A DNA stretch of 64,000 nucleotides, from positions 1 through 64,000 of the forward strand of contig NZ_LR732488.1 of assembly GCF_902506425.1 (NCBI RefSeq), written 5' to 3'. Of the stretch, positions 1 through 64,000 are shown one piece after another; the first letter of the stretch is position 1, and each line of letters begins with the position of its first letter. The notes beneath the pieces are model-generated. The model saw nothing but the letters and a program-made list of their open reading frames with translations. It had not been told where the DNA came from and ran no database searches. The position numbers and the translations under genes are program-made. This stretch comes from Novosphingobium sp. 9U (GTDB lineage: Bacteria; Pseudomonadota; Alphaproteobacteria; Sphingomonadales; Sphingomonadaceae).

Positions 1-2
1 TC

Positions 3-83
3 GAAACCGATCGCGACGCCGATGCAGCCTTCCGACGCGCGTTGGCTGAAGAAGGCTTCGAGGCATTCCTCCACCGAGCCTAA
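3..83 (+). CDS. 3' end of an unidentified protein gene (cut by window edge)
   Basis: The frame opening at base 3 is uninterrupted from the window edge to a TAA at 81-83. It would encode 26 residues ending in an acidic, alanine-rich helical tail (…ALAEEGFEAFLHRA). The codons are GC-rich like the later chromosomal-type genes. It could be the C-terminus of a gene starting left of the window, but the product cannot be recognised from so few residues, and a chance open frame is possible. Confidence 0.4.
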   Translation, partial: ETDRDADAAFRRALAEEGFEAFLHRA

Positions 84-339
84 CGCAAGGCACGCTCGTC
101 CGCGCTACATTTCGACCGCGGCCGCTATCGGATGCGTACGTCCAACGATGATATTTGGATCTGCTTCGGCGCTGCAGAGGCGGCGGCTCCAGGTTTCCGT
201 TTAAAAATGGGGCTGAGGCATGATCGCAGCCTGAGCCGGTGTCTGAGTCCAGCTGTAAGGACTCGATTTTCTCGGGGGCATGTGCCAAAACCGTCAGAAG
301 CGGATGCACGACGTTCGCCTGCTTGGTGGAGGCACACTA

Positions 340-735
340 ATGCACTCGGTTCGAACATATCGCCCCATCTCTCAAGTTGAGGCAGAGATGCAGACTGCTG
401 TGAATGCTTACAGGTCAGCGGAAGAAAAGCTCCAGCAGTCGCAAGAGAACGTCGACCAAGCCGTGCGGCACTTAGAGCAAGCGCGAGCGCAACAACAGAT
501 CGATCGTCGCGAGTACTACGTTGCACTCGAAACCCTAGATGCTTGTCAAGGCGAGATGGAAGCGAGTTTTGCGGCACTTCAAGAGAGTAGCCCCAGTGCA
601 TCCATGTGGCAGCGAGATGAAAAAGTGGCAGAGCGCATGGCGGTTCTTGGTTTGCGGCCACCTGCCAAGTCATCGCACGAAGACCGCGACTACGTTGTGA
701 CCGGTAGCGACACAATAGATTTCAAATCTGCTTAG
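340..735 (+). CDS. Hypothetical coiled-coil protein
   Basis: A 131-residue protein. The ATG at 340 is preferred over an in-frame ATG at 280 because GGTGGAGG lies about 8 bases before it. Roughly residues 10-80 are rich in Gln, Glu, Ala and Arg with heptad-like spacing, which predicts a long coiled coil. There is no signal peptide and no membrane segment. The tail is charged and polar. I do not recognise a family. It stands alone, with no gene on the same strand within several hundred bases, so a cytoplasmic oligomer of unknown role is all that can be said. Confidence 0.5.
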   Translation: MHSVRTYRPISQVEAEMQTAVNAYRSAEEKLQQSQENVDQAVRHLEQARAQQQIDRREYYVALETLDACQGEMEASFAALQESSPSASMWQRDEKVAERMAVLGLRPPAKSSHEDRDYVVTGSDTIDFKSA

Positions 736-1257
736 TCATGGTGCGTGAATCGAACATCAGCGGGGAATGCTCGTTACCTGAACTTAAGTAGCATGTGCCG
801 CCGGGCACGCGTCGTGAAAAGCCGAACATCGCCGCGCGTCCTCGTATGCTCGAGTTTCTGCGTTTGGCACCAGCGGCTCATCGATCAAGAACATTAGAAT
901 GACGCGGCGACATCACCGCATCGTCACCTAGGCATCCGGCATGCCTTCGTCGGCCCATGTCTTTTGGCTTCTGTCTTCCGGTGTAATTTGACGTTGATGT
1001 AGACTTCTCCGTGGCAAGATGCGCACCGTTGGTGCAGGCCCGACCCCGCCGATCTCACACGCTTCCCGGAGGCTATTGCTCCAGGGCGCCGGCCCCCGTG
1101 CATGTGATAGCGTGGGTGCCTAGGGAAGCGAGTTGCGGCCGGTACACAGGTTATGAGATGGAGAGACCTAGTACCTAACGTGAGCCAGTTCGACGAGCAC
1201 AAACAACTTTCCCACAGAGTACCTATTAGGTTAGCTCAGGGTCATCAGGAGTCGCCG
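736..1257. other. Intergenic stretch, no supportable gene
   Basis: Frames here are short, poorly started and rich in Arg, Cys and Pro, as expected of antisense or random frames. I see no RNA gene, repeat or convincing promoter. Confidence 0.5.
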
Positions 1258-1350
1258 ATGATGACCTTAGTTCCCGCCTACATCGTTGCCCTAGCCGCCC
1301 TCGTCACCAGCATCTCCGCACTCGTCTGGTCTCTTCGGCACAACCCGTGA
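1258..1350 (+). CDS. Small single-pass membrane protein (30 aa)
   Basis: The ATG at 1258 follows CAGGAG by about 6 bases. The product is 30 residues: a short N-terminus, one hydrophobic segment (about residues 6-25, LVPAYIVALAALVTSISALV) and a basic end (SLRHNP), so the C-terminus should stay in the cytoplasm. Small proteins of this shape are common and usually unannotated. There is no operon partner and no function can be inferred. Confidence 0.4.
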   Translation: MMTLVPAYIVALAALVTSISALVWSLRHNP

Positions 1351-1577
1351 GGCAGACTAGGTTTGGCGTTTTGCTACCGCGCGCCCGCTCCGCGTATCTG
1401 ATCGGGGTGCCTCGGGCCGACGGTTTGCTTAACTATGCAGCGGAAATCGGTGTGAGCACACGAAGCGGCCTTGGCAAGCGCGATCAGTGCACCAAGATAG
1501 CATCCGGAGCAGTCGTCTTGACCGCTTCGATGAATGCTAATGATCTCGGCGGCAAAGACGAGACGTAGAGGGTCATT

Positions 1578-1850
1578 ATGGATCAATTCCCACGTCTGGT
1601 GGGCCGCAAGGCTCTACCGCACCGCGAAGCAACGGAGCCGATTGAGAAACTTCAACTCGGACAAAGCTTCCAGGAGCATGCGGTATTTTCTGGGGAAGGC
1701 AGGCGGCGGTCACAACCCTCTCACGCTCTTGGCACGTTGAAGCCCAAGAAGATGCCTTTCGTTAGGCAGGTTGGCGTCATTGTTGGCGCCACAGGTATGC
1801 TTTGGGCGGGTATTGTATCTGTGCTGGTTGCCCTTCTGCATTGTGGTTGA
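1578..1850 (+). CDS. Hypothetical protein with C-terminal membrane anchor (90 aa)
   Basis: The ATG at 1578 is preceded by GAGGGT about 6 bases away. About 60 basic, polar residues are followed by one clear hydrophobic segment (VGVIVGATGMLWAGIVSVLVALL, residues about 65-87) at the very C-terminus, so it reads as a tail-anchored small protein. No family is recognised. It overlaps by 130 bases a weaker antisense frame (1721-2137) that also has hydrophobic segments, and only one of the two may be real. Confidence 0.35.
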   Translation: MDQFPRLVGRKALPHREATEPIEKLQLGQSFQEHAVFSGEGRRRSQPSHALGTLKPKKMPFVRQVGVIVGATGMLWAGIVSVLVALLHCG

Positions 1851-2137
1851 AGGCTGACATCTGCGGGCTCGTCCATGGAGCTTGCAGGAGACGCAGCTTC
1901 GAGCATGTCGCTGTCAGCTAAAAGCTGGACAGCGTTTTCGTGCGACGCAGTAGAGTTGGCTGGCTTCCATCTGCTTTGCTGCCGCCACCCCGAGCCGAGC
2001 AGCATGGAAATCACCCCGCCAACGAGGCAAGCTCGCACCTTGAAGCTCTCCTGCGGCAAACGAAGGCAGTAGGCTGCTGATACGGCGCCTCCGCCGATCA
2101 GGATCGTCCACAGCGCCGTATTGATCCTCTTCCCCAT
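1721..2137 (-). CDS. Possible small inner-membrane protein
   Basis: A 138-residue frame whose first 50 residues carry two hydrophobic stretches (INTALWTILIGGGAVSAAYCL and ACLVGGVISMLLGSG) separated by a short charged loop. This is a plausible two-helix inner-membrane hairpin. The rest is low-complexity and polar. The start (ATG at 2137) has no good ribosome site, and the 3' end lies opposite the 1578-1850 gene. No family is recognised, and this is a weak call. Confidence 0.25.
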   Translation of the reverse strand: MGKRINTALWTILIGGGAVSAAYCLRLPQESFKVRACLVGGVISMLLGSGWRQQSRWKPANSTASHENAVQLLADSDMLEAASPASSMDEPADVSLQPQCRRATSTDTIPAQSIPVAPTMTPTCLTKGIFLGFNVPRA

Positions 2138-2251
2138 CCGCCGGACGATATCTTCTAATCGCAGCTATTTGGTTAAAGCGATTTGGCTTCACGACGCTGA
2201 CGCCTGAGGGTTTTGGACGGGGGTCCTTTAAGGGCGGGAGGTCAGTCAAAT

Positions 2252-2356
2252 ATGACTGAAACACTGATCGACGACGAGTTCTTCAAGTGGGATGAAGAAG
2301 TTGCAGTCTGGGTCGGATCGATTCTGATGACGGCTGCTGCCTTGTGGCCGTGGTAA
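2252..2356 (+). CDS. Very small protein (34 aa), possible membrane peptide
   Basis: The ATG at 2252 is preceded by GGGAGGTC about 9 bases upstream and the frame stops at TAA 2354-2356. The 34 residues start with an acidic stretch (TETLIDDEFFKWDEEVA) and continue into a hydrophobic segment (VWVGSILMTAAALWPW). A strong inverted repeat lies 34 bases downstream and would serve as its terminator. The ribosome site plus terminator context supports it. The function is unknown. Confidence 0.4.
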   Translation: MTETLIDDEFFKWDEEVAVWVGSILMTAAALWPW

Positions 2357-2389
2357 TCGAGTAAGCTGCGGCGATATTCAAAGAGCGTT

Positions 2390-2427
2390 AAACAATCATC
2401 CTTCGCTCTACGCTCGGATGATTGTTT
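2390..2427. terminator. Perfect 12-bp inverted repeat, likely bidirectional terminator
   Basis: AAACAATCATCC (2390-2401) pairs perfectly with GGATGATTGTTT (2416-2427) around a 14-base loop. It sits between the 3' end of the MucR-like gene (minus strand) and the 34-aa plus-strand gene. Convergent genes flanking such a stem suggest a shared terminator. There is no long U run, so an operator role is not excluded. Confidence 0.5.
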
Positions 2428-2455
2428 ACGCATTCTACCAGGTGTTCGTAGTCGA

Positions 2456-2929
2456 CTAAGCTGCCTCTTCCAGACCTTTCGCTTTGCGAGGCGTGCGGAC
2501 CTTTTTCTCTTCGGCCGGTGCTGTCGGTGTGGCGCTCTTTGGCCTGCGGCCAAGACCGGTCTGCTTGGCTATCTCGCGCCGCTTCTCCACATAGCTCGGC
2601 GCGACCATGGGGTAATCCGGCTTCAGCCCGAATGTGGCTCTGTAGGACTCGGGCGTATAGCCGTGCGTGGCGAGATGCCGCTTCAGCGAGGCGTAAGGCT
2701 TGCCATCGATCATCGAGACGATGCGCTTCGGATCGGCAAGGCTCCTGCGGATCGTGACGGCAGCCTCAGGACGAACCGGCGCTTCTTCAGCGAGGGCCTC
2801 TTGGCCGAGGCTTGAGAGCGCTGCGTATACATCGCTGATCAGCTTGGGCAGTGCTTCACCGGCGGTCTTGTTGTTCGAGAGATGCGAGGTGATAATCTCG
2901 GTAGTCAAAGAGAGTAGATCGGCGGACAC
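2456..2929 (-). CDS. MucR/Ros-family transcriptional regulator
   Basis: A 157-residue member of the MucR/Ros family, which in alphaproteobacteria are H-NS-like regulators binding AT-rich promoters. The GTG at 2929 is chosen because GAAGGA lies about 7 bases before it and the sequence then matches the family start (SADLLSLTTEIITSHLSNN). The C-terminal hallmark is clear: KRHLATHGYTPESYRATFGL, then DYPMVAPSY and EKRREIAKQTGLGR. What is odd is that the first zinc-ligand Cys usual in the family (…VCLEDG-like) reads IVSMIDG here, so metal binding may be lost. The tail is long and basic (RTPRKAKG). It is followed downstream by the inverted repeat at 2390-2427. Confidence 0.85.
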   Translation of the reverse strand: MSADLLSLTTEIITSHLSNNKTAGEALPKLISDVYAALSSLGQEALAEEAPVRPEAAVTIRRSLADPKRIVSMIDGKPYASLKRHLATHGYTPESYRATFGLKPDYPMVAPSYVEKRREIAKQTGLGRRPKSATPTAPAEEKKVRTPRKAKGLEEAA

Positions 2930-3255
2930 TCTTGCTTCCTTCTTTTGCGACGATGACGCAGGTAGTGTTCCATAAGCGCTGACACAAGCAATTCTGCGGT
3001 GCTTCTTGACGATTCGAGAAGTCTCGACTCCGTGGTCCGTATGCATCAAAAGGGCGGTGCTGCTCGCGGCGGATCTTGCGACCTTCTCTGAGGGCCGCGA
3101 CCGTCCTTCGCACGACATCAAAGCGATGCCGGTCGGCCTTTTGGTCGATGAGCGGATCGCCTTTTCCAAGCTTCAACGAAGTATTCAGACCTGGCTTGTA
3201 CAGCCTGGAGCGGGGACAAACCCGCGATGCGGGCGAGCATATACAGGGGGCAAAT

Positions 3256-5232
3256 TTGCGGGGCTTACTTGCATCGTTGAGCCGTGACAAACGTGGCAAC
3301 GTCATGTTTATCACTGCCGCTAGCGCCGTGGTTTTCATCGCGCTCGGCGGGGGCGCGCTCGACATCGCCCGCATGTACCTCGTGAAGAACCGGCTACAGC
3401 AAGCATGCGATGCCGGCGTGTTGGCTTACCGCCGCTCGATGCAGGGCACCAACGTGCAAAGCACGACGTACCCAACGGCGCTTGCGTACTTCAATGCTAA
3501 CTTCACGTCCGGCAAGTACGGGACATCTGGCGTCAGCTTCCCAGAACCCACCGTTGACGCGAACGTGGTGGTGCACGGTACGGCCACTGTAACCGCACCT
3601 ATGACACTGATGAAGCTGTTCGGCTTCGAGGACGCGCCAATCGAGACCAAGTGCGATGCACAGCTGCAACTGCCAAACACGGACGTCATGTTCGTCCTAG
3701 ATACGACCGGCTCGATGACCGACATCAACAGTGGCGACACAGAAAGCAAGATCGCCGTGCTCCGCAAGGCAGTCACCAGCTTCTACAACACGCTGGAGAG
3801 TGCCAAAGTCCCAGGAACGCAGGTGCGCTATGGTTTCGTGCCTTACTCCAACACGGTGAACGTCGGCATGCTGTTGAAGCGCGAATGGATGGTCGATACA
3901 GCGACCTACCAGTCGCGCGTCTTTGACGTCCAAAAGCAGGAAGCGACAGGGTCCACTCAGAGCCAGACCCTGACCACCTACACTGCGTGGGCGCCCAGTA
4001 TCAACTCGACGACCTCAACAACGTACGGCAGCGCCGAAAACTGTGTCGCGCCTGCGAATGCGACGACCACCACCTCGTCGAACTCTGCTTGGAGCCCCGA
4101 CGCTTCATCCTTGCCGAGATCACGCACCAACTATCGGACCTACGGTGGTGACACGTACTCAGCCGCGATCAATTCGAGTGGTCAGTGCGTCATCACCAAG
4201 ACAAGCTATCCAACCACCTCGCAGACACGCACCGAGACCGTGGACAAGAACCCCAACGCAGGCCAAGCGAATATGGCCACGCGCAACTACTGGTGGTACA
4301 AACCGGTCGCCTATGATGTGCGTGCATTCAAGGGTAGCGCCGCGAACGGGTTGATGGCCGGTGGGACCATCGGATTTCCGGTAAACAATCCCGGAACCGA
4401 CACAACCAAGGCAAGCCCGCAGAGCTTCACATTCGGCTCAAGCACAGCATGTATCGAGGAGCGTAAAACGCTGCGACCCTACGAGAGTGGCACCGCTTGG
4501 GATATGGACGTTGATAGCGCACCGGTGGCTTCGGATCCCGATACGCAGTGGCGACCTTTCATACCCAGCATTGTCTTCGCGCGATCAGTCACGAGCTACG
4601 GTGGTACCCCGTCAGGCTGGAGCACCTTACCAGCTTACTCGTACAGCGATTACATCCGCCTTTCGAGCCAGTCTTCGCTCTACAATGCCTGTCCAAGCCC
4701 AGCGCGCAAGCTGCAGACGAAAGAGGCGGGGCTGACGTCCACTGCTCTGCAGACATATCTCAACGGGCTTGTGACCAGGGGCTACACCTATCACGATATC
4801 GGCTTTCTGTGGGGCTTGCGGCTGATTTCGCGCGAAGGTCTGTTCGGATCCGAAAATGCCGCCGCCCCAAACGGCAGCTCTATTGGTCGTAACATCATCT
4901 TCATGACCGATGGAGATACCGAGACGCACTTCCAGGCCTACGACGCGTACGGGCTGTCAGCCCTTGACCGGCGGCGAACGGATGCCGGCAGCCTGCCTTC
5001 GGACAGTGCCCAGGACGGCATCGTCGAAGACCGCCTCAGCAAGTATTGCACCATAGCCAAAAGCCAGAAAGGCATTACTGTCTGGGTCATCGCCTTCGGG
5101 ACGTCGCTTACCTCACTTCTTCAGGATTGCGCATCGCAGGGTCGGGCATTCCAGGCCAACAACGCTGAGCAGCTCAACGCGACCTTTGCTGAGATTGCCT
5201 CGAAGATCGCGCAGTTGCGGCTTACGAAATGA
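3256..5232 (+). CDS. TadG-like pseudopilin/vWA-domain membrane protein
   Basis: About 658 residues. The N-terminus (KRGNVMFITAASAVVFIALG, one membrane helix with a TadE/TadG-type cleavage context) is followed by a von Willebrand A domain starting near residue 145 with the metal-site motif DTTGSM and a later TDGDTETHF segment. These features fit TadG, an envelope protein associated with Flp/Tad pili. The TTG at 3256 is chosen because AGGGGG lies 5 bases before it and the coding signal starts there; an ATG at 3304 would remove half of the helix-leading segment. Between the two halves of the vWA fold is a long Ser/Thr-rich insertion (about residues 230-400). It ends in a 4-base overlap with the TadE gene downstream. 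No Tad ATPase or secretin gene is in the window. Confidence 0.8.
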   Translation: MRGLLASLSRDKRGNVMFITAASAVVFIALGGGALDIARMYLVKNRLQQACDAGVLAYRRSMQGTNVQSTTYPTALAYFNANFTSGKYGTSGVSFPEPTVDANVVVHGTATVTAPMTLMKLFGFEDAPIETKCDAQLQLPNTDVMFVLDTTGSMTDINSGDTESKIAVLRKAVTSFYNTLESAKVPGTQVRYGFVPYSNTVNVGMLLKREWMVDTATYQSRVFDVQKQEATGSTQSQTLTTYTAWAPSINSTTSTTYGSAENCVAPANATTTTSSNSAWSPDASSLPRSRTNYRTYGGDTYSAAINSSGQCVITKTSYPTTSQTRTETVDKNPNAGQANMATRNYWWYKPVAYDVRAFKGSAANGLMAGGTIGFPVNNPGTDTTKASPQSFTFGSSTACIEERKTLRPYESGTAWDMDVDSAPVASDPDTQWRPFIPSIVFARSVTSYGGTPSGWSTLPAYSYSDYIRLSSQSSLYNACPSPARKLQTKEAGLTSTALQTYLNGLVTRGYTYHDIGFLWGLRLISREGLFGSENAAAPNGSSIGRNIIFMTDGDTETHFQAYDAYGLSALDRRRTDAGSLPSDSAQDGIVEDRLSKYCTIAKSQKGITVWVIAFGTSLTSLLQDCASQGRAFQANNAEQLNATFAEIASKIAQLRLTK

Positions 5233-5819
5233 GGTCGATGCTCCAGACGGCGGCTGGCGATGAGCGCGGATCGGCTATTGTCGAATTCGCGCTTATTGCG
5301 CCGGTCTTCCTCTTACTCGTGCTTGGCGGACTGGATGTCTGCCACACGATGTACGTGCGCTCCGTGCTGACAGGCCAGCTGCAGAAGGCATCACGCGATT
5401 TGAGCCTTGAGGATGCTGGGTCGGCCGGTCGCCAGACCGCCATCAACGCTGTTGTGGACGCGGCTATACAACAGGTGGCACCGGGAGCTCAGGTGGTGAT
5501 CACGCCCACATCGTACCGCGACTACGCCAATGTTGCGAGCCCGGAGGAATTCAGCGATGGTAATCACAACGGCATCTGCGACCACAAGGAAGCCTTCGTC
5601 GACGCCAACCGCAATGGAAGCTGGGATTCAGATGGCGGCGCTAGCGGCCGCGGCGGAGCCAAGGACGTCGTCCTACTAACCGCAGTGGTCACCTATGATC
5701 ACCTGCCGCTCGCCGCGATGTTTGCCAACAACAGCAAGGTGCAGCTCGTCGCCAAGACGTTGCTGCGCAATCAGCCCAACGATCAGCAGGCGGAGCCCGC
5801 ATCAGGAGTTTGCTCATGA
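5229..5819 (+). CDS. TadE-like pseudopilin
   Basis: 196 residues, starting with ATG overlapping the stop of the TadG-like gene (ATGA). The segment GSAIVEFALIAPVFLLLVLGGLD at about residues 14-36 is the TadE signature: a short leader, Glu at +5 of the processed form, and a single hydrophobic helix. The remainder is periplasmic and contains an Asp/Asn-rich stretch (residues about 105-140, with GDG/DANRNGSWDSDG-like turns) that resembles a calcium-binding loop, which is inference only. It is translationally coupled on both sides to the other Tad-like genes. Confidence 0.8.
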   Translation: MRSMLQTAAGDERGSAIVEFALIAPVFLLLVLGGLDVCHTMYVRSVLTGQLQKASRDLSLEDAGSAGRQTAINAVVDAAIQQVAPGAQVVITPTSYRDYANVASPEEFSDGNHNGICDHKEAFVDANRNGSWDSDGGASGRGGAKDVVLLTAVVTYDHLPLAAMFANNSKVQLVAKTLLRNQPNDQQAEPASGVCS

Positions 5820-6469
5820 GCACCCTTTGTGCACAGACATGCCGAAAGATCGCCTCCAATCAGCAAGGCGTTTCGGCGATCGAGTTCGCCATCTGTCTGC
5901 CGTTCCTTTTGCTGGTCACGCTTTGGTGCGTTGAACTAGCTAACTTCGTTTTGGTGCGTCAGCAGATCAGTCAGTTGGCGCTACAGGTTGCGGATAACGC
6001 CTCGCGCATTGGCACGCAGAACACGATTCAAACGCAGATTGATGATAGGCAGATCAATGACCTGTTTACAGGTGCCAATTTGCAGGCGGCAGCTCTGGAC
6101 ATACCGCATCGGGGCCGGATCATTCTGTCTAGCCTCGAGGTCCAGAACGAACCGCCCAAAGGCCAGTACATCCACTGGCAGCGCTGCTACGGCGCCCTCA
6201 GCTACCCCTCTAGCTACGGGGTCGAAGGCGATGGGAAGGACAACAGCAGCTTTAAGGGCATGGGCCCGACCGGTGGGATGGTGACGGCTTTGCCCGGCGT
6301 GCCGTCGATGTTCGTTGAAATCGCCTATACATACCAGCCGCTTATATCCGACTACATATCGCCGAGCGAGCGCATCCGCGAGATAGCGACCGTGCTGGTG
6401 CGCGACAGCCGAGATACATCTGGGTCCGGCGTAAATCCGGTGGCTAGCGTAACGCCGGCGCGCTGCTGA
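5816..6469 (+). CDS. Second TadE-like pseudopilin
   Basis: 217 residues. The ATG at 5816 overlaps the previous stop (ATGA), and an in-frame ATG at 5810 is less likely. The QGVSAIEFAICLPFLLLVTLWC segment (about residues 18-40) repeats the TadE processing and anchor pattern seen in the previous gene, including the Glu after the leader. The rest is an extracytoplasmic domain with two Cys residues that could pair. Together the three genes form a TadG-TadE-TadE operon without the assembly ATPases, so processing and export would rely on proteins encoded elsewhere. Confidence 0.8.
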   Translation: MSTLCAQTCRKIASNQQGVSAIEFAICLPFLLLVTLWCVELANFVLVRQQISQLALQVADNASRIGTQNTIQTQIDDRQINDLFTGANLQAAALDIPHRGRIILSSLEVQNEPPKGQYIHWQRCYGALSYPSSYGVEGDGKDNSSFKGMGPTGGMVTALPGVPSMFVEIAYTYQPLISDYISPSERIREIATVLVRDSRDTSGSGVNPVASVTPARC

Positions 6470-6950
6470 TTGTAACGGATCAGAGGGTGACTCGATCGCG
6501 ACGCCAGAAGCGAGTTCCTGCGCCCGGCATCGTCGCATGGCTTGCGCAGGCAAACCCGCAAACGTCGTCAATGTCGCGATCGCCCGGGAACTGGCCGCCT
6601 TCGTCTGGGCCATCGCCACCAGCCTTAAGCAACCAGTCTGATCAACCCACAGCAGCAAGGCAGCAGCAAAAGGAGCATCTGCGCTAAAGACACACTCTGC
6701 GCTGCTCATCAATGGAAGCGGGGGCACGGTAGGACAATCCTCGATGTGGTTCTGTGGCCGGTCAGAGCCGATGCCCGACTTGAGACAGAGGCAGGCCCGA
6801 GACGAATACGCGGTCTCGCGGTATCCAACCCGCGCATCACAGTCTGATCAACCGTCGTCCAACGCCGCCGCTTGATACCATGCGCAGCGCTACAAGCCCT
6901 CGCCGCCATTGCGGAGTGGACAAGCTCGACCTCCGGTCTTGACTACGAAC
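6470..6950. other. No supportable gene
   Basis: Only short shadow-like frames. This stretch lies between the Tad-like operon and the IS6-type transposase remnant and is probably eroded DNA. Confidence 0.4.
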
Positions 6951-6966
6951 ATTACAATCAACATGG

Positions 6967-7205
6967 CAATCCCGAGAAGCAGGAGATCGGCCGCTGTACG
7001 AACATCCGCGTGGAGAACTCTCACCTGCCATTCCGACGACAAGAGCGAGCGATGTCACGCTTCACGCAGATGAAGACCTGGCAGACGTTCGCCTCTGTTC
7101 ACGCCAACATTCACAACCACTTCAGCCTGGAACGCCATCTAATCGATCGAGAAACCTACAAAGAACGCCGCTCAGCTGAAACGGCTGAGTGGCAAATCCT
7201 TGCGA
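6967..7205 (+). pseudogene. C-terminal remnant of an IS6-family (IS26/IS6100-like) transposase
   Basis: The frame reads RVENSHLPFRRQERAMSRF, then TWQTFASVHANIHNHFSLERHL and ETYKERRSAETAEWQ. This is the last third of an IS6-family DDE transposase, including the final catalytic Glu region (ENSH…RRRER in relatives). The N-terminal DNA-binding domain and the two catalytic Asp residues are missing, and no intact terminal repeats were found. It is a dead fragment marking past transposition. Confidence 0.7.
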
Positions 7206-7686
7206 CGGGTTTACCCGACTTCTCGGGCACGATGCGGCTTCTGCTGTGGATATTGCCGGTATTGGCTGAGACGATCCTCTTGCCCTCGAATAAGGATGTG
7301 AGGTTCGTGACTTCAAGCATTCGGCGTTGGTCGTTGAAGATGTTGTGCTTGTAGCTGTGGGTCGAAAGCATCGGCACATCACCGGCCGTCTGCTCATCTT
7401 CCTTTCCGTCATGCTCTACGTCGGGGTCGCTCACCGTGCAGCCTAGGGCCTTCGGTGGATACTGCAGCGGCGCGCCGGATAGTTCCTGCTGCGCGGCCGC
7501 CCGAAAACTTATGATTTGGTCACCACTGGTCAGCTCTTATCCAATTCGTTTTTCCAAGCGGATGTCGCTCGAGAGCGCGCTGAAATGGGCGATGAAGTGA
7601 ACGAATACAAAGTCTATTCAATCCTGCAGCTATCGGTTGGGTACGCCTTCTAGCACTACTATGGCAGTTTCACTGTTGAGGCGACG
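7206..7686. other. Degraded DNA between IS remnants
   Basis: A minus-strand frame (start near 7434 or 7371) reads into the IS6 remnant and might be the 5' part of a gene cut by that insertion (it contains MLEVTNLTSLFEGKRIVSAN), but I recognise no family. Nothing else is supportable. Confidence 0.3.
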
Positions 7687-8256
7687 CTAACAAGCTCGTT
7701 GCAGCGGGCAGTACACACGCGGCGGTCTCGCGAAGAGCTCAAGGATTGCCTGCCGGATCGCTGGCATGCTGGGCTGTGGCGGTGGTCCCCCGACTCTTTT
7801 TTTCCGTCCCGCTGCCTTCAGGCGGCGAGATTGGAGGAAGAGGTAGGCGATCATCGAAATCAGCGCGTGTCGGTGTAGTCCTGTCCATGATCGGCCCTCA
7901 AAGTGATTCAGGCCGAGCTCCTCTTTCAATTGCTGGTGCGCCTGCTCGCAGATCCACCGGGCCTTGATTGCACCGGCGAGTGCCTTGATCGGTGTGTCGG
8001 CCGGCAAGTTCGACAGATAGTATTTGCGCTCTCCAGTTGAGCGATGCTCGCCCACAAGCCAGACCTCTTCACCGGGTAGATGCTGGTTTCCCATGTCGCG
8101 GATGCGCTGGGTGGGTCCGTCAGCGACGCGGACGCGCAGGGCCGCAAAGCGTGCGGTCAGCCGCCCCTTTGTACCCCGCCGCCAACTGACCGCCTTCCAT
8201 GATCGCTCCGCAAGCATCTTCTCTGCACCAAGTGACTTGCTGTCGACGTCGAACAC
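7687..8256 (-). pseudogene. C-terminal half of an IS701-family transposase
   Basis: About 189 residues match the C-terminal part of IS701-type transposases: [28 protein letters not shown], then [36 protein letters not shown] and a basic end. The N-terminal half with the first catalytic Asp is gone. The reading frame is continuous upstream into the N-terminus of an IS66 TnpC protein (8257-8583), so two unrelated transposases are joined in frame at about 8250 by a deletion or recombination. Confidence 0.75.
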
Positions 8257-8583
8257 CTGCTCGATACGTTCCAGATGTGCCGGCAGGGAGCCGCGGTTGG
8301 TTTTGCGTGGCCGAGCGCTGCCAAGCTTGCCAGCATCGGCCTGGATGGTGGCCTCAGCCTGTGCCAGTGCAGCTTCGACTTCCTCAAGGCTAAGCTCGAG
8401 CTGGTCGGGATCGAGCTGCTCCGATCAGCGGCCGAAACGATGGCGCTGCAGAGCATCGATGATGGCTTTCAATCGCTCCACCTCGGCCTGCGCCGACTGG
8501 AGCGCATCGGTCCGACGGGACTGGTCGAGGACGAGGGCGCGGAGCGCATTTACCTCACCGAGTAGGTCCGCTTCGGTGAGCAT
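8257..8583 (-). pseudogene. tnpC: N-terminal part of IS66-family TnpC, with in-frame stop
   Basis: From the ATG at 8583 the frame encodes the coiled-coil N-terminus typical of IS66 TnpC (EADLLGEVNALRALVLDQS… QAEVERLKAIIDALQRHRFGR). A TGA at 8425-8427 then stands where the family has Arg, followed in the same frame by [20 protein letters not shown] and [20 protein letters not shown]. The frame then fuses to the IS701 remnant. The catalytic DDE domain is absent, so this copy is dead. Confidence 0.75.
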
Positions 8584-8614
8584 GAGCCAATTGGATCAAT
8601 AGCGAGAGAGCCCG

Positions 8615-8972
8615 TCAACCGCCGATCTGCGGCGCTATCGGATGCCGGCCGCCATGTACGCGGCGCCAGTCCAAACCCTCGAGCAAGGCGCCGAGCTGGG
8701 CCGCGGTGATGCGCATCACGCCGTCCTGAATGCCTGGCCAGCGGAAGCCTCCTTGCTCCAGCTTCTTGGCCATCAGGCACAGACCGGTGCCGTCCCACCA
8801 CACCAGCTTTATCCGATCGGCACGTTTGGCCTGCGAAGACGTAGATCACGCCCGAGAATGGATCACCGCCATACTCGGCGCCAACCAGCGCTGCCAAGGC
8901 GTCGGGCCCCTTGCGAAAGTCTACGGGGCGGGTCGCGACCATCACCCGCGCACCAGCGCCAGGGCCGATCAT
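8615..8972 (-). pseudogene. tnpB: IS66-family TnpB, frameshifted
   Basis: It begins MIGPGAGARVMVATRPVDFRKG and reaches GVIYVF. One extra base near 8830 then shifts the frame, and the true continuation (WWDGTGLCLMAKKLEQGGFRWPG… ITAAQLGALLEGLDWRRVH) runs in another frame to a stop at 8615. The order TnpA-TnpB-TnpC on the minus strand is the canonical IS66 layout, so 8257-9302 is a left-over of one element. Confidence 0.8.
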
Positions 8973-9065
8973 CGAGATACCCGTAGCGCCTGCACCACCG
9001 CTACAACTAGCTCGACACCCGCCGCACGAGAGACACGTATTACAGCCCCTCGACCTCGACCTCAA

Positions 9066-9302
9066 TCACGGCGTCGGATCCTGATCCGCAGCTAGAGTGC
9101 TCTCGGCAACAACAGGAACGAACATAGGCTCCGCGGAGCGCGCCGCTTCAACAGCGTAGCGCAGCTCCCGCCGCCACGTGTAAAGCTGAGACGTCCGGAT
9201 GTCGTGCCGCCTCGCAAGCGCAGCCATGTTATCGCAGCGCTCTGACGCTGTCACGATCGCTAGCTTTTGCTCCAGCGTCCAGGAACGACGCCGGCCCGCC
9301 AT
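9066..9302 (-). pseudogene. tnpA: IS66-family TnpA (OrfA), C-terminally truncated
   Basis: 78 residues with the helix-turn-helix of IS66 TnpA: RRRSWTLEQKLAIVTASERC, then MAALARRHDIRTSQLYTWRREL. The family continues with a valine/glutamate-rich end (VIEVEVEGL), which is visible immediately downstream in another frame, so the gene is frameshifted near its 3' end. It is the first gene of the decayed IS66 element. Confidence 0.75.
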
Positions 9303-9459
9303 CCCACTTAGAAGCCCGGCGAGCTGGCTCCGGACTAAATTCAGTGTGGGTGTCCAGTCCGGTCGTTAGCGCGAGATCTTCCATCCGCGCTATCCTGTGC
9401 CCGACTGGTCAGCCCGCACAAGGTGGAGGCGAAACACCGCTTACAAATTTTCGCGCGAC

Positions 9460-9600
9460 CACAGTCGGTGCAAAGTCCGCCTGCGTCGCGATCAGTCGCG
9501 CCCGGCAACATGCTGCGATTTACTTGGACAGCAAGGAGAAGTTGGCGAATGCCATCGAGCCCAAGACTGGCGAGCGGCAGGCCGCCATCTCTTCGTCAAA
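9460..9600 (+). pseudogene. Fragment of a conjugative relaxase/helicase (TraI/TraA-like)
   Basis: The plus-strand frame contains VAISRARQHAAIYLDSKEKL, then ANAIEPKTGERQAAI. This matches the end of the second helicase domain of TraI/TraA-type relaxases (…YVAISRAR…A.IYTDS..KL…GERQ). There is no start codon of its own and nothing of the relaxase domain is nearby. It suggests that a mobilisation gene once stood here and was destroyed by the flanking insertions. The match is short, so the call is moderate. Confidence 0.5.
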
Positions 9601-9744
9601 TGAGGTCAGCTTCGATAGCGGCAAGTCAGCCCCGAGCCGAGGCATCGGGCGTGGATGACCTGCACCAAGATCGGCAGTTTGGGTCCCGCTAGCCCGCGAT
9701 AACAACCACATGGCTGTATCTTGGGCAACCTGTTGGCGGACATC

Positions 9745-10149
9745 TCAGTTGCGAGCCGCCAGCGATCTAAGATCCGAGAGAATGGACTGGACGCAGTCCT
9801 CGTCACACTCATGGCGCGTTATGATCTCTACCTTGCTCACAAGAGCGGAAAGGTTTGGCGCGGGCACTCGGAGCAGTGCTTGCACGGCCTCATGGACGGC
9901 TGCCCCGCATCTGCGGTCAGCCTCATAAGCTTTGTCCAACCGTTTCTTGGCACGGCGTTCTGCCAGCAGATCCCGATTGGCTTCATGTGCGTCCTTCTTC
10001 GTCAGCGCGAAGTACGCCCGCTCGGCCTGGCTCAGGGCAGCGCACACAGGCTCAAAGCGCGCGTCTGCATCGATGAAGTTTGTCAGCGCCTTTGTCCACG
10101 CGTCGCCGCTTGTTTGAGAATGCGCAGATGTATGCCCTTGCACGGTCAT
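9745..10149 (-). CDS. Hypothetical helical protein (134 aa)
   Basis: The ATG at 10149 is chosen over one at 10269 because GGAGG lies 6 bases before it (CCGGAGGCGATT-ATG). The product is soluble and Ala/Lys/Arg-rich, predicted helical from about residue 20 to 95, and ends with a small cluster HECDEDC. No signal peptide or membrane helix is visible. I do not recognise a family. Good ribosome site and sphingomonad-like codon use make it a probable real gene amid the IS debris. Confidence 0.55.
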   Translation of the reverse strand: MTVQGHTSAHSQTSGDAWTKALTNFIDADARFEPVCAALSQAERAYFALTKKDAHEANRDLLAERRAKKRLDKAYEADRRCGAAVHEAVQALLRVPAPNLSALVSKVEIITRHECDEDCVQSILSDLRSLAARN

Positions 10150-11139
10150 AATCGCCTCCGGACGGCATCCAGTGGTTGGCCGAGACAACGAGGTTATGCG
10201 GAAAAATGACCCCGAACTCCCGCACGCTAAGCGCGGGAGCCGCCGGAGCTGGTAACATGCAAGTGACATGCGCCGCCGCCTTTAACCTCGCGGTCTGGAC
10301 ATGCGCGTCGGCACCCCGGAAACCAAAGTTCCGAGTGAGCTCACTTGCGGGATTACCAGTCCCAGCGCCGCCTTTTGCGCAGCGCTCGACAACCTTAGCA
10401 CAGGCTACAGCCTGCGCCAAGATATGACCGATCCAGGTGGCTGCGCTCCTCAGCCGGCGAGTTAAATTGCTCAAGAGCTGCAATCTAGCGGCAGCTGAAT
10501 GTTACAAGGACTCTGGCGATGGCATGGCCGAGAAGCCTTCATTCAAGACATAATCAAATTAGAAGGGATAAATGGGGGTAACATCAAATTTGCTAAACCT
10601 TGTCGTCAAACTTGACCCTGATCAGCCGCGGTGCATAGCGTCTCGCAACGGAGTAACATGACGTGGCGGGTTCGGCTTTCCGGCCCCTAACGGTTTTTTC
10701 TGCTACCTGAGCCTTGCTGGGTGTGGCGTAAACACTCATATGCGGCGCTGGAGTACTCGCGAACTTTGACCGGGATTGTCGCGAATACCATCGAAAAGTA
10801 CCCGCTGCTTCGCTCAGAATGAGCATATAGCCATCTGAGTCATAGGGCGGGGTCCAAGACCTTGGAAAGCAGTTTTCGCCAAGAAAAAATTAAATACCTA
10901 GCGGATTAGATCGATGGTTGTTGCGGTGCCATAAGCTCCGGCGACAACTTATAGGTGCGGCGAAGCTCTTTGTCGATGCGGGCGGCTCGGATCTGATCAG
11001 TGCGGCGATTGAAGCGGTACTCGACACGGATGCTTCGCTCACATCTGAATGAATGGGGTGGGTGGCTCCCGCTCACGGCATTGAGGTGCCGTGGTGTGAT
11101 GGCTTTCAGACCTTCACGAGCAAATGGCAGCCACCTGTT
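10150..11139. other. Intergenic stretch, no supportable gene
   Basis: Several open frames occur on both strands (for example minus 10593-10826 and minus 10906-11193), but none has a convincing start, ribosome site or recognisable motif. The AT-richer part near 10540-10610 and 10870-10910 may hold promoters, but no clear -35/-10 pair is evident. Confidence 0.4.
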
Positions 11140-12224
11140 ATGGAGATTAGCACAATCCGCCTTGATCTGGCGAAGAACGTTATTCAGGTTCACGGCATTG
11201 ATCGGGAGGGCAACGTTGTTGTCCGCGGGGCGCTGCGGCGAGCGCAGGCCCTGCCAATTTTCGCTAAGCTAACGCCCTGTCTTGTCGGCATGGAGGCGTG
11301 CGGCACAGCGCATTATTGGTCGCGCGAGTTGATCAAGCTGGGGCACGACGTGCAATAGATGCCGGTCGCCTATGTCAGCCCCTATGTGAAGCGCGGCAAA
11401 AACTGTCGCAGCTGATGCGGAAGCGATCTGCGAGGAGGTGACGCGTCCGACGATGCGGTTTGTGCCGGTAAAGTCGCCGGAGCAGCAAGTGGCCTTGTCT
11501 ATGCATGGGGTCCGCACCTGCTGGTCAAGCAACGGGTGCAACTCGTCAACATGATGCGCGCGATACCGGCCGAGTTTGGCATCAACAACCCCAGGGCATT
11601 CGTCTGGCGTTGGAGATGGCGCTCAAGATTGTCGACGGCGACGCACCAACTGCGCCCAGTGAAGCAGCGAAGATCATTGGGCACTTGTCGCAGCAAGCGC
11701 TCGGCACTCAGGCGCAGTGCCAAGAGATCGATCTCGATCTGCTCGCCTGGCAGCGGACGAACGATACGGCTCGGCGTCTCGTGTCGATCCCTGGCATCGG
11801 TTCCATCGGGGCAACGGCGCTTGCCGCGTCTGTCACTGACGCGAGCCAACTTCGCTCAGGGCGAGAGTTCGCCGCCTGGTTGGGTCTGACGCCGCGGCAG
11901 CATTCGAGCGACGGCAACGAGAGGCTCGGGCGTATCACCAAGATGAGGGACAAATATCTTCGAACACTGCTCGTTGTCGGCATGACGTCACTCATCAAAC
12001 GGGTGAAGCGCAAGCCGGAGACAGCCGACCCGCGGCTCGTGGCCTTGCTCGCGCGCAAGCCAACTCGGGTAGCCACCGTCGCCCGCTTGACCATCACGGA
12101 GACTCTAATGGTCGATAAGCCAATACATTTGCAGCGAGGGCCGCGCTCGGAAGCTTTGAAGCATGGTTGGATGAATGAGGCGCACAGCCTCCGACAGCCG
12201 GGCATTTCGATCTCTATCGGCTGA
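11140..12224 (+). pseudogene. IS110-family transposase, broken
   Basis: The ATG at 11140 opens the DEDD-type N-terminus: IRLDLAKNVIQVHGID with its first Asp, and VGMEACGTAHYWSREL with the Glu. A TAG at 11356-11358 interrupts it, frameshifts follow, and the C-terminal transposase_20 domain resumes at about 11600 (RRLVSIPGIGSIGATALAASV, then GREFAAWLGLTPRQHSSDGNERLG). After about 12110 the usual ending (VA.ANK.AR.…W) is replaced by unrelated sequence. The element is not active by itself. Confidence 0.8.
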
Positions 12225-12299
12225 GTAGAGGTCGCAAGTGTATCGACGTTCCATTAGGGATAGTTTGATCCTGGAGCTGATCTGCGGGGCTTGCGCTTA

Positions 12300-12530
12300 G
12301 CAAACGCGCTCTTTCATTAAAGCGGCGGTTGGGATTACGGCGCAAGAAAGGAACTGTGCACTTCGCTCCCTGAGGATGGCAGCTGCGTAGGGCTCTTGTA
12401 GCCAAACGAGCTTGTCCAGGATCACCACGTTCGCGGGCTGTCGAGTGGGTGCGAGTGGGGACCCAATCCATGTCTCGGACATCTGCCGGTTCATGGATTG
12501 GTCTCTGCTTAACGGCGTCGTGAGGCGATC
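12300..12530 (-). pseudogene. Short remnant of an IS630-family transposase
   Basis: On the minus strand, LAPTRQPANVVILDKL is followed by AAAILRERSAQFL. This resembles the segment around the second catalytic Asp of IS630-type transposases (VVILDNL… AAEILRERGAWFL). The downstream PPYSPDLNP motif is lost through frameshifts. Only this piece is visible. Confidence 0.5.
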
Positions 12531-12648
12531 AAAGCGTTGGCTGGCGATGATCTGCATGTCCAAGAGACCAATCGCCGCGGATCAGCTGCGGTTCGCACAT
12601 CCAGTGACAGCAAGTGATTGGCTCAGTGGAAGTAAGGGTGAACGGCGC

Positions 12649-12879
12649 TCACGTGCTCTGTCTCGTCGAGCTGGGACGGACTAAAAGATCCGACGCTTCA
12701 ACTTCTAAGACTTCCGCGAGACGGTCTACTACATCGATGCTCGCGGAGTATAGGCAACGCTCCAGCGCGCTGATGTATGTGCGGTCGATCTTGGCTTGAT
12801 GGGCTAGCTCCTCTTGCGACAAGCCTCGCATCCGTCGGTGCATCTTCAGGTTCGATGCAAAAACAGTGCGGATTTCCAT
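12649..12879 (-). CDS. Xre-family helix-turn-helix regulator
   Basis: 76 residues, essentially one HTH_3 domain: VFASNLKMHRRMRGLSQEELAHQAKIDRTYISALERC, with the second helix SQEELAHQA and recognition helix DRTYISALE. The rest (VVDRLAEVLEVEASDLL) completes the five-helix fold. Xre proteins of this size are DNA-binding repressors without an effector domain. It is divergent from the sigma-factor gene at 13001, with an inverted repeat (12900-12930) in the spacer that could be its operator. The start ATG lacks a strong ribosome site. Confidence 0.8.
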   Translation of the reverse strand: MEIRTVFASNLKMHRRMRGLSQEELAHQAKIDRTYISALERCLYSASIDVVDRLAEVLEVEASDLLVRPSSTRQST

Positions 12880-12899
12880 CCAAGTACAAGGACACCCTT

Positions 12900-12930
12900 G
12901 AAGAGCATACCACCACGGAGTATACTCTTC
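12900..12930. promoter_or_regulatory. Inverted repeat in divergent promoter region (putative operator)
   Basis: GAAGAGcATAC (12900-12910) and GTATaCTCTTC (12920-12930) pair over 10 of 11 bases around a 9-base loop. The site lies 21 bases upstream of the Xre start and 70 bases upstream of the sigma-factor start. It is a candidate operator for the Xre protein. The position is observed; the binding is inference. Confidence 0.45.
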
Positions 12931-13000
12931 ATGTTCCGCGGACCGAAAGTCGCTCCGTCGATTTTCAGCAGACGAGCCTTCCTGATGGCATGCACTTTCT

Positions 13001-13519
13001 ATGTCTCGTGAGAGTAGTGCGCCTGATGGCGCGTCATCCGCGTCGGCGCTCAGGTCGTGGCACGATCGAGATGCTAGATGGCTTTGCGAGATCCTGCAGC
13101 GCCGTTTGCGAGTTGATCGCGCTCAGGCGGACGATATCGCGCAGGAAACTTGGGTCAGGGTTCTTAGGGCGACGCAGGCCGGCGTCGAGCACCCTCGTGC
13201 GTTTCTTCTGAAGATCGCGATCAACCTTTTCCGCGATGCACGGCGGCGAGACAATCTGCAAGGGCGCAAGCTCAAGTTGTGGTCGAGCCCGGAAAGACCT
13301 GCCTTCCGGCCCACGAACCTCGAGGAACAAGAGGTTGATACACTCCTAGAGTAGATCATCTCGAGCATGCCTGAGCCCCTACGCGACGTCTTCGTCCTCA
13401 GCCGGTTCCAGCGTATGACCAACCGTGATATCGCCTTGCATTTGGGGGTCTCGATCAAGACCGTCGAAGCGCGCATGAGCAAGGCATTGGAGCATTGCCT
13501 CACCAAGCTCCGGGACTAG
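13001..13519 (+). pseudogene. FecI-like ECF sigma factor interrupted by an amber codon
   Basis: The first 117 codons encode region 2 of an ECF sigma factor (RLRVDRAQADDIAQETWVRVLR, then HPRAFLLKIAINLFRDARRRD). A TAG at 13352-13354 follows LLE. In the same frame the sequence continues with a full region 4 (SMPEPLRDVFVLSRFQRMTNRDIALHLGVSIKTVEARMSKALEH) to TAG at 13517. Without read-through the -35-binding region 4 is lost. The neighbours (FecR, TonB-dependent receptor, isopeptidase) form the usual cell-surface-signalling operon for lasso-peptide uptake, so loss of the sigma factor should alter its control. A sequencing error or amber suppression are alternatives. Confidence 0.8.
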
Positions 13520-13522
13520 GCT

Positions 13523-14488
13523 ATGGATGACGAGGACCAGGCCAATAAGGACCATCAGGCGGAAGCCACCGAGTGGTTCGCGCGCCTGAAGACCACGCCT
13601 CTTGCCAAAACGACGCTGGAAGGCTTCTTCGAGTGGCAGCGCGACCCCGCTCATGCTGAAGCTTTTGCACAAGTCGAGCGGCTATGGGGCAGGGCAGGAG
13701 ACCTGCGTTCGCGGACCACCATGCAGCGGTTCACTCAAGAGGCGCTTGCGCGTCCTCAAAGTATGCACTCGCGTCGTCCGTCGTTACGAATGGCCACTCT
13801 CGTATGTAGTTTATCGTTGGCCGTGGCAGTCGGAGGTGCGCTCCTGGTTCTACGTTCGCGGTCTGCCGATTACATGACCGGCATCGGCGAGCAGCGAGCC
13901 GTTGCGCTGACCGATGGTTCGCACGTGCGTCTCGCGACAGACACTCGGCTCGATGTGAAGATGAAGGACGCCGCGCGCCACGTCGACTTGGAGGGCGGCG
14001 AAGCACTCTTCGAAGTCGCGCATGATACTATGCGGCCCTTTGTCGTCGATACTGGTGACATTCAAGTGGTCGCCACCGGCACCCGCTTTGATGTCCGGCA
14101 CGTCGGCTCGCGAATCACCGTCACACTGCTTTCTGGAGGGGTCGATATCCGCAAGGGTGAAACACTGGTTGCGCAGCTCCGCCCTGGCCAGTCCTGGCAA
14201 TCGGATCGCCCCGCCGCGCAAGCCGTGACTGAGGCAAATGCGGGCGCAGTGCTCGCTTGGACACAAGGACGGCTAGTATTCGACAAGATCGCGCTCAAGG
14301 AGGCAGTCAACGAGGTCAACCGCTACTCGGAACGCAAGATCGTCCTTGTGGCTCCGAAAGACGAGGGCGAACTGATCAGCGGTTCGTTCAAGGCAGGTGA
14401 TACTGCGGCCTTCGCAGATGCGGCCGCCGCGATGCTAGACCTTACGGCGCAGCGCCAAGCGGACGGGTCGATTACGCTGGTACCGTAA
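13523..14488 (+). CDS. FecR-family anti-sigma factor/signal transducer
   Basis: 321 residues. The N-terminal cytoplasmic DUF4880-like part (EATEWFARLKT… AFAQVERLWGRA) should bind the sigma factor. One membrane helix follows near residues 92-112 (MATLVCSLSLAVAVGGALLVL), then a periplasmic FecR domain (GEQRAVALTDGSHVRLATDTRL, then GEALFEVAHD.MRPFVVDTGDIQVVATGTRFDVR) and a C-terminal STN-like segment (ALKEAVNEVNRYSERKIVL). It would carry the signal from the ligand-loaded outer-membrane receptor to the sigma factor. It starts 3 bases after the sigma gene, so it is co-transcribed. It is intact although its partner sigma factor is not. Confidence 0.9.
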   Translation: MDDEDQANKDHQAEATEWFARLKTTPLAKTTLEGFFEWQRDPAHAEAFAQVERLWGRAGDLRSRTTMQRFTQEALARPQSMHSRRPSLRMATLVCSLSLAVAVGGALLVLRSRSADYMTGIGEQRAVALTDGSHVRLATDTRLDVKMKDAARHVDLEGGEALFEVAHDTMRPFVVDTGDIQVVATGTRFDVRHVGSRITVTLLSGGVDIRKGETLVAQLRPGQSWQSDRPAAQAVTEANAGAVLAWTQGRLVFDKIALKEAVNEVNRYSERKIVLVAPKDEGELISGSFKAGDTAAFADAAAAMLDLTAQRQADGSITLVP

Positions 14489-14635
14489 CTTGTGAAGCGT
14501 TTCGCGAAATTTTCGTCACTAATCGGTCACTGTAGATAGGGTTACCCCTGCTCTGAAACGTCTCTTTCACAGCGCCTTCATCCGAGAAGCGCCTGCCGTC
14601 TCTGCAGCCAGAGGCGATGAAGGGGGGACACCGAA

Positions 14636-17629
14636 GTGAAATGCCATGTTCGTGGTGATTATCTGTTGAGGCGGATGTTCGGAGCTACGCTTTCAGCAGC
14701 CGCCTTGACGATGCCTGCCGTAGTCCAGGCGGCGGAGGCGCAGTATGGTTTCGATATCGCTGCAGGGCCGCTGTCCACCGCGCTGGTGCGCTATGCCGAG
14801 CAAGCTCAAGTCCAACTGCTGTACGCGCCGCAACTCGCAGACGGGCGCCGCTCACGAGCGCTTCGCGGCCGCTTCAGTGCGCGCGAAGGGCTCGAACGGC
14901 TACTGGCTGGTACCGGCATCACCATCCAGCAGGTCTCACCGCAAGTCTTCGTCCTGACTGCAGCCAAGCCGCTTCGTCCCACTCCCTCGATGTCGAGTGT
15001 TGCTGTTCCCGCCCCTTCTGAAGAAAACGAGGGAGGCGAGATCGTCGTCACCGGCACGCACATCCACGGAGCAGCGCCGGCTTCGCCGACCCAGATCGTC
15101 ACTCGCGCGCAGATTGAGCGCAACGGCTACTCGTCGGTCGCGCAAGCCTTGCAAGCTTTGCCCGGCAACTTCAACGGCATGGCCAACGAACAAAGCGCGC
15201 TTTCGTTCGCTGATCGCTCCGGCAACAATCTCACGCTTGCCTCCGGGGTCAACTTACGAGGGCTCGGGCCGAATGCCACGCTGGTGCTCGTCAACGGCCG
15301 CCGCATCGCCGGGTCGGGACTCGTTGGCGACTTCGCAGACATTTCGAGCATTCCCTTGAGCGCGCTCGAGCGAGTCGAGGTGGTCACAGACGGCGCATCC
15401 GCGCTCTATGGCTCGGATGCTGTCGCAGGGGTCGTCAACATCCTCCTTAAGCACGATTTCGACGGCTTCGAAACTCGCGCGCGCGGCGGCATGGTCACAC
15501 AAGGGCACGCCCGCGAGTGGCAGCTCTCGCAGACAGCGGGCGCACGCTGGGGCGGCGGGTCGCTGCTGATCGCCTACGAATTTCAGAAGCGAGTGGGTCT
15601 TCGCAGTGCCGACCGCAAGTACGCACGTTCTGCAGACCTACGCGCCTTTGGCGGCACCGATCATCGCTACCCCTACAGCGTGCCTGGCAATGTCTTTGGC
15701 TTTGATGAGAGCGGAGCACTAGGCCCAGTCTACGCAATCCCATCAAGGCCGGCCGGCACGGTGCTGAATGCGAACGACTTTCTCGCGGGGCAAGCTAACC
15801 TCGAGAACTTCAGAATTGGGTCCGATCTGACACCCGATCAACGGCGGCACAGTGTCTATGCAAGGGCGATGCAGACAATCGCGGACGGCATTGAACTCTC
15901 GATCGAAGGTCGCTTCGCCGATCGCCGGTATGACAGCCGCACCTCCGGCTACGCGACGATCCTGTTCATCACCGATGCCAACCCCTGGTTCGTGTCGCCC
16001 ACGGGAGCGTCGAGCGATCTTATCGGCTATGCTTTCACGCGTGAGCTTGGCGCTACGCGCACGGCTGGCTCTGCCAAAACGCTGGGGCTGACAGGATCGC
16101 TGGATGCGCAGCTCGGGTCGGGCTGGCGGCTGTCCAGTTACGCAGGGTTCGCGCGTCAGCGCGACATGAGCCGCACCGACCGCATCGCCAACGAGTACGT
16201 CCTTGCTGAAGCGTTAGGAGCCATCCCGGACGATCCATTGACAGCCTATGCGCCGGCAAGGGACGGATATTTCAACCCTTATGGGAATGGTTCGGCGAAC
16301 AGTGCCGCAGTGCTTGGGGCGATCGCGGGCTACACCGATGCCAGGACACGCTCAAGGGTCCTCACTGTGGACGCGCTGGCCGATGGACCTTTGTTCACGC
16401 TGCCAGGCGGCATGCTGAAGTTGGCTATCGGCGCTGATTACCGCCGCGAAAATTTTTTCAGCCGGTCAAGTGACTTCATCTTCACGCCGCAGCCCAATAT
16501 CGGTGCGCCCTCACGTTATACGCGTGACATTTGGGCGGGCTTTGCCGAGGTGAATGTTCCGCTGGTCGGCGCCGAAAATGCCCGAGCTGGTATCGAGCAA
16601 CTCGAGTTAACAGGTGCGGCGCGGATCGAACGCTATGATGACTTTGGGCATACGACCAACCCCAAGTTCTCCTTGCGCTGGGTGCCCCTCGATGGGCTTG
16701 CGCTACGGGGAACTTGGGGAACTTCATTCCGTGCGCCCAACCTTCGTGAGCTTGGTCAACGCGAGACAATCAGTCCCTCGTTGTTGCCCGACGCGGTGGG
16801 CAATTCGCTCGTCGTACTGCAACGCAGCGGTGGCAATTCCACGCTCAAGCCTGAGCGTGCGCGAAGCTGGACGCTCGACTTCGATTTGAAGCCCGCAGTC
16901 TTCACTGGCTTGCGTGCCAGTGTCACCGGCTTTCGCACGATCTTCGATCGCCGCATCGACTTGCCAGCGTTGCGCAACTTCTCGCGGGCGCTTGTTGACC
17001 CCAATCTGAGTGCCTTCGTCCGCCGGGTCGCACCAGGTACGAACGCCGCCGATCGCGCTCTTGTCGAGGCGCTCCTTGCACAAGCAGGCGGGATCGGCGG
17101 CTACCCTCTCGAGAGTGTCACCGCCATTGTCGACACGCGCTACGTCAACACAGGGAGCGTCGATGTTTCCGGCCTCGATGTTGATGTGGGCTATGCCTTC
17201 CAGCACGGGCGAGACCAGTTCGATATCGGCATAAACGCTACATATCTTGGGCGCTGGCGCGAGCGACTGACGCCGACAGCAGCGGCGATCGACCAGCGCA
17301 ATCGCGCGGAAAAGCCGGTGGACTTGAGGGGCCGGGCGACGCTGGGTTGGAGCAGGGGAGCTTTCGATCTGCTCGTTGGGCTCAACTACGTGGACCGATA
17401 CCGCGATCTTCTGGGCGGGCGGATCAAGGCCTGGTCGACGCTTGACACGCGCATCGGCTATGCGCCGAAGGCTGGCACTTTGGCGGGACTGACGCTCGCA
17501 GTGGTTGCGCAGAACCTGCTTGATCGGTCACCGCCGTTCTACGACTCCAGTTCCGCGGCAGGATACGACGGCGCCAACGCGGATGCGACGGGCCGGTTTG
17601 TCGCCTTCGAAGTCAGCAAGCGCTGGTGA
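14636..17629 (+). CDS. TonB-dependent outer-membrane receptor with N-terminal signalling domain
   Basis: 997 residues from GTG at 14636 (AAGGGGGG about 8 bases upstream). After a signal peptide (ATLSAAALTMPAVVQA) comes an STN signalling domain (FDIAAGPLSTALVRYAEQAQVQLLY… ALRGRFSAREGLERLLAGTGI), then a TonB-box-like segment near EIVVTGTHI, a plug domain (RVEVVTDGASALYGSDAVAGVVNILLK) and a 22-strand barrel ending in an aromatic-terminated strand (GRFVAFEVSKRW). Receptors with STN plus FecR form transenvelope signalling systems. Placed directly before a lasso isopeptidase, its likely ligand is the lasso peptide or something carried by it; that substrate is inference. A spacer of 147 bases after fecR could hold its own promoter. 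Confidence 0.92.
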   Translation: MKCHVRGDYLLRRMFGATLSAAALTMPAVVQAAEAQYGFDIAAGPLSTALVRYAEQAQVQLLYAPQLADGRRSRALRGRFSAREGLERLLAGTGITIQQVSPQVFVLTAAKPLRPTPSMSSVAVPAPSEENEGGEIVVTGTHIHGAAPASPTQIVTRAQIERNGYSSVAQALQALPGNFNGMANEQSALSFADRSGNNLTLASGVNLRGLGPNATLVLVNGRRIAGSGLVGDFADISSIPLSALERVEVVTDGASALYGSDAVAGVVNILLKHDFDGFETRARGGMVTQGHAREWQLSQTAGARWGGGSLLIAYEFQKRVGLRSADRKYARSADLRAFGGTDHRYPYSVPGNVFGFDESGALGPVYAIPSRPAGTVLNANDFLAGQANLENFRIGSDLTPDQRRHSVYARAMQTIADGIELSIEGRFADRRYDSRTSGYATILFITDANPWFVSPTGASSDLIGYAFTRELGATRTAGSAKTLGLTGSLDAQLGSGWRLSSYAGFARQRDMSRTDRIANEYVLAEALGAIPDDPLTAYAPARDGYFNPYGNGSANSAAVLGAIAGYTDARTRSRVLTVDALADGPLFTLPGGMLKLAIGADYRRENFFSRSSDFIFTPQPNIGAPSRYTRDIWAGFAEVNVPLVGAENARAGIEQLELTGAARIERYDDFGHTTNPKFSLRWVPLDGLALRGTWGTSFRAPNLRELGQRETISPSLLPDAVGNSLVVLQRSGGNSTLKPERARSWTLDFDLKPAVFTGLRASVTGFRTIFDRRIDLPALRNFSRALVDPNLSAFVRRVAPGTNAADRALVEALLAQAGGIGGYPLESVTAIVDTRYVNTGSVDVSGLDVDVGYAFQHGRDQFDIGINATYLGRWRERLTPTAAAIDQRNRAEKPVDLRGRATLGWSRGAFDLLVGLNYVDRYRDLLGGRIKAWSTLDTRIGYAPKAGTLAGLTLAVVAQNLLDRSPPFYDSSSAAGYDGANADATGRFVAFEVSKRW

Positions 17630-17639
17630 CGGTGATCCG

Positions 17640-19961
17640 ATGCGTTCTGCAGTTCTCGTGCTCGCATGGCTCGCAAGCCTGTTCCACGCCGCGCAGGCGT
17701 CGGCTCGGTCCTACACGGTCGACGATCTGCTTCGCCTTGAAGCCATCGGCAAGGTTCTCGTCGACCCTGCCGGGCGATGGCTGGCGTTCGAAAAAAGAGA
17801 GGGAATGTTTTCGCTAAAAGAGCATGGGCGGATCGCCAAAGCGGACGTCTTGCGCTCGACACCCTATGTGGTCGATCTTGCGAGCCCCGGCAGGGCACAG
17901 CCGCTTCTGACGGACGGGAGACCAAGCGGCACCATCCTTCTGGGCTTCTCCCCTGGGGGACGTCACCTTGCGATCGCCAGGCTCGAAGGCGATCGCTTCC
18001 GGCTCGGAACCGTCAACTTGGCAAGCCGGGAGGTGCGCTGGTGGCCCTTCGCACCGAGCTATGATCCCTTCCATAGCATTGCTGTCTGGGTAGACGACGT
18101 CAGGCTCGTGGTGATCGCTCAGGAAGACGACCGCGCCGCGGGATGGCTCGTTGCCGACACCATGCCGCGCAAGAGCGCGGCCCAGCGCGGCGCCGATACG
18201 GCTGCTGGGCGACTGGGGGTCACTTCTGCCGGCAGCGGCCGCTTTCTTGATCTGCAAAAACACAGCGAGCGGCGCTTGCTGCTCCTCGATCTTAACCGAC
18301 ATGTCGCGACAGCTTCTATTATTGGGCCCTGGGTCTCACTGGCTCCGGCGCCGTCTGGTTCGTGGCTTGCCGCGACCCGGCAGGCAGGTCCGCTCCAGCC
18401 CGCAGCGGCGGACCCGGTGCACGAGGATACGCCTTACATGAGCGAAGAGTTGCTTCTGCTCAGGCCTGACGCGCATAGCATCTGGTCGCCTTGCGACACT
18501 TGCACGCTCGCTGGCGTGCCCTCTTGGAACCGTCGAGGGGACACGGTTGTCGCGCTCATCGTCGCTCACGGGCGCCAGCAGATCCTGTTGGCCCAGCCCG
18601 CCAAAAGGTTCGTTGCGCTCCTGCCTGCGCCGCGCGGCCGGGCGAGCGCTGCAGGTTCGATCGGATGTCCGCTGCGCTGGCGAGGGCAGGAGCTTGTCGT
18701 GCCGGGGACTGACTCAGCGCGAGCGAAGGGGCCTGCTGAAATCGTGGGACGCCTGTCTGTACGCGTGAGCGGTTCATGTGCGAACGGCCAGTGGCCGGTA
18801 GACGGGGCCGATTGGATTCGGGTGAGCAGCACGACGCCCCTGCGCTTCATAGACGCGCAGGGGCACCGACAAGCGCTCACATCCGGCATGGACAACGCTT
18901 CGGATGCCCTTGGCGAATTCGTCGCCCAAACCGAAGCACTTCCTCTAGGGGGCAAGACTGGTGCCACGCTACTACGCTTGCGCAAAGCGCGCGGGGCCGA
19001 GCAGCTCGTATTGCTGCGCAAACGAGCCATGACACCGCTCATAAATCTCAACACCCACATGAAAGATGTGGAACCCGCAACCTGGCGTGCTCTCGTTCAA
19101 AACGGGCGTGATGGGAAGCAAGTCAGCTGGCTGGTCCTGCCACCAGGCACCAGGCGTGGCGCCCCGTTGCCGCTCGTCGTTTTTCCCTATCCTGGGCAGA
19201 TATACAGTGAGCAGCCACCAGCAGACCAGCAGCTCGGCGGGGAGCGCTACTACACCAGTGCGCAGTTGCTTGCAGCCTCAGGCTTTGCTGTCCTGCTTCC
19301 AAGCCTGCCCATGCCACGTGTGCTTCCAGACCAAGGCTATCCCTTCGCCCGGGCAATTGAGAAGGTACTGGAGGAAGCGCTCGGCACTGGCTGCTGTGAT
19401 CGGGCGCGCGTGGGCCTGTGGGGGCACAGTTACGGAGCTTACGCCGCGGCCATGGCAGCAAGTCAAAGTTCTCGTTTTCATGCGATCGTTGCCTCCTCGG
19501 GCATCTACGATCTAGCAGGGACCGTCGGCACCTTCGGACCGGGCACTCGCGCATCGCCGGAGCGGATGTTGCCCGTGGCGGCAAACTATGCCTGGGCCGA
19601 GGAGGGGCAGGGCCGGATGGGGGGCGCGCCTTGGAGTGTGCCCTTGCGTTATGTCGCCAACAGTCCGGTCTATTTGGCCGACAAAATTCAAGCACCAATG
19701 CTGATCACGGCAGCGGATCAAGATGTATCGCCCCTTGGTCAGGCCGAGCAGCTTTTCTCCGCGCTCTTCCGCCAAGGCAAGCCCGCACAGCTAGTCACGT
19801 ACTGGGGGGAAGGGCACGTTGTCTCGAGCCCTGCCAACTTGCGCGATCTTTACGCGCGCGTGACGGCCTTCTTCCGGTCTGAACTGAACTCGAAAACTGA
19901 GGGGCAGAAAGCCGCGGCATCTGAAGGTCAGCTAGAAACACCAAGGCTTCAGGACCGATGA
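17640..19961 (+). CDS. Lasso-peptide isopeptidase-like S9 (prolyl oligopeptidase) protease
   Basis: 773 residues from ATG 17640, 10 bases after the receptor stop. An N-terminal hydrophobic leader (SAVLVLAWLASLFHAAQASA) looks like a signal peptide. A beta-propeller-like region (about residues 25-500) precedes an alpha/beta-hydrolase domain. The catalytic residues visible are Ser597 in GHSYG, Asp693 in AADQDVSP and His726 in GEGHVV. Lasso isopeptidases (AtxE type) are S9 enzymes that cut the isopeptide bond of their cognate lasso peptide, and they are encoded with FecI/FecR and a TonB-dependent receptor in alphaproteobacteria, exactly as here. A generic prolyl oligopeptidase-like peptidase is the alternative. 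The assignment rests on context as much as on sequence. Confidence 0.8.
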   Translation: MRSAVLVLAWLASLFHAAQASARSYTVDDLLRLEAIGKVLVDPAGRWLAFEKREGMFSLKEHGRIAKADVLRSTPYVVDLASPGRAQPLLTDGRPSGTILLGFSPGGRHLAIARLEGDRFRLGTVNLASREVRWWPFAPSYDPFHSIAVWVDDVRLVVIAQEDDRAAGWLVADTMPRKSAAQRGADTAAGRLGVTSAGSGRFLDLQKHSERRLLLLDLNRHVATASIIGPWVSLAPAPSGSWLAATRQAGPLQPAAADPVHEDTPYMSEELLLLRPDAHSIWSPCDTCTLAGVPSWNRRGDTVVALIVAHGRQQILLAQPAKRFVALLPAPRGRASAAGSIGCPLRWRGQELVVPGTDSARAKGPAEIVGRLSVRVSGSCANGQWPVDGADWIRVSSTTPLRFIDAQGHRQALTSGMDNASDALGEFVAQTEALPLGGKTGATLLRLRKARGAEQLVLLRKRAMTPLINLNTHMKDVEPATWRALVQNGRDGKQVSWLVLPPGTRRGAPLPLVVFPYPGQIYSEQPPADQQLGGERYYTSAQLLAASGFAVLLPSLPMPRVLPDQGYPFARAIEKVLEEALGTGCCDRARVGLWGHSYGAYAAAMAASQSSRFHAIVASSGIYDLAGTVGTFGPGTRASPERMLPVAANYAWAEEGQGRMGGAPWSVPLRYVANSPVYLADKIQAPMLITAADQDVSPLGQAEQLFSALFRQGKPAQLVTYWGEGHVVSSPANLRDLYARVTAFFRSELNSKTEGQKAAASEGQLETPRLQDR

Positions 19962-20746
19962 ACAGGTTTTGTGCATGATGTCAGCGGACGGGATCATTGC
20001 GCCTTAGCGCCGGGTGCGCCGAGCCTTGTCCCTGCCAGGCCTTGTTCGGCGTAGATCTTCGCCTTCAACAGGCAGCTCGCCTCGCAAGCCGCTCGGCTGG
20101 CACAGCGTCGCGACGCCTAGATCGGAACACCCTCGTTGCGAACGAGTGCTGCCGCTAGTTGAGGTCGGTCGGCAAGGTAGGTTTGACAATTGAAAGTAGT
20201 CTGATCCGCAGACCTGCCTCGTGTTCCTGGTCTGCCTCTCCTTCTCCGCCATATTGTTCTTGCAAACCATGGTCTGCATAGTGTCAACACAGGCCAGCCG
20301 CACTATCCTCCGCCATGCGGTTGTGCGGTCAGGGCTGGTGTCTGGTCCCCCCCGACGCCAGTCCGCCCTGACAAACAGGTCATCATCGTGAGGGAAGCGG
20401 GCGGTACCTAGCTGCCTTTACCACCTAAGCGTGGTAGTATGAGCGCTGACGAGTTTGAATGGCGAGCTCCTTGAACATGCAAGGTCAGAGCGACTGGAAG
20501 GTATTAGAACCGTGAGACTGACCCCCTCGGATCTACCGGCCATCGATCGTTGGACGTTTGGAAGCTGCTGGATCGCTGATTATGATGCTCGCTATGCGTT
20601 ACTGACGCTTCGCCGATCTGTCGGACCGCTCGCGCGAGCTCGCATTCCTGCCCCTGACCTCGTCCGGTCGATCTGCTTGTAGAGCTTAAAAGCAGCGCGA
20701 TGTCGTCGTCTAAGTTATGACACAAAATGGTTTTAGAAGAGAGGCT
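19962..20746. other. Long spacer, no firm gene
   Basis: One plus-strand frame (20455-20682, TTG start, 75 aa) is possible but has no ribosome site or motif. A short inverted repeat TACCAC-6-GTGGTA near 20420-20437 is the only structure noted. Otherwise empty. Confidence 0.35.
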
Positions 20747-21007
20747 ATGCTTCAGAAACTGCTGCGATTGGTGACTTTCAGGAAAGAAGCCGGCCCTGTG
20801 GCCGTGCAAGGGTATGCGCCTATATCGCAGCAAGAGTACCGCGCCGCTTTCCGGAGGGTCGACGAGGCTCATCTCAAGGGCCGTCCCCGAGATGTGCTAC
20901 TTCGCGATGCGTTGGTGATCAAAGGATATTCCCGGCCGGCTGAGGGATATGACAGCTTTGGCTGGCCAGAAGGCGATCCACGTAGCCCGAACGCGATAAT
21001 TCGGTAG
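20747..21007 (+). CDS. Hypothetical protein (86 aa)
   Basis: The ATG at 20747 is preferred to one at 20717 because GAGAGG stands just before it. The protein is basic at the N-terminus (LQKLLRLVTFRKEA) and then mixed polar, with a Tyr/Arg-rich middle and a Gly/Pro-rich end (EGYDSFGWPEGDPRSP). There is no membrane helix and no known domain. Codon use is normal for the region. I do not recognise it. Confidence 0.4.
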   Translation: MLQKLLRLVTFRKEAGPVAVQGYAPISQQEYRAAFRRVDEAHLKGRPRDVLLRDALVIKGYSRPAEGYDSFGWPEGDPRSPNAIIR

Positions 21008-21424
21008 ATGCACGGCGCCGCACCCTCTCTGTTCTGTCTTCGTCCGCACGGCCCGTTGTTGTAGGTTCTGGGTCGGCCCGATCGGGGCTGCGCTTGATCT
21101 CAGTCGATCAGCGGTAACAACGACCGCGGTCGCGGTAGGTCAGCCCTGGAAGGCTCCGCTGATGGTTCAGGAGCGTGGCATGGATCAGCATTGCACCGTG
21201 GGGAGAGCGACTGCGGTGAAATACGGAGCGATCAATCAGCAGTGTCGTCGTCGCCTGAAAGGGCGGTCTTAAGTCTCAGGGGTTCTCCAAGCGCATCTGA
21301 TAGGTAGGCTGCTTAAAGCTCTGCGAGGCTTGCGCGACAGGTTGCCTGCCCGCTGGCCCCGGCCGATATCAAGAGGATTGAGCATGAGCTCGCCTTTTTC
21401 CCGCCCTTAATCTTTGTGATGCGC
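21008..21424. other. Intergenic stretch, nothing supportable
   Basis: No convincing gene, RNA or repeat was seen. The short palindromic run ACGACCGCGGTCG near 21120 is too small to interpret. Confidence 0.35.
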
Positions 21425-21613
21425 CTACCAGATCAGCTGAAGTCCGCTCGACCCGACGAGGAACGCGATGACGCCACTGACAAGCGCAAGGCGTTCGGAA
21501 AACGCCCCCACTGTAAAACCGAGCACGTAGGCTGCCATGTCGAAGCCGGCGAGCATCAGACCCGCCCAAAACCCCGCCCTGACTGCGCGTTTGCGCAAGT
21601 CGCACCTCGACAT
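21425..21613 (-). CDS. Possible small two-helix membrane protein (62 aa)
   Basis: From ATG 21613 the frame gives a basic start (SRCDLRKRAVRAG) and two hydrophobic segments (FWAGLMLAGFDMAAYVLGFTVG and LALVSGVIAFLVGSSGLQLIW). The charge pattern (positive before the first helix) puts the N-terminus in the cytoplasm. No good ribosome site is visible and the family is unknown. The hydrophobic pattern is too regular to dismiss. Confidence 0.35.
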   Translation of the reverse strand: MSRCDLRKRAVRAGFWAGLMLAGFDMAAYVLGFTVGAFSERLALVSGVIAFLVGSSGLQLIW

Positions 21614-21823
21614 GGGCGGCCGGGCCAGATCGCTGCTGTTGCTGGGCGAGGCCCGATCAAGCATCGGGATGGGCAAACGATCAGGCCTCGCCACTCGGGA
21701 CCGGGTGAGCTTATGCTACCAGGTCTTGGTTAACGTGGGGTTGATGATCTGAAAGGTTTAGCGGGTATCCTTTGGCCACGAGTGCTATGCTGCGTTGCAG
21801 AAGCAAAGCTTGAAGGAGGTACC

Positions 21824-22051
21824 TTGAGCAGCATCAGCATCGCGGCACACTGGGGGCGAAAGGCGGCCCAGGCTGGGTTACGCATTTCGGACAATCCCTA
21901 TCAAGGCGGGATTGGCAGAGCTGCATGGCGCCGAGGGTTCCGGCAGATCAGAGCGGCGGTCGTTGAACGCCTTGATCGTGGCAGTTCATGGAAGCAACCG
22001 TTGTTGCCCTTCGAGAGCCAAAGTCGTCACGGGGTGGACCGTTGCATTTGA
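21824..22051 (+). CDS. Small RMF/CrpP-like protein (75 aa)
   Basis: The TTG at 21824 is chosen because a near-perfect AGGAGGT lies 3 bases before it. The core GRKAAQAGLRISDNPYQGGIGRAAWRRGF has the pattern of ribosome-modulation-factor/CrpP-like small proteins (…A…G…NPY……AW..GF). These are short basic proteins; RMF binds 100S ribosomes, and many alphaproteobacterial members are of unknown function. The C-terminal 30 residues are not conserved in the family as I know it. The motif and ribosome site are observed; ribosome binding is inference. Confidence 0.55.
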   Translation: MSSISIAAHWGRKAAQAGLRISDNPYQGGIGRAAWRRGFRQIRAAVVERLDRGSSWKQPLLPFESQSRHGVDRCI

Positions 22052-22343
22052 CACTCTTGATGGTGTCCCCGAACCGCCAAGCGGTCACAACCCGCACCAT
22101 CTAGGCGGCAGAAAGACGAGGGCGGCAATCCTTTTTTCAGCATTTTGAGACGTTTGAAATGAACACCTTCCTCTGAAGTTGAACTTCTCCTCATGATGAT
22201 CACTTCCGTCAGGAGGGACGCGTTCTCTGATCCTTCCTCGCTAACCGCATGAAATTGAGCACGTGGCGGCTTACTAGCAGCAGCCCGAACTTGCTTCAGG
22301 TAGGCAGGTCCGACGCGACCTTGGCCTCGCCATCAGCGGAGCA

Positions 22344-23453
22344 TTAAAGCGTTGCGGTCAGCCGCAGCCGATGTCTCGCACGCTTGATGCCGTATAGCTG
22401 CGTATCAGCAAGCTGGAGCAAGTGGTGCAGGTTAGCTGCCCTATCCGCACTCACGATTGTCCCCAAGCTGGCCGTGATGAGAATACTTGATTGATCGATC
22501 GCGAATGGCTGCTCCATGGCGTCGCGAACTCGCCAGGATAATTCAAACGCTTCATCTTCGTTCTTCAAGCCGAATTGAACGATGGCAAATTCGTCCCCGC
22601 CCAGACGAGCAACCATGTCGCTCATCCGGATAGCTTTACGAAGGCGGTCGGCGACCGCGATGAGCAACTGGTCGCCGGCAGCATGACCGTACTTGTCGTT
22701 TACTGGCTTGAAGCCATCCAAGTCGACATAGTGGACCGCCACCACTGTACCGGTGACGGACAATGCCAATCGCGCATTGAAGAACTCGTCCAGCGCCAAG
22801 CGGTTCGGCAACGAGGTAAGCCCATCTCTGCGGGCCATGCTGACTGACGAAATGCGAGCGGCGATCTCTTTTCTCGCCTCATCGTAGCGAACGATCATGG
22901 AGCGACCGGCGCCGCAGATAAGAGCCGTCGCGACGACTGCCAGGGCAGAATACACCGGCTCTTGCTTGGTTGCCGAGATGCAAATAATAGGCCCGATCGC
23001 GAGCAAAATGCTCCCGAGCGCCAGGACAGGTCGCGAGCCGCAATTCGCCACGACCCCCGCGCAGTAACCGAATGCAACGCAGATCGTCAGCATGTGCAGT
23101 TCTGTTTGAGCTCCCCGGAAGATCAAGAAGCTAAACGCGCCGAGGGCGGCGGCAAAGCCGAGATGAGGGGCGGCAAACTGGGCTTCGAAGCGGCGCGCCT
23201 CATCTCGCGTGATAACTCGCCCGGAAGCGAGCTTGCGCAACCACAAACAAGCAGAGATGCGCCAGACGTTCAGGACACAGCCGGCTATACCGACAGCAAC
23301 GAAGACCGGATTGCCTACCTTTTGATAGGCGATGAATAGGACGATGATGAAGATGCCAGCCGTGACCGTGGAGGTAGCGACGCTGGAGAAGAGGGAAAGG
23401 ACCTGAGCAACGTAAACGCGGTCGCTGACAGGCTCCGTTACGCTGAAAGGCAT
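22344..23453 (-). CDS. Membrane-anchored diguanylate cyclase (GGDEF)
   Basis: 369 residues from ATG 23453 (AGGGA 8 bases upstream). The first about 190 residues hold five to six hydrophobic helices (for example TSTVTAGIFIIVLFIAYQ and ILLAIGPIICISA). A GGDEF domain follows: RDGLTSLPNRLALDEF, HYVDLDGFKPVNDKYGHAAGD and the active-site GGDEF in ARLGGDEFAIVQF. The inhibitory I-site RxxD stands five residues before it (RMSD), so it should synthesise c-di-GMP from two GTP and be feedback-inhibited. There is no EAL domain. It sits between the isopeptidase and the lasso B/C genes, with no operon link to either (gap of 611 bases to the cyclase gene). Confidence 0.92.
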   Translation of the reverse strand: MPFSVTEPVSDRVYVAQVLSLFSSVATSTVTAGIFIIVLFIAYQKVGNPVFVAVGIAGCVLNVWRISACLWLRKLASGRVITRDEARRFEAQFAAPHLGFAAALGAFSFLIFRGAQTELHMLTICVAFGYCAGVVANCGSRPVLALGSILLAIGPIICISATKQEPVYSALAVVATALICGAGRSMIVRYDEARKEIAARISSVSMARRDGLTSLPNRLALDEFFNARLALSVTGTVVAVHYVDLDGFKPVNDKYGHAAGDQLLIAVADRLRKAIRMSDMVARLGGDEFAIVQFGLKNEDEAFELSWRVRDAMEQPFAIDQSSILITASLGTIVSADRAANLHHLLQLADTQLYGIKRARHRLRLTATL

Positions 23454-24064
23454 AGCGTTGGTCCCTGATCGATCCAATCTACCTCTTCCTACGTCCCAAA
23501 CCTTACTAACCTCCTTAGCTCTGTATGCCGTTCGCATCGAACCGGCGCCCGGAAGATCTCCTGCTTGGCACGCAGCCTTTCTTGCGCTTCGACGCCCGAG
23601 GATTGCGGCAGCCGTTCTCGGCACGGCGGTTCGGCAGTGAAGCGGTTAGCACAACGATGGTGGGCTGCGACGCACCCGAGTTTCCGAGATCCTCATCACC
23701 CCCATCTGAAAATCCGTGGCCGCCCCAAAGGTGTTGGGGCGCGCCTCCTGCCGGAACGACTGGCAGGGAACAGGAGTTCGGATCTCGTCTGCGATCGTCT
23801 GGAACGCCGGCACGCGTGGAAGCCCCCCCCCTGGCCATCGGGGCGCATCGTCGAACGCTGGGAAACAAGCCTCGCACCTTGATCGTGTCCGGCTACTCAC
23901 AAAGAGCTGATCACAGGTATGCGGCCGCTTGTTCGTCTCTCCCTTGGATAAGCGGTCGCCAATCAAGCTGGGCAGGGTCGAGGCAGCTCGCGGCGCAGCC
24001 GCTCCAGAGTCTGCCGCCGGTTGCGGGCTGTGCAGCTGAACAGATCTCGCCTCAAAGGAATGGC
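23454..24064. other. Spacer between diguanylate cyclase and lasso cyclase genes
   Basis: All frames look like shadows. A faint similarity to an IS5-type transposase start (around 23740-23830, plus strand) could not be supported. The promoter of the diguanylate cyclase gene should lie in 23454-23520. No terminator hairpin of note was found for the lasso operon. Confidence 0.35.
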
Positions 24065-25840
24065 TTATGGCGCCAGATGTCGTGAGCACCTGCCAAGGCG
24101 GTCGATCTGCATACGCCAGTGTTCAAACCAGTCCTCGATCTCTAGCAATGTAAGCAGTTCCGCGTAGCAATCGAACTGCAGAAGGTAGTTCTCATCTGAT
24201 GCGAGCTCGAGCGCTGGGCGGTTAAGCAGACCCGCCCGGCATAGACGACCTTCAAGCAACCGCTGTCTCAACAGCGGGACGCTTCTGGCAAGGACCTGGC
24301 CGAAATAGCCTGTGAGCGATCCCTTGCCACGGCGGGACAGAACACCTTGCGGAAGCCTATTCACAAAAGCGGCTCGCGCCAGCGCGCGATCTCGTCGTCC
24401 GTCAGTGAGCACCAGCAGCGATTGGGCCAGCGCAAATTCCACAAGAGGCTGGGAGAGGAGGGGATGGATAACGTCCAGGACCTGCGAGCAATGACTAGGA
24501 CCAAACGCATTGCGCTCTGCGGCAATCCCGTGAATCTGCATCTGCTTGGCTGGTGTTAGACCGTTAAGGTCGCCAGCCCAGCGCAGAGATCGCGGGCGTG
24601 GCTGCGGGCTCGCCAGGAACCTGCTTGCTCGAGCTGGCTCGAGCGCCGACAAGTTCCGCGTCAGCGCCGCACATGCGACTGCCCAAACACTGGTCCGGCA
24701 CCAGCGCGCCATTGGTTCTAGTCTCTTGAGGAACCCTGCCCGGCCATCGGGCGATGGCTCCGCCGCGACCAGCACCGAAGGGTGTTGGAAGAAGACGGCG
24801 TCGCCTCCGCGCCCTGTGAACAGCTGGCGCGCGCCGATGGTTTGCGCATGAGAGGCAAGTACTGCATCGTGGAAGAGCGATGTGCTGCCGATCCCGGGTC
24901 GCCATCCTCTGACGGTCGATGAAAGGCGCGATGCGTCGAGTGCCTCTGGGCCGAGCACAATTTCCGTATTCGATATAGCGAGGTGCACCGCTATCTCTCG
25001 GCTAAAGCGGCGCTCGTCTCCTGGCAGATCATGGCTGTAGAAGGTAAAGGCCTCAGCTAGCGAACCAGCCTTTACAAGGCTCGCAGCAATTATGGCGGAG
25101 TCCAATCCGCCAGAAAGTTCGACGACTGCTCGATCGTTGCCCGAGCGCCAAGCCATGACGCAACTGTCCACCAGATGGCTCAGCATCTCGGGTGCTGCAG
25201 CCGGGCTTTCCGATCTCGAACAGAAGGTGCGTGGCGCCCAAAGTCTTTGCTGGCTGCTCTCAGGACCCGCAAGACGCGTGAGCAGGCCTGCTTCGAGAGC
25301 CTTGACGCCCCGCAACGGCTCTGCATCGGCTACCGCCGACGGGAACGCCACGATCTGGCGAACTTCCTCTAGATCGATGTCAAAGTCATCGGGCGGGTAC
25401 GACGGTAACCACTTCCCCGGCTCATTCGTGATGAAGAGGATCCCTGAGTGCTGCCATCTGACGCATTCGCGCATGCCAATCGGATCGCGAAACAGCGTGA
25501 CATCAGATCGGGCGTCGCAGTCGTTCCAGATGGCAAGATAGCTGCCCCAACGAGTGGCGGTGAGTTCGCGGCAATAGCTTGTGAAGCTCGACCGATCAGG
25601 TGGCGCTGCTATCGCGCATTTCTCGTCGCGAGCCGCTCCGGCGAATATATCGCCGATAACGAAGCACTTAGCCGACATTCTTCGAACGTCCTGCGAGGAG
25701 CCGGCGACCAGTAAGCCGGGCTCGTGCACGCAGAGCTCAAAGTTTGAGGACAGCGCCTTGATTTCACAGGAAATTGCCTGTGTCGTCCGTGCGGCACATC
25801 GATCGGCTTGTACCCAGCTTAACAGTAGAAAAGGTCTCAT
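24065..25840 (-). CDS. Lasso-peptide macrolactam cyclase (asparagine-synthase-like C protein)
   Basis: 591 residues. The N-terminal about 200 residues resemble the glutaminase-like half of asparagine synthetase but lack the Cys2 nucleophile. The C-terminal half carries the ATP-pyrophosphatase signature VVELSGGLDSAIIAASLV and downstream motifs (LFTGRGGDAVFF, then DVIHPLLSQPLVEFALA). C proteins adenylate the side-chain carboxylate of the core Glu/Asp and close the ring onto the N-terminal amine. The length is normal for lasso cyclases. The start overlaps the end of the B gene by 4 bases (ATGA), so the two are translationally coupled. Confidence 0.9.
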   Translation of the reverse strand: MRPFLLLSWVQADRCAARTTQAISCEIKALSSNFELCVHEPGLLVAGSSQDVRRMSAKCFVIGDIFAGAARDEKCAIAAPPDRSSFTSYCRELTATRWGSYLAIWNDCDARSDVTLFRDPIGMRECVRWQHSGILFITNEPGKWLPSYPPDDFDIDLEEVRQIVAFPSAVADAEPLRGVKALEAGLLTRLAGPESSQQRLWAPRTFCSRSESPAAAPEMLSHLVDSCVMAWRSGNDRAVVELSGGLDSAIIAASLVKAGSLAEAFTFYSHDLPGDERRFSREIAVHLAISNTEIVLGPEALDASRLSSTVRGWRPGIGSTSLFHDAVLASHAQTIGARQLFTGRGGDAVFFQHPSVLVAAEPSPDGRAGFLKRLEPMARWCRTSVWAVACAALTRNLSALEPARASRFLASPQPRPRSLRWAGDLNGLTPAKQMQIHGIAAERNAFGPSHCSQVLDVIHPLLSQPLVEFALAQSLLVLTDGRRDRALARAAFVNRLPQGVLSRRGKGSLTGYFGQVLARSVPLLRQRLLEGRLCRAGLLNRPALELASDENYLLQFDCYAELLTLLEIEDWFEHWRMQIDRLGRCSRHLAP

Positions 25841-26385
25841 GTGGCGGACTGTGATCGCAGAATGACGGTGTACTTTTCAACCAGGTGCGCGCGTTCACCG
25901 ATCAACAGATTTTCCTGAGCGAGCCAGCAATGAGCCTCGAACGGGAACAGCCGGACGCCTATGACCCAGTCCGCAGAGTGACCACTAAGTTTCAGAAATT
26001 GCAGCAGGGCGTAGGTTTTTGAGAGGCAGAGAAGCCGAACAGGAAGATAGAGGCACATGCGCTCAAACCGTGCGGCCAGCATCGGCGCAGTAATAGCCAC
26101 GGGAACGAAATGACTGGGCTGCGTTGCATGCCAGAGCAGGGTTCGCAGCGGGCGGTAAGGAAGGCGGACAAGCGTGATCGCGAGTGCCAGAACAAAGCAC
26201 GCGCAATCTCGGACTCCGATCCGTGCTGGTTGCACACCGTCGCACTCTCGCCACGCAGGAGCTTGATGTTCGGACGAGAGCGTTCTCTCAATCGATTCAG
26301 GATCATAGCGGCACAAGTAAGTATCGTGCTCAAGGTCGAGGAGGACGGTGCCACCGGGGCAGTGGGCCAGATAAGTGAAAAGCAT
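25837..26385 (-). CDS. Lasso-peptide leader protease (B protein, transglutaminase-like)
   Basis: 182 residues from ATG 26385. A longer TTG start at 26451, overlapping the precursor stop, is possible but would put the hairpin 26410-26440 inside the gene. The N-terminal part (GGTVLLDLEHDTYLCRYDPES) resembles the leader-binding RRE domain. The C-terminal part is the cysteine protease: the nucleophile Cys in PVRLLCLSKTYALLQFL and the His in LFPFEAHCWLA are visible; the third residue of the triad may be the Glu in LLIGE. It cuts the leader after Thr-x. The gene ends overlapping the cyclase start (order A-B-C). There is no ABC-transporter D gene. Confidence 0.85.
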   Translation of the reverse strand: MLFTYLAHCPGGTVLLDLEHDTYLCRYDPESIERTLSSEHQAPAWRECDGVQPARIGVRDCACFVLALAITLVRLPYRPLRTLLWHATQPSHFVPVAITAPMLAARFERMCLYLPVRLLCLSKTYALLQFLKLSGHSADWVIGVRLFPFEAHCWLAQENLLIGERAHLVEKYTVILRSQSAT

Positions 26386-26409
26386 CACAGATAGCGCCAG
26401 CGCGGGATG

Positions 26410-26440
26410 GGTGGTGCGACCGATATTCGGTCGCACCACC
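26410..26440 (-). promoter_or_regulatory. Perfect 14-bp hairpin between lasso precursor and B gene
   Basis: GGTGGTGCGACCGA (26410-26423) pairs with TCGGTCGCACCACC (26427-26440) around a three-base loop. It begins 8 bases after the precursor stop codon. There is no U tract. Lasso operons are known to place a hairpin after gene A so that the precursor mRNA is made in excess over B and C. The structure is observed; attenuation or mRNA protection is inference. Confidence 0.75.
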
Positions 26441-26447
26441 CTGGTGC

Positions 26448-26597
26448 TCAACCGCCGATCGTATAAAGTCGATCGGTGATCATTTCGGCGCGGTTCCCGC
26501 TGAAGGCAGCGCGCGTCAGCTTGCGAGCTTTGCCCATCGTCCGCAACGCAGGCTGCTGAACAGCCGGTGCACCTGCGAGTTGTACTTTGTGTGTCAT
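26448..26597 (-). CDS. Lasso-peptide precursor (A), predicted new class II lasso peptide
   Basis: A 49-codon gene (ATG 26597, TGA 26448-26450) with GAGGAA about 8 bases before the start. Leader of 29 residues: it holds a hydrophobic-x-x-P-x-L element (VQQPAL) for leader recognition, then MGKARKLTR with the obligatory Thr at position -2. Predicted core, 20 residues: AAFSGNRAEMITDRLYTIGG. Glu9 is the ring acceptor, giving an Ala1-Glu9 nine-residue macrolactam. Leu15/Tyr16 or Arg14 could be steric plugs in the threaded tail. An eight-residue ring from cleavage one residue later (A2 to E9) is the alternative. No Cys, so class II. It lies directly upstream of B and C on the same strand. Confidence 0.88.
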   Translation of the reverse strand: MTHKVQLAGAPAVQQPALRTMGKARKLTRAAFSGNRAEMITDRLYTIGG

Positions 26598-26704
26598 AGC
26601 AATCTTCCTCGACTAACCGCCGCTTGTCGACGGCTTGCAGAGTAAAAGGTCCGACTCCGAAGATCGCGAAATCATATCGTCAGAATACCGCAGATATAGG
26701 CAGG

Positions 26705-27292
26705 TCAGACCTCAGGGTTGAACAGAAGGGCGAATTCCCCAGCCCGGGCCATGCAATTTTGATGAAACGCAAGGCTCACCAAGTGCGCTGAGGCAAGATC
26801 CTGCTTGGCCAGCGCCGCTGCGAGCATGGAACCCCTCGCGGGCATGTCGCCGATTGTGCGCGTCTCGAAACGTCGCACCATGCTCAGCCGGTCAGCGAGG
26901 TATCTGCGCAATCCGATAAGCGCCGCATCCTTGGTCTGGAGCGTGACGTCATCGAAAAGCCGCCACAGGTTACGGACGCGACGCCAGCTTGGGTGCGCTT
27001 GCGCTACAGAATTGACCGCCTGCTCGACACAAGATTGATGCGCTGAGTATAGCCCGGTGATTGTTCGCGCGTTGAGCGGTGCAAGGTAGAAGCCCTCGCG
27101 ATGATGGTCGACGACGATGTCTCGACCGGCAAGCTGACGCAGCGCCTCGCGCACTGGCGTCGTGCTCACGTGCAAAGCTTGTGAAAGCTCGACAATGCCG
27201 ATCCGATGCGAGGGCCGGTGCTGACCCTGGACGAGCCGCTCCAGCACGCCCGCATAGACTTCCTCGAATGTTAATCGTGATTTGTGGTGCAT
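26705..27292 (-). CDS. GntR-family transcriptional regulator
   Basis: 195 residues. The N-terminal winged helix is typical of GntR (FEEVYAGVLERLVQGQHRPSHRIGIVELSQALHVSTTPVREALRQLAGRDIV). The C-terminal about 110 residues are helical and resemble an FCD/VanR-type effector domain, but the metal-binding His residues of FCD are not evident. It sits 107 bases upstream of the lasso precursor on the same strand and is the natural candidate to control it, either from the same transcript or by binding the spacer 26598-26704. The effector is unknown. Confidence 0.85.
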   Translation of the reverse strand: MHHKSRLTFEEVYAGVLERLVQGQHRPSHRIGIVELSQALHVSTTPVREALRQLAGRDIVVDHHREGFYLAPLNARTITGLYSAHQSCVEQAVNSVAQAHPSWRRVRNLWRLFDDVTLQTKDAALIGLRRYLADRLSMVRRFETRTIGDMPARGSMLAAALAKQDLASAHLVSLAFHQNCMARAGEFALLFNPEV

Positions 27293-27561
27293 AGCTAAGC
27301 CGCCTCCTGATCCAATCGTGTGGGCAGGAGCAGCAGCGACTCAAGCGAATTGCGCGATCATCGTGGCGTCGGCCGGGTAACGGCCAGCAAGTTGTTGCAT
27401 AACGCGCGTTTGCTGATGATACTCCGCAAGCGCGCTGCGGGGATCCCGCACGAAAAATTGCGCGGGCGGAGAGGACGACGCTTTGGTCGTGGTGCGTAAG
27501 CCACGATGAAGGCGGATCGCAGGTGAGCCGAGGGCCATCGTGGCCGCTCATGGAGATCAGT
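27293..27561. promoter_or_regulatory. Divergent promoter region between GntR and Xre-like genes
   Basis: This 269-base spacer separates two regulators transcribed away from each other and must contain both promoters. No perfect operator-like repeat was found by eye. Confidence 0.35.
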
Positions 27562-28080
27562 ATGTCGTTCTCGTTTCTCGACCTGTCCGAAGAACGAGAC
27601 ATTTTGTGCAAGGTGTTCCGAGCGATAAAGAAGAAGCGCAATCTTACATCGCGTGAGATCGCTGACAGCATGGGATTGGCGCTTCGTACATACGAACAAT
27701 TCGAGAGTGGCTCTGGAAGGATCCTCTTTGGCCAAATTCAAAAGTTTTCGGAAGCAACGGATAGTGACCCATTCGCTATCCTGCTTGCTGTCATGTACCG
27801 GACGCCTGAGTTTGCCGTCCATTGTGCTGACAACAAGTTTCCACTCATCATCACTATGTCGATAGAGCGGTTTGCCGAGGACATGGGCTCCGATGTCTCG
27901 CTACTTGAGCCGCTTAATGTCATCACCGGATGTCAGAGATACCTTGCAGAGCTGAAGAAGAAGATCGCTGACGATGAGCTTACCGTTTCCAAGTGGCTAA
28001 ACGGGAAGCGTGGGTACATCGACCTTGGCCGTCTCAGCCTGCGCGGCTTTCGACGCACAAAGCGGCGAGAGGCACCATGA
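27562..28080 (+). CDS. Xre-like helix-turn-helix regulator (172 aa)
   Basis: The ATG at 27562 is chosen since GGAG lies 6 bases before it; ATGs at 27523 and 27550 are alternatives. The N-terminal half is a divergent HTH_3 domain: LCKVFRAIKKKRNLTSREIADSMGLALRTYEQFESGSG. A second helical half (ERFAEDMGSDVSLLEPLNVITGC… AELKKKIADD) ends with a basic tail (FRRTKRREAP) that may aid DNA binding. It is divergent from the GntR gene. A role in lasso control is possible but unsupported. Confidence 0.6.
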   Translation: MSFSFLDLSEERDILCKVFRAIKKKRNLTSREIADSMGLALRTYEQFESGSGRILFGQIQKFSEATDSDPFAILLAVMYRTPEFAVHCADNKFPLIITMSIERFAEDMGSDVSLLEPLNVITGCQRYLAELKKKIADDELTVSKWLNGKRGYIDLGRLSLRGFRRTKRREAP

Positions 28081-28294
28081 CTTGCACTGGTAGCGTCACT
28101 GGCGCACATCCTACTTCTGTGGCTTTCGTCTCGTTGCAGAGTCTTTAGCTCTGGCGCTGTAGTGCTGCATCCTCTTCATTGGTTGCCATTGTCGGCATGG
28201 CGGATCACAGATGTCGCTTAGACCAAACGACGAGCACTGATCAGCGTCCCGCCCTTCGGCCTCGCGCGCGGTTTAGAACGCGGTCGGGACTGAA

Positions 28295-28933
28295 CTAAGC
28301 ATGCTGACCCAGCGCTCGTCGCACCTCAGGCATTATCGTGTAGACGGCCTCGCGCTGTGCTCCTCGGTTCTCGTGATCGATGCGATAGCCCTGGTAGTGC
28401 CGGCGCAAGAGCCCGGCGCGAACCAAGTCCGAAACTGCCCGGCTGACATTCGTGCGCCCTGAATGCCGCAAGCGGTCTCTCACTGCTTGAGCGACGATGG
28501 TCTCGGTGCAATCCGGATCCGTGGGATTGTCGACGTTGTGAGCCACTTCTGCGCGTACCTTCCTCACGATCTTGAGGCGCCGTGGATCGCGTTGTGCGAC
28601 GGGGATCAAAGCGTCGCTCAGCCAGTCTCTGATGCCCACAAGACCTTTGCCTTCGCGCACATAGGGTCCAGCACGGCCGGACGCGTCAGAAACCCGGGCT
28701 ATCAAGTTCAGCACCATGAATGTGTAACGCGGCCTCGCAGATACATCCGCAAGGCGCTGCAGGATCTCAGGCAAATCGACCGCGTCAGGCTGCTCAACCA
28801 CATCAGGCTGCAAAGGTCGGTCGTTTAGGATCTCGAGGGAAGGCGAAGATACCGCGTGGCTAGCCTTTCGACTGATCTGCGCATTGCCGCCACGCTTTGG
28901 TTGATGGGGGCTGAAAAGATCGAGCTGGTACAT
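28295..28933 (-). CDS. Hypothetical winged-helix protein (212 aa)
   Basis: From ATG 28933 (MYQLDLFSPHQPKRGG). An in-frame ATG at 28951 is possible; neither has a strong ribosome site. The N-terminal 50 residues are polar. The middle and end look like a winged-helix DNA-binding fold (VAQAVRDRLRHSGRTNVSRAVSDLVRAGLLRRHYQGYRIDH, then a wing-like strand pair and AVYTIMPEVRRAL). A perfect 11-bp inverted repeat lies 70 bases upstream of the start. A plasmid-replication or partition-associated regulator is conceivable, but I do not recognise the family. Confidence 0.6.
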   Translation of the reverse strand: MYQLDLFSPHQPKRGGNAQISRKASHAVSSPSLEILNDRPLQPDVVEQPDAVDLPEILQRLADVSARPRYTFMVLNLIARVSDASGRAGPYVREGKGLVGIRDWLSDALIPVAQRDPRRLKIVRKVRAEVAHNVDNPTDPDCTETIVAQAVRDRLRHSGRTNVSRAVSDLVRAGLLRRHYQGYRIDHENRGAQREAVYTIMPEVRRALGQHA

Positions 28934-29002
28934 GGAACATATCAAGCACATTACGGAGGCAGTGTGAATCCCTGCCGTCGAGCTTGGGTTCTTTAGCCAC
29001 CC

Positions 29003-29037
29003 GTGACACTTTACCGGCGCTCGCGATAAAGTGTCAC
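29003..29037. repeat. Perfect 11-bp inverted repeat upstream of winged-helix gene
   Basis: GTGACACTTTA (29003-29013) and TAAAGTGTCAC (29027-29037) are exact reverse complements with a 13-base spacer. The half-site spacing of about 24 bases centre to centre (two helical turns) suits a dimeric DNA-binding protein. It may be an operator of the gene at 28295-28933 or a plasmid control site. Confidence 0.55.
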
Positions 29038-29039
29038 AC

Positions 29040-29803
29040 TTGGTTCCCGCGAAACCCGCGAGTTTATAAAACGTGCGGCATTATAGATGAAGCGATCACA
29101 GCCGGATGGCTATGATTTGGTAGATGCACGGCTAAGCTTCCTGCCAGCTTCGCATCCTTCAGGGCGGTAGCTGAGACGCAGTTGATAATGGTGGGTTCCA
29201 ATCATGTCGTTGCCGTCGACCATGGTGGTTTGGCCCACAGAATTGCGCTCAGGTGAAGTGTCGCCAGTGGTTCAGCTGAGCGCGGCACTTGAACTTAAGC
29301 TCAGACCCTGCCCGCATTGCTATCGCAGTCTTGTGCACTGGCTAAGCGTCCTGTCATTTGGGGATGAACCCGACTTAGAAGCCCGGGACCTGTGCAAGGA
29401 GCCCAGTGTTGGTCAACAAAGCGACAGCGCGGGCTTCCCCGATCCGGGGCGCCGTGGGTTTTGGACATCTCGTCCAAGCTGCGCCATTTGGCGTCGACCA
29501 AGTCAGGCTTTCACTTGGTCAGCCTTGACCAGCGTTTGTCCCCGCCGGCGAACCCCGCGGTGTGGATGAGGCGCGTTGAGCACCCCAATCAGACGATCGG
29601 GCAAATCAACCATGTGCAAACTGCGGATCGAAGCCGCACTGACGGTGTACGGGGAACGACTTGTCCCTGTCGATAGGGTGAGCCGTTCGACAGCGAAAAT
29701 CAGGCGCCCTTCCACCTCGCTCGAGGCACTTGCCTGCCATAGCGCCCGGCGATAGTGTCTTTGGGCGATAGCCGAACTAAGCCTCACATCGAGGCTTTAC
29801 CTC
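29040..29803. other. Spacer before the conjugation operon, no firm gene
   Basis: Frames on both strands (for example plus 29204-29569) have no ribosome site or motif. It should hold the promoter of the transglycosylase gene. No oriT-like element was identified with confidence. Confidence 0.35.
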
Positions 29804-30643
29804 ATGACCCGATTGCTTTGTTTCTGCTGCGCAGCGCTCTTAGCCTCTCCCCAAGCCGACGCCCGTCAGCCAGAGGTCGTGTATTTTCCGACAAGCGCGG
29901 CCGGCTTCCAAATCATAGAGGCGGGCTACAGGCATGACCGCAAGGATCCGACTGATGCCGATCTGGTTGATCGTGCCGACACCCCGCTTTCGAGCGGATC
30001 GATTCCCGATTCTCCTGCGATTCAGCAGCTACCAAAGGCTTCGCCCAGGTTCTATATTCCCAGATGGATGAGGAACAACAAGCCGGTCAGCGGACCGATC
30101 TTCTCAATCTCGGCCGCATACCCGCTTACACCGTGTTACGATGAACAATACCGGCCTCATCCCCTCTTGGCACCGCGCGTAGAGCTACGCCGCCAACGCT
30201 ACTACCGGCAAATGGCTGCTTCCGCTTGCAAGGCAGGGATCCCCATCGAGCTTTTTGATGCACTCGTCATCCAGGAAAGCCGCTATAATCCGGCTGCTTT
30301 AAGTTCAAAAGGTGCAGTCGGGCTCACACAGTTGATGCCCGCGACGGCTCGCGATCTTGGGATAGCTCGAAGTTGGCAAGTCGAAACCAACCTTGATGGT
30401 AGAGCTCGCTACTTGCGCAAGCAGCTCGATGCATTTGGCGCCTGGGACATGGCGTTAGGCGCCTACAATGCAGGACCGGGAAACGTGGCTAAGTACGGGC
30501 AGGTGCCACCTTTCCGCGAAACCCGAGAGTACGTCCGGGCCATACTCACAAGCATTGGCATGTATCGCGCAAGCAGGATCAAAGCGGTACAAGCAGGACA
30601 TACCCCTGCTCGCACTGTCGTGCTCACCTCCTACAAGCGGTGA
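29804..30643 (+). CDS. Lytic transglycosylase of the conjugation system (VirB1/orf169-like)
   Basis: 279 residues with a signal peptide (LLCFCCAALLASPQADA). The C-terminal SLT domain has the catalytic Glu in FDALVIQESRYNP, followed by SSKGAVGLTQLMPATARDLG and GAYNAGPGNVAKYG, all hallmarks of the family. It cleaves peptidoglycan glycan strands in the periplasm to let the type IV secretion channel through. The 120 residues between signal and SLT domain are not conserved. It is the first gene of the transfer region, about 390 bases ahead of the pilin, so it may have its own promoter. Confidence 0.9.
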   Translation: MTRLLCFCCAALLASPQADARQPEVVYFPTSAAGFQIIEAGYRHDRKDPTDADLVDRADTPLSSGSIPDSPAIQQLPKASPRFYIPRWMRNNKPVSGPIFSISAAYPLTPCYDEQYRPHPLLAPRVELRRQRYYRQMAASACKAGIPIELFDALVIQESRYNPAALSSKGAVGLTQLMPATARDLGIARSWQVETNLDGRARYLRKQLDAFGAWDMALGAYNAGPGNVAKYGQVPPFRETREYVRAILTSIGMYRASRIKAVQAGHTPARTVVLTSYKR

Positions 30644-31034
30644 ACCGTCGGCGATGGATGTGCGCTCGTGACGAACAAACTGGAGGCCTCCCAAAGATCA
30701 TAGCGCGGCAATCGTGCTCGCATGCAACCGGGACCGAAGCTTCGGCTCATTCAAGTTTCAGCTAGCGCTGCCTGGGAAAGGCGTTGCGGCTGATTCCTCG
30801 CCCCGCGATGTTTCACAAACGAGGCCCACCCATCCGGCAGGCATGGGGAGGCTTAGCCTTCTAAGCTTCGGCGTCGGGATGCCAGGCCTCGCCAAGTAAC
30901 AAGATTTGCGTCAAGGTTCCCTCTACTACCCGTATATTCGGAATGCAGAGCTAAAATGATTCCGATATCACGTGTGACCTGCATGTTACTGGGATGGCCG
31001 AAGCAAACGGCACGGCACATTTCAGGAGATAGAG
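30644..31034. other. Leader region before the pilin gene
   Basis: No gene is supportable. The AT-richer part around 30930-30975 (TATATTCGG, TAAAATGATT) is the best place for the promoter of the tra operon. Confidence 0.35.
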
Positions 31035-31406
31035 ATGAGGTTCTTCGCCATCAATAGGCCGATCTTGCAACGTGTGCGGTCCAGAAAGCGTCGTCGCAGT
31101 CTGCGCAAAGATGCTGGCGGTAAGCTGGTTTTACTGTCCGGGGCCGCTATCGCCGCAACCATCATAGGCTGTGATGCTGCATGGGCTGGGACTGATGCAA
31201 CCTTCGATACGGCGCTGACGCAGTTCACCGGCTTTCTTGAGGGTTCCGGAGGCAAGATCATTACCGTTCTTTCACTCGCTGGAGGGATCGTCGGCCTAGC
31301 CTCAGGCCGCTTCTCACTTGGACAGGTAGCGATCCCCGTCGGCGTTGGCGTGGGCGCTGGCACCGGCATTCCCATCGTCACTTCCACGGTGACGGCCACC
31401 ATCTAA
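31035..31406 (+). CDS. traA: Conjugative pilin (TraA/TrbC/VirB2-like)
   Basis: 123 residues from ATG 31035 (CAGGAGA before it). A long basic leader (RSRKRRRSLRKDAGGK) and hydrophobic stretch end at a signal-peptidase-like site (CDAAWAG-TDA). The mature part has two hydrophobic helices (ILEGSGGKIITVLSLAGGIVGLASG-like and VAIPVGVGVGAGTGIPIV), the two-helix plan of T4SS pilins. The mature size, about 70 residues, fits F pilin. It is located just before traL, E, K, B as in F-type operons. No TraX or TraQ homologue is seen. Confidence 0.8.
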   Translation: MRFFAINRPILQRVRSRKRRRSLRKDAGGKLVLLSGAAIAATIIGCDAAWAGTDATFDTALTQFTGFLEGSGGKIITVLSLAGGIVGLASGRFSLGQVAIPVGVGVGAGTGIPIVTSTVTATI

Positions 31407-31488
31407 GTGGCGGTCGGAAGAGTAGGCGTCCTGTCGGCCTTTTCTACTCGGGCCGGGCGCTACGGAACGGTACAGCATACCCTTACAG

Positions 31489-31704
31489 GTGTACAATCCA
31501 GAGCTGATTGGCCCTCAGACGATCCATGAGTTTCCCATGATGGTTATACCATCTGCCGGGGCGTCGTGGCTCAACATTTCGTCGTGGGCCTCTTTTCTCG
31601 CAACAGCTTGGTTCGGCTATCGCAAGCTCCGAGCTGGACGATCCCTGAAGTGGGTACCGCACCTTGCCTCTCGCGGCGTGCGGGAGGCTCAATCAAAGAA
31701 TTAG
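31489..31704 (+). CDS. TraL-like paralogue, short and divergent
   Basis: 71 residues starting with a non-ATG codon (GTG). The pattern YNPELIGPQTIHEFPMMVIPS… SFLATAWFGYRKLRAGRSLKWVPHLA follows TraL closely (in the real TraL: DDPELIGFWTLDEFIIMFVP… GAWFVYRKAKAGRSISWILHVA). It lacks the C-terminal end of TraL and the acidic residue of the LDE motif is changed to HEF. It is followed by 149 bases without a gene, then the complete TraL. It is either a degenerate duplicate or a specialised second TraL-like membrane protein. Confidence 0.6.
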   Translation: MYNPELIGPQTIHEFPMMVIPSAGASWLNISSWASFLATAWFGYRKLRAGRSLKWVPHLASRGVREAQSKN

Positions 31705-31852
31705 CTCTGACTTTTCGCTTCAGAATCATGGCGCGCTGCGGCGTCGACGTGCCGATCGTCGGCAGGAGGCACCGCAATGATCTGATCCGGGTGTCCCTGG
31801 AGCTGGCTGAAAGTCTCCCCCGGCCAGCTCTTTAACCTGACGGCGGTGTTAC

Positions 31853-32137
31853 ATGGACCGATATGCAATCCCAAAGCATCTTGATGATCCTGAGCTCATC
31901 GGCTTTTGGACCCTCGACGAGTTCATCATCATGTTCGTACCCTTTCTGTGGGGGGTACTTAGTCAGCACATCATTATTGGTCTCGTATCCGCGATTGGCG
32001 CTTGGTTTGTATATCGCAAAGCAAAAGCAGGTCGATCCATCTCGTGGATACTCCATGTTGCGTACTGGCATCTTCCGGGCAGCTTCTTCGGTCTCAAGGT
32101 AGCGCCGCCGTCCCATGTTCGCGTGATGGCAGGATAG
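31853..32137 (+). CDS. traL: Type IV conjugative transfer protein TraL
   Basis: 94 residues with the TraL pattern: short polar start, PELIGFWTLDEF, hydrophobic hairpin (IIMFVPFLWGVLSQHIIIGLVSAIGAWFV-like), then basic YRKAKAGRSISWILHVAYW. TraL is a small inner-membrane protein of the F-type channel, a VirB3 counterpart. The start ATG is close to GGTGTTAC with a modest ribosome site. It is followed 2 bases later by traE. Confidence 0.9.
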   Translation: MDRYAIPKHLDDPELIGFWTLDEFIIMFVPFLWGVLSQHIIIGLVSAIGAWFVYRKAKAGRSISWILHVAYWHLPGSFFGLKVAPPSHVRVMAG

Positions 32138-32139
32138 CT

Positions 32140-32718
32140 ATGGATATCACGCACGCTCATCTATCGTCACAACGTGTGCTCAAGCAGCGCAACGGACTTG
32201 CGATTGTCTCGATCGCGCTGACGATCGTGATCCTCATCCTCTTCATCATGGCGTCGACGCGCGATCGCGAGATCGTGCTCCAGCCCATCTCCCGCTCACC
32301 CCTGACGCTGAGCAGTGCCGGCGTGTCGCGTGAATACCTCGAGATGGTGACACGAGACGTCGCACTGCTGGCGCTCAATCGGTCGCCAGAAACGCTCAAG
32401 TACTGGATGGACAACATCCTGGAGATGACGGACCCACGAAGCCGGGGCCAGCTCAAGAGCGATCTGATCAAGGTCGTTGAGGAACAGCGCGGATCGCAGA
32501 TCACGCAGTTTTTCACCATCAACACCATCAGGACCGATCCCGAGGCGCTCACCAGCGACGTGATCGGCGTGCTGCACACGGTCGCGGGCTCGAAGGAAGT
32601 CACCACCCAGCCCAGAACCTTCCGTTTCACTTGGACCTACACCGGCGTGAGCTTGAAGCTGCGAGGCTTCGGCATTGTCGAAAAGGTGGAGAAGAGCCAT
32701 GACGCCGATGCTCAGTGA
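32140..32718 (+). CDS. traE: Type IV conjugative transfer protein TraE
   Basis: 192 residues from ATG 32140. One membrane helix near the N-terminus (NGLAIVSIALTIVILILFIMA) and a periplasmic domain (SPLTLSSAGVSREYLEMVTRDVALLALNRSPETL) match TraE, the VirB5/VirB8-like protein of F systems. The end overlaps traK by 20 bases. It is needed for pilus assembly. No oddities. Confidence 0.9.
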   Translation: MDITHAHLSSQRVLKQRNGLAIVSIALTIVILILFIMASTRDREIVLQPISRSPLTLSSAGVSREYLEMVTRDVALLALNRSPETLKYWMDNILEMTDPRSRGQLKSDLIKVVEEQRGSQITQFFTINTIRTDPEALTSDVIGVLHTVAGSKEVTTQPRTFRFTWTYTGVSLKLRGFGIVEKVEKSHDADAQ

Positions 32719-33460
32719 CGCATTACAGTGGCCCGCCTTCGGCGGTGTTGGCCTCTTGGCGCTGGCGCTCGCTGCGCATCCCGTCCTGGCAGCCGATCAG
32801 TCTTTGATCGCAGCGGATAACGGGGAAGTGCGCTGCACCGCCTCGCTGCGCGATCTCACGCGCATCTCGCTGAAGGACGATGAGTTCGCCTCGGTGTCCA
32901 AGGTCGCCACCGGTGTCCCGACCGACGACTTCTCGGTGGTCAACGAGCCGGTGCGTGGCGACATCTATATCTCGGTGCCTGAAGGGTACTCGAGGAAAGC
33001 GCTTTCGTTCTTCGGCACGTCGCGCAAGGGCTTCGTCTACAAGTTCGTCTGCTCGATAGCCGGCGACGACGCGACGCAGGTGTTTGTCGCAAACGCTGAT
33101 CTGGTAAAGCCGGCCAAGTCGGCCACCGCAATGCCGGCTTCGCTCTTCGCCAAGGACGACGCCGTGCGGCTTGTAAAAGCGATGTACGAGCAGGCGATCG
33201 TCGACGGGTTCGAGATCCGTCAGCACGTTCTGGCACCGGTCAACGTCGGTGCTCTGCGGGTCCAGATGATTGGTGAGTACCAAGGGGCCCAACTCACCGG
33301 CAAGACACTCAGGATCGAGAACAAGGGCTCCAGGCCCGTCGAACTAAGCGAGGAGAGCGTCAGTCCCAAGGCGATCGCCGTCAGCGTGGCCAACCCGCAC
33401 CTCAAGCCCGGCGAGGCGACCACCGCCTACATCGTCGTGGCATCGGGAGACCCCCGATGA
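32699..33460 (+). CDS. traK: Type-F conjugation secretin TraK
   Basis: 253 residues from ATG 32699, with GGAGAAGAG upstream inside traE. A signal peptide (LLALALAAHPVLA) precedes the mature protein. TraK is the VirB9-like outer-membrane core component that interacts with TraV and TraB. The C-terminal part (LRIENKGSRPVELSEESVSP, then NPHLKPGEATTAYIVV) is the typical beta-rich segment. It overlaps traB by 4 bases. Confidence 0.88.
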   Translation: MTPMLSDALQWPAFGGVGLLALALAAHPVLAADQSLIAADNGEVRCTASLRDLTRISLKDDEFASVSKVATGVPTDDFSVVNEPVRGDIYISVPEGYSRKALSFFGTSRKGFVYKFVCSIAGDDATQVFVANADLVKPAKSATAMPASLFAKDDAVRLVKAMYEQAIVDGFEIRQHVLAPVNVGALRVQMIGEYQGAQLTGKTLRIENKGSRPVELSEESVSPKAIAVSVANPHLKPGEATTAYIVVASGDPR

Positions 33461-34785
33461 AGCTGTTCCAGCGCAAGCCTAAAAACCTCGACGGTTCCGA
33501 GGGCGCGGAAGAGGGTGGCGAGCTCGTCGTCAACGACGCCACCGCCAAGCGCCAGAAACTCGCGCTCTACGGCGGCGGTGGTGTCCTCTCCGTCGTTGCC
33601 ATGGCCTGGATCCTGACGCCCAGTACCAAGATCAAGGAAGGCCTTGCAGGTAAGGAAAGCGACTCCGAGGTCAAGGTGTCGACTGATGCCATGGTCAACC
33701 GCCGCATGTCGGAAGCCGAGTGGATGGCGCGCTCGGAAGGCCAAATGGCTTCGTTCAACAACCAGATCAAAGGCCTGGAAGGACAGAGCAAGCAGATCGA
33801 AGGGTTGCAGGCGCAGATCCAGGCGCTGCAGACCGAAAAGGGCGCGATGGCCGAAGACGGTTCGCGTGTTCTTGGCGCCTACGAGCAGGAGAACGAGCAA
33901 CTGAAGGCGCAACTCGCGGAAGCGAAGCGCGCACCGCTTGCAGGACCGACGGGGCTCTATGGGAAGGGGGCGCCTGGCACCTACCAGGCCAGTAGTACCG
34001 CGCCAGCTTCGGCGCTCGCCAATGCCGAGCCAGGGCTGGCGCTAACGCGCAACAACGAAATCAAGCTGGTCTCGTTCGAGGGCAGGGCCAACGGTGGGAC
34101 CGGCAATCGGATCGCACCCTCGAAGGCCACCAGCTACACCGACAGCCCCAACTATCTGCCGCCCAATTCGATTGCCAAAGCAACCGTGGTGGTGGGCGTC
34201 GATGCCGCGGCCAACGTCAAGAGCCAGAACGATCCGCTGCCCGTGGTGCTGCGCATCACCGGGCCGGCGCGCTCGGTCTACTCGCAAGGCAAGCTGCTGC
34301 GCACGACGATCGAGGGCTGCATGGTCAACGGCGCGGCGCAAGGCGATCTCAGCTCCGAGAAGGTCTACGTCAAGCTGCAGCGCATGACGTGCCCGCAGCC
34401 GGGCGGCCGCTTTGCCGTCAGCGAGGTCAAGGGCTTTGTCGCGTTCGGCGGTAAGACTGGTGTGCGGGGCAAGGTGGTCAGCCGCGAAGGAGGGCTCGTC
34501 GGCCAGGCGTTCCTGGCAGGGCTCGCGGGCGGATTCGGCAAGGGCTTCTCGCTCAATACTCAATCCACCCTGACGGCACCGCAGGTCAGTGTCGGTGGCA
34601 AGCGCGACCAGCTGGGTATCGGCGAACTCGCGCAAGGCGGCCTGGGTGAAGGCATTTCGACCTCGGCCGAGACGGTCTCGAAGTACCTGATCGAGCGCGC
34701 CGAGCAATACCAGCCGGTCATCGAAATGCCGACCGGGATCGAAGTCGAGATCGTGTTTCTCGACGGCGTCTTCATTCGCAACTGA
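33457..34785 (+). CDS. traB: Conjugation channel protein TraB (VirB10-like)
   Basis: 442 residues. One N-terminal membrane helix (YGGGGVLSVVAMAWILTP), a coiled coil (residues about 95-160, GLEGQSKQIEGLQAQIQALQTEKGAM), then the VirB10/TraB C-terminal domain (FVAFGGKTGVRGKVVSREGGLVGQAFLAGLAGGFG, ending EMPTGIEVEIVFLDGVFI). It spans both membranes and links the outer core to the inner-membrane complex. The start overlaps the traK stop. Confidence 0.92.
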   Translation: MKLFQRKPKNLDGSEGAEEGGELVVNDATAKRQKLALYGGGGVLSVVAMAWILTPSTKIKEGLAGKESDSEVKVSTDAMVNRRMSEAEWMARSEGQMASFNNQIKGLEGQSKQIEGLQAQIQALQTEKGAMAEDGSRVLGAYEQENEQLKAQLAEAKRAPLAGPTGLYGKGAPGTYQASSTAPASALANAEPGLALTRNNEIKLVSFEGRANGGTGNRIAPSKATSYTDSPNYLPPNSIAKATVVVGVDAAANVKSQNDPLPVVLRITGPARSVYSQGKLLRTTIEGCMVNGAAQGDLSSEKVYVKLQRMTCPQPGGRFAVSEVKGFVAFGGKTGVRGKVVSREGGLVGQAFLAGLAGGFGKGFSLNTQSTLTAPQVSVGGKRDQLGIGELAQGGLGEGISTSAETVSKYLIERAEQYQPVIEMPTGIEVEIVFLDGVFIRN

Positions 34786-34800
34786 CGGGAGTTTCGAAAG

Positions 34801-35631
34801 ATGAAGGTTCATCACAAGATCGTTGCCGGTCTGGGCCTGGTCGGGCTCGCCGGCGCGGTCGGCGCCTACGCACAGGCTCCGGCCAGTGACGCGCAAGTCC
34901 TTGAGCTTCTCAAGGCACGGCTGCCTAAGACGCAGGTCGCCAAGGTCGACTGCTCGCGGATAGGCACGCTCTGCGAGGTGCAAGCTGGCTCGCAGCTGTT
35001 CTACACCGATCGCTCAGCGCGCTATCTGGTGATCGGCCGTGTCTACGACATGGAGATGCGCCAGGATCTCACGGCCGCACGGCTGCTCGAGATCAATCCG
35101 GAGATGCTCATCGGCGGTGCCGCCGCCGGCGACAAGGCAGAGGCAGCCAACGCCGCGCCTGAGACTGCCGATCCGGTTCAGGCGGGCCGTGGTCTCAAGA
35201 AGGCAGGGGCGCAGAAGGTCTCGCTCGAGGGGCTGCCCAAAAATGGCGCCGTTGAGTGGGGCTCGGGCGGGCCGAAGGTTACTGTCTTCAGCGATTTCCG
35301 CTGCGGTTACTGCAAGGCGCTGCATGAGGCGCTGCGCACCATGAACGTGCGCGTGATCGAGCGGCCGATCTCGGTCCTCGGCACCCGGATGATCTCGAAC
35401 GCGGTGGTATGCGCGCCAGATCGCCGCAAGGCGCTTGCTGACGCTTACGAGGGCCGGGACCTGCCTGCAGGTCGCCAGTGCGACACCTCGGGGCTCGATG
35501 CCAACGAGAAGTTTGCGCATGCCAACGGCTTCGACGGCACGCCGGTGATCGTCCGCGCGGACGGCGCGGTGCTGCAAGGTTTCAGGCCCACGGCCTTCCT
35601 GGAGACCTGGCTCAAGGGGGCGGGATCGTGA
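34801..35631 (+). CDS. DsbC-like periplasmic disulfide isomerase
   Basis: 276 residues with a signal peptide (VAGLGLVGLAGAVGAYAQA). An N-terminal dimerisation-like domain (LEINPEMLIGG at about 100) is followed by a thioredoxin fold with the active site CGYC (FSDFRCGYCKALHEALR) and the cis-Pro segment GTPVIV. The gene lies inside the tra operon between traB and traV and probably isomerises disulfides in TraN, TraU and TraH, which are Cys-rich. A ribosome site (GGGAG) is 11 bases before the ATG. Confidence 0.9.
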   Translation: MKVHHKIVAGLGLVGLAGAVGAYAQAPASDAQVLELLKARLPKTQVAKVDCSRIGTLCEVQAGSQLFYTDRSARYLVIGRVYDMEMRQDLTAARLLEINPEMLIGGAAAGDKAEAANAAPETADPVQAGRGLKKAGAQKVSLEGLPKNGAVEWGSGGPKVTVFSDFRCGYCKALHEALRTMNVRVIERPISVLGTRMISNAVVCAPDRRKALADAYEGRDLPAGRQCDTSGLDANEKFAHANGFDGTPVIVRADGAVLQGFRPTAFLETWLKGAGS

Positions 35632-36419
35632 GCGCGCATCGCCCACGCGCCCGGCACGGTCTCACCACGGCCACGCTCGGCCTCGTCGCATCGGGGCTCG
35701 CGGGTTGCACTACGTTTGGGGCCAATATCAGAGGTGACTTCACCTGCGGGGCTCCCAATGGAACCTGCGCGCCTTCCAGCGTCATTGACGATTCTGCCAT
35801 CGCGACGATCCAGGATCGCACCTCGAACGAGGTTGTGGTGCCGGCAGGCCCTTACGAGGTCGACGATGGCGACACACCCGGTATGCGGCTCTCCTCGGCC
35901 TCAGCGCCGGCCCACAGGGGCACGTCGCAGCCGCGGGGCTATAGCCGTGTCCTGCGGGTCGTGTTCCCGGCCTACGTCGATCGCTACGGCCAGTTGCATG
36001 AGAAGAGTGCGGTGCAGGCCGAAGTCGACGTCGGCCAGGTTCCGCAGCTTGCGGATCGCGCAGTCGGCGATCGCCTGCCGAGCGGACCGGACGCGGGTCT
36101 GTTTGGTGCCGCCGAGAGCGCGCCGCAGATGCTTGCGTTTGCGCCGCGCGCATCGGTGCCGGGATCTTCCGCTCCGCAGCTGGAAGCACAGGCACTTGCG
36201 CGAACGGAGAACGTCATCGTGCGCCACGGCCTACCCAAGGCGGAGAGCCCCAAGATCGTCCTGCCCAAGGTCGCGACCAGCGAGAGTGGCAAGGCAATAC
36301 CAGAAGCGGCGACGCCGGCGAAGCCCTCGCCGATCGCCGCGATCAAGGACCAGGTGGCCGGCAAGCTCGCCCAGAGCGCCAAGGTCAAGGCGGCCGACTT
36401 CCCGGCCCAGGTGGATTGA
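35628..36419 (+). CDS. traV: Conjugation outer-membrane lipoprotein TraV
   Basis: 263 residues from GTG 35628, overlapping the dsbC stop (GTGA), with AAGGGGG upstream. The leader ends in the lipobox LAGC at about residue 24, followed by TTFGANIRGDFTCGAPNGTC, the TraV Cys motif. The rest is Pro/Ala/Lys-rich and long for TraV (F TraV is about 170 residues). It forms the VirB7-like lipid anchor of the outer core with TraK. Confidence 0.88.
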   Translation: MSAHRPRARHGLTTATLGLVASGLAGCTTFGANIRGDFTCGAPNGTCAPSSVIDDSAIATIQDRTSNEVVVPAGPYEVDDGDTPGMRLSSASAPAHRGTSQPRGYSRVLRVVFPAYVDRYGQLHEKSAVQAEVDVGQVPQLADRAVGDRLPSGPDAGLFGAAESAPQMLAFAPRASVPGSSAPQLEAQALARTENVIVRHGLPKAESPKIVLPKVATSESGKAIPEAATPAKPSPIAAIKDQVAGKLAQSAKVKAADFPAQVD

Positions 36420-36424
36420 GCGAC

Positions 36425-38992
36425 ATGGCTGACATTATCCGCCGCATGATCGAGCTCGTGACCGGCGACGCGAGCAAGCCCGAGTCCCGCTCCAAGGCGC
36501 CCGAAGTGCCGATGCTCGCGCATTACCTCGGGTATCGCGCCTTCGACCCCAAGCGCGAGCTGTTTTACCTGACCAACTCGAAGGGCTTCATTCTCGAACT
36601 CGCGCCGCTGGTTGGCGCGGATGAGCGGATCGGCGACATCCTCAACACCGTATTCGCGGACATCCTCGTCGCGGGCGCGCACTACACGGTCACGAACTGG
36701 CCCTCGCCGCGCGTGTCGGAGAAGTTGGAAGGCTGGGTGCTCCCGCGCGTTATGGCCGGTGGTGTGTTCGAGAAGCTAGCGCGCTACCGGCTCGACCTGC
36801 TGCGCAATGGTGCCTGGGCGACGCTCGCCAGCGATGGCCCGTTCCACCTTCGCAACTTCCGCGTGATCTTCAGCGTCGGCTTTCCCGATTCCAGCTCGGT
36901 GTCGCTTGAAACGTTGACCTCGATGCGCGAGGCCGTGGTTGCCGCGCTGGACTCGATCAACATCCCGGCGCGGAGCCTCAACCCGGTCGACCTGATCCGG
37001 CTGATCGACGATATCCTGTGCCCCTCGACCGGCGCCAGCGACGATGCGCCCGAGTACAGTGCGCTCGATCCGATCAACGAGCAGTGCGTCAGGCGCGATC
37101 TGGTCACGCTGGTGCAGAAGGACCGGCTCCTGTTGCACGCACAGGCGCTGCGCCCAAGCGGCGAGGACGTCGACGGCGTTCCCGAGATGCGCGAGTTCCG
37201 GCCCGAGCAGTTCGACGTGCGCTCGATGTCGGTGCGCTACTTTCCCGATCGCTGGGCACCTTGGGACACCCAGAAGGTCATCGGCGACATCTTCAACCCC
37301 AAGCTCAACTTGCCGTGCCCAGTGCTGCAGACGATCTCCGGGATCGTTCCGAGCACGGAAACCTCCGCGACCAAGGCCGGCTTCAAGTTCGCGCGCACGC
37401 AGTCGCTCAGCGAAGGGAAGGGGGCCAAGCTGCGGCCCGAACTGCGCTCCCAGGCCGCGGAATGGACGCATGTCCAGCAGGAAGTGCGGACCGGCCAGAA
37501 GCTGCACCAGGTCTACTACTCGGTGACGATGGTCTCGCCCAAGGGCGTCGGCGACACCAACGAGCGCACGATCAAGGCGATCTACAAGGCAGCTGGATGG
37601 GATCTCATCGATGAGACCTACCTGCACTTGCCCTCGTTCCTGGCCTCACTGCCGCTGCTGCTGGCCGATGGCCTGGCGTCGGATCTCAAGCGCATGAAGC
37701 GCTTTCGCACCGTGCTCTCGTCCAACGTCGCTTCGATGGCGCCGATGCAGGGCGAGTATAACGGCGGCCACATTCCGCACCTGATGTTCGTGGGCCGGCG
37801 CGGTCAGCCCCAGTTCTGGTCGCCGTTCCAGAACGGCGCGGGCAACCACAACGTCGCGATCGTCGGCAAGTCGGGCTCGGGCAAATCGGTGCTGCTCCAG
37901 GATCTGACCGCCAGCCTCGCCGGGGTGGGCGCGCGCACGATCGTCATCGACGATGGCCGCTCTTTCGAGCACATGGCCAAGGCGCTCGGCGGTCGCTTCA
38001 CGGAGTTCCGGCTGTCGTCGGGCATCTCGATCAACCCGTTTCGCATGATCGATCCCGACATGACCGAGACCGACGAGGATTACCTCGTCGACTGTCTAGC
38101 CATGCTCAAGGCCATCATCGCGCAGATGGCGCGCTTCGAGGACCGGCTTAACGATACCGAGCGCGGCCTGATCGACGCGGCCGTCAATCGGGTCTGGGAA
38201 GACTACGGGCGCGACGGCACGATCGACAACATCATCGCCGCGCTGGGCGAGACCGGGCATCCGTTCGGCCAGGATCTAGGCACCGCTCTGCTGCCGTTCG
38301 CCAGCACCGGTACGTTCGGGCGGTTCTTCCTCGGCGACAACAACCTCGACCTCTCGGCCGACCTCACCGTCTTCGAGCTCTCGGACCTTGCGACCCGGCT
38401 CGAGCTGCGCGGCGTGGTGTTGACCTCGATCATGTTCGTGGCCTCGCACACCATGCGCAAGATTGACCGCGCGATCCCCAAGGCACTGCTGATCGACGAG
38501 GCCTGGCAGATGCTGAAGGGCGGCGCCATGGCCGAGTTCGTCGAAACCTACGCGCGCACGTGCCGCAAGTACGGCGCCTCGCTTATCACCGCGACCCAGT
38601 CGCTCAATGACTACTACCGTTCATCGGGCAGCCAGGCCGCGCTCGAAAACTCCGACTGGTTCGTGCTGCTGCAGCAGAAGACCGAGACGATCGCCGATTT
38701 CAAGAAGTCCGATCGCTTCGAGATGGACAACTACACCGACGCGCTGGTGCGGTCCTTGAAGCGCAATGGCACCGAATACTCGGACGTCTTCATTCGTGGC
38801 CCTGACTCACAAGCAGTGTGCCGGCTCGTCCTCGATCGCTTCTCCGGCACGCTCTACTCGTCGAGCCCCAACGTCTTCGCGCTCATCGAGCAGCAAATTC
38901 AAGCCGGTCACACGATGGCGGACGCGATCGAGCTGGTCGCGTTCCCGGACCGCGTGCCGGCCAATGACGAACTGATGGAGGCGGCGGAATGA
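36425..38992 (+). CDS. traC: Conjugation ATPase TraC (VirB4-like)
   Basis: 855 residues from ATG 36425; a TTG at 36416 overlapping traV is the alternative. Walker A is VGKSGSGKSVLLQDL and Walker B is KALLIDEAWQMLKGG, followed by SLITATQSLNDYY, as in VirB4/TraC. The N-terminal half is the TraC-specific domain (RELFYLTNSKGFILELAPLVGADER). It is the motor for pilus assembly on the inner membrane. It overlaps the next gene by 4 bases. Confidence 0.93.
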   Translation: MADIIRRMIELVTGDASKPESRSKAPEVPMLAHYLGYRAFDPKRELFYLTNSKGFILELAPLVGADERIGDILNTVFADILVAGAHYTVTNWPSPRVSEKLEGWVLPRVMAGGVFEKLARYRLDLLRNGAWATLASDGPFHLRNFRVIFSVGFPDSSSVSLETLTSMREAVVAALDSINIPARSLNPVDLIRLIDDILCPSTGASDDAPEYSALDPINEQCVRRDLVTLVQKDRLLLHAQALRPSGEDVDGVPEMREFRPEQFDVRSMSVRYFPDRWAPWDTQKVIGDIFNPKLNLPCPVLQTISGIVPSTETSATKAGFKFARTQSLSEGKGAKLRPELRSQAAEWTHVQQEVRTGQKLHQVYYSVTMVSPKGVGDTNERTIKAIYKAAGWDLIDETYLHLPSFLASLPLLLADGLASDLKRMKRFRTVLSSNVASMAPMQGEYNGGHIPHLMFVGRRGQPQFWSPFQNGAGNHNVAIVGKSGSGKSVLLQDLTASLAGVGARTIVIDDGRSFEHMAKALGGRFTEFRLSSGISINPFRMIDPDMTETDEDYLVDCLAMLKAIIAQMARFEDRLNDTERGLIDAAVNRVWEDYGRDGTIDNIIAALGETGHPFGQDLGTALLPFASTGTFGRFFLGDNNLDLSADLTVFELSDLATRLELRGVVLTSIMFVASHTMRKIDRAIPKALLIDEAWQMLKGGAMAEFVETYARTCRKYGASLITATQSLNDYYRSSGSQAALENSDWFVLLQQKTETIADFKKSDRFEMDNYTDALVRSLKRNGTEYSDVFIRGPDSQAVCRLVLDRFSGTLYSSSPNVFALIEQQIQAGHTMADAIELVAFPDRVPANDELMEAAE

Positions 38993-39381
38993 CGATTGCT
39001 CCTGCACAAGCATCATTGGACTTGGAAGGTTCATTCGATCGCGCCCACACCCGTCCGGCGGCGACCTGCGATGTCAGACGGCCGGCTCGCGAACTCGGCG
39101 GCGCGGCCCTAGCGGTTGCACTTCGGCTATCCGGTTGGCTCACGGTCAACGCGCTCGTGACGCTCGGCTGCCTGACGCTCCTGTTCCTGGCGATCGGCGG
39201 CTTCTCGGTTAGCGGCGCGATGGTCCAGCTTGCCAACCTCTCGACCCGATACGTTGCGGCTGATGCCGCTCGGCAGACCGAGTTCAACACGATCCTGCTG
39301 GTGGGCTGCACGCTGTTCTTCTGCGGCACTGCCTTTTTCCGCCGCGCGCCGCTCGCGCGTGCGCTCGAGGAGATCAAGTGA
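38989..39381 (+). CDS. Small membrane protein of the tra operon (130 aa)
   Basis: 130 residues. About 50 polar residues precede three likely hydrophobic segments (LSGWLTVNALVTLGCLTLLFLAIGGF, VSGAMVQLANL-like and FNTILLVGCTLFFCGTAFF), ending with a basic patch (RRAPLARALEEI). No known F protein matches. Coupled by ATGA to traC and by GTGA to trbI. The position suggests an accessory role in pilus or channel assembly. Confidence 0.75.
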   Translation: MTIAPAQASLDLEGSFDRAHTRPAATCDVRRPARELGGAALAVALRLSGWLTVNALVTLGCLTLLFLAIGGFSVSGAMVQLANLSTRYVAADAARQTEFNTILLVGCTLFFCGTAFFRRAPLARALEEIK

Positions 39382-40034
39382 TGACGCTTGTGTCCGAAAT
39401 CAGCGCCGATGAGGCGCGGCCCGCAACCGAGCCGGACCTTGCCGCTGTCTCGGCTTCCGAAATGCCGGAAGCTTCGGCGGTGACGCCGCCGCCTCCGGCT
39501 GCGCCGGCGCAACGCGCCAAGCCTAAAAGGGGTGGCGTGTCGCCCACCCAGATCCTGCTCGTCGCTGCCGGCGTCGCTACGCTGGCCTGGGGCGCGTGGA
39601 TGACGCGCTCGGTCATGGACCTGGAGGGGGTCGGCGAGACCAAGTTCGTCAAGGTCCAGCTGCAGGGCTTGGTCGGCGAGTACATCCGCGCACAGGCGCG
39701 CTCGGCGACCCCGCCCGAGAAGATCTCGGCAGAGACGAGCGCGTTTATGGGCGAGCTCGACAAGGTGGTGAAGGGCGTCTCGAGCGATGGCAAGATCGTG
39801 CTCATCAACGAGGCGATCGTCGCCGGCGACGTCCCCGACGTGACAGACGCGGTGCGCCGCGCTGTCTACTCCACGGTCGCAATGCCGCGCGCCGCCCCTC
39901 GGCAGGACGTGGAGTCGGCCATGCGCAACTATCTCCTGGGCGCCGGCGCGCCCACGAACACGGCACCTGCTGGAGTGCCTGCAGCACTGCCAAACGCCGC
40001 CGCCGATGGAGCTCCTAATGGTTTTGGCAACTAA
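39378..40034 (+). CDS. trbI: Type-F conjugation pilus protein TrbI
   Basis: Up to 218 residues. GTG at 39378 overlaps the previous stop, and ATG at 39381 follows immediately. After an Ala/Pro/Glu-rich cytoplasmic start comes one helix (PTQILLVAAGVATLAWGAWM) and then the TrbI-type periplasmic segment (VKVQLQGLVGEYIRAQARS… SDGKIVLINEAIVAGDVPDVTDAVRRAVY). TrbI affects pilus extension/retraction in F. The C-terminal tail is longer than in F and Ala/Pro-rich. Confidence 0.85.
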   Translation: MMTLVSEISADEARPATEPDLAAVSASEMPEASAVTPPPPAAPAQRAKPKRGGVSPTQILLVAAGVATLAWGAWMTRSVMDLEGVGETKFVKVQLQGLVGEYIRAQARSATPPEKISAETSAFMGELDKVVKGVSSDGKIVLINEAIVAGDVPDVTDAVRRAVYSTVAMPRAAPRQDVESAMRNYLLGAGAPTNTAPAGVPAALPNAAADGAPNGFGN

Positions 40035-40575
40035 CGCGGTCGCGACCGTGGGGGCAGGGGTGCGGCCCTCTCGCCGTCTCAGCGCGCGCAGCAAGCTTCT
40101 TGGCCTCGCGCTGGTCGCGGCGATCGGCCTCGGCTTCCAATCGCTGCGCCACTGGCACGATACGCACGCCATCATGATAAACGCTTCGGAATCGCTGCCC
40201 AACTGGGCCTTCCTGGTGGAAACGGGCCGGTTCCCTGCGCGTGGTGAGTATGTCGCGTTTACGCCCGGCAAGGATCCGCTGACGGTGAAGCACTTTGGCT
40301 CGCCGCCCGAGCCGTTCATCAAGCGCGCCTATGGCCTGCCGGGTGACGTGGTGTCGCACCGCGGGGCAGACGTCCTGGTCAACGGGACCCCGGTTGCGCG
40401 CATGAAGCCGCTGACGCGACAGGGAGAGGTCCTGCGCCCAGGGCCGGTCGGCGTGGTGCCGCGCGACTGCATCTTTGCCGCAACGCCCCACAAGGACGGC
40501 TTCGACAGCCGCTATGCCGCGATCGGCTTTGTCTGCAAGCGCCAGCTGGTCGGCGTCGGAGTGTCAATCCTGTGA
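40018..40575 (+). CDS. S26-family signal peptidase of the conjugation system (TraF/TrhF-like)
   Basis: About 185 residues. ATG 40018 has GGAG 5 bases before it; 40006 is an alternative. A membrane anchor (LLGLALVAAIGLGF) precedes the S26 domain. The catalytic Ser is in NASESLPNWAF and the Lys in PFIKRAYGLPGDVV. It probably processes the pilin or another tra substrate (TrhF-type). It overlaps trbI by 17 bases and traW by 4. Confidence 0.88.
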   Translation: MVLATNAVATVGAGVRPSRRLSARSKLLGLALVAAIGLGFQSLRHWHDTHAIMINASESLPNWAFLVETGRFPARGEYVAFTPGKDPLTVKHFGSPPEPFIKRAYGLPGDVVSHRGADVLVNGTPVARMKPLTRQGEVLRPGPVGVVPRDCIFAATPHKDGFDSRYAAIGFVCKRQLVGVGVSIL

Positions 40576-41225
40576 TCGCGCGGGTCGCCCTGACCGCGGC
40601 CGTCGCGCTGCTCGTGGGGCCGGCTCTGCCGAACGTCGGCGCTGCCGGCGCGCGCGATCTGGGCCAGCTGGGCCAGACCTGGCCGATCGCCGAGCTGGAC
40701 ATGCTCGAAGTCATGTACGCACGGCTGCTGCGCGCGCAAGCTAGCGGTGAGCTCGATCGAATGAACCGCCAGTTCGCGGCCCGTTCGACCCGCAAGGTCA
40801 TGCATCCCGACCCGGTGGCGGGGCTGACGCATGCCGAAGAGCCGCGGGAGTGGGAGTACGATCCGGCGATCACCGTCGCGGCCGACATCCGCGACACCAA
40901 GGGCAATCTGATCGCGGCGCGCGGCACCAGGGTCAATCCGCTCAACGTCGTCTCACTGCCCCGCCAGCTCGCTTTCATCGACGGCGACAGCCCTGAAGAG
41001 CTCGAATGGGCGGCCAAGATCGGTGACGACACCAAGGCCATGGTCATCATGGTCAAGGGCTCTCCCTTCGAGCAGATGAAGGCGCGCCAGCGCCGCTTCT
41101 ACTTCGACCAGGGTGGCAACCTCACCACCAAGTTCGGGATCCGGCACACACCGGCGCTGGTGCGCCAGAAGGGCGATGTTCTTGTCGTCGGTGAGGTGGT
41201 CCTCAAGCGGGAGATCGGCACATGA
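40572..41225 (+). CDS. traW: Conjugative transfer protein TraW
   Basis: 217 residues starting GTG at 40572. A signal peptide (RVALTAAVALLVGPALPNVGAAGA) and the motif ARDLGQLGQTWPIAELDML, then ADIRDTKGNLIAARGTRVNPL and FIDGD, are characteristic of TraW. It is a periplasmic protein that works with TraU and TrbC in pilus assembly. The usual thioredoxin-like end (GIRHTPALVRQKGDVLVV) is present. Confidence 0.92.
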   Translation: MIARVALTAAVALLVGPALPNVGAAGARDLGQLGQTWPIAELDMLEVMYARLLRAQASGELDRMNRQFAARSTRKVMHPDPVAGLTHAEEPREWEYDPAITVAADIRDTKGNLIAARGTRVNPLNVVSLPRQLAFIDGDSPEELEWAAKIGDDTKAMVIMVKGSPFEQMKARQRRFYFDQGGNLTTKFGIRHTPALVRQKGDVLVVGEVVLKREIGT

Positions 41226-41521
41226 TCGCATGGTTCAAGGATCGTCTGCCGGCGCCGATGGCGGCGCCTGAGACCCCGCAGCTGCGCGCGGCGCGCATGC
41301 GGATCATCGTCGGCCTGGCGCTCATCGCTGTAATTGTCGGCGCATGGAGCCAGCTTTACGCCGCCGTCGGCTTCCCTGTCCTGGTGCTGCTCGCCGGCGC
41401 TGTGGGCATGCTTGTCGTTCAGGTGCCGATCTATCTTGCGGTCAAGGCGCATGCCGACGATGCCTGGCTGACCGACGCGATTGAGACGACGAACGCGCGA
41501 GAGGCCGCCAACGATGCCTAG
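41222..41521 (+). CDS. Small inner-membrane protein of the tra operon (99 aa)
   Basis: 99 residues starting with ATG overlapping the traW stop. Two hydrophobic helices (MRIIVGLALIAVIVGAWSQLYA and FPVLVLLAGAVGMLVVQVPIYLAV) are flanked by charged ends. No match to a named F protein is recognised. It sits between traW and traU, which it overlaps by 8 bases, so it is made in a fixed ratio with them. Confidence 0.7.
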   Translation: MIAWFKDRLPAPMAAPETPQLRAARMRIIVGLALIAVIVGAWSQLYAAVGFPVLVLLAGAVGMLVVQVPIYLAVKAHADDAWLTDAIETTNAREAANDA

Positions 41522-42527
41522 GCTGCTGGCCTTCCTCGGCCTCCTGGCGCTTCTATTTTCCGGAGGCGTCGCGAGCGCGCAGACGATGCCGTCGCGCTGC
41601 ACCGGCAAGTTCGTCAATCCCATCACCGATGTGTGCTGGGGTTGCCTGTTCCCGCTCTCGATCGGGTCGTTCAAGATCTGGCCCTCGGCGCGCGCCGACA
41701 CCGACAATCCCAATCTGCCGATCTGCTTTTGCGGCTCGCCTATCCCGCGTGTCGGCGTTGCTGCCGGGTTCTGGGAGCCGGCGCGCCTGATCGACGTCAC
41801 CACCAAGCCGTTCTGCTTTCCCAACCTTGGCGGCGTGAAGCTCTCGCCGGGGTTCCAGATCGGCAACGGCTACGTAAGCCAGTCCTCGCAGATCGGCGGC
41901 AAGGGCGAGAACACGGCCAAGTACCACGTCCACTATTACGTCTATCCGCTGCTCTATTGGATGGAGATCCTGACCGATTTCCTGTGCTTCGAGCAGGCCT
42001 CGTTCGATATCGCCTACATCACCGAGATCGATCCACTCTGGCAGGAAGACGCGCTCACAACGATCATCAACCCAGAGGCAGTGCTGTTCACGACCCCGAT
42101 CGCGCAAGCCGCATGCGCTGCCGATTGCGTCGCCTCGACTGCGCACTTGCCTCTAGATCCGCTGTTCTGGTGCGCGGGTTGCAATGGCTCGATGTACCCG
42201 ATGAACGGCAATGTCGGCGCCAATGCCGGCATGGAGCAGTCGACCCGCCTCGCGGCCGAGCGGATGATCTACAAGATGCACCGGCAGGGCCTGGCCTGGG
42301 GCACGATGGGCAGCAAGGCCCTTTGCAACAAGTACATCATGCCCATACTCAAGAAGCAGCAGTACCGGCTGCAGATGGTCAACCCTTCGCCGATGGTGAG
42401 TGGCCGCGAAGCTTGCTCGCCGATCGGTGGCAGCACGATCCTGCCCCAGACCGGCCGCGTCTACCCAGTCATCGGTGAGGACGTCGGCTATCTGCTCTGG
42501 CGCAAGCGCAACTGCTGCGTGCTGTGA
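41514..42527 (+). CDS. traU: Conjugative transfer protein TraU
   Basis: 337 residues from ATG 41514. A signal peptide (LLAFLGLLALLFSGGVASA) is followed by the TraU pattern: CTGKFVNPITDVCWGCLFPLSIGS, CFCGSPIPRVGVAAGFWEP and, later, YPMNGNVGANAG and GMEQSTRLAAERMIYKMHRQGL. It is very Cys-rich, so it depends on disulfide formation. TraU is needed for DNA transfer and pilus assembly. The frame ends in TGATG with the next small gene. Confidence 0.93.
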   Translation: MPRLLAFLGLLALLFSGGVASAQTMPSRCTGKFVNPITDVCWGCLFPLSIGSFKIWPSARADTDNPNLPICFCGSPIPRVGVAAGFWEPARLIDVTTKPFCFPNLGGVKLSPGFQIGNGYVSQSSQIGGKGENTAKYHVHYYVYPLLYWMEILTDFLCFEQASFDIAYITEIDPLWQEDALTTIINPEAVLFTTPIAQAACAADCVASTAHLPLDPLFWCAGCNGSMYPMNGNVGANAGMEQSTRLAAERMIYKMHRQGLAWGTMGSKALCNKYIMPILKKQQYRLQMVNPSPMVSGREACSPIGGSTILPQTGRVYPVIGEDVGYLLWRKRNCCVL

Positions 42528-42676
42528 TGGCGAGCTCACCTCATCACAGCCGCGGTAGTCTGTCCGTCTGCCTTCAGGCGTGCGGCATGATCCTCGCCGC
42601 GCTTTGCATCGTCTTCTCGCTGATGCTGTTCATGGCCGACCTGTTTGGCCTTCCCCTGCAGGTGCTTTTGCCATGA
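42527..42676 (+). CDS. 49-residue membrane protein coupled to traU and trbC
   Basis: The ATG at 42527 shares its A with the traU stop, and its own TGA (42674-42676) overlaps the trbC start ATG (42673). The product is 49 residues: a polar start (ASSPHHSRGSLSVCLQAC) then one hydrophobic segment (GMILAALCIVFSLMLFMADL). Perfect two-sided coupling in a gap-free operon makes this gene likely real. It is below the usual length cut-off of annotation. No F homologue is recognised. Confidence 0.7.
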   Translation: MASSPHHSRGSLSVCLQACGMILAALCIVFSLMLFMADLFGLPLQVLLP

Positions 42677-43419
42677 CCCGCAAGTTGCTCATTGCCGCAG
42701 CCTTCCTCACTGCCGGCCTTGTCACCGCTGCGCTCGCACAGACGATCGAAGGCCTGGATCTCGGCGCCATTCAGAACCGGGCGGAGGAGCAGGCCAAGGA
42801 CGCGCAGGCGTTCCTCGACAGCGTTGCGGGTCGCGGTGACGCGGCCCGCGAGGACGCCCGCCAGATTGCCGACGACGGCATGGGGGCGTTGAAGGCGATC
42901 GACACATCCAAGCTTCCCAAGGTCGCCGGCGCCGATGGTGGCGCGGTCGACCTCGATGAGCTGGTGACCGGCGCGCGAGGCGCACTCGAAGCACCCAAGT
43001 CCGCGCCATTGTTCATCGCCTTTGCCAGCCTCTCGATGCCCGAAGAGTCGCTCAAGCGGATGATCGCCGACGTTCACAAGGCGGGCGGCGTCGTCGTGCT
43101 GCGTGGGCTTCCGGCGAACAGCGGTCGGACCTTCGCCACGGCCATGCGCCACGTGATGTCGCAGGATGCTGCAGCGAACGTCGCAATCGATCCCCGTCTC
43201 TTCCGCGCCTTCAACATTCAGGCTGCACCGACTTACGTCACGGTCTCGACGAGCTTCGCACCATGCGACGACTTTGCCTGCAAGACCGCCGTGCCGCCAT
43301 CCGATCGCATCGTCGGCAACGTGACGGTGCAGTACGCGCTCGAGACCTTCGTCGATGCGAAGGGTCCGGGCGCCCCGGCGGCGCGTGTGGCGCTGGCCAA
43401 TCTGACGCGGCGTGACTGA
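42673..43419 (+). CDS. trbC: Type-F pilin-assembly protein TrbC
   Basis: 248 residues from ATG 42673 (an upstream in-frame start at 42580 would cover the small gene above). A signal peptide (LLIAAAFLTAGLVTAALA) is followed by a helical stretch and a thioredoxin-like TrbC domain: LFIAFASLSMPEESLKRMIADVHKAGGVVVLRGL, then NVAIDPRLFRAFNIQAAPTYV. TrbC is a periplasmic partner of TraW in F-pilus assembly. It overlaps traN by one base. Confidence 0.9.
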   Translation: MTRKLLIAAAFLTAGLVTAALAQTIEGLDLGAIQNRAEEQAKDAQAFLDSVAGRGDAAREDARQIADDGMGALKAIDTSKLPKVAGADGGAVDLDELVTGARGALEAPKSAPLFIAFASLSMPEESLKRMIADVHKAGGVVVLRGLPANSGRTFATAMRHVMSQDAAANVAIDPRLFRAFNIQAAPTYVTVSTSFAPCDDFACKTAVPPSDRIVGNVTVQYALETFVDAKGPGAPAARVALANLTRRD

Positions 43420-45275
43420 TGGCACGCTGTCGCTTTCACGTTTGCCTCACCGCAGCTCTGGCGACCATCGGCTCGTTTGCGAGCGAACCTTCCTATGCGC
43501 AGGACCGGGCGGCGGCCGAAGCCGCTGCCAAGGAGGTCGGTGCCGCGGCTCAAACCATGGGCAAGACGATCGTCATGGATGCCGGTTCGCCGGAGAGCCT
43601 CGTGCCCGGCTATGCCGGGACTGAGTTGCCACAGGCGGAGTTGATCGACGATCCCGATCATCTGAGCGCCAAGGGCACGAGTGCGGCTTCGTCCGACCCG
43701 GCCTATGCGACCGTGATCAATCCCACGCGCCCGGTCTTCGATCCCTTGACGATCGATGTCTCGGGTGCGCAGGCCGTGGAGCAGGATCCCGACAGCTTCC
43801 TTGGCACCGGCGTCAACCTCGACGGATCTGCGGGTAGCTGCGAGCCCGTTCCCGAGAGCGGGTCCGGCCCGTCGACCTATTACGAGACCTGCAACCGGGG
43901 CGACCAGATTATCACCACGCCCAGGACCTGCACATCGTCGCTCAACGTCCGGTTCGACCGCATCACCACCTGGATCTACTACTCTGCGACCCAAGGCCCT
44001 TACGCGTCGCGGGCGGTGCTGGCTCCAGCGATCGCCGACGGAACGTGCAAGAGCAAGGGCGCGTTCAACTACTGCACTGAGCTATCGCGGTACGGTTACA
44101 GCGCCGCAGGCAGCTGTAAGCCGAATAGCTTTTCTCCCGAGATCTTCGAATGCACGCGCGAGATCGGCGGCATGACGGCGACCGACCCGTCCGTTTTCAG
44201 TGGCATCGTGAAGGCCACCGGTCAATATTGGGCTTCGAAGTCCGAGACGGTCAGCCCTCCGATCATCACGCGCAGCTATGGGGCGTGCGCGGCCGAGAGC
44301 AACGCGCAGTGCGTCGAGCAAGGCACGGAAGTGTGCACGAGCAGCGATCCGGAATCCCGGATCATCGACGGCATCGCGGTCACGCAACCTTGCTGGGCCT
44401 GGCAGCGCAATTTCCGATGCACCGAGCGGCGCTCGGCGACCGATTGCGGCGAACTCGAGAAGAAGCCCGATTGTCATTTCGATCATGACGAGTGCCTGAG
44501 CGAGAATCCTGACGGCAGCTGCAATATCGTCGACAAGGTCTACGCTTGCACCACGCCCGACACCCGCACCGGATCGGGTCCGGCCTTCATCTGCAATGGC
44601 GATCTCTATTGCATCAACGGCGAATGCACGAAGATCGAGCGCGAGGCCTCGACCGAGTTCAAGGATGCAATGGTCGCAGTGCACACGCTGGGCGAAGTGC
44701 GCGACGATTTCGACCCTGCTACCGTCACCCTCTTCAACGGCGAGAAGACGGGCTGTCACAAACCGGTCTTCGGCCTGGTCAACTGCTGCGCCGGCAAGAC
44801 GTCCGGCCTAATCACCACAGCGACCGGCGCGGCAGCCATTGCCTATGGTCCTGCCGCGATCGCCGCCCTGGCAACGCCGTTCCTCACCATGTTCCTGTGC
44901 TCGAGCGAGGAGAAGCTGCTCGACGTCAAGGACCGGATGGGTCTGTGCCACTACGTCGGCACCTACTGTTCGGACAGCGTGCTCGGGGTCTGCACCTCCA
45001 AGCGCAAGAGCTACTGCTGCTTCCAGAGCAAGCTCGCGCGCATCCTGCAGGAGCAGGGCAGGGCGCAGATCGGCAAGCCTTGGGGCAAGCCCAATTCGGC
45101 TGATTGCAAGGGCTTTACCATCGACGAGTTCGGCAAGCTCGATCTCTCCAAGATGGATTTCACCGAGGTCTACGATGAGTTCATGGACGCCGCCAAGGTG
45201 CCCGACGAGGTGCAGGCCAGCATCGATGTCCAGAAGAAGATCGAGGAATACTACAAGTTGCATGCGGGACGGTGA
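43419..45275 (+). CDS. traN: Conjugation mating-pair stabilisation protein TraN
   Basis: 618 residues with a signal peptide (CLTAALATIGSFASEPSYA). More than 30 Cys residues, in pairs such as KPDCHFDHDEC and CFQSKLARIL-type segments, are typical of TraN, the outer-membrane adhesin that grips the recipient. The conserved end (CSDSVLGVCTSKRKSYCCFQSKLARILQEQGRAQIG, GKPNSADCKGFTIDEF) is present. The disulfide isomerase and the TraF protein encoded in the same operon probably fold it. The central receptor-recognition part is not conserved. Confidence 0.92.
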   Translation: MARCRFHVCLTAALATIGSFASEPSYAQDRAAAEAAAKEVGAAAQTMGKTIVMDAGSPESLVPGYAGTELPQAELIDDPDHLSAKGTSAASSDPAYATVINPTRPVFDPLTIDVSGAQAVEQDPDSFLGTGVNLDGSAGSCEPVPESGSGPSTYYETCNRGDQIITTPRTCTSSLNVRFDRITTWIYYSATQGPYASRAVLAPAIADGTCKSKGAFNYCTELSRYGYSAAGSCKPNSFSPEIFECTREIGGMTATDPSVFSGIVKATGQYWASKSETVSPPIITRSYGACAAESNAQCVEQGTEVCTSSDPESRIIDGIAVTQPCWAWQRNFRCTERRSATDCGELEKKPDCHFDHDECLSENPDGSCNIVDKVYACTTPDTRTGSGPAFICNGDLYCINGECTKIEREASTEFKDAMVAVHTLGEVRDDFDPATVTLFNGEKTGCHKPVFGLVNCCAGKTSGLITTATGAAAIAYGPAAIAALATPFLTMFLCSSEEKLLDVKDRMGLCHYVGTYCSDSVLGVCTSKRKSYCCFQSKLARILQEQGRAQIGKPWGKPNSADCKGFTIDEFGKLDLSKMDFTEVYDEFMDAAKVPDEVQASIDVQKKIEEYYKLHAGR

Positions 45276-45444
45276 CTTATGACGACTGACGATGCCGATG
45301 TTTCGAGAATACCCCCGGACCCAAGTGTCCCGGATATGTCTGTGTTCGACATGGCTCTGATTACGGCAATTACGCGATCTGCGCCGCCCTGGCGAAGACG
45401 GCATCGCCGCGAGCCTGTCGGACTGGTTCCTGCAACCGGACCGC

Positions 45445-45663
45445 GTGTCGGAGACTCGGCTCGCGGCCTTCCGCTTGGTGCGGCGCGGCATGCTCGAGGC
45501 GAGCCCGACGGGAGCGATCCAGAAATGCATGCCAACGATGGCGGGGATCGATGCCGTTACCACGCTCTACGGCGGCTGCATCCGCATGCTCGATCGCGGG
45601 ATGGGGCTTTTGAATGTCCGGTTGCTGAGCAACCTGTTCGATGGACTGGGAGGCAAGTCATGA
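45445..45663 (+). CDS. Partial or small hypothetical protein between traN and traF
   Basis: The frame is open from about 45370 (after a TGA) to TGA 45661-45663. The first plausible start is GTG 45445. It encodes RLAAFRLVRRGMLEASPTGAIQKC… DAVTTLYGGCIRMLDRG, and the open frame just upstream also looks protein-like (GIAASLSDWFLQPDRV) without any start codon. The 5' 100 bases after traN (45276-45370) are in another frame, so the gene may have lost its start by a frameshift or deletion. It overlaps traF by 4 bases. No family recognised. Confidence 0.4.
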   Translation: MSETRLAAFRLVRRGMLEASPTGAIQKCMPTMAGIDAVTTLYGGCIRMLDRGMGLLNVRLLSNLFDGLGGKS

Positions 45664-46502
45664 AGGGAATTGGCAAGTGGAAGCCAGTTGTCACCGGCCT
45701 CGCTCTCACTGCGCAGCTGGCAATGGCGATGCTGCCTGCCGGCGCCGCGCTCGCAGAGGACGGGCCGGTTCAGACCCAGGCTCAGCTACGGCCGGCGCCG
45801 GACGCCTTCTACTGCAAGGAGCGCAAGCTTGGCACCTGGTTCTACTGCGACGCCGACAAGGCCGTCGAGAACAAGCCGGCTGCAGCGCCGAATGTCCCTG
45901 CCGCCGCGCGCCTCGATGCCATCGGCAAGCAGCTGGACGAGCTCAAGGCCAAGGCGATCCTCGATCCCTCGCCCGACAACGTCGTCGCCTACGTGCGCTA
46001 CCAGCGCGAGCAGCTCGATCGTGCCTCGACCTTTGCGGATGTGTGGAGCCGCGCGGTGTGGCAGCATCCCGATCTCGACTATACGCTGCAGCGTCCAATC
46101 GCCACGCTTGGCAAGCGGGCCTGGACGGACCAGCGCACCTCGGACCGCAACTCGGTCATGGCCAGCCTCTCGCAGCGCTATGGTCTGTTCTACTTCTACT
46201 CGGCGAGCTGCGGCGCGTGCGAGGTGTTCTCGCCAATCCTGAAAAGCGTCGCCGATCAGTACGCGATGTCGATCCTGCCGGTTTCGATGGACGGCGGACC
46301 GAATTCAGCGTTCTCGGAGTACGTGACCAACTCCGGCCAGTACGAGCGGATGGGGCTCTCGGGGGGGCAGGTGCCGGCGCTGGTGCTGTTCGACAGCGTG
46401 ACCAAGCAGCCGATCCCGGTCGGCTACGGCGTCATGTCGGCCGACGAGATCATGCAGCGCATCTTCGTGCTCACCAACGTGGAACCCGGGAGTGACTACT
46501 GA
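45660..46502 (+). CDS. traF: Conjugal pilus assembly protein TraF (thioredoxin-like)
   Basis: 280 residues from ATG 45660 (GGGAGG 6 bases before). A signal peptide (GLALTAQLAMAMLPAGAALA), then CKERKLGTWFYCDADKA, and a thioredoxin-fold part with CGAC (LFYFYSASCGACEVFSPIL) and a cis-Pro segment GGQVPALVLFD. F TraF itself lacks a CXXC, so this version is more like TrbB-type redox-active members. It works with TraH and TraG in pilus assembly. It overlaps traH by one base. Confidence 0.9.
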   Translation: MKGIGKWKPVVTGLALTAQLAMAMLPAGAALAEDGPVQTQAQLRPAPDAFYCKERKLGTWFYCDADKAVENKPAAAPNVPAAARLDAIGKQLDELKAKAILDPSPDNVVAYVRYQREQLDRASTFADVWSRAVWQHPDLDYTLQRPIATLGKRAWTDQRTSDRNSVMASLSQRYGLFYFYSASCGACEVFSPILKSVADQYAMSILPVSMDGGPNSAFSEYVTNSGQYERMGLSGGQVPALVLFDSVTKQPIPVGYGVMSADEIMQRIFVLTNVEPGSDY

Positions 46503-47947
46503 TGAACGCTAAGCGTCGCTGGGCTCGCTTCGCGACGTGGATCCGCGCGGCGTCCCTTGTCCTGGCTGCAGGCGGGCTCGTGGCCTCGCCGATCGCGTCG
46601 GCGAGCGTCGGCTCGGAGATGCAGCAGTTCTTCGACGACGTCGGCGTCTCCGGTAACGTCACTGGCCCTGCAGCCTTCAAGGGGCAGTCGGCAGGCTACT
46701 ACAGCGGTGGCTCGCTTTACACGCGCGTGCCGCAAAAAACCGTCAGCCCGATCAACCTGCAGCTGCCCAATGCTCGTGCGGGTTGTGGCGGTATCGACCT
46801 GTTCGGAGGCAGCTTCTCGTTCATCAACTCGGACGAGCTTGTGGCAATGCTGAAAGCGACGGCGAGCAATGCTCTTGGCTTTGCCTTCCAGCTGGCGATC
46901 AAGTCGATCTCGCCGCAGATCGCCTCGACCATCGAGGAGCTGAGCCAGAAGGTGCAGCAGATGAACCAGTGGCAGATGAACTCCTGCCAGATGGCGCAGC
47001 AGATGGTGGGTGGCCTCTGGCCTAAGAGCGATGCCACCAGCTCCTTCATCTGCCGCACGATCGGCAACGCTCAAGGCAAGTTCGCCGACATGGCGCGAGC
47101 GAAGCAGGAGTGCGACAACGGCGGCAAGCGCAACGAGACGATCGCCGGCAACACCGACGGCAAGGTTAAGGAAGCGAGCCCCAACAACTACACCTGGACG
47201 CTTCTGAAGCAGAGCTACCCCAGCTTCGATACCGAAATGCGCGAGTTCCTGATGACCTTGGTCGGAACCATCGTCTACAATCCGGCGACCTCGGGCGATA
47301 CCGGGCCGACGTACACCTTCAAGGGCATCGCGGATGAGGGCGTGTTTGGCGCGCTCCTGGACGGAACGGCGACGACGCCTGCCAAGAAGCTCAAGTGCGA
47401 TGAGACCGAGAAGTGCCTCAAGCCGACCGAGGAGAACCTCTCTATCAGCGAGAGCCAGGCGCTGAAGCCCAAAGTGCGGGACATGATCAAGTCGATGATG
47501 GACAAGATCCACACCGACACCGCGCTCTCGACCAACGAGATTGGTCTGCTGGGGGCTACGTCGCTGCCACTCTACAAGATGGTGACGGTAAGCGCGGCCT
47601 CGCAGTTTGGGGGCCTTACCGATGGCGAGGTGAACGATCTCGCCGAGTACGTGGCCGTCGACCTGCTGCAGGTGATGCTTGCCAAGTTCCACTCGGAGAT
47701 CCTGCAGGGCGGCGCCTCCTTCCAAGGCCCGGACCCGGACAGCATGAAGTCCTGGCAGGATCAGATCCAGTTCGCCTCGACGATGGTGGAGCGCCAGCGC
47801 CTGCGGGTGTCCGACCGGGTCAAGACCAATCAGGCGATCCTCGAAAAGACGCTCTTCCTGGAGAAGACGCTGCGCAACAGCTTGTCGCCGCAAATGTCGG
47901 CGGCGCTCAGCTTCTCCAAGGCCGCCAGCGCCCAAGGTCTGAGGTAA
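46502..47947 (+). CDS. traH: Conjugal transfer protein TraH
   Basis: 481 residues. A signal peptide (AASLVLAAGGLVASPIASA) is followed by TraH hallmarks: MQQFFDDVGVSGNVTGPAAFKGQSAGYYSGGSL-type start, NLQLPNARAGCGGIDLFGGSFSFINSDELV and coiled-coil MNQWQMNSCQMAQQMVGGLWP. TraH is a periplasmic, outer-membrane-associated assembly factor. The coiled coil and Cys residues are intact. A large antisense open frame lies opposite but has no coding support. Confidence 0.92.
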   Translation: MNAKRRWARFATWIRAASLVLAAGGLVASPIASASVGSEMQQFFDDVGVSGNVTGPAAFKGQSAGYYSGGSLYTRVPQKTVSPINLQLPNARAGCGGIDLFGGSFSFINSDELVAMLKATASNALGFAFQLAIKSISPQIASTIEELSQKVQQMNQWQMNSCQMAQQMVGGLWPKSDATSSFICRTIGNAQGKFADMARAKQECDNGGKRNETIAGNTDGKVKEASPNNYTWTLLKQSYPSFDTEMREFLMTLVGTIVYNPATSGDTGPTYTFKGIADEGVFGALLDGTATTPAKKLKCDETEKCLKPTEENLSISESQALKPKVRDMIKSMMDKIHTDTALSTNEIGLLGATSLPLYKMVTVSAASQFGGLTDGEVNDLAEYVAVDLLQVMLAKFHSEILQGGASFQGPDPDSMKSWQDQIQFASTMVERQRLRVSDRVKTNQAILEKTLFLEKTLRNSLSPQMSAALSFSKAASAQGLR

Positions 47948-47953
47948 TCCACC

Positions 47954-50900
47954 ATGCTCGAGGTCTTCACGATTGGCGGCGGCGAGTACATCGTCAACGT
48001 CCTCAATGCGGTCGCCGCCTGGTGCGGTGGCGGCGGCTTCCGCTCGATGCTGCAGGTCGTCATGGTGATGGGCCTTGCCTACGTGCTGCTGATCGTCGCC
48101 TTCACGCTCGACTGGCGGGTCTGGTTCAAGTGGTTTCTCTCCGCCAACATCATGTACATGTGCATGCTCGTGCCGACCACGAGTGTGAAGGTGACCGACC
48201 GGATCAACCCGAGCCTGGCGCCGGCGGTCGTCGACAATGTGCCGATCGGCTTGGCCGCGATTGCGGCGTTCTCGAGTCAGGCGGGCGACTGGCTGACGCG
48301 GACGGCCGAAACGGTCTTCGTGATGCCCGACGATCTGAAGCTGAGCACAAACGGTTTCATCTACGGCTCGCGGCTCTACGACAAGACGCGCGAGTTTGGC
48401 TTTCGTGATGCGCGCCTAGTCACCAATCTCGAAGAGTACAACAAGCAGTGCGTGTTCTATGACCTCCTGCTCGGCTTCAAGAGCATGGACACGCTGACGA
48501 ACTCGACGGACATCCTGACCGACATGGGGCCTGGCTCGAAGGCGCGGGGCATGAAGTACATCGAGCCGGATCTCTCGAGCACGATCCTGACCTGCGAGCA
48601 GGGCTACAACGAGCTCAAGGACGACGACATACCGATGGCCGTCAATAGTGACCTCAACAAGCTCGCTCCCGGCCTCTTTCCTGATCTCGCACCCGGAGCC
48701 GCCCGAGCAAAGCTCGAGGCCGATATCCCCGAGATCACTCAAGCCTTCCATGGGACAGGCCAATCGGCCGCAAACGTGTTTCAGCAGCGTGCCCTCGTTG
48801 AGGCGTTCATGTCGGCTCGCGCGAACCTCACGGCCGACGATGGCGACAGCTTTGCAGCGCTCCGCGCCGATCAGCAGGCGCGCAACACTTACATCGGCAT
48901 CGCCCAGCAAGCGATGACCTGGGTGCCACTTCTCAACATCGTGCTCACGGTCGTGTTCTACGCTATGTTCCCGGTGCTGTTCCCGCTGTTTCTCCTGCCT
49001 CAGACCGGTCCGTCGACCCTGAAGGGCTACTTCACCGGGTTCTTCTATCTCGCGTCGTGGGGACCGCTCTACGTCGTGCTGCACATGTTCATCATGGGCC
49101 GCACGATGAGCTCGATGGCGGCTGTTGCGCCAGGTGGCCTTACGATGGGGACCATGTCGGGAATCGATGCGGTCAACTCCGACACCGCGACGATCGCCGG
49201 CTTCATGCTCATGTCGGTGCCGTTCATCGCTGCCGGCATGGCGCGCGGGGCGATGTCGATCGGCACTCATGCGACGTCGATGCTGGCGCCGGCGCAGGCC
49301 GCGGCCGAAGCCGCGGCAGTCGAGCAGACCACCGGCAACTATGCCTATGGCAATCTCAGCTACCAGAACCTGACGGCCAACACGCGGCAGACCGATCAGT
49401 GGACCACATCTCCGAACCTCAACTACGGCGCAGCTGGCTACCACTTCCGCAACAACGAGGGTGGGATCGAGCACCAATACGCGGACGCCTTTGGCGGCCA
49501 CACCGTCTATGACACCAGCACTGCGATCTCGAAGCTGCCTTGGTCGTATGAGATGGGAGAGAGTGGTACGCGCGAGGCAAGCTGGGCGGCGGCTGCGCAT
49601 TGGGAGGCAGCTCGTGAACTGCGCCGTCAGCGGGATAGCAGCACGTCGACCTCCAACCGGAACTTCGCTGGCAACGATGAGGCGCACGTTGTTGCCCGCG
49701 GGTCGGACGTTCGGGCCGGGGACACGAGCACAATCAGCAACCAAAGGTACAAAGGACACCAGGGAACTCATACGAATAGCGGCGAGAACTCAACCTCTGT
49801 TACTGAAACAAACCGTGTGGGGGAAAATAACAGTGGTACCGTGACTGACACGTTCGCAGGTCAGATCAAAGGTAATGTCGGCTATGATGTAGGCCGAGGC
49901 GGGGCTGCCGGCTCCGGAAATGCGAAGGATGGAAAGCCGGCAGGCAAAAAACCAAATCCCGTCGCGCTAGCTGCGGAGGCTCTTGGCGTTAACGCAGGTC
50001 TTGATGCATCTGTAACAGCAGGGCGCGCGAGTGCCTTCGCCACCAATAACTACAATGACAAAAGTATCGCCGATGATAAATCCGTCCGCGTCACCGAAGG
50101 TAACTCTCAAGCCGATATGATCGGTAGCAGGGACCAGAGGGAGGACTCTCGGTCTAATAGTAGAGGAACATTTGCCTCGGACACCAATACAACAGGCGAA
50201 AGATCGGGATCCGAACATTCGGAGGAATGGCGCGAAAGTCTAAGCCGTCAGATTGCAGAGCATGAACGCCGCGCAACCATGCTAGATCAGCTTTCCCGGT
50301 ACTCCGAAAGCAACGGATGGCGCTTGAATGAGAACGCAATCCCAATCATCCAGCCCCTATATGAGAAAATGGCTCGCACCTCAGCCGTCAGACTTCCGCA
50401 CATAGATAAGGTCAACCTTACTCCGCAAGAGCGTGATGCTAGGGACTATGCTATTCATAAGGTTATTTCTAACCTAGAGAGCGATCCTACAAGAGACTTC
50501 AACGCCGCGCATGGGATAGGTAAACCGATGCCGGAAGTTAATGCGGTTGTACCAACCACGCTTGATGGAGGTCCGGCTTCTCCCCGGAGCACCTTTCCAT
50601 CTGTAGCGGCTTCACGAGGTTCGGCGACCGAAGTGGCTCGCGAACACGGTGTTATTGTAAAGCCTGGGAGCGACCTCAGAAACTTGCAGCGGCCGATGAT
50701 CGACGCGATTCCGATCGTAGCCGCTGTCGGGCGAGAGCTTGGCGTTCCCAATGTGATGATAACGTCGGGGAATGACCGCCGTCACGTGGACGGTAGTAAG
50801 CACTACAAGAATGCGGCGCTCGATTTTCGGGGCAATCAAATTTCGCAGGCGACTGGTGAAGAGTGGCAGCGGCAAGTTCAGCAAAGGCTGGGATCGTCAT

Positions 50901-50968
50901 ATTGGGTGGACTTTGAGTATGACCCAAAGGAACCCGCGAATCGGCATCTACATGTGCAAAGGCGGTAG
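47954..50968 (+). CDS. traG: Conjugal transfer protein TraG with an extra C-terminal M15-like domain
   Basis: 1004 residues. The N-terminal half is TraG_N: hydrophobic helices (VVMVMGLAYVLLIVAFTLDW, GIAQQAMTWVPLLNIVLTVVFYAMF, MFIMGRTMSSMAAVAPGG) and the usual Gly/Ala-rich loop. From about residue 600 (about 49750) the codons turn AT-richer and the protein becomes Asn/Ser/Thr-rich and repetitive. The last about 90 residues carry MITSGNDRRHVDGSKHY then NAALDF and a final HLHV, the SxHxxxxAxD pattern of M15 D-Ala-D-Ala peptidases. TraG acts in pilus assembly, mating-pair stability and entry exclusion. The C-terminal region looks exchanged. Confidence 0.85.
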   Translation: MLEVFTIGGGEYIVNVLNAVAAWCGGGGFRSMLQVVMVMGLAYVLLIVAFTLDWRVWFKWFLSANIMYMCMLVPTTSVKVTDRINPSLAPAVVDNVPIGLAAIAAFSSQAGDWLTRTAETVFVMPDDLKLSTNGFIYGSRLYDKTREFGFRDARLVTNLEEYNKQCVFYDLLLGFKSMDTLTNSTDILTDMGPGSKARGMKYIEPDLSSTILTCEQGYNELKDDDIPMAVNSDLNKLAPGLFPDLAPGAARAKLEADIPEITQAFHGTGQSAANVFQQRALVEAFMSARANLTADDGDSFAALRADQQARNTYIGIAQQAMTWVPLLNIVLTVVFYAMFPVLFPLFLLPQTGPSTLKGYFTGFFYLASWGPLYVVLHMFIMGRTMSSMAAVAPGGLTMGTMSGIDAVNSDTATIAGFMLMSVPFIAAGMARGAMSIGTHATSMLAPAQAAAEAAAVEQTTGNYAYGNLSYQNLTANTRQTDQWTTSPNLNYGAAGYHFRNNEGGIEHQYADAFGGHTVYDTSTAISKLPWSYEMGESGTREASWAAAAHWEAARELRRQRDSSTSTSNRNFAGNDEAHVVARGSDVRAGDTSTISNQRYKGHQGTHTNSGENSTSVTETNRVGENNSGTVTDTFAGQIKGNVGYDVGRGGAAGSGNAKDGKPAGKKPNPVALAAEALGVNAGLDASVTAGRASAFATNNYNDKSIADDKSVRVTEGNSQADMIGSRDQREDSRSNSRGTFASDTNTTGERSGSEHSEEWRESLSRQIAEHERRATMLDQLSRYSESNGWRLNENAIPIIQPLYEKMARTSAVRLPHIDKVNLTPQERDARDYAIHKVISNLESDPTRDFNAAHGIGKPMPEVNAVVPTTLDGGPASPRSTFPSVAASRGSATEVAREHGVIVKPGSDLRNLQRPMIDAIPIVAAVGRELGVPNVMITSGNDRRHVDGSKHYKNAALDFRGNQISQATGEEWQRQVQQRLGSSYWVDFEYDPKEPANRHLHVQRR

Positions 50969-50977
50969 GAGGCTGAA

Positions 50978-51340
50978 GTGAGCGCAATCATGGCCACAGC
51001 GATGCTCGGAAGCGCGCTCTACAGTTACTCGTTCAAGGTCTCCGATATCCGGCTCGCGGATACTGTAAATGAGACCTGTCATGTGTCTGCCAAAGCGGAT
51101 GATGGGCCGTTGGTGGCAGAGGTCTCATGGGGGCCATGTCGGGCCGTTGAGATCCGGGTTATGTCAGCAGCCGAGCTTGAGAAAGCGGGGCAACTGAGCG
51201 ACCTCGGATGGGTCCGCGAGGCGCTCTTAGAAGAGCCTAGGCAACTCCTCCTAACCGCATGGGGCCCTCACGCTGCTACTGCTTACGTTCGTGCCAATCG
51301 GCGCTACGCATCAACACTCGAGATACCGCTGGCTGATTAG
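50978..51340 (+). CDS. Small secreted/membrane-anchored protein downstream of traG
   Basis: 120 residues from GTG 50978, with AGGAGG 6 bases before it and 9 bases after the traG stop. The N-terminus is hydrophobic (IMATAMLGSALYSYSF), the rest polar with two Cys (DTVNETCHVSA, EVSWGPCRAVEI) likely paired in the periplasm. Codon composition resembles the atypical traG 3' end. It could be the partner of the TraG C-terminal domain: an inhibitor/immunity protein or an entry-exclusion protein analogous to F TraS by position. No homology to TraS is visible. The partner idea is inference. Confidence 0.6.
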   Translation: MSAIMATAMLGSALYSYSFKVSDIRLADTVNETCHVSAKADDGPLVAEVSWGPCRAVEIRVMSAAELEKAGQLSDLGWVREALLEEPRQLLLTAWGPHAATAYVRANRRYASTLEIPLAD

Positions 51341-51352
51341 CGTCAACGCATT

Positions 51353-51538
51353 TCAAATGAAGATCATAAGCCCGCAGAGAAGGACGAGCAACAGACCCCA
51401 CGGATTCCCATTACCACCTCCAACGTGCGGCCTCTCAAGGAACTCGATATCAGGCGCGCGCTGCTCGTTCATGGCAGGACCGTAAGGTGCACCGCCAGGA
51501 TACTGCGGGAACAGGTAGGGGCCGGGGATAGTGCTCAT
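51353..51538 (-). CDS. Small Pro/Gly-rich protein with C-terminal membrane helix (61 aa)
   Basis: From ATG 51538 the frame gives STIPGPYLFPQYPGGAPYGP, a polar middle and the end NPWGLLLVLLCGLMIFI, a membrane anchor. No clear ribosome site is seen. Convergent with the gene before it: its 3' end lies 13 bases from that stop. Function unknown. It could be a small plasmid-borne membrane protein. Confidence 0.4.
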   Translation of the reverse strand: MSTIPGPYLFPQYPGGAPYGPAMNEQRAPDIEFLERPHVGGGNGNPWGLLLVLLCGLMIFI

Positions 51539-51692
51539 GATCCGAGTGTTAGCAGAACAGGCGGGGAACATCAAGCAGCCGCCCTTAGCACGACGAGCTC
51601 CCTGCGACATTGATCCACCACACAGCTGGCCTCGAATTTGACCTAGTGCCGCCGCGTGTCAGAAGGGTGCTGGTTCTACGGGGGGTCGGGCG

Positions 51693-51992
51693 ATGGACGC
51701 TGCTTCGCAAACGAAAATGGATCGGGATCAAATCTACTCGATCCTTCGGCGTGAGATCGTCCTGGGCGTGATTGCGTCCGACCAGGAGGTGACATCGGCC
51801 GAGCTTGACTTGCGATTTGCATGCAGCGCGAAGGTCACGTCTGAGGTTCTCTCGACCTTGGCCGGCGATGGCTATCTGCGAAAGACGAAGGGCGGTTACG
51901 TCCCTGACGAGTCGCCGAGTGAAGAGGTGTGTGACTTCTTAAAGCTGGATGCCAGCAGCCCCGCATGTCGCGAGCTGCTGACCGGGCAATAA
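51693..51992 (+). CDS. GntR-type winged-helix protein without effector domain
   Basis: 99 residues (an in-frame ATG at 51717 is an alternative start). The sequence YSILRREIVLGVIASDQEVTSAELDLRFACSAKVTSEVLSTLAGDGYLRKTKGGYVP is a GntR-like winged helix, with the family's fold order but no effector-binding domain. The end is short and acidic. Either a stand-alone DNA-binding protein or the remains of a longer regulator. No obvious target gene other than the downstream toxin-antitoxin pair. Confidence 0.6.
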   Translation: MDAASQTKMDRDQIYSILRREIVLGVIASDQEVTSAELDLRFACSAKVTSEVLSTLAGDGYLRKTKGGYVPDESPSEEVCDFLKLDASSPACRELLTGQ

Positions 51993-52412
51993 CTTGCCCG
52001 CGCTGCCCGGGCCGGAGAACAGCGTTACCTCTCCGACCGGCGCTAGCCGTTCGACGGCAAAGCTTCGGCTTCGGGGTGACAGCCGCGAGCGCCGACATGT
52101 CTAGGGTGGCGGAGGGAGGGCGGGCGGCTTCAGCTTCTTCTGCTCCCGCGCCGTAGCTCGCGGCGCTTTCCTGATCGTTAGCAGCGTCCCGCCAGGATTG
52201 ATCATCGCCCTCGTGGTTCACCGAGAGCGGATAATACCTCGTAAGATGCTGAAGTTGCCGCGTGAAGATGAGGGCGCTTGTATCTACTCCCCCGCTTACT
52301 CCCAGAGTCCGCAGGGAAGGGCTCATCTCCGAGACCGCTGCTGACAAGTCACACCGGAGTGGAGATGCAAGCCATAGTTGACATTCTCGAGGGTGATAAC
52401 TATAGAAGACGC
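51993..52412. other. Spacer, no supportable gene
   Basis: A minus-strand frame (51835-52347) overlaps the previous gene and has no motif. The promoter of the toxin-antitoxin pair should lie close to 52413. Confidence 0.35.
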
Positions 52413-52712
52413 ATGATCGAGGTCAGGCAGACAGCCCGCTTTACCGCATAGCTGGCGGGCCTGCGCGATCAACGGGCGCGTGCCCGTATTTTGAAGAGGC
52501 TGGACCGTGTTGTAGCGGGCAATCTGGGCGATTTCGCGCCAGTCGGCGATGGTGTTTCTGAGATGCGTATCTTCTACGGCCCCGGCTACCGCCTCTATTT
52601 TGTGCAGCGTGGCAACGCGGTGATCGTCCTTCTTTGTGGCGGCGACAAGTCGACACAGGATTACGACATAGCGACGGCCAAGGACCTGGCGAAGGAACTG
52701 GACGATGGCTAG
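52413..52712 (+). pseudogene. HigB/RelE-like toxin (addiction-module killer family), amber codon at position 13
   Basis: From ATG 52413: IEVRQTARFTA, then TAG (52449-52451), then in the same frame LAGLRDQRARARILKRLDRVVAGNLGDFAPVGDG and VSEMRIFYGPGYRLYFVQRG. The family has Trp at the stop position (FTAWL), so a TGG to TAG change ended the toxin. The remainder ends with VIVLLCGGDKSTQDYDIA, as in the TIGR02683 family. The antitoxin follows with an 8-base overlap and is intact. The toxin should be dead unless read through. Confidence 0.8.
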
Positions 52713-53016
52713 CAAGATCGAAACGACTGCCTTCGACTCGGCTGATTTCCTCAACTCTACCGAAGACGTGGTTGCCTATCTCGACGCTTACCTGGAGGAC
52801 GGTTCTCCTGAGGAGATCCGCGCTGCCCTTGATACTGTCGCCCGTTCCCGCGGGATCAGCGATATTGCCAAGGCTACCGGCATGTCTCGAGCTGGCCTTT
52901 ACAAGGCCCTTGGCGAGAGCGGCAATCCTTCGTTCGAGACGGTTCGGATGATCTTGAGCGCCTTAGGCCTCCGGTTCGCGGTTGAGCAGAAGATGCCCGA
53001 AATGGAGGAGGCTTAG
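52705..53016 (+). CDS. HigA-like antitoxin (addiction-module antidote family)
   Basis: 103 residues. It starts with a polar stretch (FDSADFLNSTEDVVAYLDAYLEDGSPEEIRAALDTVARSRG) and has a C-terminal HTH (ISDIAKATGMSRAGLYKALGESGNPSFETVRMILSALGL), the pattern of the antidote proteins paired with HigB/RelE-type toxins. It probably represses its own operon. It remains intact although its toxin partner is broken, as expected if the toxin mutated first. Confidence 0.85.
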   Translation: MASKIETTAFDSADFLNSTEDVVAYLDAYLEDGSPEEIRAALDTVARSRGISDIAKATGMSRAGLYKALGESGNPSFETVRMILSALGLRFAVEQKMPEMEEA

Positions 53017-53098
53017 CCGGACGCCCGGCTGCCAAAAGGACTGGCGAATACTCACACCTGATGTCTGTTGCTGCTGATCTCCATGATCTCAGAACTGA

Positions 53099-53378
53099 GA
53101 CGACGTAAATGGGCCCAGCATTGGATCCCACAGCTACGGCGCACCTCAAGCTCTCGCTCCGAACCTGAGAGCTCTGGAAACGGATGGCACTGCGTACCCG
53201 AGCATTCGGAATGCAGGCGGTGAATGCGTCGGTCTCTTTTACCCTGGTTGCGCGTCGAACCCTCTGCAGGGGCGCCACCTCGATTATCACTGGAGTGGGG
53301 AGCGCGTTGATCTTGTCCGCGATGCCGGATCAGGGGCTGTTTTCCGCGTCGTCGACTTGCCTGCCAATTCCGCCTGAG
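53099..53378 (+). pseudogene. Remnant of a RES-domain toxin
   Basis: A frame without a start codon follows a TGA (53096-53098) and reads NLRALETDGTAYPSIRNAGGE, then CVGLFYPGCASNPLQGRHLDYHWSGERVDLVRDAGSGAV. This is the C-terminal half of a RES domain (NAD-degrading toxin of Xre-RES pairs). A run of five T at 53340-53344 shifts the frame; FRVVDLPANSA and TGA (53376-53378) continue in the next frame. The 5' half and any Xre partner are missing. Confidence 0.5.
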
Positions 53379-53700
53379 GGCAGGGGAGGTGAGCGCGCGG
53401 CTACATCTGCGAAGGCGCTAAACTCGCTGGCAGGTCGGCTCACACGAACGCGGTCGTAAGCTCCGCCGATGTTGCGTCATTCGCGGCCGACTACATCATG
53501 AGCTGCTGGTCAACCACGCCCTTCAGCAATGACGGAGGGGGCCGCCGGAGCATCAACCGCCAGCGACGCCGCTGCGGACATGACCAGGCCCTAGCCCTGC
53601 CCATTTGGCACTCCCGGGCGCCTGACCCCACGCCTCTTAGCGTGACTACGCGTCCAAACCTGGGTGAGCTCCGAGCTCGCCGGGAGTACGGCCTCCGGGT
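53379..53700. other. Spacer, no supportable gene
   Basis: Short GC-rich frames only. The region lies between the RES remnant and the convergent SRAP gene. Confidence 0.35.
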
Positions 53701-54333
53701 TCAGCGCTCGTCGCGCCGAGTCGGAAACACGGGACCGCGCACGGTCATCTTCTCTGGATCGTACGGCCGCTGCAGAGCAACGACTTCGTCGTAAGACCCC
53801 TTCAACCACGTATCAACATCGGCCGGAGCAAGGATCGTAATCATCGCTTTGGGATGAATTGGTGCAACGATGCTATTTGGATCGCACGTGACCATTGTGA
53901 AGCCGCGGCCTTCCTTGGTGCGCTGCCAGAAGCCAGCTACCGCGAAAACGGTTTGGTCGACCACTTGGAACCACATTTCCCCCTTGAGAGGCGGTTTGCC
54001 GTCCTCAAGGTCGTGCTTCTCCGGCGTGAATTCGCAGAATTCGGTCAGGGGTACGAGACACCGGTTTTCTGGCCGCTCGGCCAGCTTGCGCCACTGAGGC
54101 AACCCAAGCTGGCGCACGTTGGTCATCTTCCACTTGGCTTGTCCTCCGAGCACGTCCCAGGTCATGACATCCCATGCCCTGCCGCCGGCCTGCTCTCGGA
54201 TGACATAGTTCCGGCTACCAGGCCTCAGCTCGCGCGGATCAAAGCGGTTGTCGCGGGGCCTTTCGGTGAACAGCGTCGCCGCTGAGCCAAAGATCGTGTC
54301 GGGCTCTCCCAGCATGCGAGCGCGGTTGCACAT
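53701..54333 (-). CDS. SOS-response-associated peptidase (SRAP, HMCES/YedK family)
   Basis: 210 residues starting MCNRARM. The Cys after the start Met forms a thiazolidine crosslink with abasic sites in single-stranded DNA. Other conserved parts are NRFDPRELRPGS, RCLVPLTEFCEFTPE (Glu of the active site), FAVAGFWQRT, MVTCDPNSIVAPIHPKAMITIL (His active site). It protects abasic sites at replication forks. Here it is near imuA-imuB-dnaE2, a sensible partnership. No SOS box of the GTTC-N7-GTTC type was found directly before it. Confidence 0.93.
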   Translation of the reverse strand: MCNRARMLGEPDTIFGSAATLFTERPRDNRFDPRELRPGSRNYVIREQAGGRAWDVMTWDVLGGQAKWKMTNVRQLGLPQWRKLAERPENRCLVPLTEFCEFTPEKHDLEDGKPPLKGEMWFQVVDQTVFAVAGFWQRTKEGRGFTMVTCDPNSIVAPIHPKAMITILAPADVDTWLKGSYDEVVALQRPYDPEKMTVRGPVFPTRRDER

Positions 54334-54562
54334 ACTCTTGGTTCAGCAGCTCGAAGCGCGCGGGCGATGCCCTGCACTCGCCCGAGGTAGCACGCATATG
54401 TGTTCGTCGATCGTGTCCCGAGCGACGGCCGGGATGTTACGAGTCAGTTTTCCAAAACCGTTCTGGCCATCTTTCATGAGGCAACAATGCCGCAGGGGCT
54501 TGGATGGTTCAATCTCTGCGGCTAGGCCCGGCCCATCATCAACGATCAGGAGTGCTCAATCC

Positions 54563-54838
54563 ATGAACAACAGCGATCTCGCCGAGACCATCGGCGGTAC
54601 AGCCGACCTATCTAAGGCTGACGCCCGTAAGATCGTCGATGCAATCTTCAACGCTATCGCCGATGCGGCTGCCAGTGGTGAGGAGATCTCGCTGAATGGC
54701 TTTGGCAAGTTCAAGGTGAAGGACAGCCCCGAGCGCGAAGGCCGCAATCCCGCGACCGGCGAGGCGATGACGATCAAGGCATCCAAGAAGCTGACGTTCA
54801 CGCCGGCCAAGGCGATCAAGGACAAGCTTAACGGGTGA
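54563..54838 (+). CDS. HU-family nucleoid protein
   Basis: 91 residues from ATG 54563 (AGGAG 10 bases before). The HU fold is clear: MNNSDLAETIGGTADLSKADARK, then ISLNGFGKFKVKDSPEREGRNPATGEAM, then FTPAKAIKDKLNG; the DNA-binding arm has GRNPATGE. HU bends DNA and compacts the nucleoid. It is a stand-alone gene divergent from SRAP. Plasmids often encode an HU-like protein. Confidence 0.93.
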   Translation: MNNSDLAETIGGTADLSKADARKIVDAIFNAIADAAASGEEISLNGFGKFKVKDSPEREGRNPATGEAMTIKASKKLTFTPAKAIKDKLNG

Positions 54839-54879
54839 AGGGCATTGCGCTGGCACGCCTAAGGGTGCCAGCGCCACCC

Positions 54880-55086
54880 TCATCCCTTTTCCCGACCGCG
54901 CATGCCGCTCACCTTCTGCGCTGCAGCATCCAGCTTCGCGCGATCGTTGCCGACGGTCTGAATCAGCGTGCGCGCCTGGTGCTGGCTCAAGCCGTGCTTG
55001 CTGGCAAAGTATTCGACCTCGTAGGGCTCGTCAGCCGCGACCCGGCTGCGATCGCGTCCATCTGGCTTCGTCTTGTCGTCAACCAT
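54880..55086 (-). CDS. DUF3606-domain protein (68 aa)
   Basis: 68 residues: MVDDKTKPDGRDRSRVAADEPYEVEY, then WAKK-like AKHGLSQHQARTLIQTVGND, matching DUF3606, small proteins of unknown function common in alphaproteobacteria. The family is usually found as a stand-alone gene, often on plasmids. The gene is convergent with HU (42 bases apart). Confidence 0.8.
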   Translation of the reverse strand: MVDDKTKPDGRDRSRVAADEPYEVEYFASKHGLSQHQARTLIQTVGNDRAKLDAAAQKVSGMRGREKG

Positions 55087-55157
55087 GTCGATTTCCTCAA
55101 TAATGGTTTCGTGTGCACCAATGCGGCGAGGAGCAAGAAGGCTGCAATTGCTGATAC

Positions 55158-55445
55158 TTACAGGGGAGAAATCTCCTCATAACAGCCGGCGCGCCTGAGC
55201 TGCCGGACGATCCCGTTAAAGGCAGCGGTGACACCCTGAGCGCGACCGATCTCGTTCTCCTGCTTGGCGGCATCCCAGTACAGGTCCAGCGGCCAGCGCT
55301 CCGGAGAGTGAGGCACAAGGCAGCGAAGCGCGAGCCGTACCTCAACTGTGTCTACCCGATTTTCTCCCGAACGCGTCACGCCGGCGCGCAGGATATGCAG
55401 CGAGAGCGCAATGACAACGCGCTGGTGCCGGGGCAACTTGGCCAC
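55158..55445 (-). CDS. Hypothetical protein after dnaE2 (95 aa)
   Basis: 95 residues beginning AKLPRHQRVVIALSLHILRAG and then a mixed, soluble protein with a Trp-rich middle (PERWPLDLYWDAAKQENEIG). It starts 3 bases after the dnaE2 stop, so it is the last gene of the imuA-imuB-dnaE2 operon. No domain is recognised. Coupling to the mutasome is suggestive only. Confidence 0.6.
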   Translation of the reverse strand: MAKLPRHQRVVIALSLHILRAGVTRSGENRVDTVEVRLALRCLVPHSPERWPLDLYWDAAKQENEIGRAQGVTAAFNGIVRQLRRAGCYEEISPL

Positions 55446-55448
55446 GAG

Positions 55449-58400
55449 TTACCGGAAGTCATGCGACTTGAAACGCACAACCTCCTCGGGGTCCATGCCG
55501 TTGGCATGCGCCGGCCAATAGCAGTCGCGCGGCTCGGGGCTCCAGCTTGGCTGCTTATATGCGCCGCCGCCACGGTCCGGAGCGCCTCCATGCCTTGCAC
55601 CGTCACCTCGGCCAGTGCGGTGTGGGAAGGACATCTCGCCAACCCTGTGCAGTAGGTGTCCGTGATCAATGATCTTGTCGCAAATGACGTGGATCACCTC
55701 GCCTTCCTTCTGCACCCGCCCCTTCATGCCGATCATCGAAGCGGACATGACTGTGCGGCGTTGCGCCTCGAAGCGGTCGGGCCAGAGGATGCCGTTAGCA
55801 ATGCCAGTCTCGTCCTCGATCGTAATGAACAGCACACCCTTCGCGCTGCCGGGCTTCTGGCGAACCAGGATGATGCCGGCGACTTCAACATGGCGGCCAT
55901 CGCGAATGGTGAGCAGATCTGCGCACCGGGTGACGCCCCGCCGGGTCAGTTCTTCGCGGAGGAATGTGAGAGGGTGAGCACGAAGCGAGAGCTGCAACGA
56001 CCGGTAGTCCTCGATGACCTCGCGTCCATCGGTAAGCGGTCTGAGCGCCACCTCAGGCTCGTCACCCTCAGCGTTGAAGGTCTCGGCCGCGCGGTCGGCG
56101 GCGGCGAAGAGGGGCAACGGTGCTTCGCCAAGCCCGCGCACCTTCCACAAGCCCTGCCGCCGATCGGCGCCGAACGCATGAAAGGCGTCGGCGTCAGCCA
56201 GCTTCTCGATGGCGGCACGCTGGACGCCCGATCGGCGCCACACGTCCTCGACGGACTCGAACGGTGAGGTACTACGAGCGCCTACGATCGCGGCTCCATC
56301 GGCATTCGACAGTCCCCGCACTTGACGCAGTCCGAGCCTGACCGCCAAGTAGCGGCCGCGACCGCACTCAAGCGTGCAGTCCCATCGGCTCGCATTGATG
56401 CACGGCGGTCGGACCTCGACGCCATGCTCGCGCGCGTCGCGCACGATCTGCGCCGGCGCATAGAAGCCCATCGGTTGCGCGTTCATCAGGGCTGCGCAGA
56501 AAACGTCGGGATGATGGTACTTCATCCAGGCCGAAGCATAGGCGATCTTGGCAAAGCTCGCGGCGTGGCTCTCCGGAAAGCCATAGGAGCCAAAGCCTTC
56601 GAGCTGTCGAAAGGTGCGCTCGGCAAACTCGCGCGGGTAGCCGCGCGTGACCATCCCTTCGACCAGCTTGTCCGAGAAGTGCGAGACGCCGCCGGTGAAC
56701 TTGAAGGTCGCCATGGCGCGGCGCAGCTGATCGGCTTCTGCCGGCGTGAAGCCTGCGCCCACGATCGCCACCTTCATCGCCTGCTCCTGGAAGAGCGGCA
56801 CGCCCAGTGTCTTCTCCAACACGGCGCGCAGCTCAGGACGCGGGTACTCGGGCTTCTCCAACCCCTCGCGCCGGCGCAGGTAGGGATGAACCATGTCCCC
56901 CTGGATCGGGCCAGGACGGACGATCGCGACCTGGATGACAAGATCATAGAAGCGCCGCGGCTTCATACGCGGCAGCATCGACATCTGCGCACGGCTCTCG
57001 ATCTGGAAGGTACCGAGGGTGTCGGCCTTCTGGATCATGGCGAAAACGTCCGGGTCATCATCCTGTAGGTCGGCGAGGCCTTTGCGAATGCCCTTGGCCT
57101 CCTTGAGCAGGTTGAAGGCTCGGTTCATGCAGCCAAGCATTCCAAGGCCCAACACATCGACCTTCATGAACTTCAACGCATCGATATCATCCTTGTCCCA
57201 CTCGATGATCTGGCGGTCCTCCATGGCCGCGGGCTCGATCGGCACCAGGTCATCGAGCCGGTCGTGCGTGAGCACGAAGCCGCCGGGGTGCTGGCTCATG
57301 TGCCGCGGCACACCGATCAACCGGCGCGCAAGATCGAGCGTAAGCCGAAGCCGGCGGTCGGCGATATCGAGGTTCAGCTCTTCGACTTGCTTCTCGCCGA
57401 CGCCCTCGGCCGACCAGCCCCAGACCATGCCGGCCAGCGAGGACGTGAGGTCTTCAGGCAGCCCCAGCGCCTTGCCAACATCGCGCACAGCGCCGCGGGC
57501 GCGGTAGCGGGTGACGACGGCTGTCAGCGCCGAGCGATCACGCCCATAGGTATCGTAGATCCATTGGATGATCTCCTCACGGCGCTCATGCTCGAAGTCA
57601 ACGTCGATATCGGGCGGCTCTCGCCGCTCGCCCGAGACGAACCGCTCGAAGAGCAACTCGTGCTTGATCGGGTCGATTGAAGTGATGCCAAGGACGAAGC
57701 AGACGCATGAGTTGGCGGCCGAGCCACGTCCCTGGCACAGGATGCCGCGGCGCCGTGCCTCGCGGACGATCGCATGCACGGTAAGGAAGTAGGGCGCATA
57801 GCCCAGCTCGGCGATCAGGCGCAGCTCGTGGGCGATCTGCTCACGGTAGGCTTGCGGAACATCGCCATCGAACATCCGCTCGGCGGCATCCGCTGTCATC
57901 TGCTCAAGCGCTTCCTGCGCGGTCAGACCCTCGATCACGCGCTCGTGCGGGTACTGATAGGCAAGCTCGCCCAGGTCGAAGGTGCACGCCTGCGCGATGT
58001 CGACGCTCGCCTGCAAAGCATCGGGGTAGGCGGCGAAGCGCCGGACCATCTCGGCAGGCGACTTCAACGCGCGATCGGCGTTGACCTCGCGGCGGTAGCC
58101 GAGCTCGTCCACGGTGCACTTCTCGCGCACGGCTGTGACGACGTCCTGCAGCAGGCGAGCCTCCGGTGCATGGTAGAGCACATCACCGGTGACCACCGCG
58201 CGCACGCCGGCAGCACTCGCCTGCCGGGCCAGGGCATCGATGCGGACAGCGTCGTTCGGGCGGCGGCGCTGGAACAGCGCCATGTAGCCGCGTCGTCCAT
58301 AGACCCTGCTAAGGTCAGCGAGGGCTGCGGCGTTGTCCTCATCCGCCTCATGAGGGAGGAGAATGGCGATCATCCCCTCGGACCAGGGCGCAAGATCGTG

Positions 58401-58727
58401 CCAGTGCAGCTCGCACTTGCCCTTGCCGGCGCGCCGCTTGCCGATCGTCAGCAGTCGCGTCAGCCGCGACCAGGCGGGCCGGGCGGTCGGGTAGAGGAGG
58501 AGGCGCCGCCCGCAGGCGAGATCCACGCGCGCGCCGGCGATCGAACGCACGCCGGTCACCTTCTGCGCTTCCCAGGCCCTCACCACGCCGGCGACGGTGC
58601 CGATGTCCGAGACGGCCAGGGCAGGGTAGCCGAGCAGCGCTGCGGCCGAGAACAGCTCTTCGGGGCTCGATGCGCCGCGCAGGAGCGAGAAGTGCGTGAG
58701 GACCTGAAGTTCGACGTAAGCGGTCAC
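55449..58727 (-). CDS. dnaE2: Error-prone DNA polymerase DnaE2 (ImuC)
   Basis: 1092 residues from GTG 58727, which overlaps the imuB stop (GTGA); an upstream in-frame ATG at 58751 is less likely. An N-terminal PHP domain ([23 protein letters not shown], then [18 protein letters not shown]), the polymerase core with catalytic Asp residues in [19 protein letters not shown], and the C-terminal OB domain ([39 protein letters not shown]) are all present. It is the catalytic polymerase of SOS mutagenesis, working with ImuA and ImuB. The length is normal (about 1050-1100). Confidence 0.95.
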
Positions 58728-60505
58728 GCGAACACCCCGTGGACCCACCAACTAAGATCGCCGGTCGCGTTGTCCGCGCCATCGCCGCGTCGGAACACCC
58801 AGTAGCGGCCACCGTGCTCGTCCTCGATGCGGAAGTAGTCGCGCACCGCCCAGACTTCCTTGTCGCGGCGCCACCACTCGCCATGGATCCGCTCGGGACC
58901 GTCCGCGGCAACGACCTTGTGTGACCGGCCACGCCACTCGAAACGCTTGGGCGGTTGGTCCGGCATTAGCGCCATCACGCCCCACAGCGGCTCGGGCCTG
59001 GCGAACAGGCGCACGGGGCGCTCCCACTTGGGCCAGCTCGCCGGCGTCTTGATCGGGCTCACCCGTTCGGCCGCGCGCTCGGGCACATGGCTGGCAACAG
59101 GCGCCATTCTGTAGACGGCGCCTTCCCCAACCCTGGCGGCGACCACGTCGACCAAGCGGGCGGGATCACGCACCTGCATGTCGCCGGCGAGGATCTTGCC
59201 AAGGTCGACCGCGGTCAGCGGTTCGGTGTGGGGAGCGGCGAGGCGAAACTGCTCCAGACCCATGCCCGGATCGATGCGCTCGATCTTGAGCTTGAGCAGC
59301 CGGAGCAAGTGAGCGGCTTCGCGCGTCGGGCGCGAGGTACCGACCGCGATCACTTCCTCGCCGCCGTCGATCCGCAATGCGGAGAGGCGCAGCGAACGGG
59401 CGCCAAGACCCCTGGCCTGCAGCAGCTCTGCCATATCGCCGAGCAGATCGGCCATGACCTGCGCGATTGCCTCGGCCGTGCCGATCGGCTCGAGCAAGCG
59501 CCGCTCCACTGACGGGACTTCAAGGTCCTCGCATGAGGTGATTGGTTCCGCGACTGCGCCAATCGCCTGGTCTAGCCGCTTGATTGCCCCTAGCCCAAGG
59601 CGACGCGCTAGCGGCCCGCGAGCGACAGGGAGCAAGTCCGCAACTGTCTCGAACCCGAACCGCCGTGCCGCGGTTAAGGCAGAGCCATCGAGGCGTAGCG
59701 CTGCGATGGGGAGCGGCGTGATCGCGCGAAGCGTTCCGCCCGGCGCCACGATGGTCAGGTCTTCGCGCGCGAACCGTGCAAGCGCATCCGCAGCGCCCGG
59801 CGTATCGGCAATTGCGACGCGAGCTGTAAAGCCGGCGCGGCGGAGGAATGCGAGCAGACGCTCGCAGAAGCGCTTCTCGCCGCCATGAAGGTGATCGCAC
59901 CCGGTGAGGTCTAGGCACAGGCCGTCCGGTGGCGCGGCCGCAGCAATGGGTGACCAGCGGCGGACTGCCAACAGCGCCAAGCGGTCGAGTACATGGGCAT
60001 CGGCCTGCGGATTAGCGGGACGCAAGTCGAGATCGGCGATCAGAGCTCGCGCGTGCGTCGCGGCCATGCCTGGATGGATGCCTAGCGCGGATGCGGCAGG
60101 GCAGGCGGCGACGATCTCCTCGCGGCGTCCGACCTTGCCGACAATTGCAAGGGGTGCATGCTCCGCAGGCGCCGAGATGGTGGCGATGGGCGCGCTCTGA
60201 GCTGGCCGCTTGAAGGGATGGTCGGCAGCTTCCGATCGCCGGCCGAGCTCGCGCATGGCCGGTTGTGCATGGCTAGGCAGCGCATCGATCTGCTGCTGCA
60301 CTTCGTCGCGAGATGCAGGCTCCGATTTCGCCCAACGCGCGCCGGGCCGCCAGCTTCCCCCGCGTGGAACAGAGCAGGCACCCGGATCATCGTCAACAGG
60401 AAGCTGGAGCAGCGCGCGGTCAGGCAGCGACTTGGCGGACCGTTCCAACCGTCTCAGCCGATCTATGGCCAAGTTCGGCAGGAACAGCGAGACGACCCGT
60501 CTCAT
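58724..60505 (-). CDS. imuB: Y-family-like mutagenesis protein ImuB
   Basis: 593 residues from ATG 60505 (GGAGGG 6 bases before). It starts [19 protein letters not shown], then the palm/fingers part ([42 protein letters not shown]) and the C-terminal domain that binds the beta-clamp and partners ([28 protein letters not shown]). ImuB proteins are catalytically inactive relatives of DinB and recruit DnaE2. An about 90-residue insertion after the N-terminus (residues 30-125, Pro/Ala/Ser-rich) is longer than usual. It overlaps imuA by 86 bases and dnaE2 by 4. Confidence 0.93.
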
Positions 60506-61190
60506 CGCAACCCTCCAATAGCAGGGAGAATGGATCGCCGCCCCGCTGGCGTGCGAGCTCAACGACCCAGCGTGGCCGGGCTACTCCGGGAACAGCGAGC
60601 CGCTCGGAAGGCGCGCTCCCGATCCGCCACCGCGTCCAGGCCGCAGAAGGATCCTCTAGTGGATCTCGCTCGCGATGACGGCGCTGACGCAGGAGTAGGA
60701 CAGGGATGTCGGCGTCGGCTGCTGCCAATTGCAGGCGACGGCTCGCGACCATGGACACCTTGCGAACCTCGGCGGCGACTGCACAGGGCGTGCCATCTCG
60801 CAGGGCGTCTTCAACTACCGCCAGCAGCGCCTTTTCATCCCGCGGCTGTACGTGGATGACCTGCGCGGGATGGAGGCCTGCTTGAGCGACACCTGGCGCA
60901 TAGAGGTCGTTACGGCAGCTTGCCCAGAGGACCGGAGCACCGCTTGAAGCCGCCTCACGGGCGGCAATGCCAGCGATGAAGAGGGTGGCTGCGGCATCGT
61001 CGACGAGGGAGCAGGTTCCTCCGGAAATCTCGTGTAGGGCGCCGGCGCGCAGGCCCTCACCGCCTAGCCGTCGATCAAGAGCCTCTATGCCGAACGGCAA
61101 GCACCGATGCACCGCCATACCCTCCGCCGCACCAACAAGTGAGCGAAGTTCAGGGACGCTGGGCGTTGTTTTCTCGGCGGCGACGGGCAT
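60420..61190 (-). CDS. imuA: SOS mutagenesis protein ImuA (RecA-like)
   Basis: 256 residues starting PVAAEKTTPSVPELRSLVGAAEG. The RecA-like fold follows: FGIEALDRRLGGEGLRAGALHEISG and VLWASCRNDLYAPGVAQAGL, as in ImuA/SulA-like proteins. It is RecA-related, without the full recombinase ATP-binding signature. It assists ImuB and DnaE2 in error-prone bypass. It is first in the operon, 17 bases from the SOS box at 61207-61221. Confidence 0.9.
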   Translation of the reverse strand: MPVAAEKTTPSVPELRSLVGAAEGMAVHRCLPFGIEALDRRLGGEGLRAGALHEISGGTCSLVDDAAATLFIAGIAAREAASSGAPVLWASCRNDLYAPGVAQAGLHPAQVIHVQPRDEKALLAVVEDALRDGTPCAVAAEVRKVSMVASRRLQLAAADADIPVLLLRQRRHRERDPLEDPSAAWTRWRIGSAPSERLAVPGVARPRWVVELARQRGGDPFSLLLEGCDETGRLAVPAELGHRSAETVGTVRQVAA

Positions 61191-61206
61191 CGGATAGGAC
61201 TCGGCT

Positions 61207-61221
61207 GTTCCTCATATGTTC
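61207..61221. promoter_or_regulatory. LexA (SOS) box, GTTC-N7-GTTC
   Basis: GTTC (61207-61210), seven bases, GTTC (61218-61221): an exact match to the alphaproteobacterial LexA-binding direct repeat. It lies 17 bases upstream of imuA (minus strand) and 135 bases upstream of the HNH gene (plus strand), so it may control both divergent transcripts. Confidence 0.85.
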
Positions 61222-61355
61222 CGGCAACGCGCTTGGATGGTCAAGAGTGTTTGGCCCTAAGGGCAGGGCGAGATTGCGAACACCCGTGGAACACTCAGGG
61301 GATAAATCATGTACAAAGCGCTTTTCACGCGCCTCCGAGTGATTCAGAAGGAGGA

Positions 61356-61787
61356 ATGCCGATCCGCCCTGAGAACCGCTGGTTTTACCCGATTGACTGG
61401 CCGCAGCTATCGAGAGCCATTTGGTTCGAGCGAACCCGATCGCGATGTGAGCAGTGCAAGCGTCCTCACATGCGGCGAGTTCTGCATCTTGGTGACGGTC
61501 GCTGGTGGGACGCTGACGCGCGTCGCTGGCGCGACGATCATGGCCGGCTTATCAAGGTTGCTGGTTTGGTGCTGCGTGATGTTTGCAGCACTTACGTGGT
61601 TCTAGCGTGCGCTCACCTGGATCATGACCCAGGCAACAATATTCCTTCAAACCTGGCGGCTTTTTGCCAACGGTGTCACATGCGGCACGATGCGCAGGAG
61701 CATCGTTGGCAGCGCTGGTGGAATGTCTTTCGTCGATGCGCTATCCGCGATCTATTCGAAGAGTTGCAACTCTCCCGATCGCGCTAG
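61356..61787 (+). CDS. HNH-type zinc-binding protein
   Basis: 143 residues from ATG 61356 (AAGGAGGA just before). The first Cys pair is SRCEQCKRPH, the second part is LACAHLDHDPGNNIPSNLAAFCQRCHMRHD: a two-zinc-ligand HNH-like arrangement with the His of the active site in AHLDHD and an Asn in NNIPSNL. It may be a nuclease, although the tail (QRWWNVFRRCAIRDLFEEL) is not recognised. It is divergent from imuA with the SOS box in the shared spacer, which suggests DNA-damage induction. Activity is inference. Confidence 0.7.
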   Translation: MPIRPENRWFYPIDWPQLSRAIWFERTRSRCEQCKRPHMRRVLHLGDGRWWDADARRWRDDHGRLIKVAGLVLRDVCSTYVVLACAHLDHDPGNNIPSNLAAFCQRCHMRHDAQEHRWQRWWNVFRRCAIRDLFEELQLSRSR

Positions 61788-62210
61788 CCACCTCAACTTG
61801 CACGAAATGAGCTATGTGGCCTTCAGGGCCACGAGGACTCGCCAATGAGACCCAACAACGCACTTTTGAATTGCAGCATCTTAGTCCGAGAATCACGTTC
61901 CTCGGGCATAGCGTAGCGCTTAGGTTTTGAGGCTTTCAGTCTTGAATAATCGAATTGAGATCGCGCGTATTTACTTGAGGATCGGACACGCGAGCGTCAG
62001 GCGAGGGGTGACGCCAAACTGATTAACGACTAAATTCGCTTCCGACTCTTGCGATCCGATCACGGCAGGCAGCTCGAGAAATAGCACTTGAGCAGCCCCG
62101 GAACACTGCAATACCTTCCTTCCGCTCTTCAAGAAAACCGAGAGAACACAGAAGAGCGTACGCGCAACCGCACAAGGAGCTCAGAGCGGTCTTTGGCACG
62201 AAGGAGTAGG
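61788..62210. other. Spacer, no supportable gene
   Basis: No convincing gene, repeat or RNA was found. Short frames at 62023-62217 (minus) have no motif. Confidence 0.35.
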
Positions 62211-62558
62211 TCAGCAATGCGGATGTGGCAGGCTCGGGCTATCAGGATCGACCGGCACAATTTCAACATTGGTGACGGTCACCACGCGCTCGATGCGACC
62301 GGCCAGCAGAAAGGCAGTTCGCTTGTCCCTCGGTGTGATCAGAAGGGTGACGCGGAAGCCATCGGCCGTGCGGCAGTAGTCGATCGTCAAGGGAATCAGC
62401 TCGTGCTGAGCAAGGATCCCAAAAATGCGTGGCAACGCTTCTGTGCACGACAGACAAGCGAGATGTAGGATCCAGCCATGCGCGTGCGGGACCTTTGCGG
62501 GGATCGGAATGTGAGGAGCACGCAAGGGATGCACGTGCGACGAAGCAACATCGGACAT
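62211..62558 (-). CDS. ACT-domain protein (acetolactate-synthase small-subunit-like)
   Basis: 115 residues. After a His/Pro-rich start comes an ACT-like fold: GWILHLACLSCTEALPRIFGILAQHELIPLTIDYCRTADGFRVTLLI, then GRIERVVTVTNVEIV. The pattern is like short regulatory subunits of acetolactate synthase (IlvM type), but sensory ACT proteins of other roles look similar. It lies 300 bases downstream of the E2 gene on the same strand, which hints at a link to branched-chain metabolism. Confidence 0.55.
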   Translation of the reverse strand: MSDVASSHVHPLRAPHIPIPAKVPHAHGWILHLACLSCTEALPRIFGILAQHELIPLTIDYCRTADGFRVTLLITPRDKRTAFLLAGRIERVVTVTNVEIVPVDPDSPSLPHPHC

Positions 62559-62858
62559 GGAAGGAAACTTTCGCAGTTGTGATCGAACACGAATTTGGTG
62601 GCGGAGTACGTACCGCCGGATCAGACCGGGCTAGCCTAGACCAGCAGATGACGCACACCAGCTCGGGACTTGTCGATGGCCCCTTGTCGCGACTCTAACT
62701 GGCAGCCTCGTGAGAGCGCGATGGAGTGCTGCCCCGGGAGCGGCACTCTGCAGGCGAGGTCATTCACTCACAAACTCTCGGCGCTCACTAACAACTTGGG
62801 TTCTCGGTCAACACCCCAGACTTTCTACAAGGCAGGGCGGACCAACCAGCATGCGGGT
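62559..62858. other. Spacer between ACT-domain and E2 genes
   Basis: No firm gene. Frames in this stretch are shadows. Confidence 0.35.
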
Positions 62859-64000
62859 TCATGGGGCGAACAGAAGCGCCGGAGTTTCCATCAGGCGTTT
62901 AAGCGCCTGCACGAAGCATGCCGCGTTCCACCCGTCTACCACGCGATGATCGCAGGAGATCGAGAGGTTCATCATCTTGGCAATCTCAACTCGGCCGTCG
63001 CGCACGATCGGGCGTTCGACGATCTTGTTCGGCCCAATGATCGCCACCTCGGGGCGGTTTATGACCGGCGTGGTGGCGACACCACCAAGAGTTCCGAGTG
63101 ACGTCACGGTGAGTGTCGAGCCCGACAGTTCTTCCGGCTTGGCCTTTGCGGAGCGCGCGGCTTCGGCAAGGCGGGCGATCTCGCCGGCCAGTTGCCAGAT
63201 GTTGAGCGTTTGTGCGTTGCGGACCACCGGCACCATCAAGCCGGCATCGGTCTGCGTCGCGACGCCAAGGTTTACGGCACCCTTGCGAGTGACGACGCCA
63301 GCCTCGTCGTCGTATAGCGCATTGATCATTGGGAAGTCGGGCAGGGTGCGGCATAGCGCCACCACCAGCAGCGGCAGAACGCTCAGCTTGGGACGTTGGC
63401 CGCGCTCGGCGTTGAGGTCGGTGCGCAAAGCCTCGAGCTTGGTGACGTCGATCTCCTCGACATAGGAGAAGTGCGGAATGTGCCGCTTCGAGGCGGCCAT
63501 GTTCTCGGCGATGCGGCGGCGCAGGCCGATGACCCGGATCGGCTCGTCGGCGGCAGCGGCGGCGCTCGTTCCGTAGCCGCCCCTCGCATTGTAGGCGAGG
63601 AAGGCATCGAGATCGCCGTGCTTGATGCGTCCGTCGGTGCCGGGTTTCACATCTGCGAGGTCGATTGCAAGCGCTTTCGCCCGGTCGCGGACCGCGGGCG
63701 AAGCGAGAACGCGCGACCTTGAACTTGCCGCGGCGATTGCAGCGGGAGCAGGTCCCTGTGCGACTGGCTTCTGGGTGATCGACTCCTGAATGACGGGCTG
63801 CGGCTGGAGTCCCGCTTCGACTGGGGGCGATGCAGCAGGTGGCGGCGCAACCGGCTCGGCAGCTTTCGCTTCCGGAACGGCCACATTTTCGGTCTGATCG
63901 ACTTCGAACACTGCCAGCACAGCGCCGATCGCAACTTCGTCTCCTACCTCACCGGCCACGCTGACGAGCACGCCGCTGACGGGGGCCGTCATTTCGACAG
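62859..64000 (-). CDS. 2-oxoacid dehydrogenase E2 component (dihydrolipoamide acyltransferase), 5' end outside window
   Basis: The frame runs off the right edge (upstream codons LSVE precede MTAPVSGVLVSVAGEVGDEV), so the start and the lipoyl-lysine are beyond the window. What is visible: the end of a lipoyl domain (VEMTAPVSG type), an Ala/Pro linker, a peripheral-subunit-binding domain (ASPAVRDRAKALAIDLADVKPGTDGRIKHGDLDAFL) and the catalytic domain (IRVIGLRRRIAENMAASKRHIPHFSYVEEIDVTKLEALR, ending SISCDHRVVDGWNAACFVQALKRLMETPALL) with the His and Asp of DHRVVDG. It transfers acyl groups from lipoate to CoA. The BkdB-type (branched-chain) version is likely. Confidence 0.9.
   Translation of the reverse strand, partial: VEMTAPVSGVLVSVAGEVGDEVAIGAVLAVFEVDQTENVAVPEAKAAEPVAPPPAASPPVEAGLQPQPVIQESITQKPVAQGPAPAAIAAASSRSRVLASPAVRDRAKALAIDLADVKPGTDGRIKHGDLDAFLAYNARGGYGTSAAAAADEPIRVIGLRRRIAENMAASKRHIPHFSYVEEIDVTKLEALRTDLNAERGQRPKLSVLPLLVVALCRTLPDFPMINALYDDEAGVVTRKGAVNLGVATQTDAGLMVPVVRNAQTLNIWQLAGEIARLAEAARSAKAKPEELSGSTLTVTSLGTLGGVATTPVINRPEVAIIGPNKIVERPIVRDGRVEIAKMMNLSISCDHRVVDGWNAACFVQALKRLMETPALLFAP

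Follow-up and report, generated by a model that had tools for sequence, protein, structure and literature searches.

A putative isopeptidase-type lasso peptide cluster with a shortened leader peptidase in Novosphingobium sp. 9U

Does a 49-codon open reading frame (ORF) of Novosphingobium sp. 9U encode a lasso peptide precursor and, if so, how would the genes around it make and use the peptide? The stretch of DNA analyzed here (the window) comprises bases 1-64000 of contig C20 (250,788 bases), in a genome of 4.64 Mb and 75 contigs.

Precursor gene A and its subfamily

The ORF, gene A, lies on the minus strand of the window at 26448..26597, a strand left unstated in the first-pass annotation, and runs from an ATG start to a stop at 26450-26448. 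A ribosome-binding-like sequence, GAGGAAG (26604..26610, minus), can be read before the ATG, and the 49-codon gene with a ribosome site described in that annotation is thus present. Codons 1-29 (26597-26511) make up the leader and codons 30-49 (26510-26451) the predicted core, AAFSGNRAEMITDRLYTIGG, whose frame and limits we confirmed and whose computed neutral monoisotopic mass, after loss of one water, is 2124.04 ([M+H]+ 2125.05), against a neutral mass of 2142.05 for the linear core. Gene A was also rightly placed directly before B and C: the TTG start of B overlaps the TGA of A, and the ATG start of C overlaps the TGA of B. The isopeptidase, the receptor and sigma genes, and the shortened B protein had gone unmentioned.

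Because 155 ORFs of at least 40 amino acids overlap 16 kb here, a 49-codon ORF alone carries no weight; the DNA is rich in G+C and has many short ORFs, and the frame might be a chance one, with another ORF as the true precursor. However, in the stretches searched it was the only ORF upstream of B that fitted the leader-core pattern, 20 database proteins belong to its conserved subfamily, and precursor genes of that subfamily lie immediately before B in loci L056, L057, L058, and L060 as well; we give the chance frame a practically negligible probability. Over the last 29 codons of the five precursor genes, pN was lower than pS in 9 of 10 pairs and equal to it in 1 (window versus L057, pN 0.25 and pS 0.49), and by this pattern of substitution gene A is under constraint. 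We conclude from the sequence that the 49-codon ORF very likely belongs to an isopeptidase-type lasso cluster, a class that is already known.

A precursor profile built from these five genes (the window, L056, L057, L058, and L060) retrieved 20 related proteins (P0001-P0020; best E 1.5e-25), some of which are the profile members themselves or near copies of them. They come from Sphingobium, Sphingomonas, and others without a source name; where a name was present (8 of 20), it was each time "hypothetical protein," and the subfamily appears to be unrecognized in its source records. A single-sequence search with the precursor against 5.8 billion proteins gave no candidate. The exact core had no match in protein, plasmid, or literature searches, the scope of which did not extend to lasso-mining collections and most subscription journals, and within that scope the earlier view of a core with no known match is upheld; the closest core, that of P0006, is identical to the window at 16 of 20 positions. 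Sequence words from the relatives likewise had no match in the literature searched. Two matches of the precursor to plasmids by tblastn (E 3 and 4) and a single match in an NCBIfam scan of the 21 precursors (E 0.17) were rejected as chance matches.

Alignment of the window with the 20 relatives (21 rows) showed G-8, A-6, R-5, T-2, R-1, A1, E9, and G19 to be invariant. The first-pass reading of a lasso precursor, with a ring closed between Ala1 and Glu9 and with Thr at -2, therefore agrees with all 21 rows, and B2-peptidase and cyclase-type genes lie directly downstream. A short leader with Thr at -2 and a core with Asp or Glu at positions 7-9 are the marks of a class II lasso precursor, and the sequence shows both. 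Like the window, P0001-P0020 (from Sphingobium and relatives) have a gap-free 20-residue core with Ala1, Glu9, Arg or Lys at position 14, and Gly19, and leaders that end in LG-x-AR-xx-TR, and L056-L058 share an identical gene order with it. Mean pairwise identity among the 21 precursors was 0.90 for the motif LGKARKLTR, 0.59 for the ring, 0.54 for the tail, and 0.27 for the remaining leader. Ala1 is nothing unusual for the isopeptidase class; among 97 further leader-core pairs selected by pattern, 38 start with Ala, 44 with Gly, 13 with Ser, and 2 with Leu. Strong conservation of the core suggests, as far as sequence can, that a single partner is shared, for which the receptor is the simplest choice.

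The alignment bears on several finer points. Position 14 is Arg in 18 precursors and Lys in 3, and position 16 is Tyr in 17, Phe in 1, and Gln in 3, which makes Arg14 (Arg or Lys in 21/21) and Tyr16 (Tyr or Phe in 18/21) the better candidates among the plugs that had been proposed; Leu15, which had also been named, is a poor candidate because seven different residues occur at position 15. The SGN turn assigned to the ring survives in part, with Gly5 kept in 18 of 21 sequences but Ser4 in 10 and Asn6 in 6. A P-x-L element is present in the window leader, as had been noted, but is not a feature of the family, in which only 4 of 21 leaders have Leu at -12. Conserved hydrophobic positions of the leader are instead -11 (Ile, Val, or Leu in 20 of 21) and -9, and the window, with Arg, is the sole exception at -11. 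The peptide is a new member of the isopeptidase class and brings to it a conserved, apparently unrecognized precursor subfamily.

The leader peptidase and the cyclase

Gene B (25837..26451, minus) encodes a leader peptidase with a B2 domain (PF13471, 59.7 bits; NF033537 lasso_biosyn_B2, 66.1 bits, cut-off 33) and an N-terminal RRE-like region of reduced length. It is the one PF13471 match in the whole genome, and its Cys142 and His174 are invariant in a 13-row alignment. As a side observation, among the 18 B sequences listed, acidic residue 186, after the stretch that follows AHCW, is Glu in 13, which include the window and its nearer relatives, and Asp in the other 5.

The RRE is regarded as the leader-binding module of most prokaryotic RiPP pathways and holds the precursor between alpha3 and beta3, according to the accessible text of PMC7470986. 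The N-terminal spacing that reports on this region is 125 in window B and at least 146 in 84 of 92 measured loci; short B proteins, which comprise window B, those of 7 of the 91 other measured loci, and 12 database proteins, have spacings of 125-139, versus 146-189 in the others. The shortening falls where the leader-binding RRE helix normally sits. The AlphaFold model of window B contains three strands and a four-residue helix and no alpha3; this model and that of a full-length control agree with the shortening, and the Foldseek probability to 5v1v was 0.06 for window B versus 0.97 for the control. Lasso B1/RRE proteins of solved structure (TbiB1, 5v1v and 5v1u; 6jx3) are the known counterparts; no RRE was among the 50 matches listed for window B, a result that does not prove absence. 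A profile of B searched against the PDB returned one row, which we rejected as a chance match.

B of this strain seems to hold its leader without the usual RRE helix. We tentatively propose, as a possibility we ourselves find somewhat doubtful, that in the window and some relatives B has lost alpha3, which with beta3 forms the RRE cleft, and that recognition proceeds via a strand edge, the peptidase domain, or the cyclase, leaving a minimal strand-only element. A hydrophobic residue at -12 of the leader occurs in 6 of 21 members of the window's precursor family versus 91 of 97 precursors elsewhere; Leu at -12 is kept by the window and three other loci with short B proteins. On the tree of cyclases the short-B state requires three changes, and reduction of the RRE may therefore have occurred more than once. 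The literature searched, open text with subscription journals outside its scope, gave no pointer to a shortened RRE in lasso B proteins. If the proposal is true, a lasso peptidase that works in the absence of alpha3 would reveal how small a part of the RRE module suffices, and such peptidases could escape RRE-based mining; in our opinion the shortened B protein matters more than the new peptide.

Gene C (24065..25840, minus) encodes an asparagine-synthetase-like lasso cyclase (PF00733, 76.9 bits, cut-off 21), an assignment that also draws on its homologues. None of the NCBIfam cyclase models scored above cut-off against C, and phmmer of C against the PDB gave no match. The protein keeps S243-G244-G245 and D247-S248, which are invariant in a 12-row alignment. 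C-like matches (E <=0.001) were found in 128 of 397 genomes of the window's family, the weak ones among which are probably ordinary asparagine synthetases, and the five top-ranking ones from outside the window share 37-40% identity. The best relatives in named records, from Sphingobium sp. CECT 9361, Sphingobium lactosutens DS20, and a metagenome-assembled genome (MAG), are 45-46% identical, and it is with these three that window C groups in a tree of 43 cyclases (support 100/100).

Gene neighborhood and proposed function

In the cluster, fecI, fecR, the TonB receptor gene, and the isopeptidase-like gene E follow one another and face C, B, A, and GntR; an XRE gene is linked to the set. We compared it with 16 loci from the window's family, in stretches that end before some genes, and with 80 loci from named records with 5-kb flanks. 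The 16 family loci contained B in 16, C in 16, the receptor in 16, E in 15, GntR in 15, FecR in 14, and fecI in 9; the 80 contained C in 80, B in 78, E in 74, the receptor in 70, GntR in 63, and FecR and fecI in 0, the last two being absent from these counts probably because the 5-kb flanks fall short. Fifteen of the 16 family loci have the receptor side turned toward the C end; the exception is L055, where E and the receptor are found on the opposite side, past the XRE gene. Upstream of A is a GntR-type regulator (26705..27292, minus; PF00392, 46 bits), a match to which also lies beside B in relatives, and its divergent neighbor is an XRE-type HTH regulator (27523..28080, plus; PF01381, 27.7 bits), which recurs with the cluster in 12/16 and 65/80 related loci.

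As far as the accessible text of a review of the class extends, every isopeptidase cluster known at the time had a GntR gene ahead of the precursor together with a TonB receptor and sigma/anti-sigma genes, and such clusters have no ABC exporter gene, with rubrinodin as the single exception (PMC9266682). In line with the latter, no ABC transporter was found among the ORFs scanned within 13001-28951, where those left unscanned are shorter than 150 amino acids. The same accessible text does not name an XRE gene for the class (PMC9266682). Rfam gave no match within 11000-30000, and promoter and terminator patterns gave none within 26400-27600.

Gene E (17640..19961, plus; start codon chosen among possible starts) encodes an isopeptidase-like S9 hydrolase (PF00326, 84 bits) with an N-terminal signal-like stretch and a GHSYG motif. 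Its best NCBIfam match is the Atxe2 family, NF033523, at 73.7 bits, under the cut-off of 400. Against the PDB, E matched AtxE2 (5txc; E 5.9e-10, 41.1 bits) and, slightly better, a plant glutamyl endopeptidase (E 3e-11), and other S9-type hydrolases matched as well. Before E lie genes for a TonB-dependent receptor with plug, barrel, and STN signaling domain (14636..17629, plus; PF00593, PF07715, and PF07660) and for a FecR-type anti-sigma regulator (13523..14488, plus; PF04773, 78.4 bits).

The fecI-type ECF sigma gene (13001..13519, plus; PF04542 on 13001-13354) carries a TAG codon in frame (13352-13354) that falls between regions 2 and 4 and interrupts the gene. If this stop is no assembly error, the sensing arm of this strain may be switched off. 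Between E and C are about 4.1 kb (19962..24064), which hold a GGDEF gene (22344-23624, minus); none of the 16 family relatives has a GGDEF gene there, and a GGDEF match of any kind occurs in 1 of the 80 second-set loci. Of 14 facing relatives with both genes, 13 have at most about 150 bases between the ends of E and C (1.3 kb in L043), and only the GGDEF part of the 4.1-kb stretch was matched among the ten plasmid matches listed. Given the fecI stop and this gap, regulation may be lost here. With the addition of an IS110-type transposase in two separate ORFs upstream of the cluster (11053-12224, plus), these features could mean that the cluster is decaying in this strain, its genes recognizable and its peptide no longer made or sensed. 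However, A, B, C, E, receptor, FecR, and GntR are all open frames, B and C keep the invariant residues given above, the precursor is under constraint, and the fecI stop might be a wrong base of a draft assembly; we regard decay as unlikely.

We consider it very likely that the locus is an isopeptidase-type lasso cluster in which A, B, and C make a threaded peptide with a nine-residue ring that is probably released, sensed, re-imported, and opened. The precursor, B, C, the E-like hydrolase, the receptor, the regulators, and the gene order can be read from the DNA; for ring chemistry, threading, sensing, import, and opening we reason from the class. Ribosomes would make the 49-residue precursor, and B would cut the leader off after Arg-1. 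C would then activate Glu9 and link it to the Ala1 amino group; the resulting nine-residue ring would be threaded by the 11-residue tail MITDRLYTIGG, which is probably held by Arg14 and Tyr16. After its probable release, the peptide would probably be recognized and taken back up by the TonB-dependent receptor of the cluster, from whose STN domain a signal would pass via FecR to the ECF sigma factor; E, as an isopeptidase, would open the ring in the periplasm after import. By analogy, sensing and import of the peptide are probable. We counted against this reading the score of E (73.7 versus 400 bits), its other S9 matches, the fecI stop, the 4.1-kb gap, and the Arg at -11.

RNA polymerase is inhibited by some lasso peptides, and bacteriocin genes often have conjugation genes as neighbors. 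The first conjugation gene recognized here by a family model is 5.4 kb from the XRE gene, and the peptide might thus be an antibacterial weapon of the microcin J25 type and not a self-sensed ligand. We judge this very unlikely, because no exporter or immunity gene was recognized in the cluster, because the STN receptor and FecR fit sensing, and because isopeptidase-class peptides other than astexin-1 are described as without antimicrobial activity in the accessible text of PMC9266682, which calls the biology of the class enigmatic. The peptide might instead be a carrier that binds a nutrient or hydrophobic cargo outside the cell and enters via the receptor, with ring opening by the isopeptidase freeing the cargo. 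The accessible parts of PMC9266682 and PMC11006600 put forward a siderophore-like hypothesis, and the latter reports that Sphingomonas BPH no longer grew on phenanthrene when its B gene carried a transposon. But no cargo is known, and the phenanthrene result comes from one transposon mutant, for which the authors call the mechanism unknown (PMC11006600); we think the carrier role worth keeping in view while holding it unlikely overall. A peptide sensed and re-imported by its producer remains our preferred reading.

Related lasso systems and the remainder of the window

Among known systems, caulonodins IV-VII of Caulobacter have a nine-residue ring, start with Ala1 or Ser1, and have a leader ending in G-x5-T-x; in ring size and leader end they resemble the window, but their core sequence differs. 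The core of L093, which we take to be caulonodin VI, an expressed peptide, is accompanied by a B protein with a full-length RRE region, unlike window B. In the window's own genus, the core of L054 is presumably subterisin; this cluster shares with the window the sequence of genes from receptor and E to C, B, and GntR, but the leader and core are of another type and C is 29% identical over the matched part. The astexin-2/-3 cluster likewise has an isopeptidase, a receptor, and regulators beside A, B, and C, as far as the accessible text of PMC9266682 goes, and window E matches its AtxE2 only remotely (41.1 bits to 5txc).

Elsewhere in the window, F-type conjugation genes (TraB/TrbI, DsbC, TraC, TraU, TraF, and TraG N-terminal) related to those of sphingomonad plasmids extend over 33457-50968 on the plus strand, and a lytic transglycosylase gene (29804-30643) may belong with them. 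Contig C20 might be part of a plasmid or of the chromosome; the sole RPA-type replication gene found sits on contig C31. An error-prone DNA polymerase gene (55449-58751, minus) has two further ORFs upstream, to 61190, of which 60420-61190 gave no Pfam match; the whole (55449-61190, minus) resembles an SOS mutagenesis cassette.

Searching for the pattern G-x5-T-x followed by [GAS]-x6-7-[DE], repeated in a row, identified multi-copy frames in 10 of the 80 second-set loci (8 from Brevundimonas and 2 from other Caulobacterales): L066, L071, L074, L076, L079, L107, L114, L128, and L131 have two leader-core copies in one frame, and L116 has three or more. A further row, in L087, was rejected as a chance match. 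From their sequence, the repeated frames look as if they were multi-core lasso precursors. We also note that genome G287 harbors at least two full clusters of this kind, L043 and L044, with different cores.
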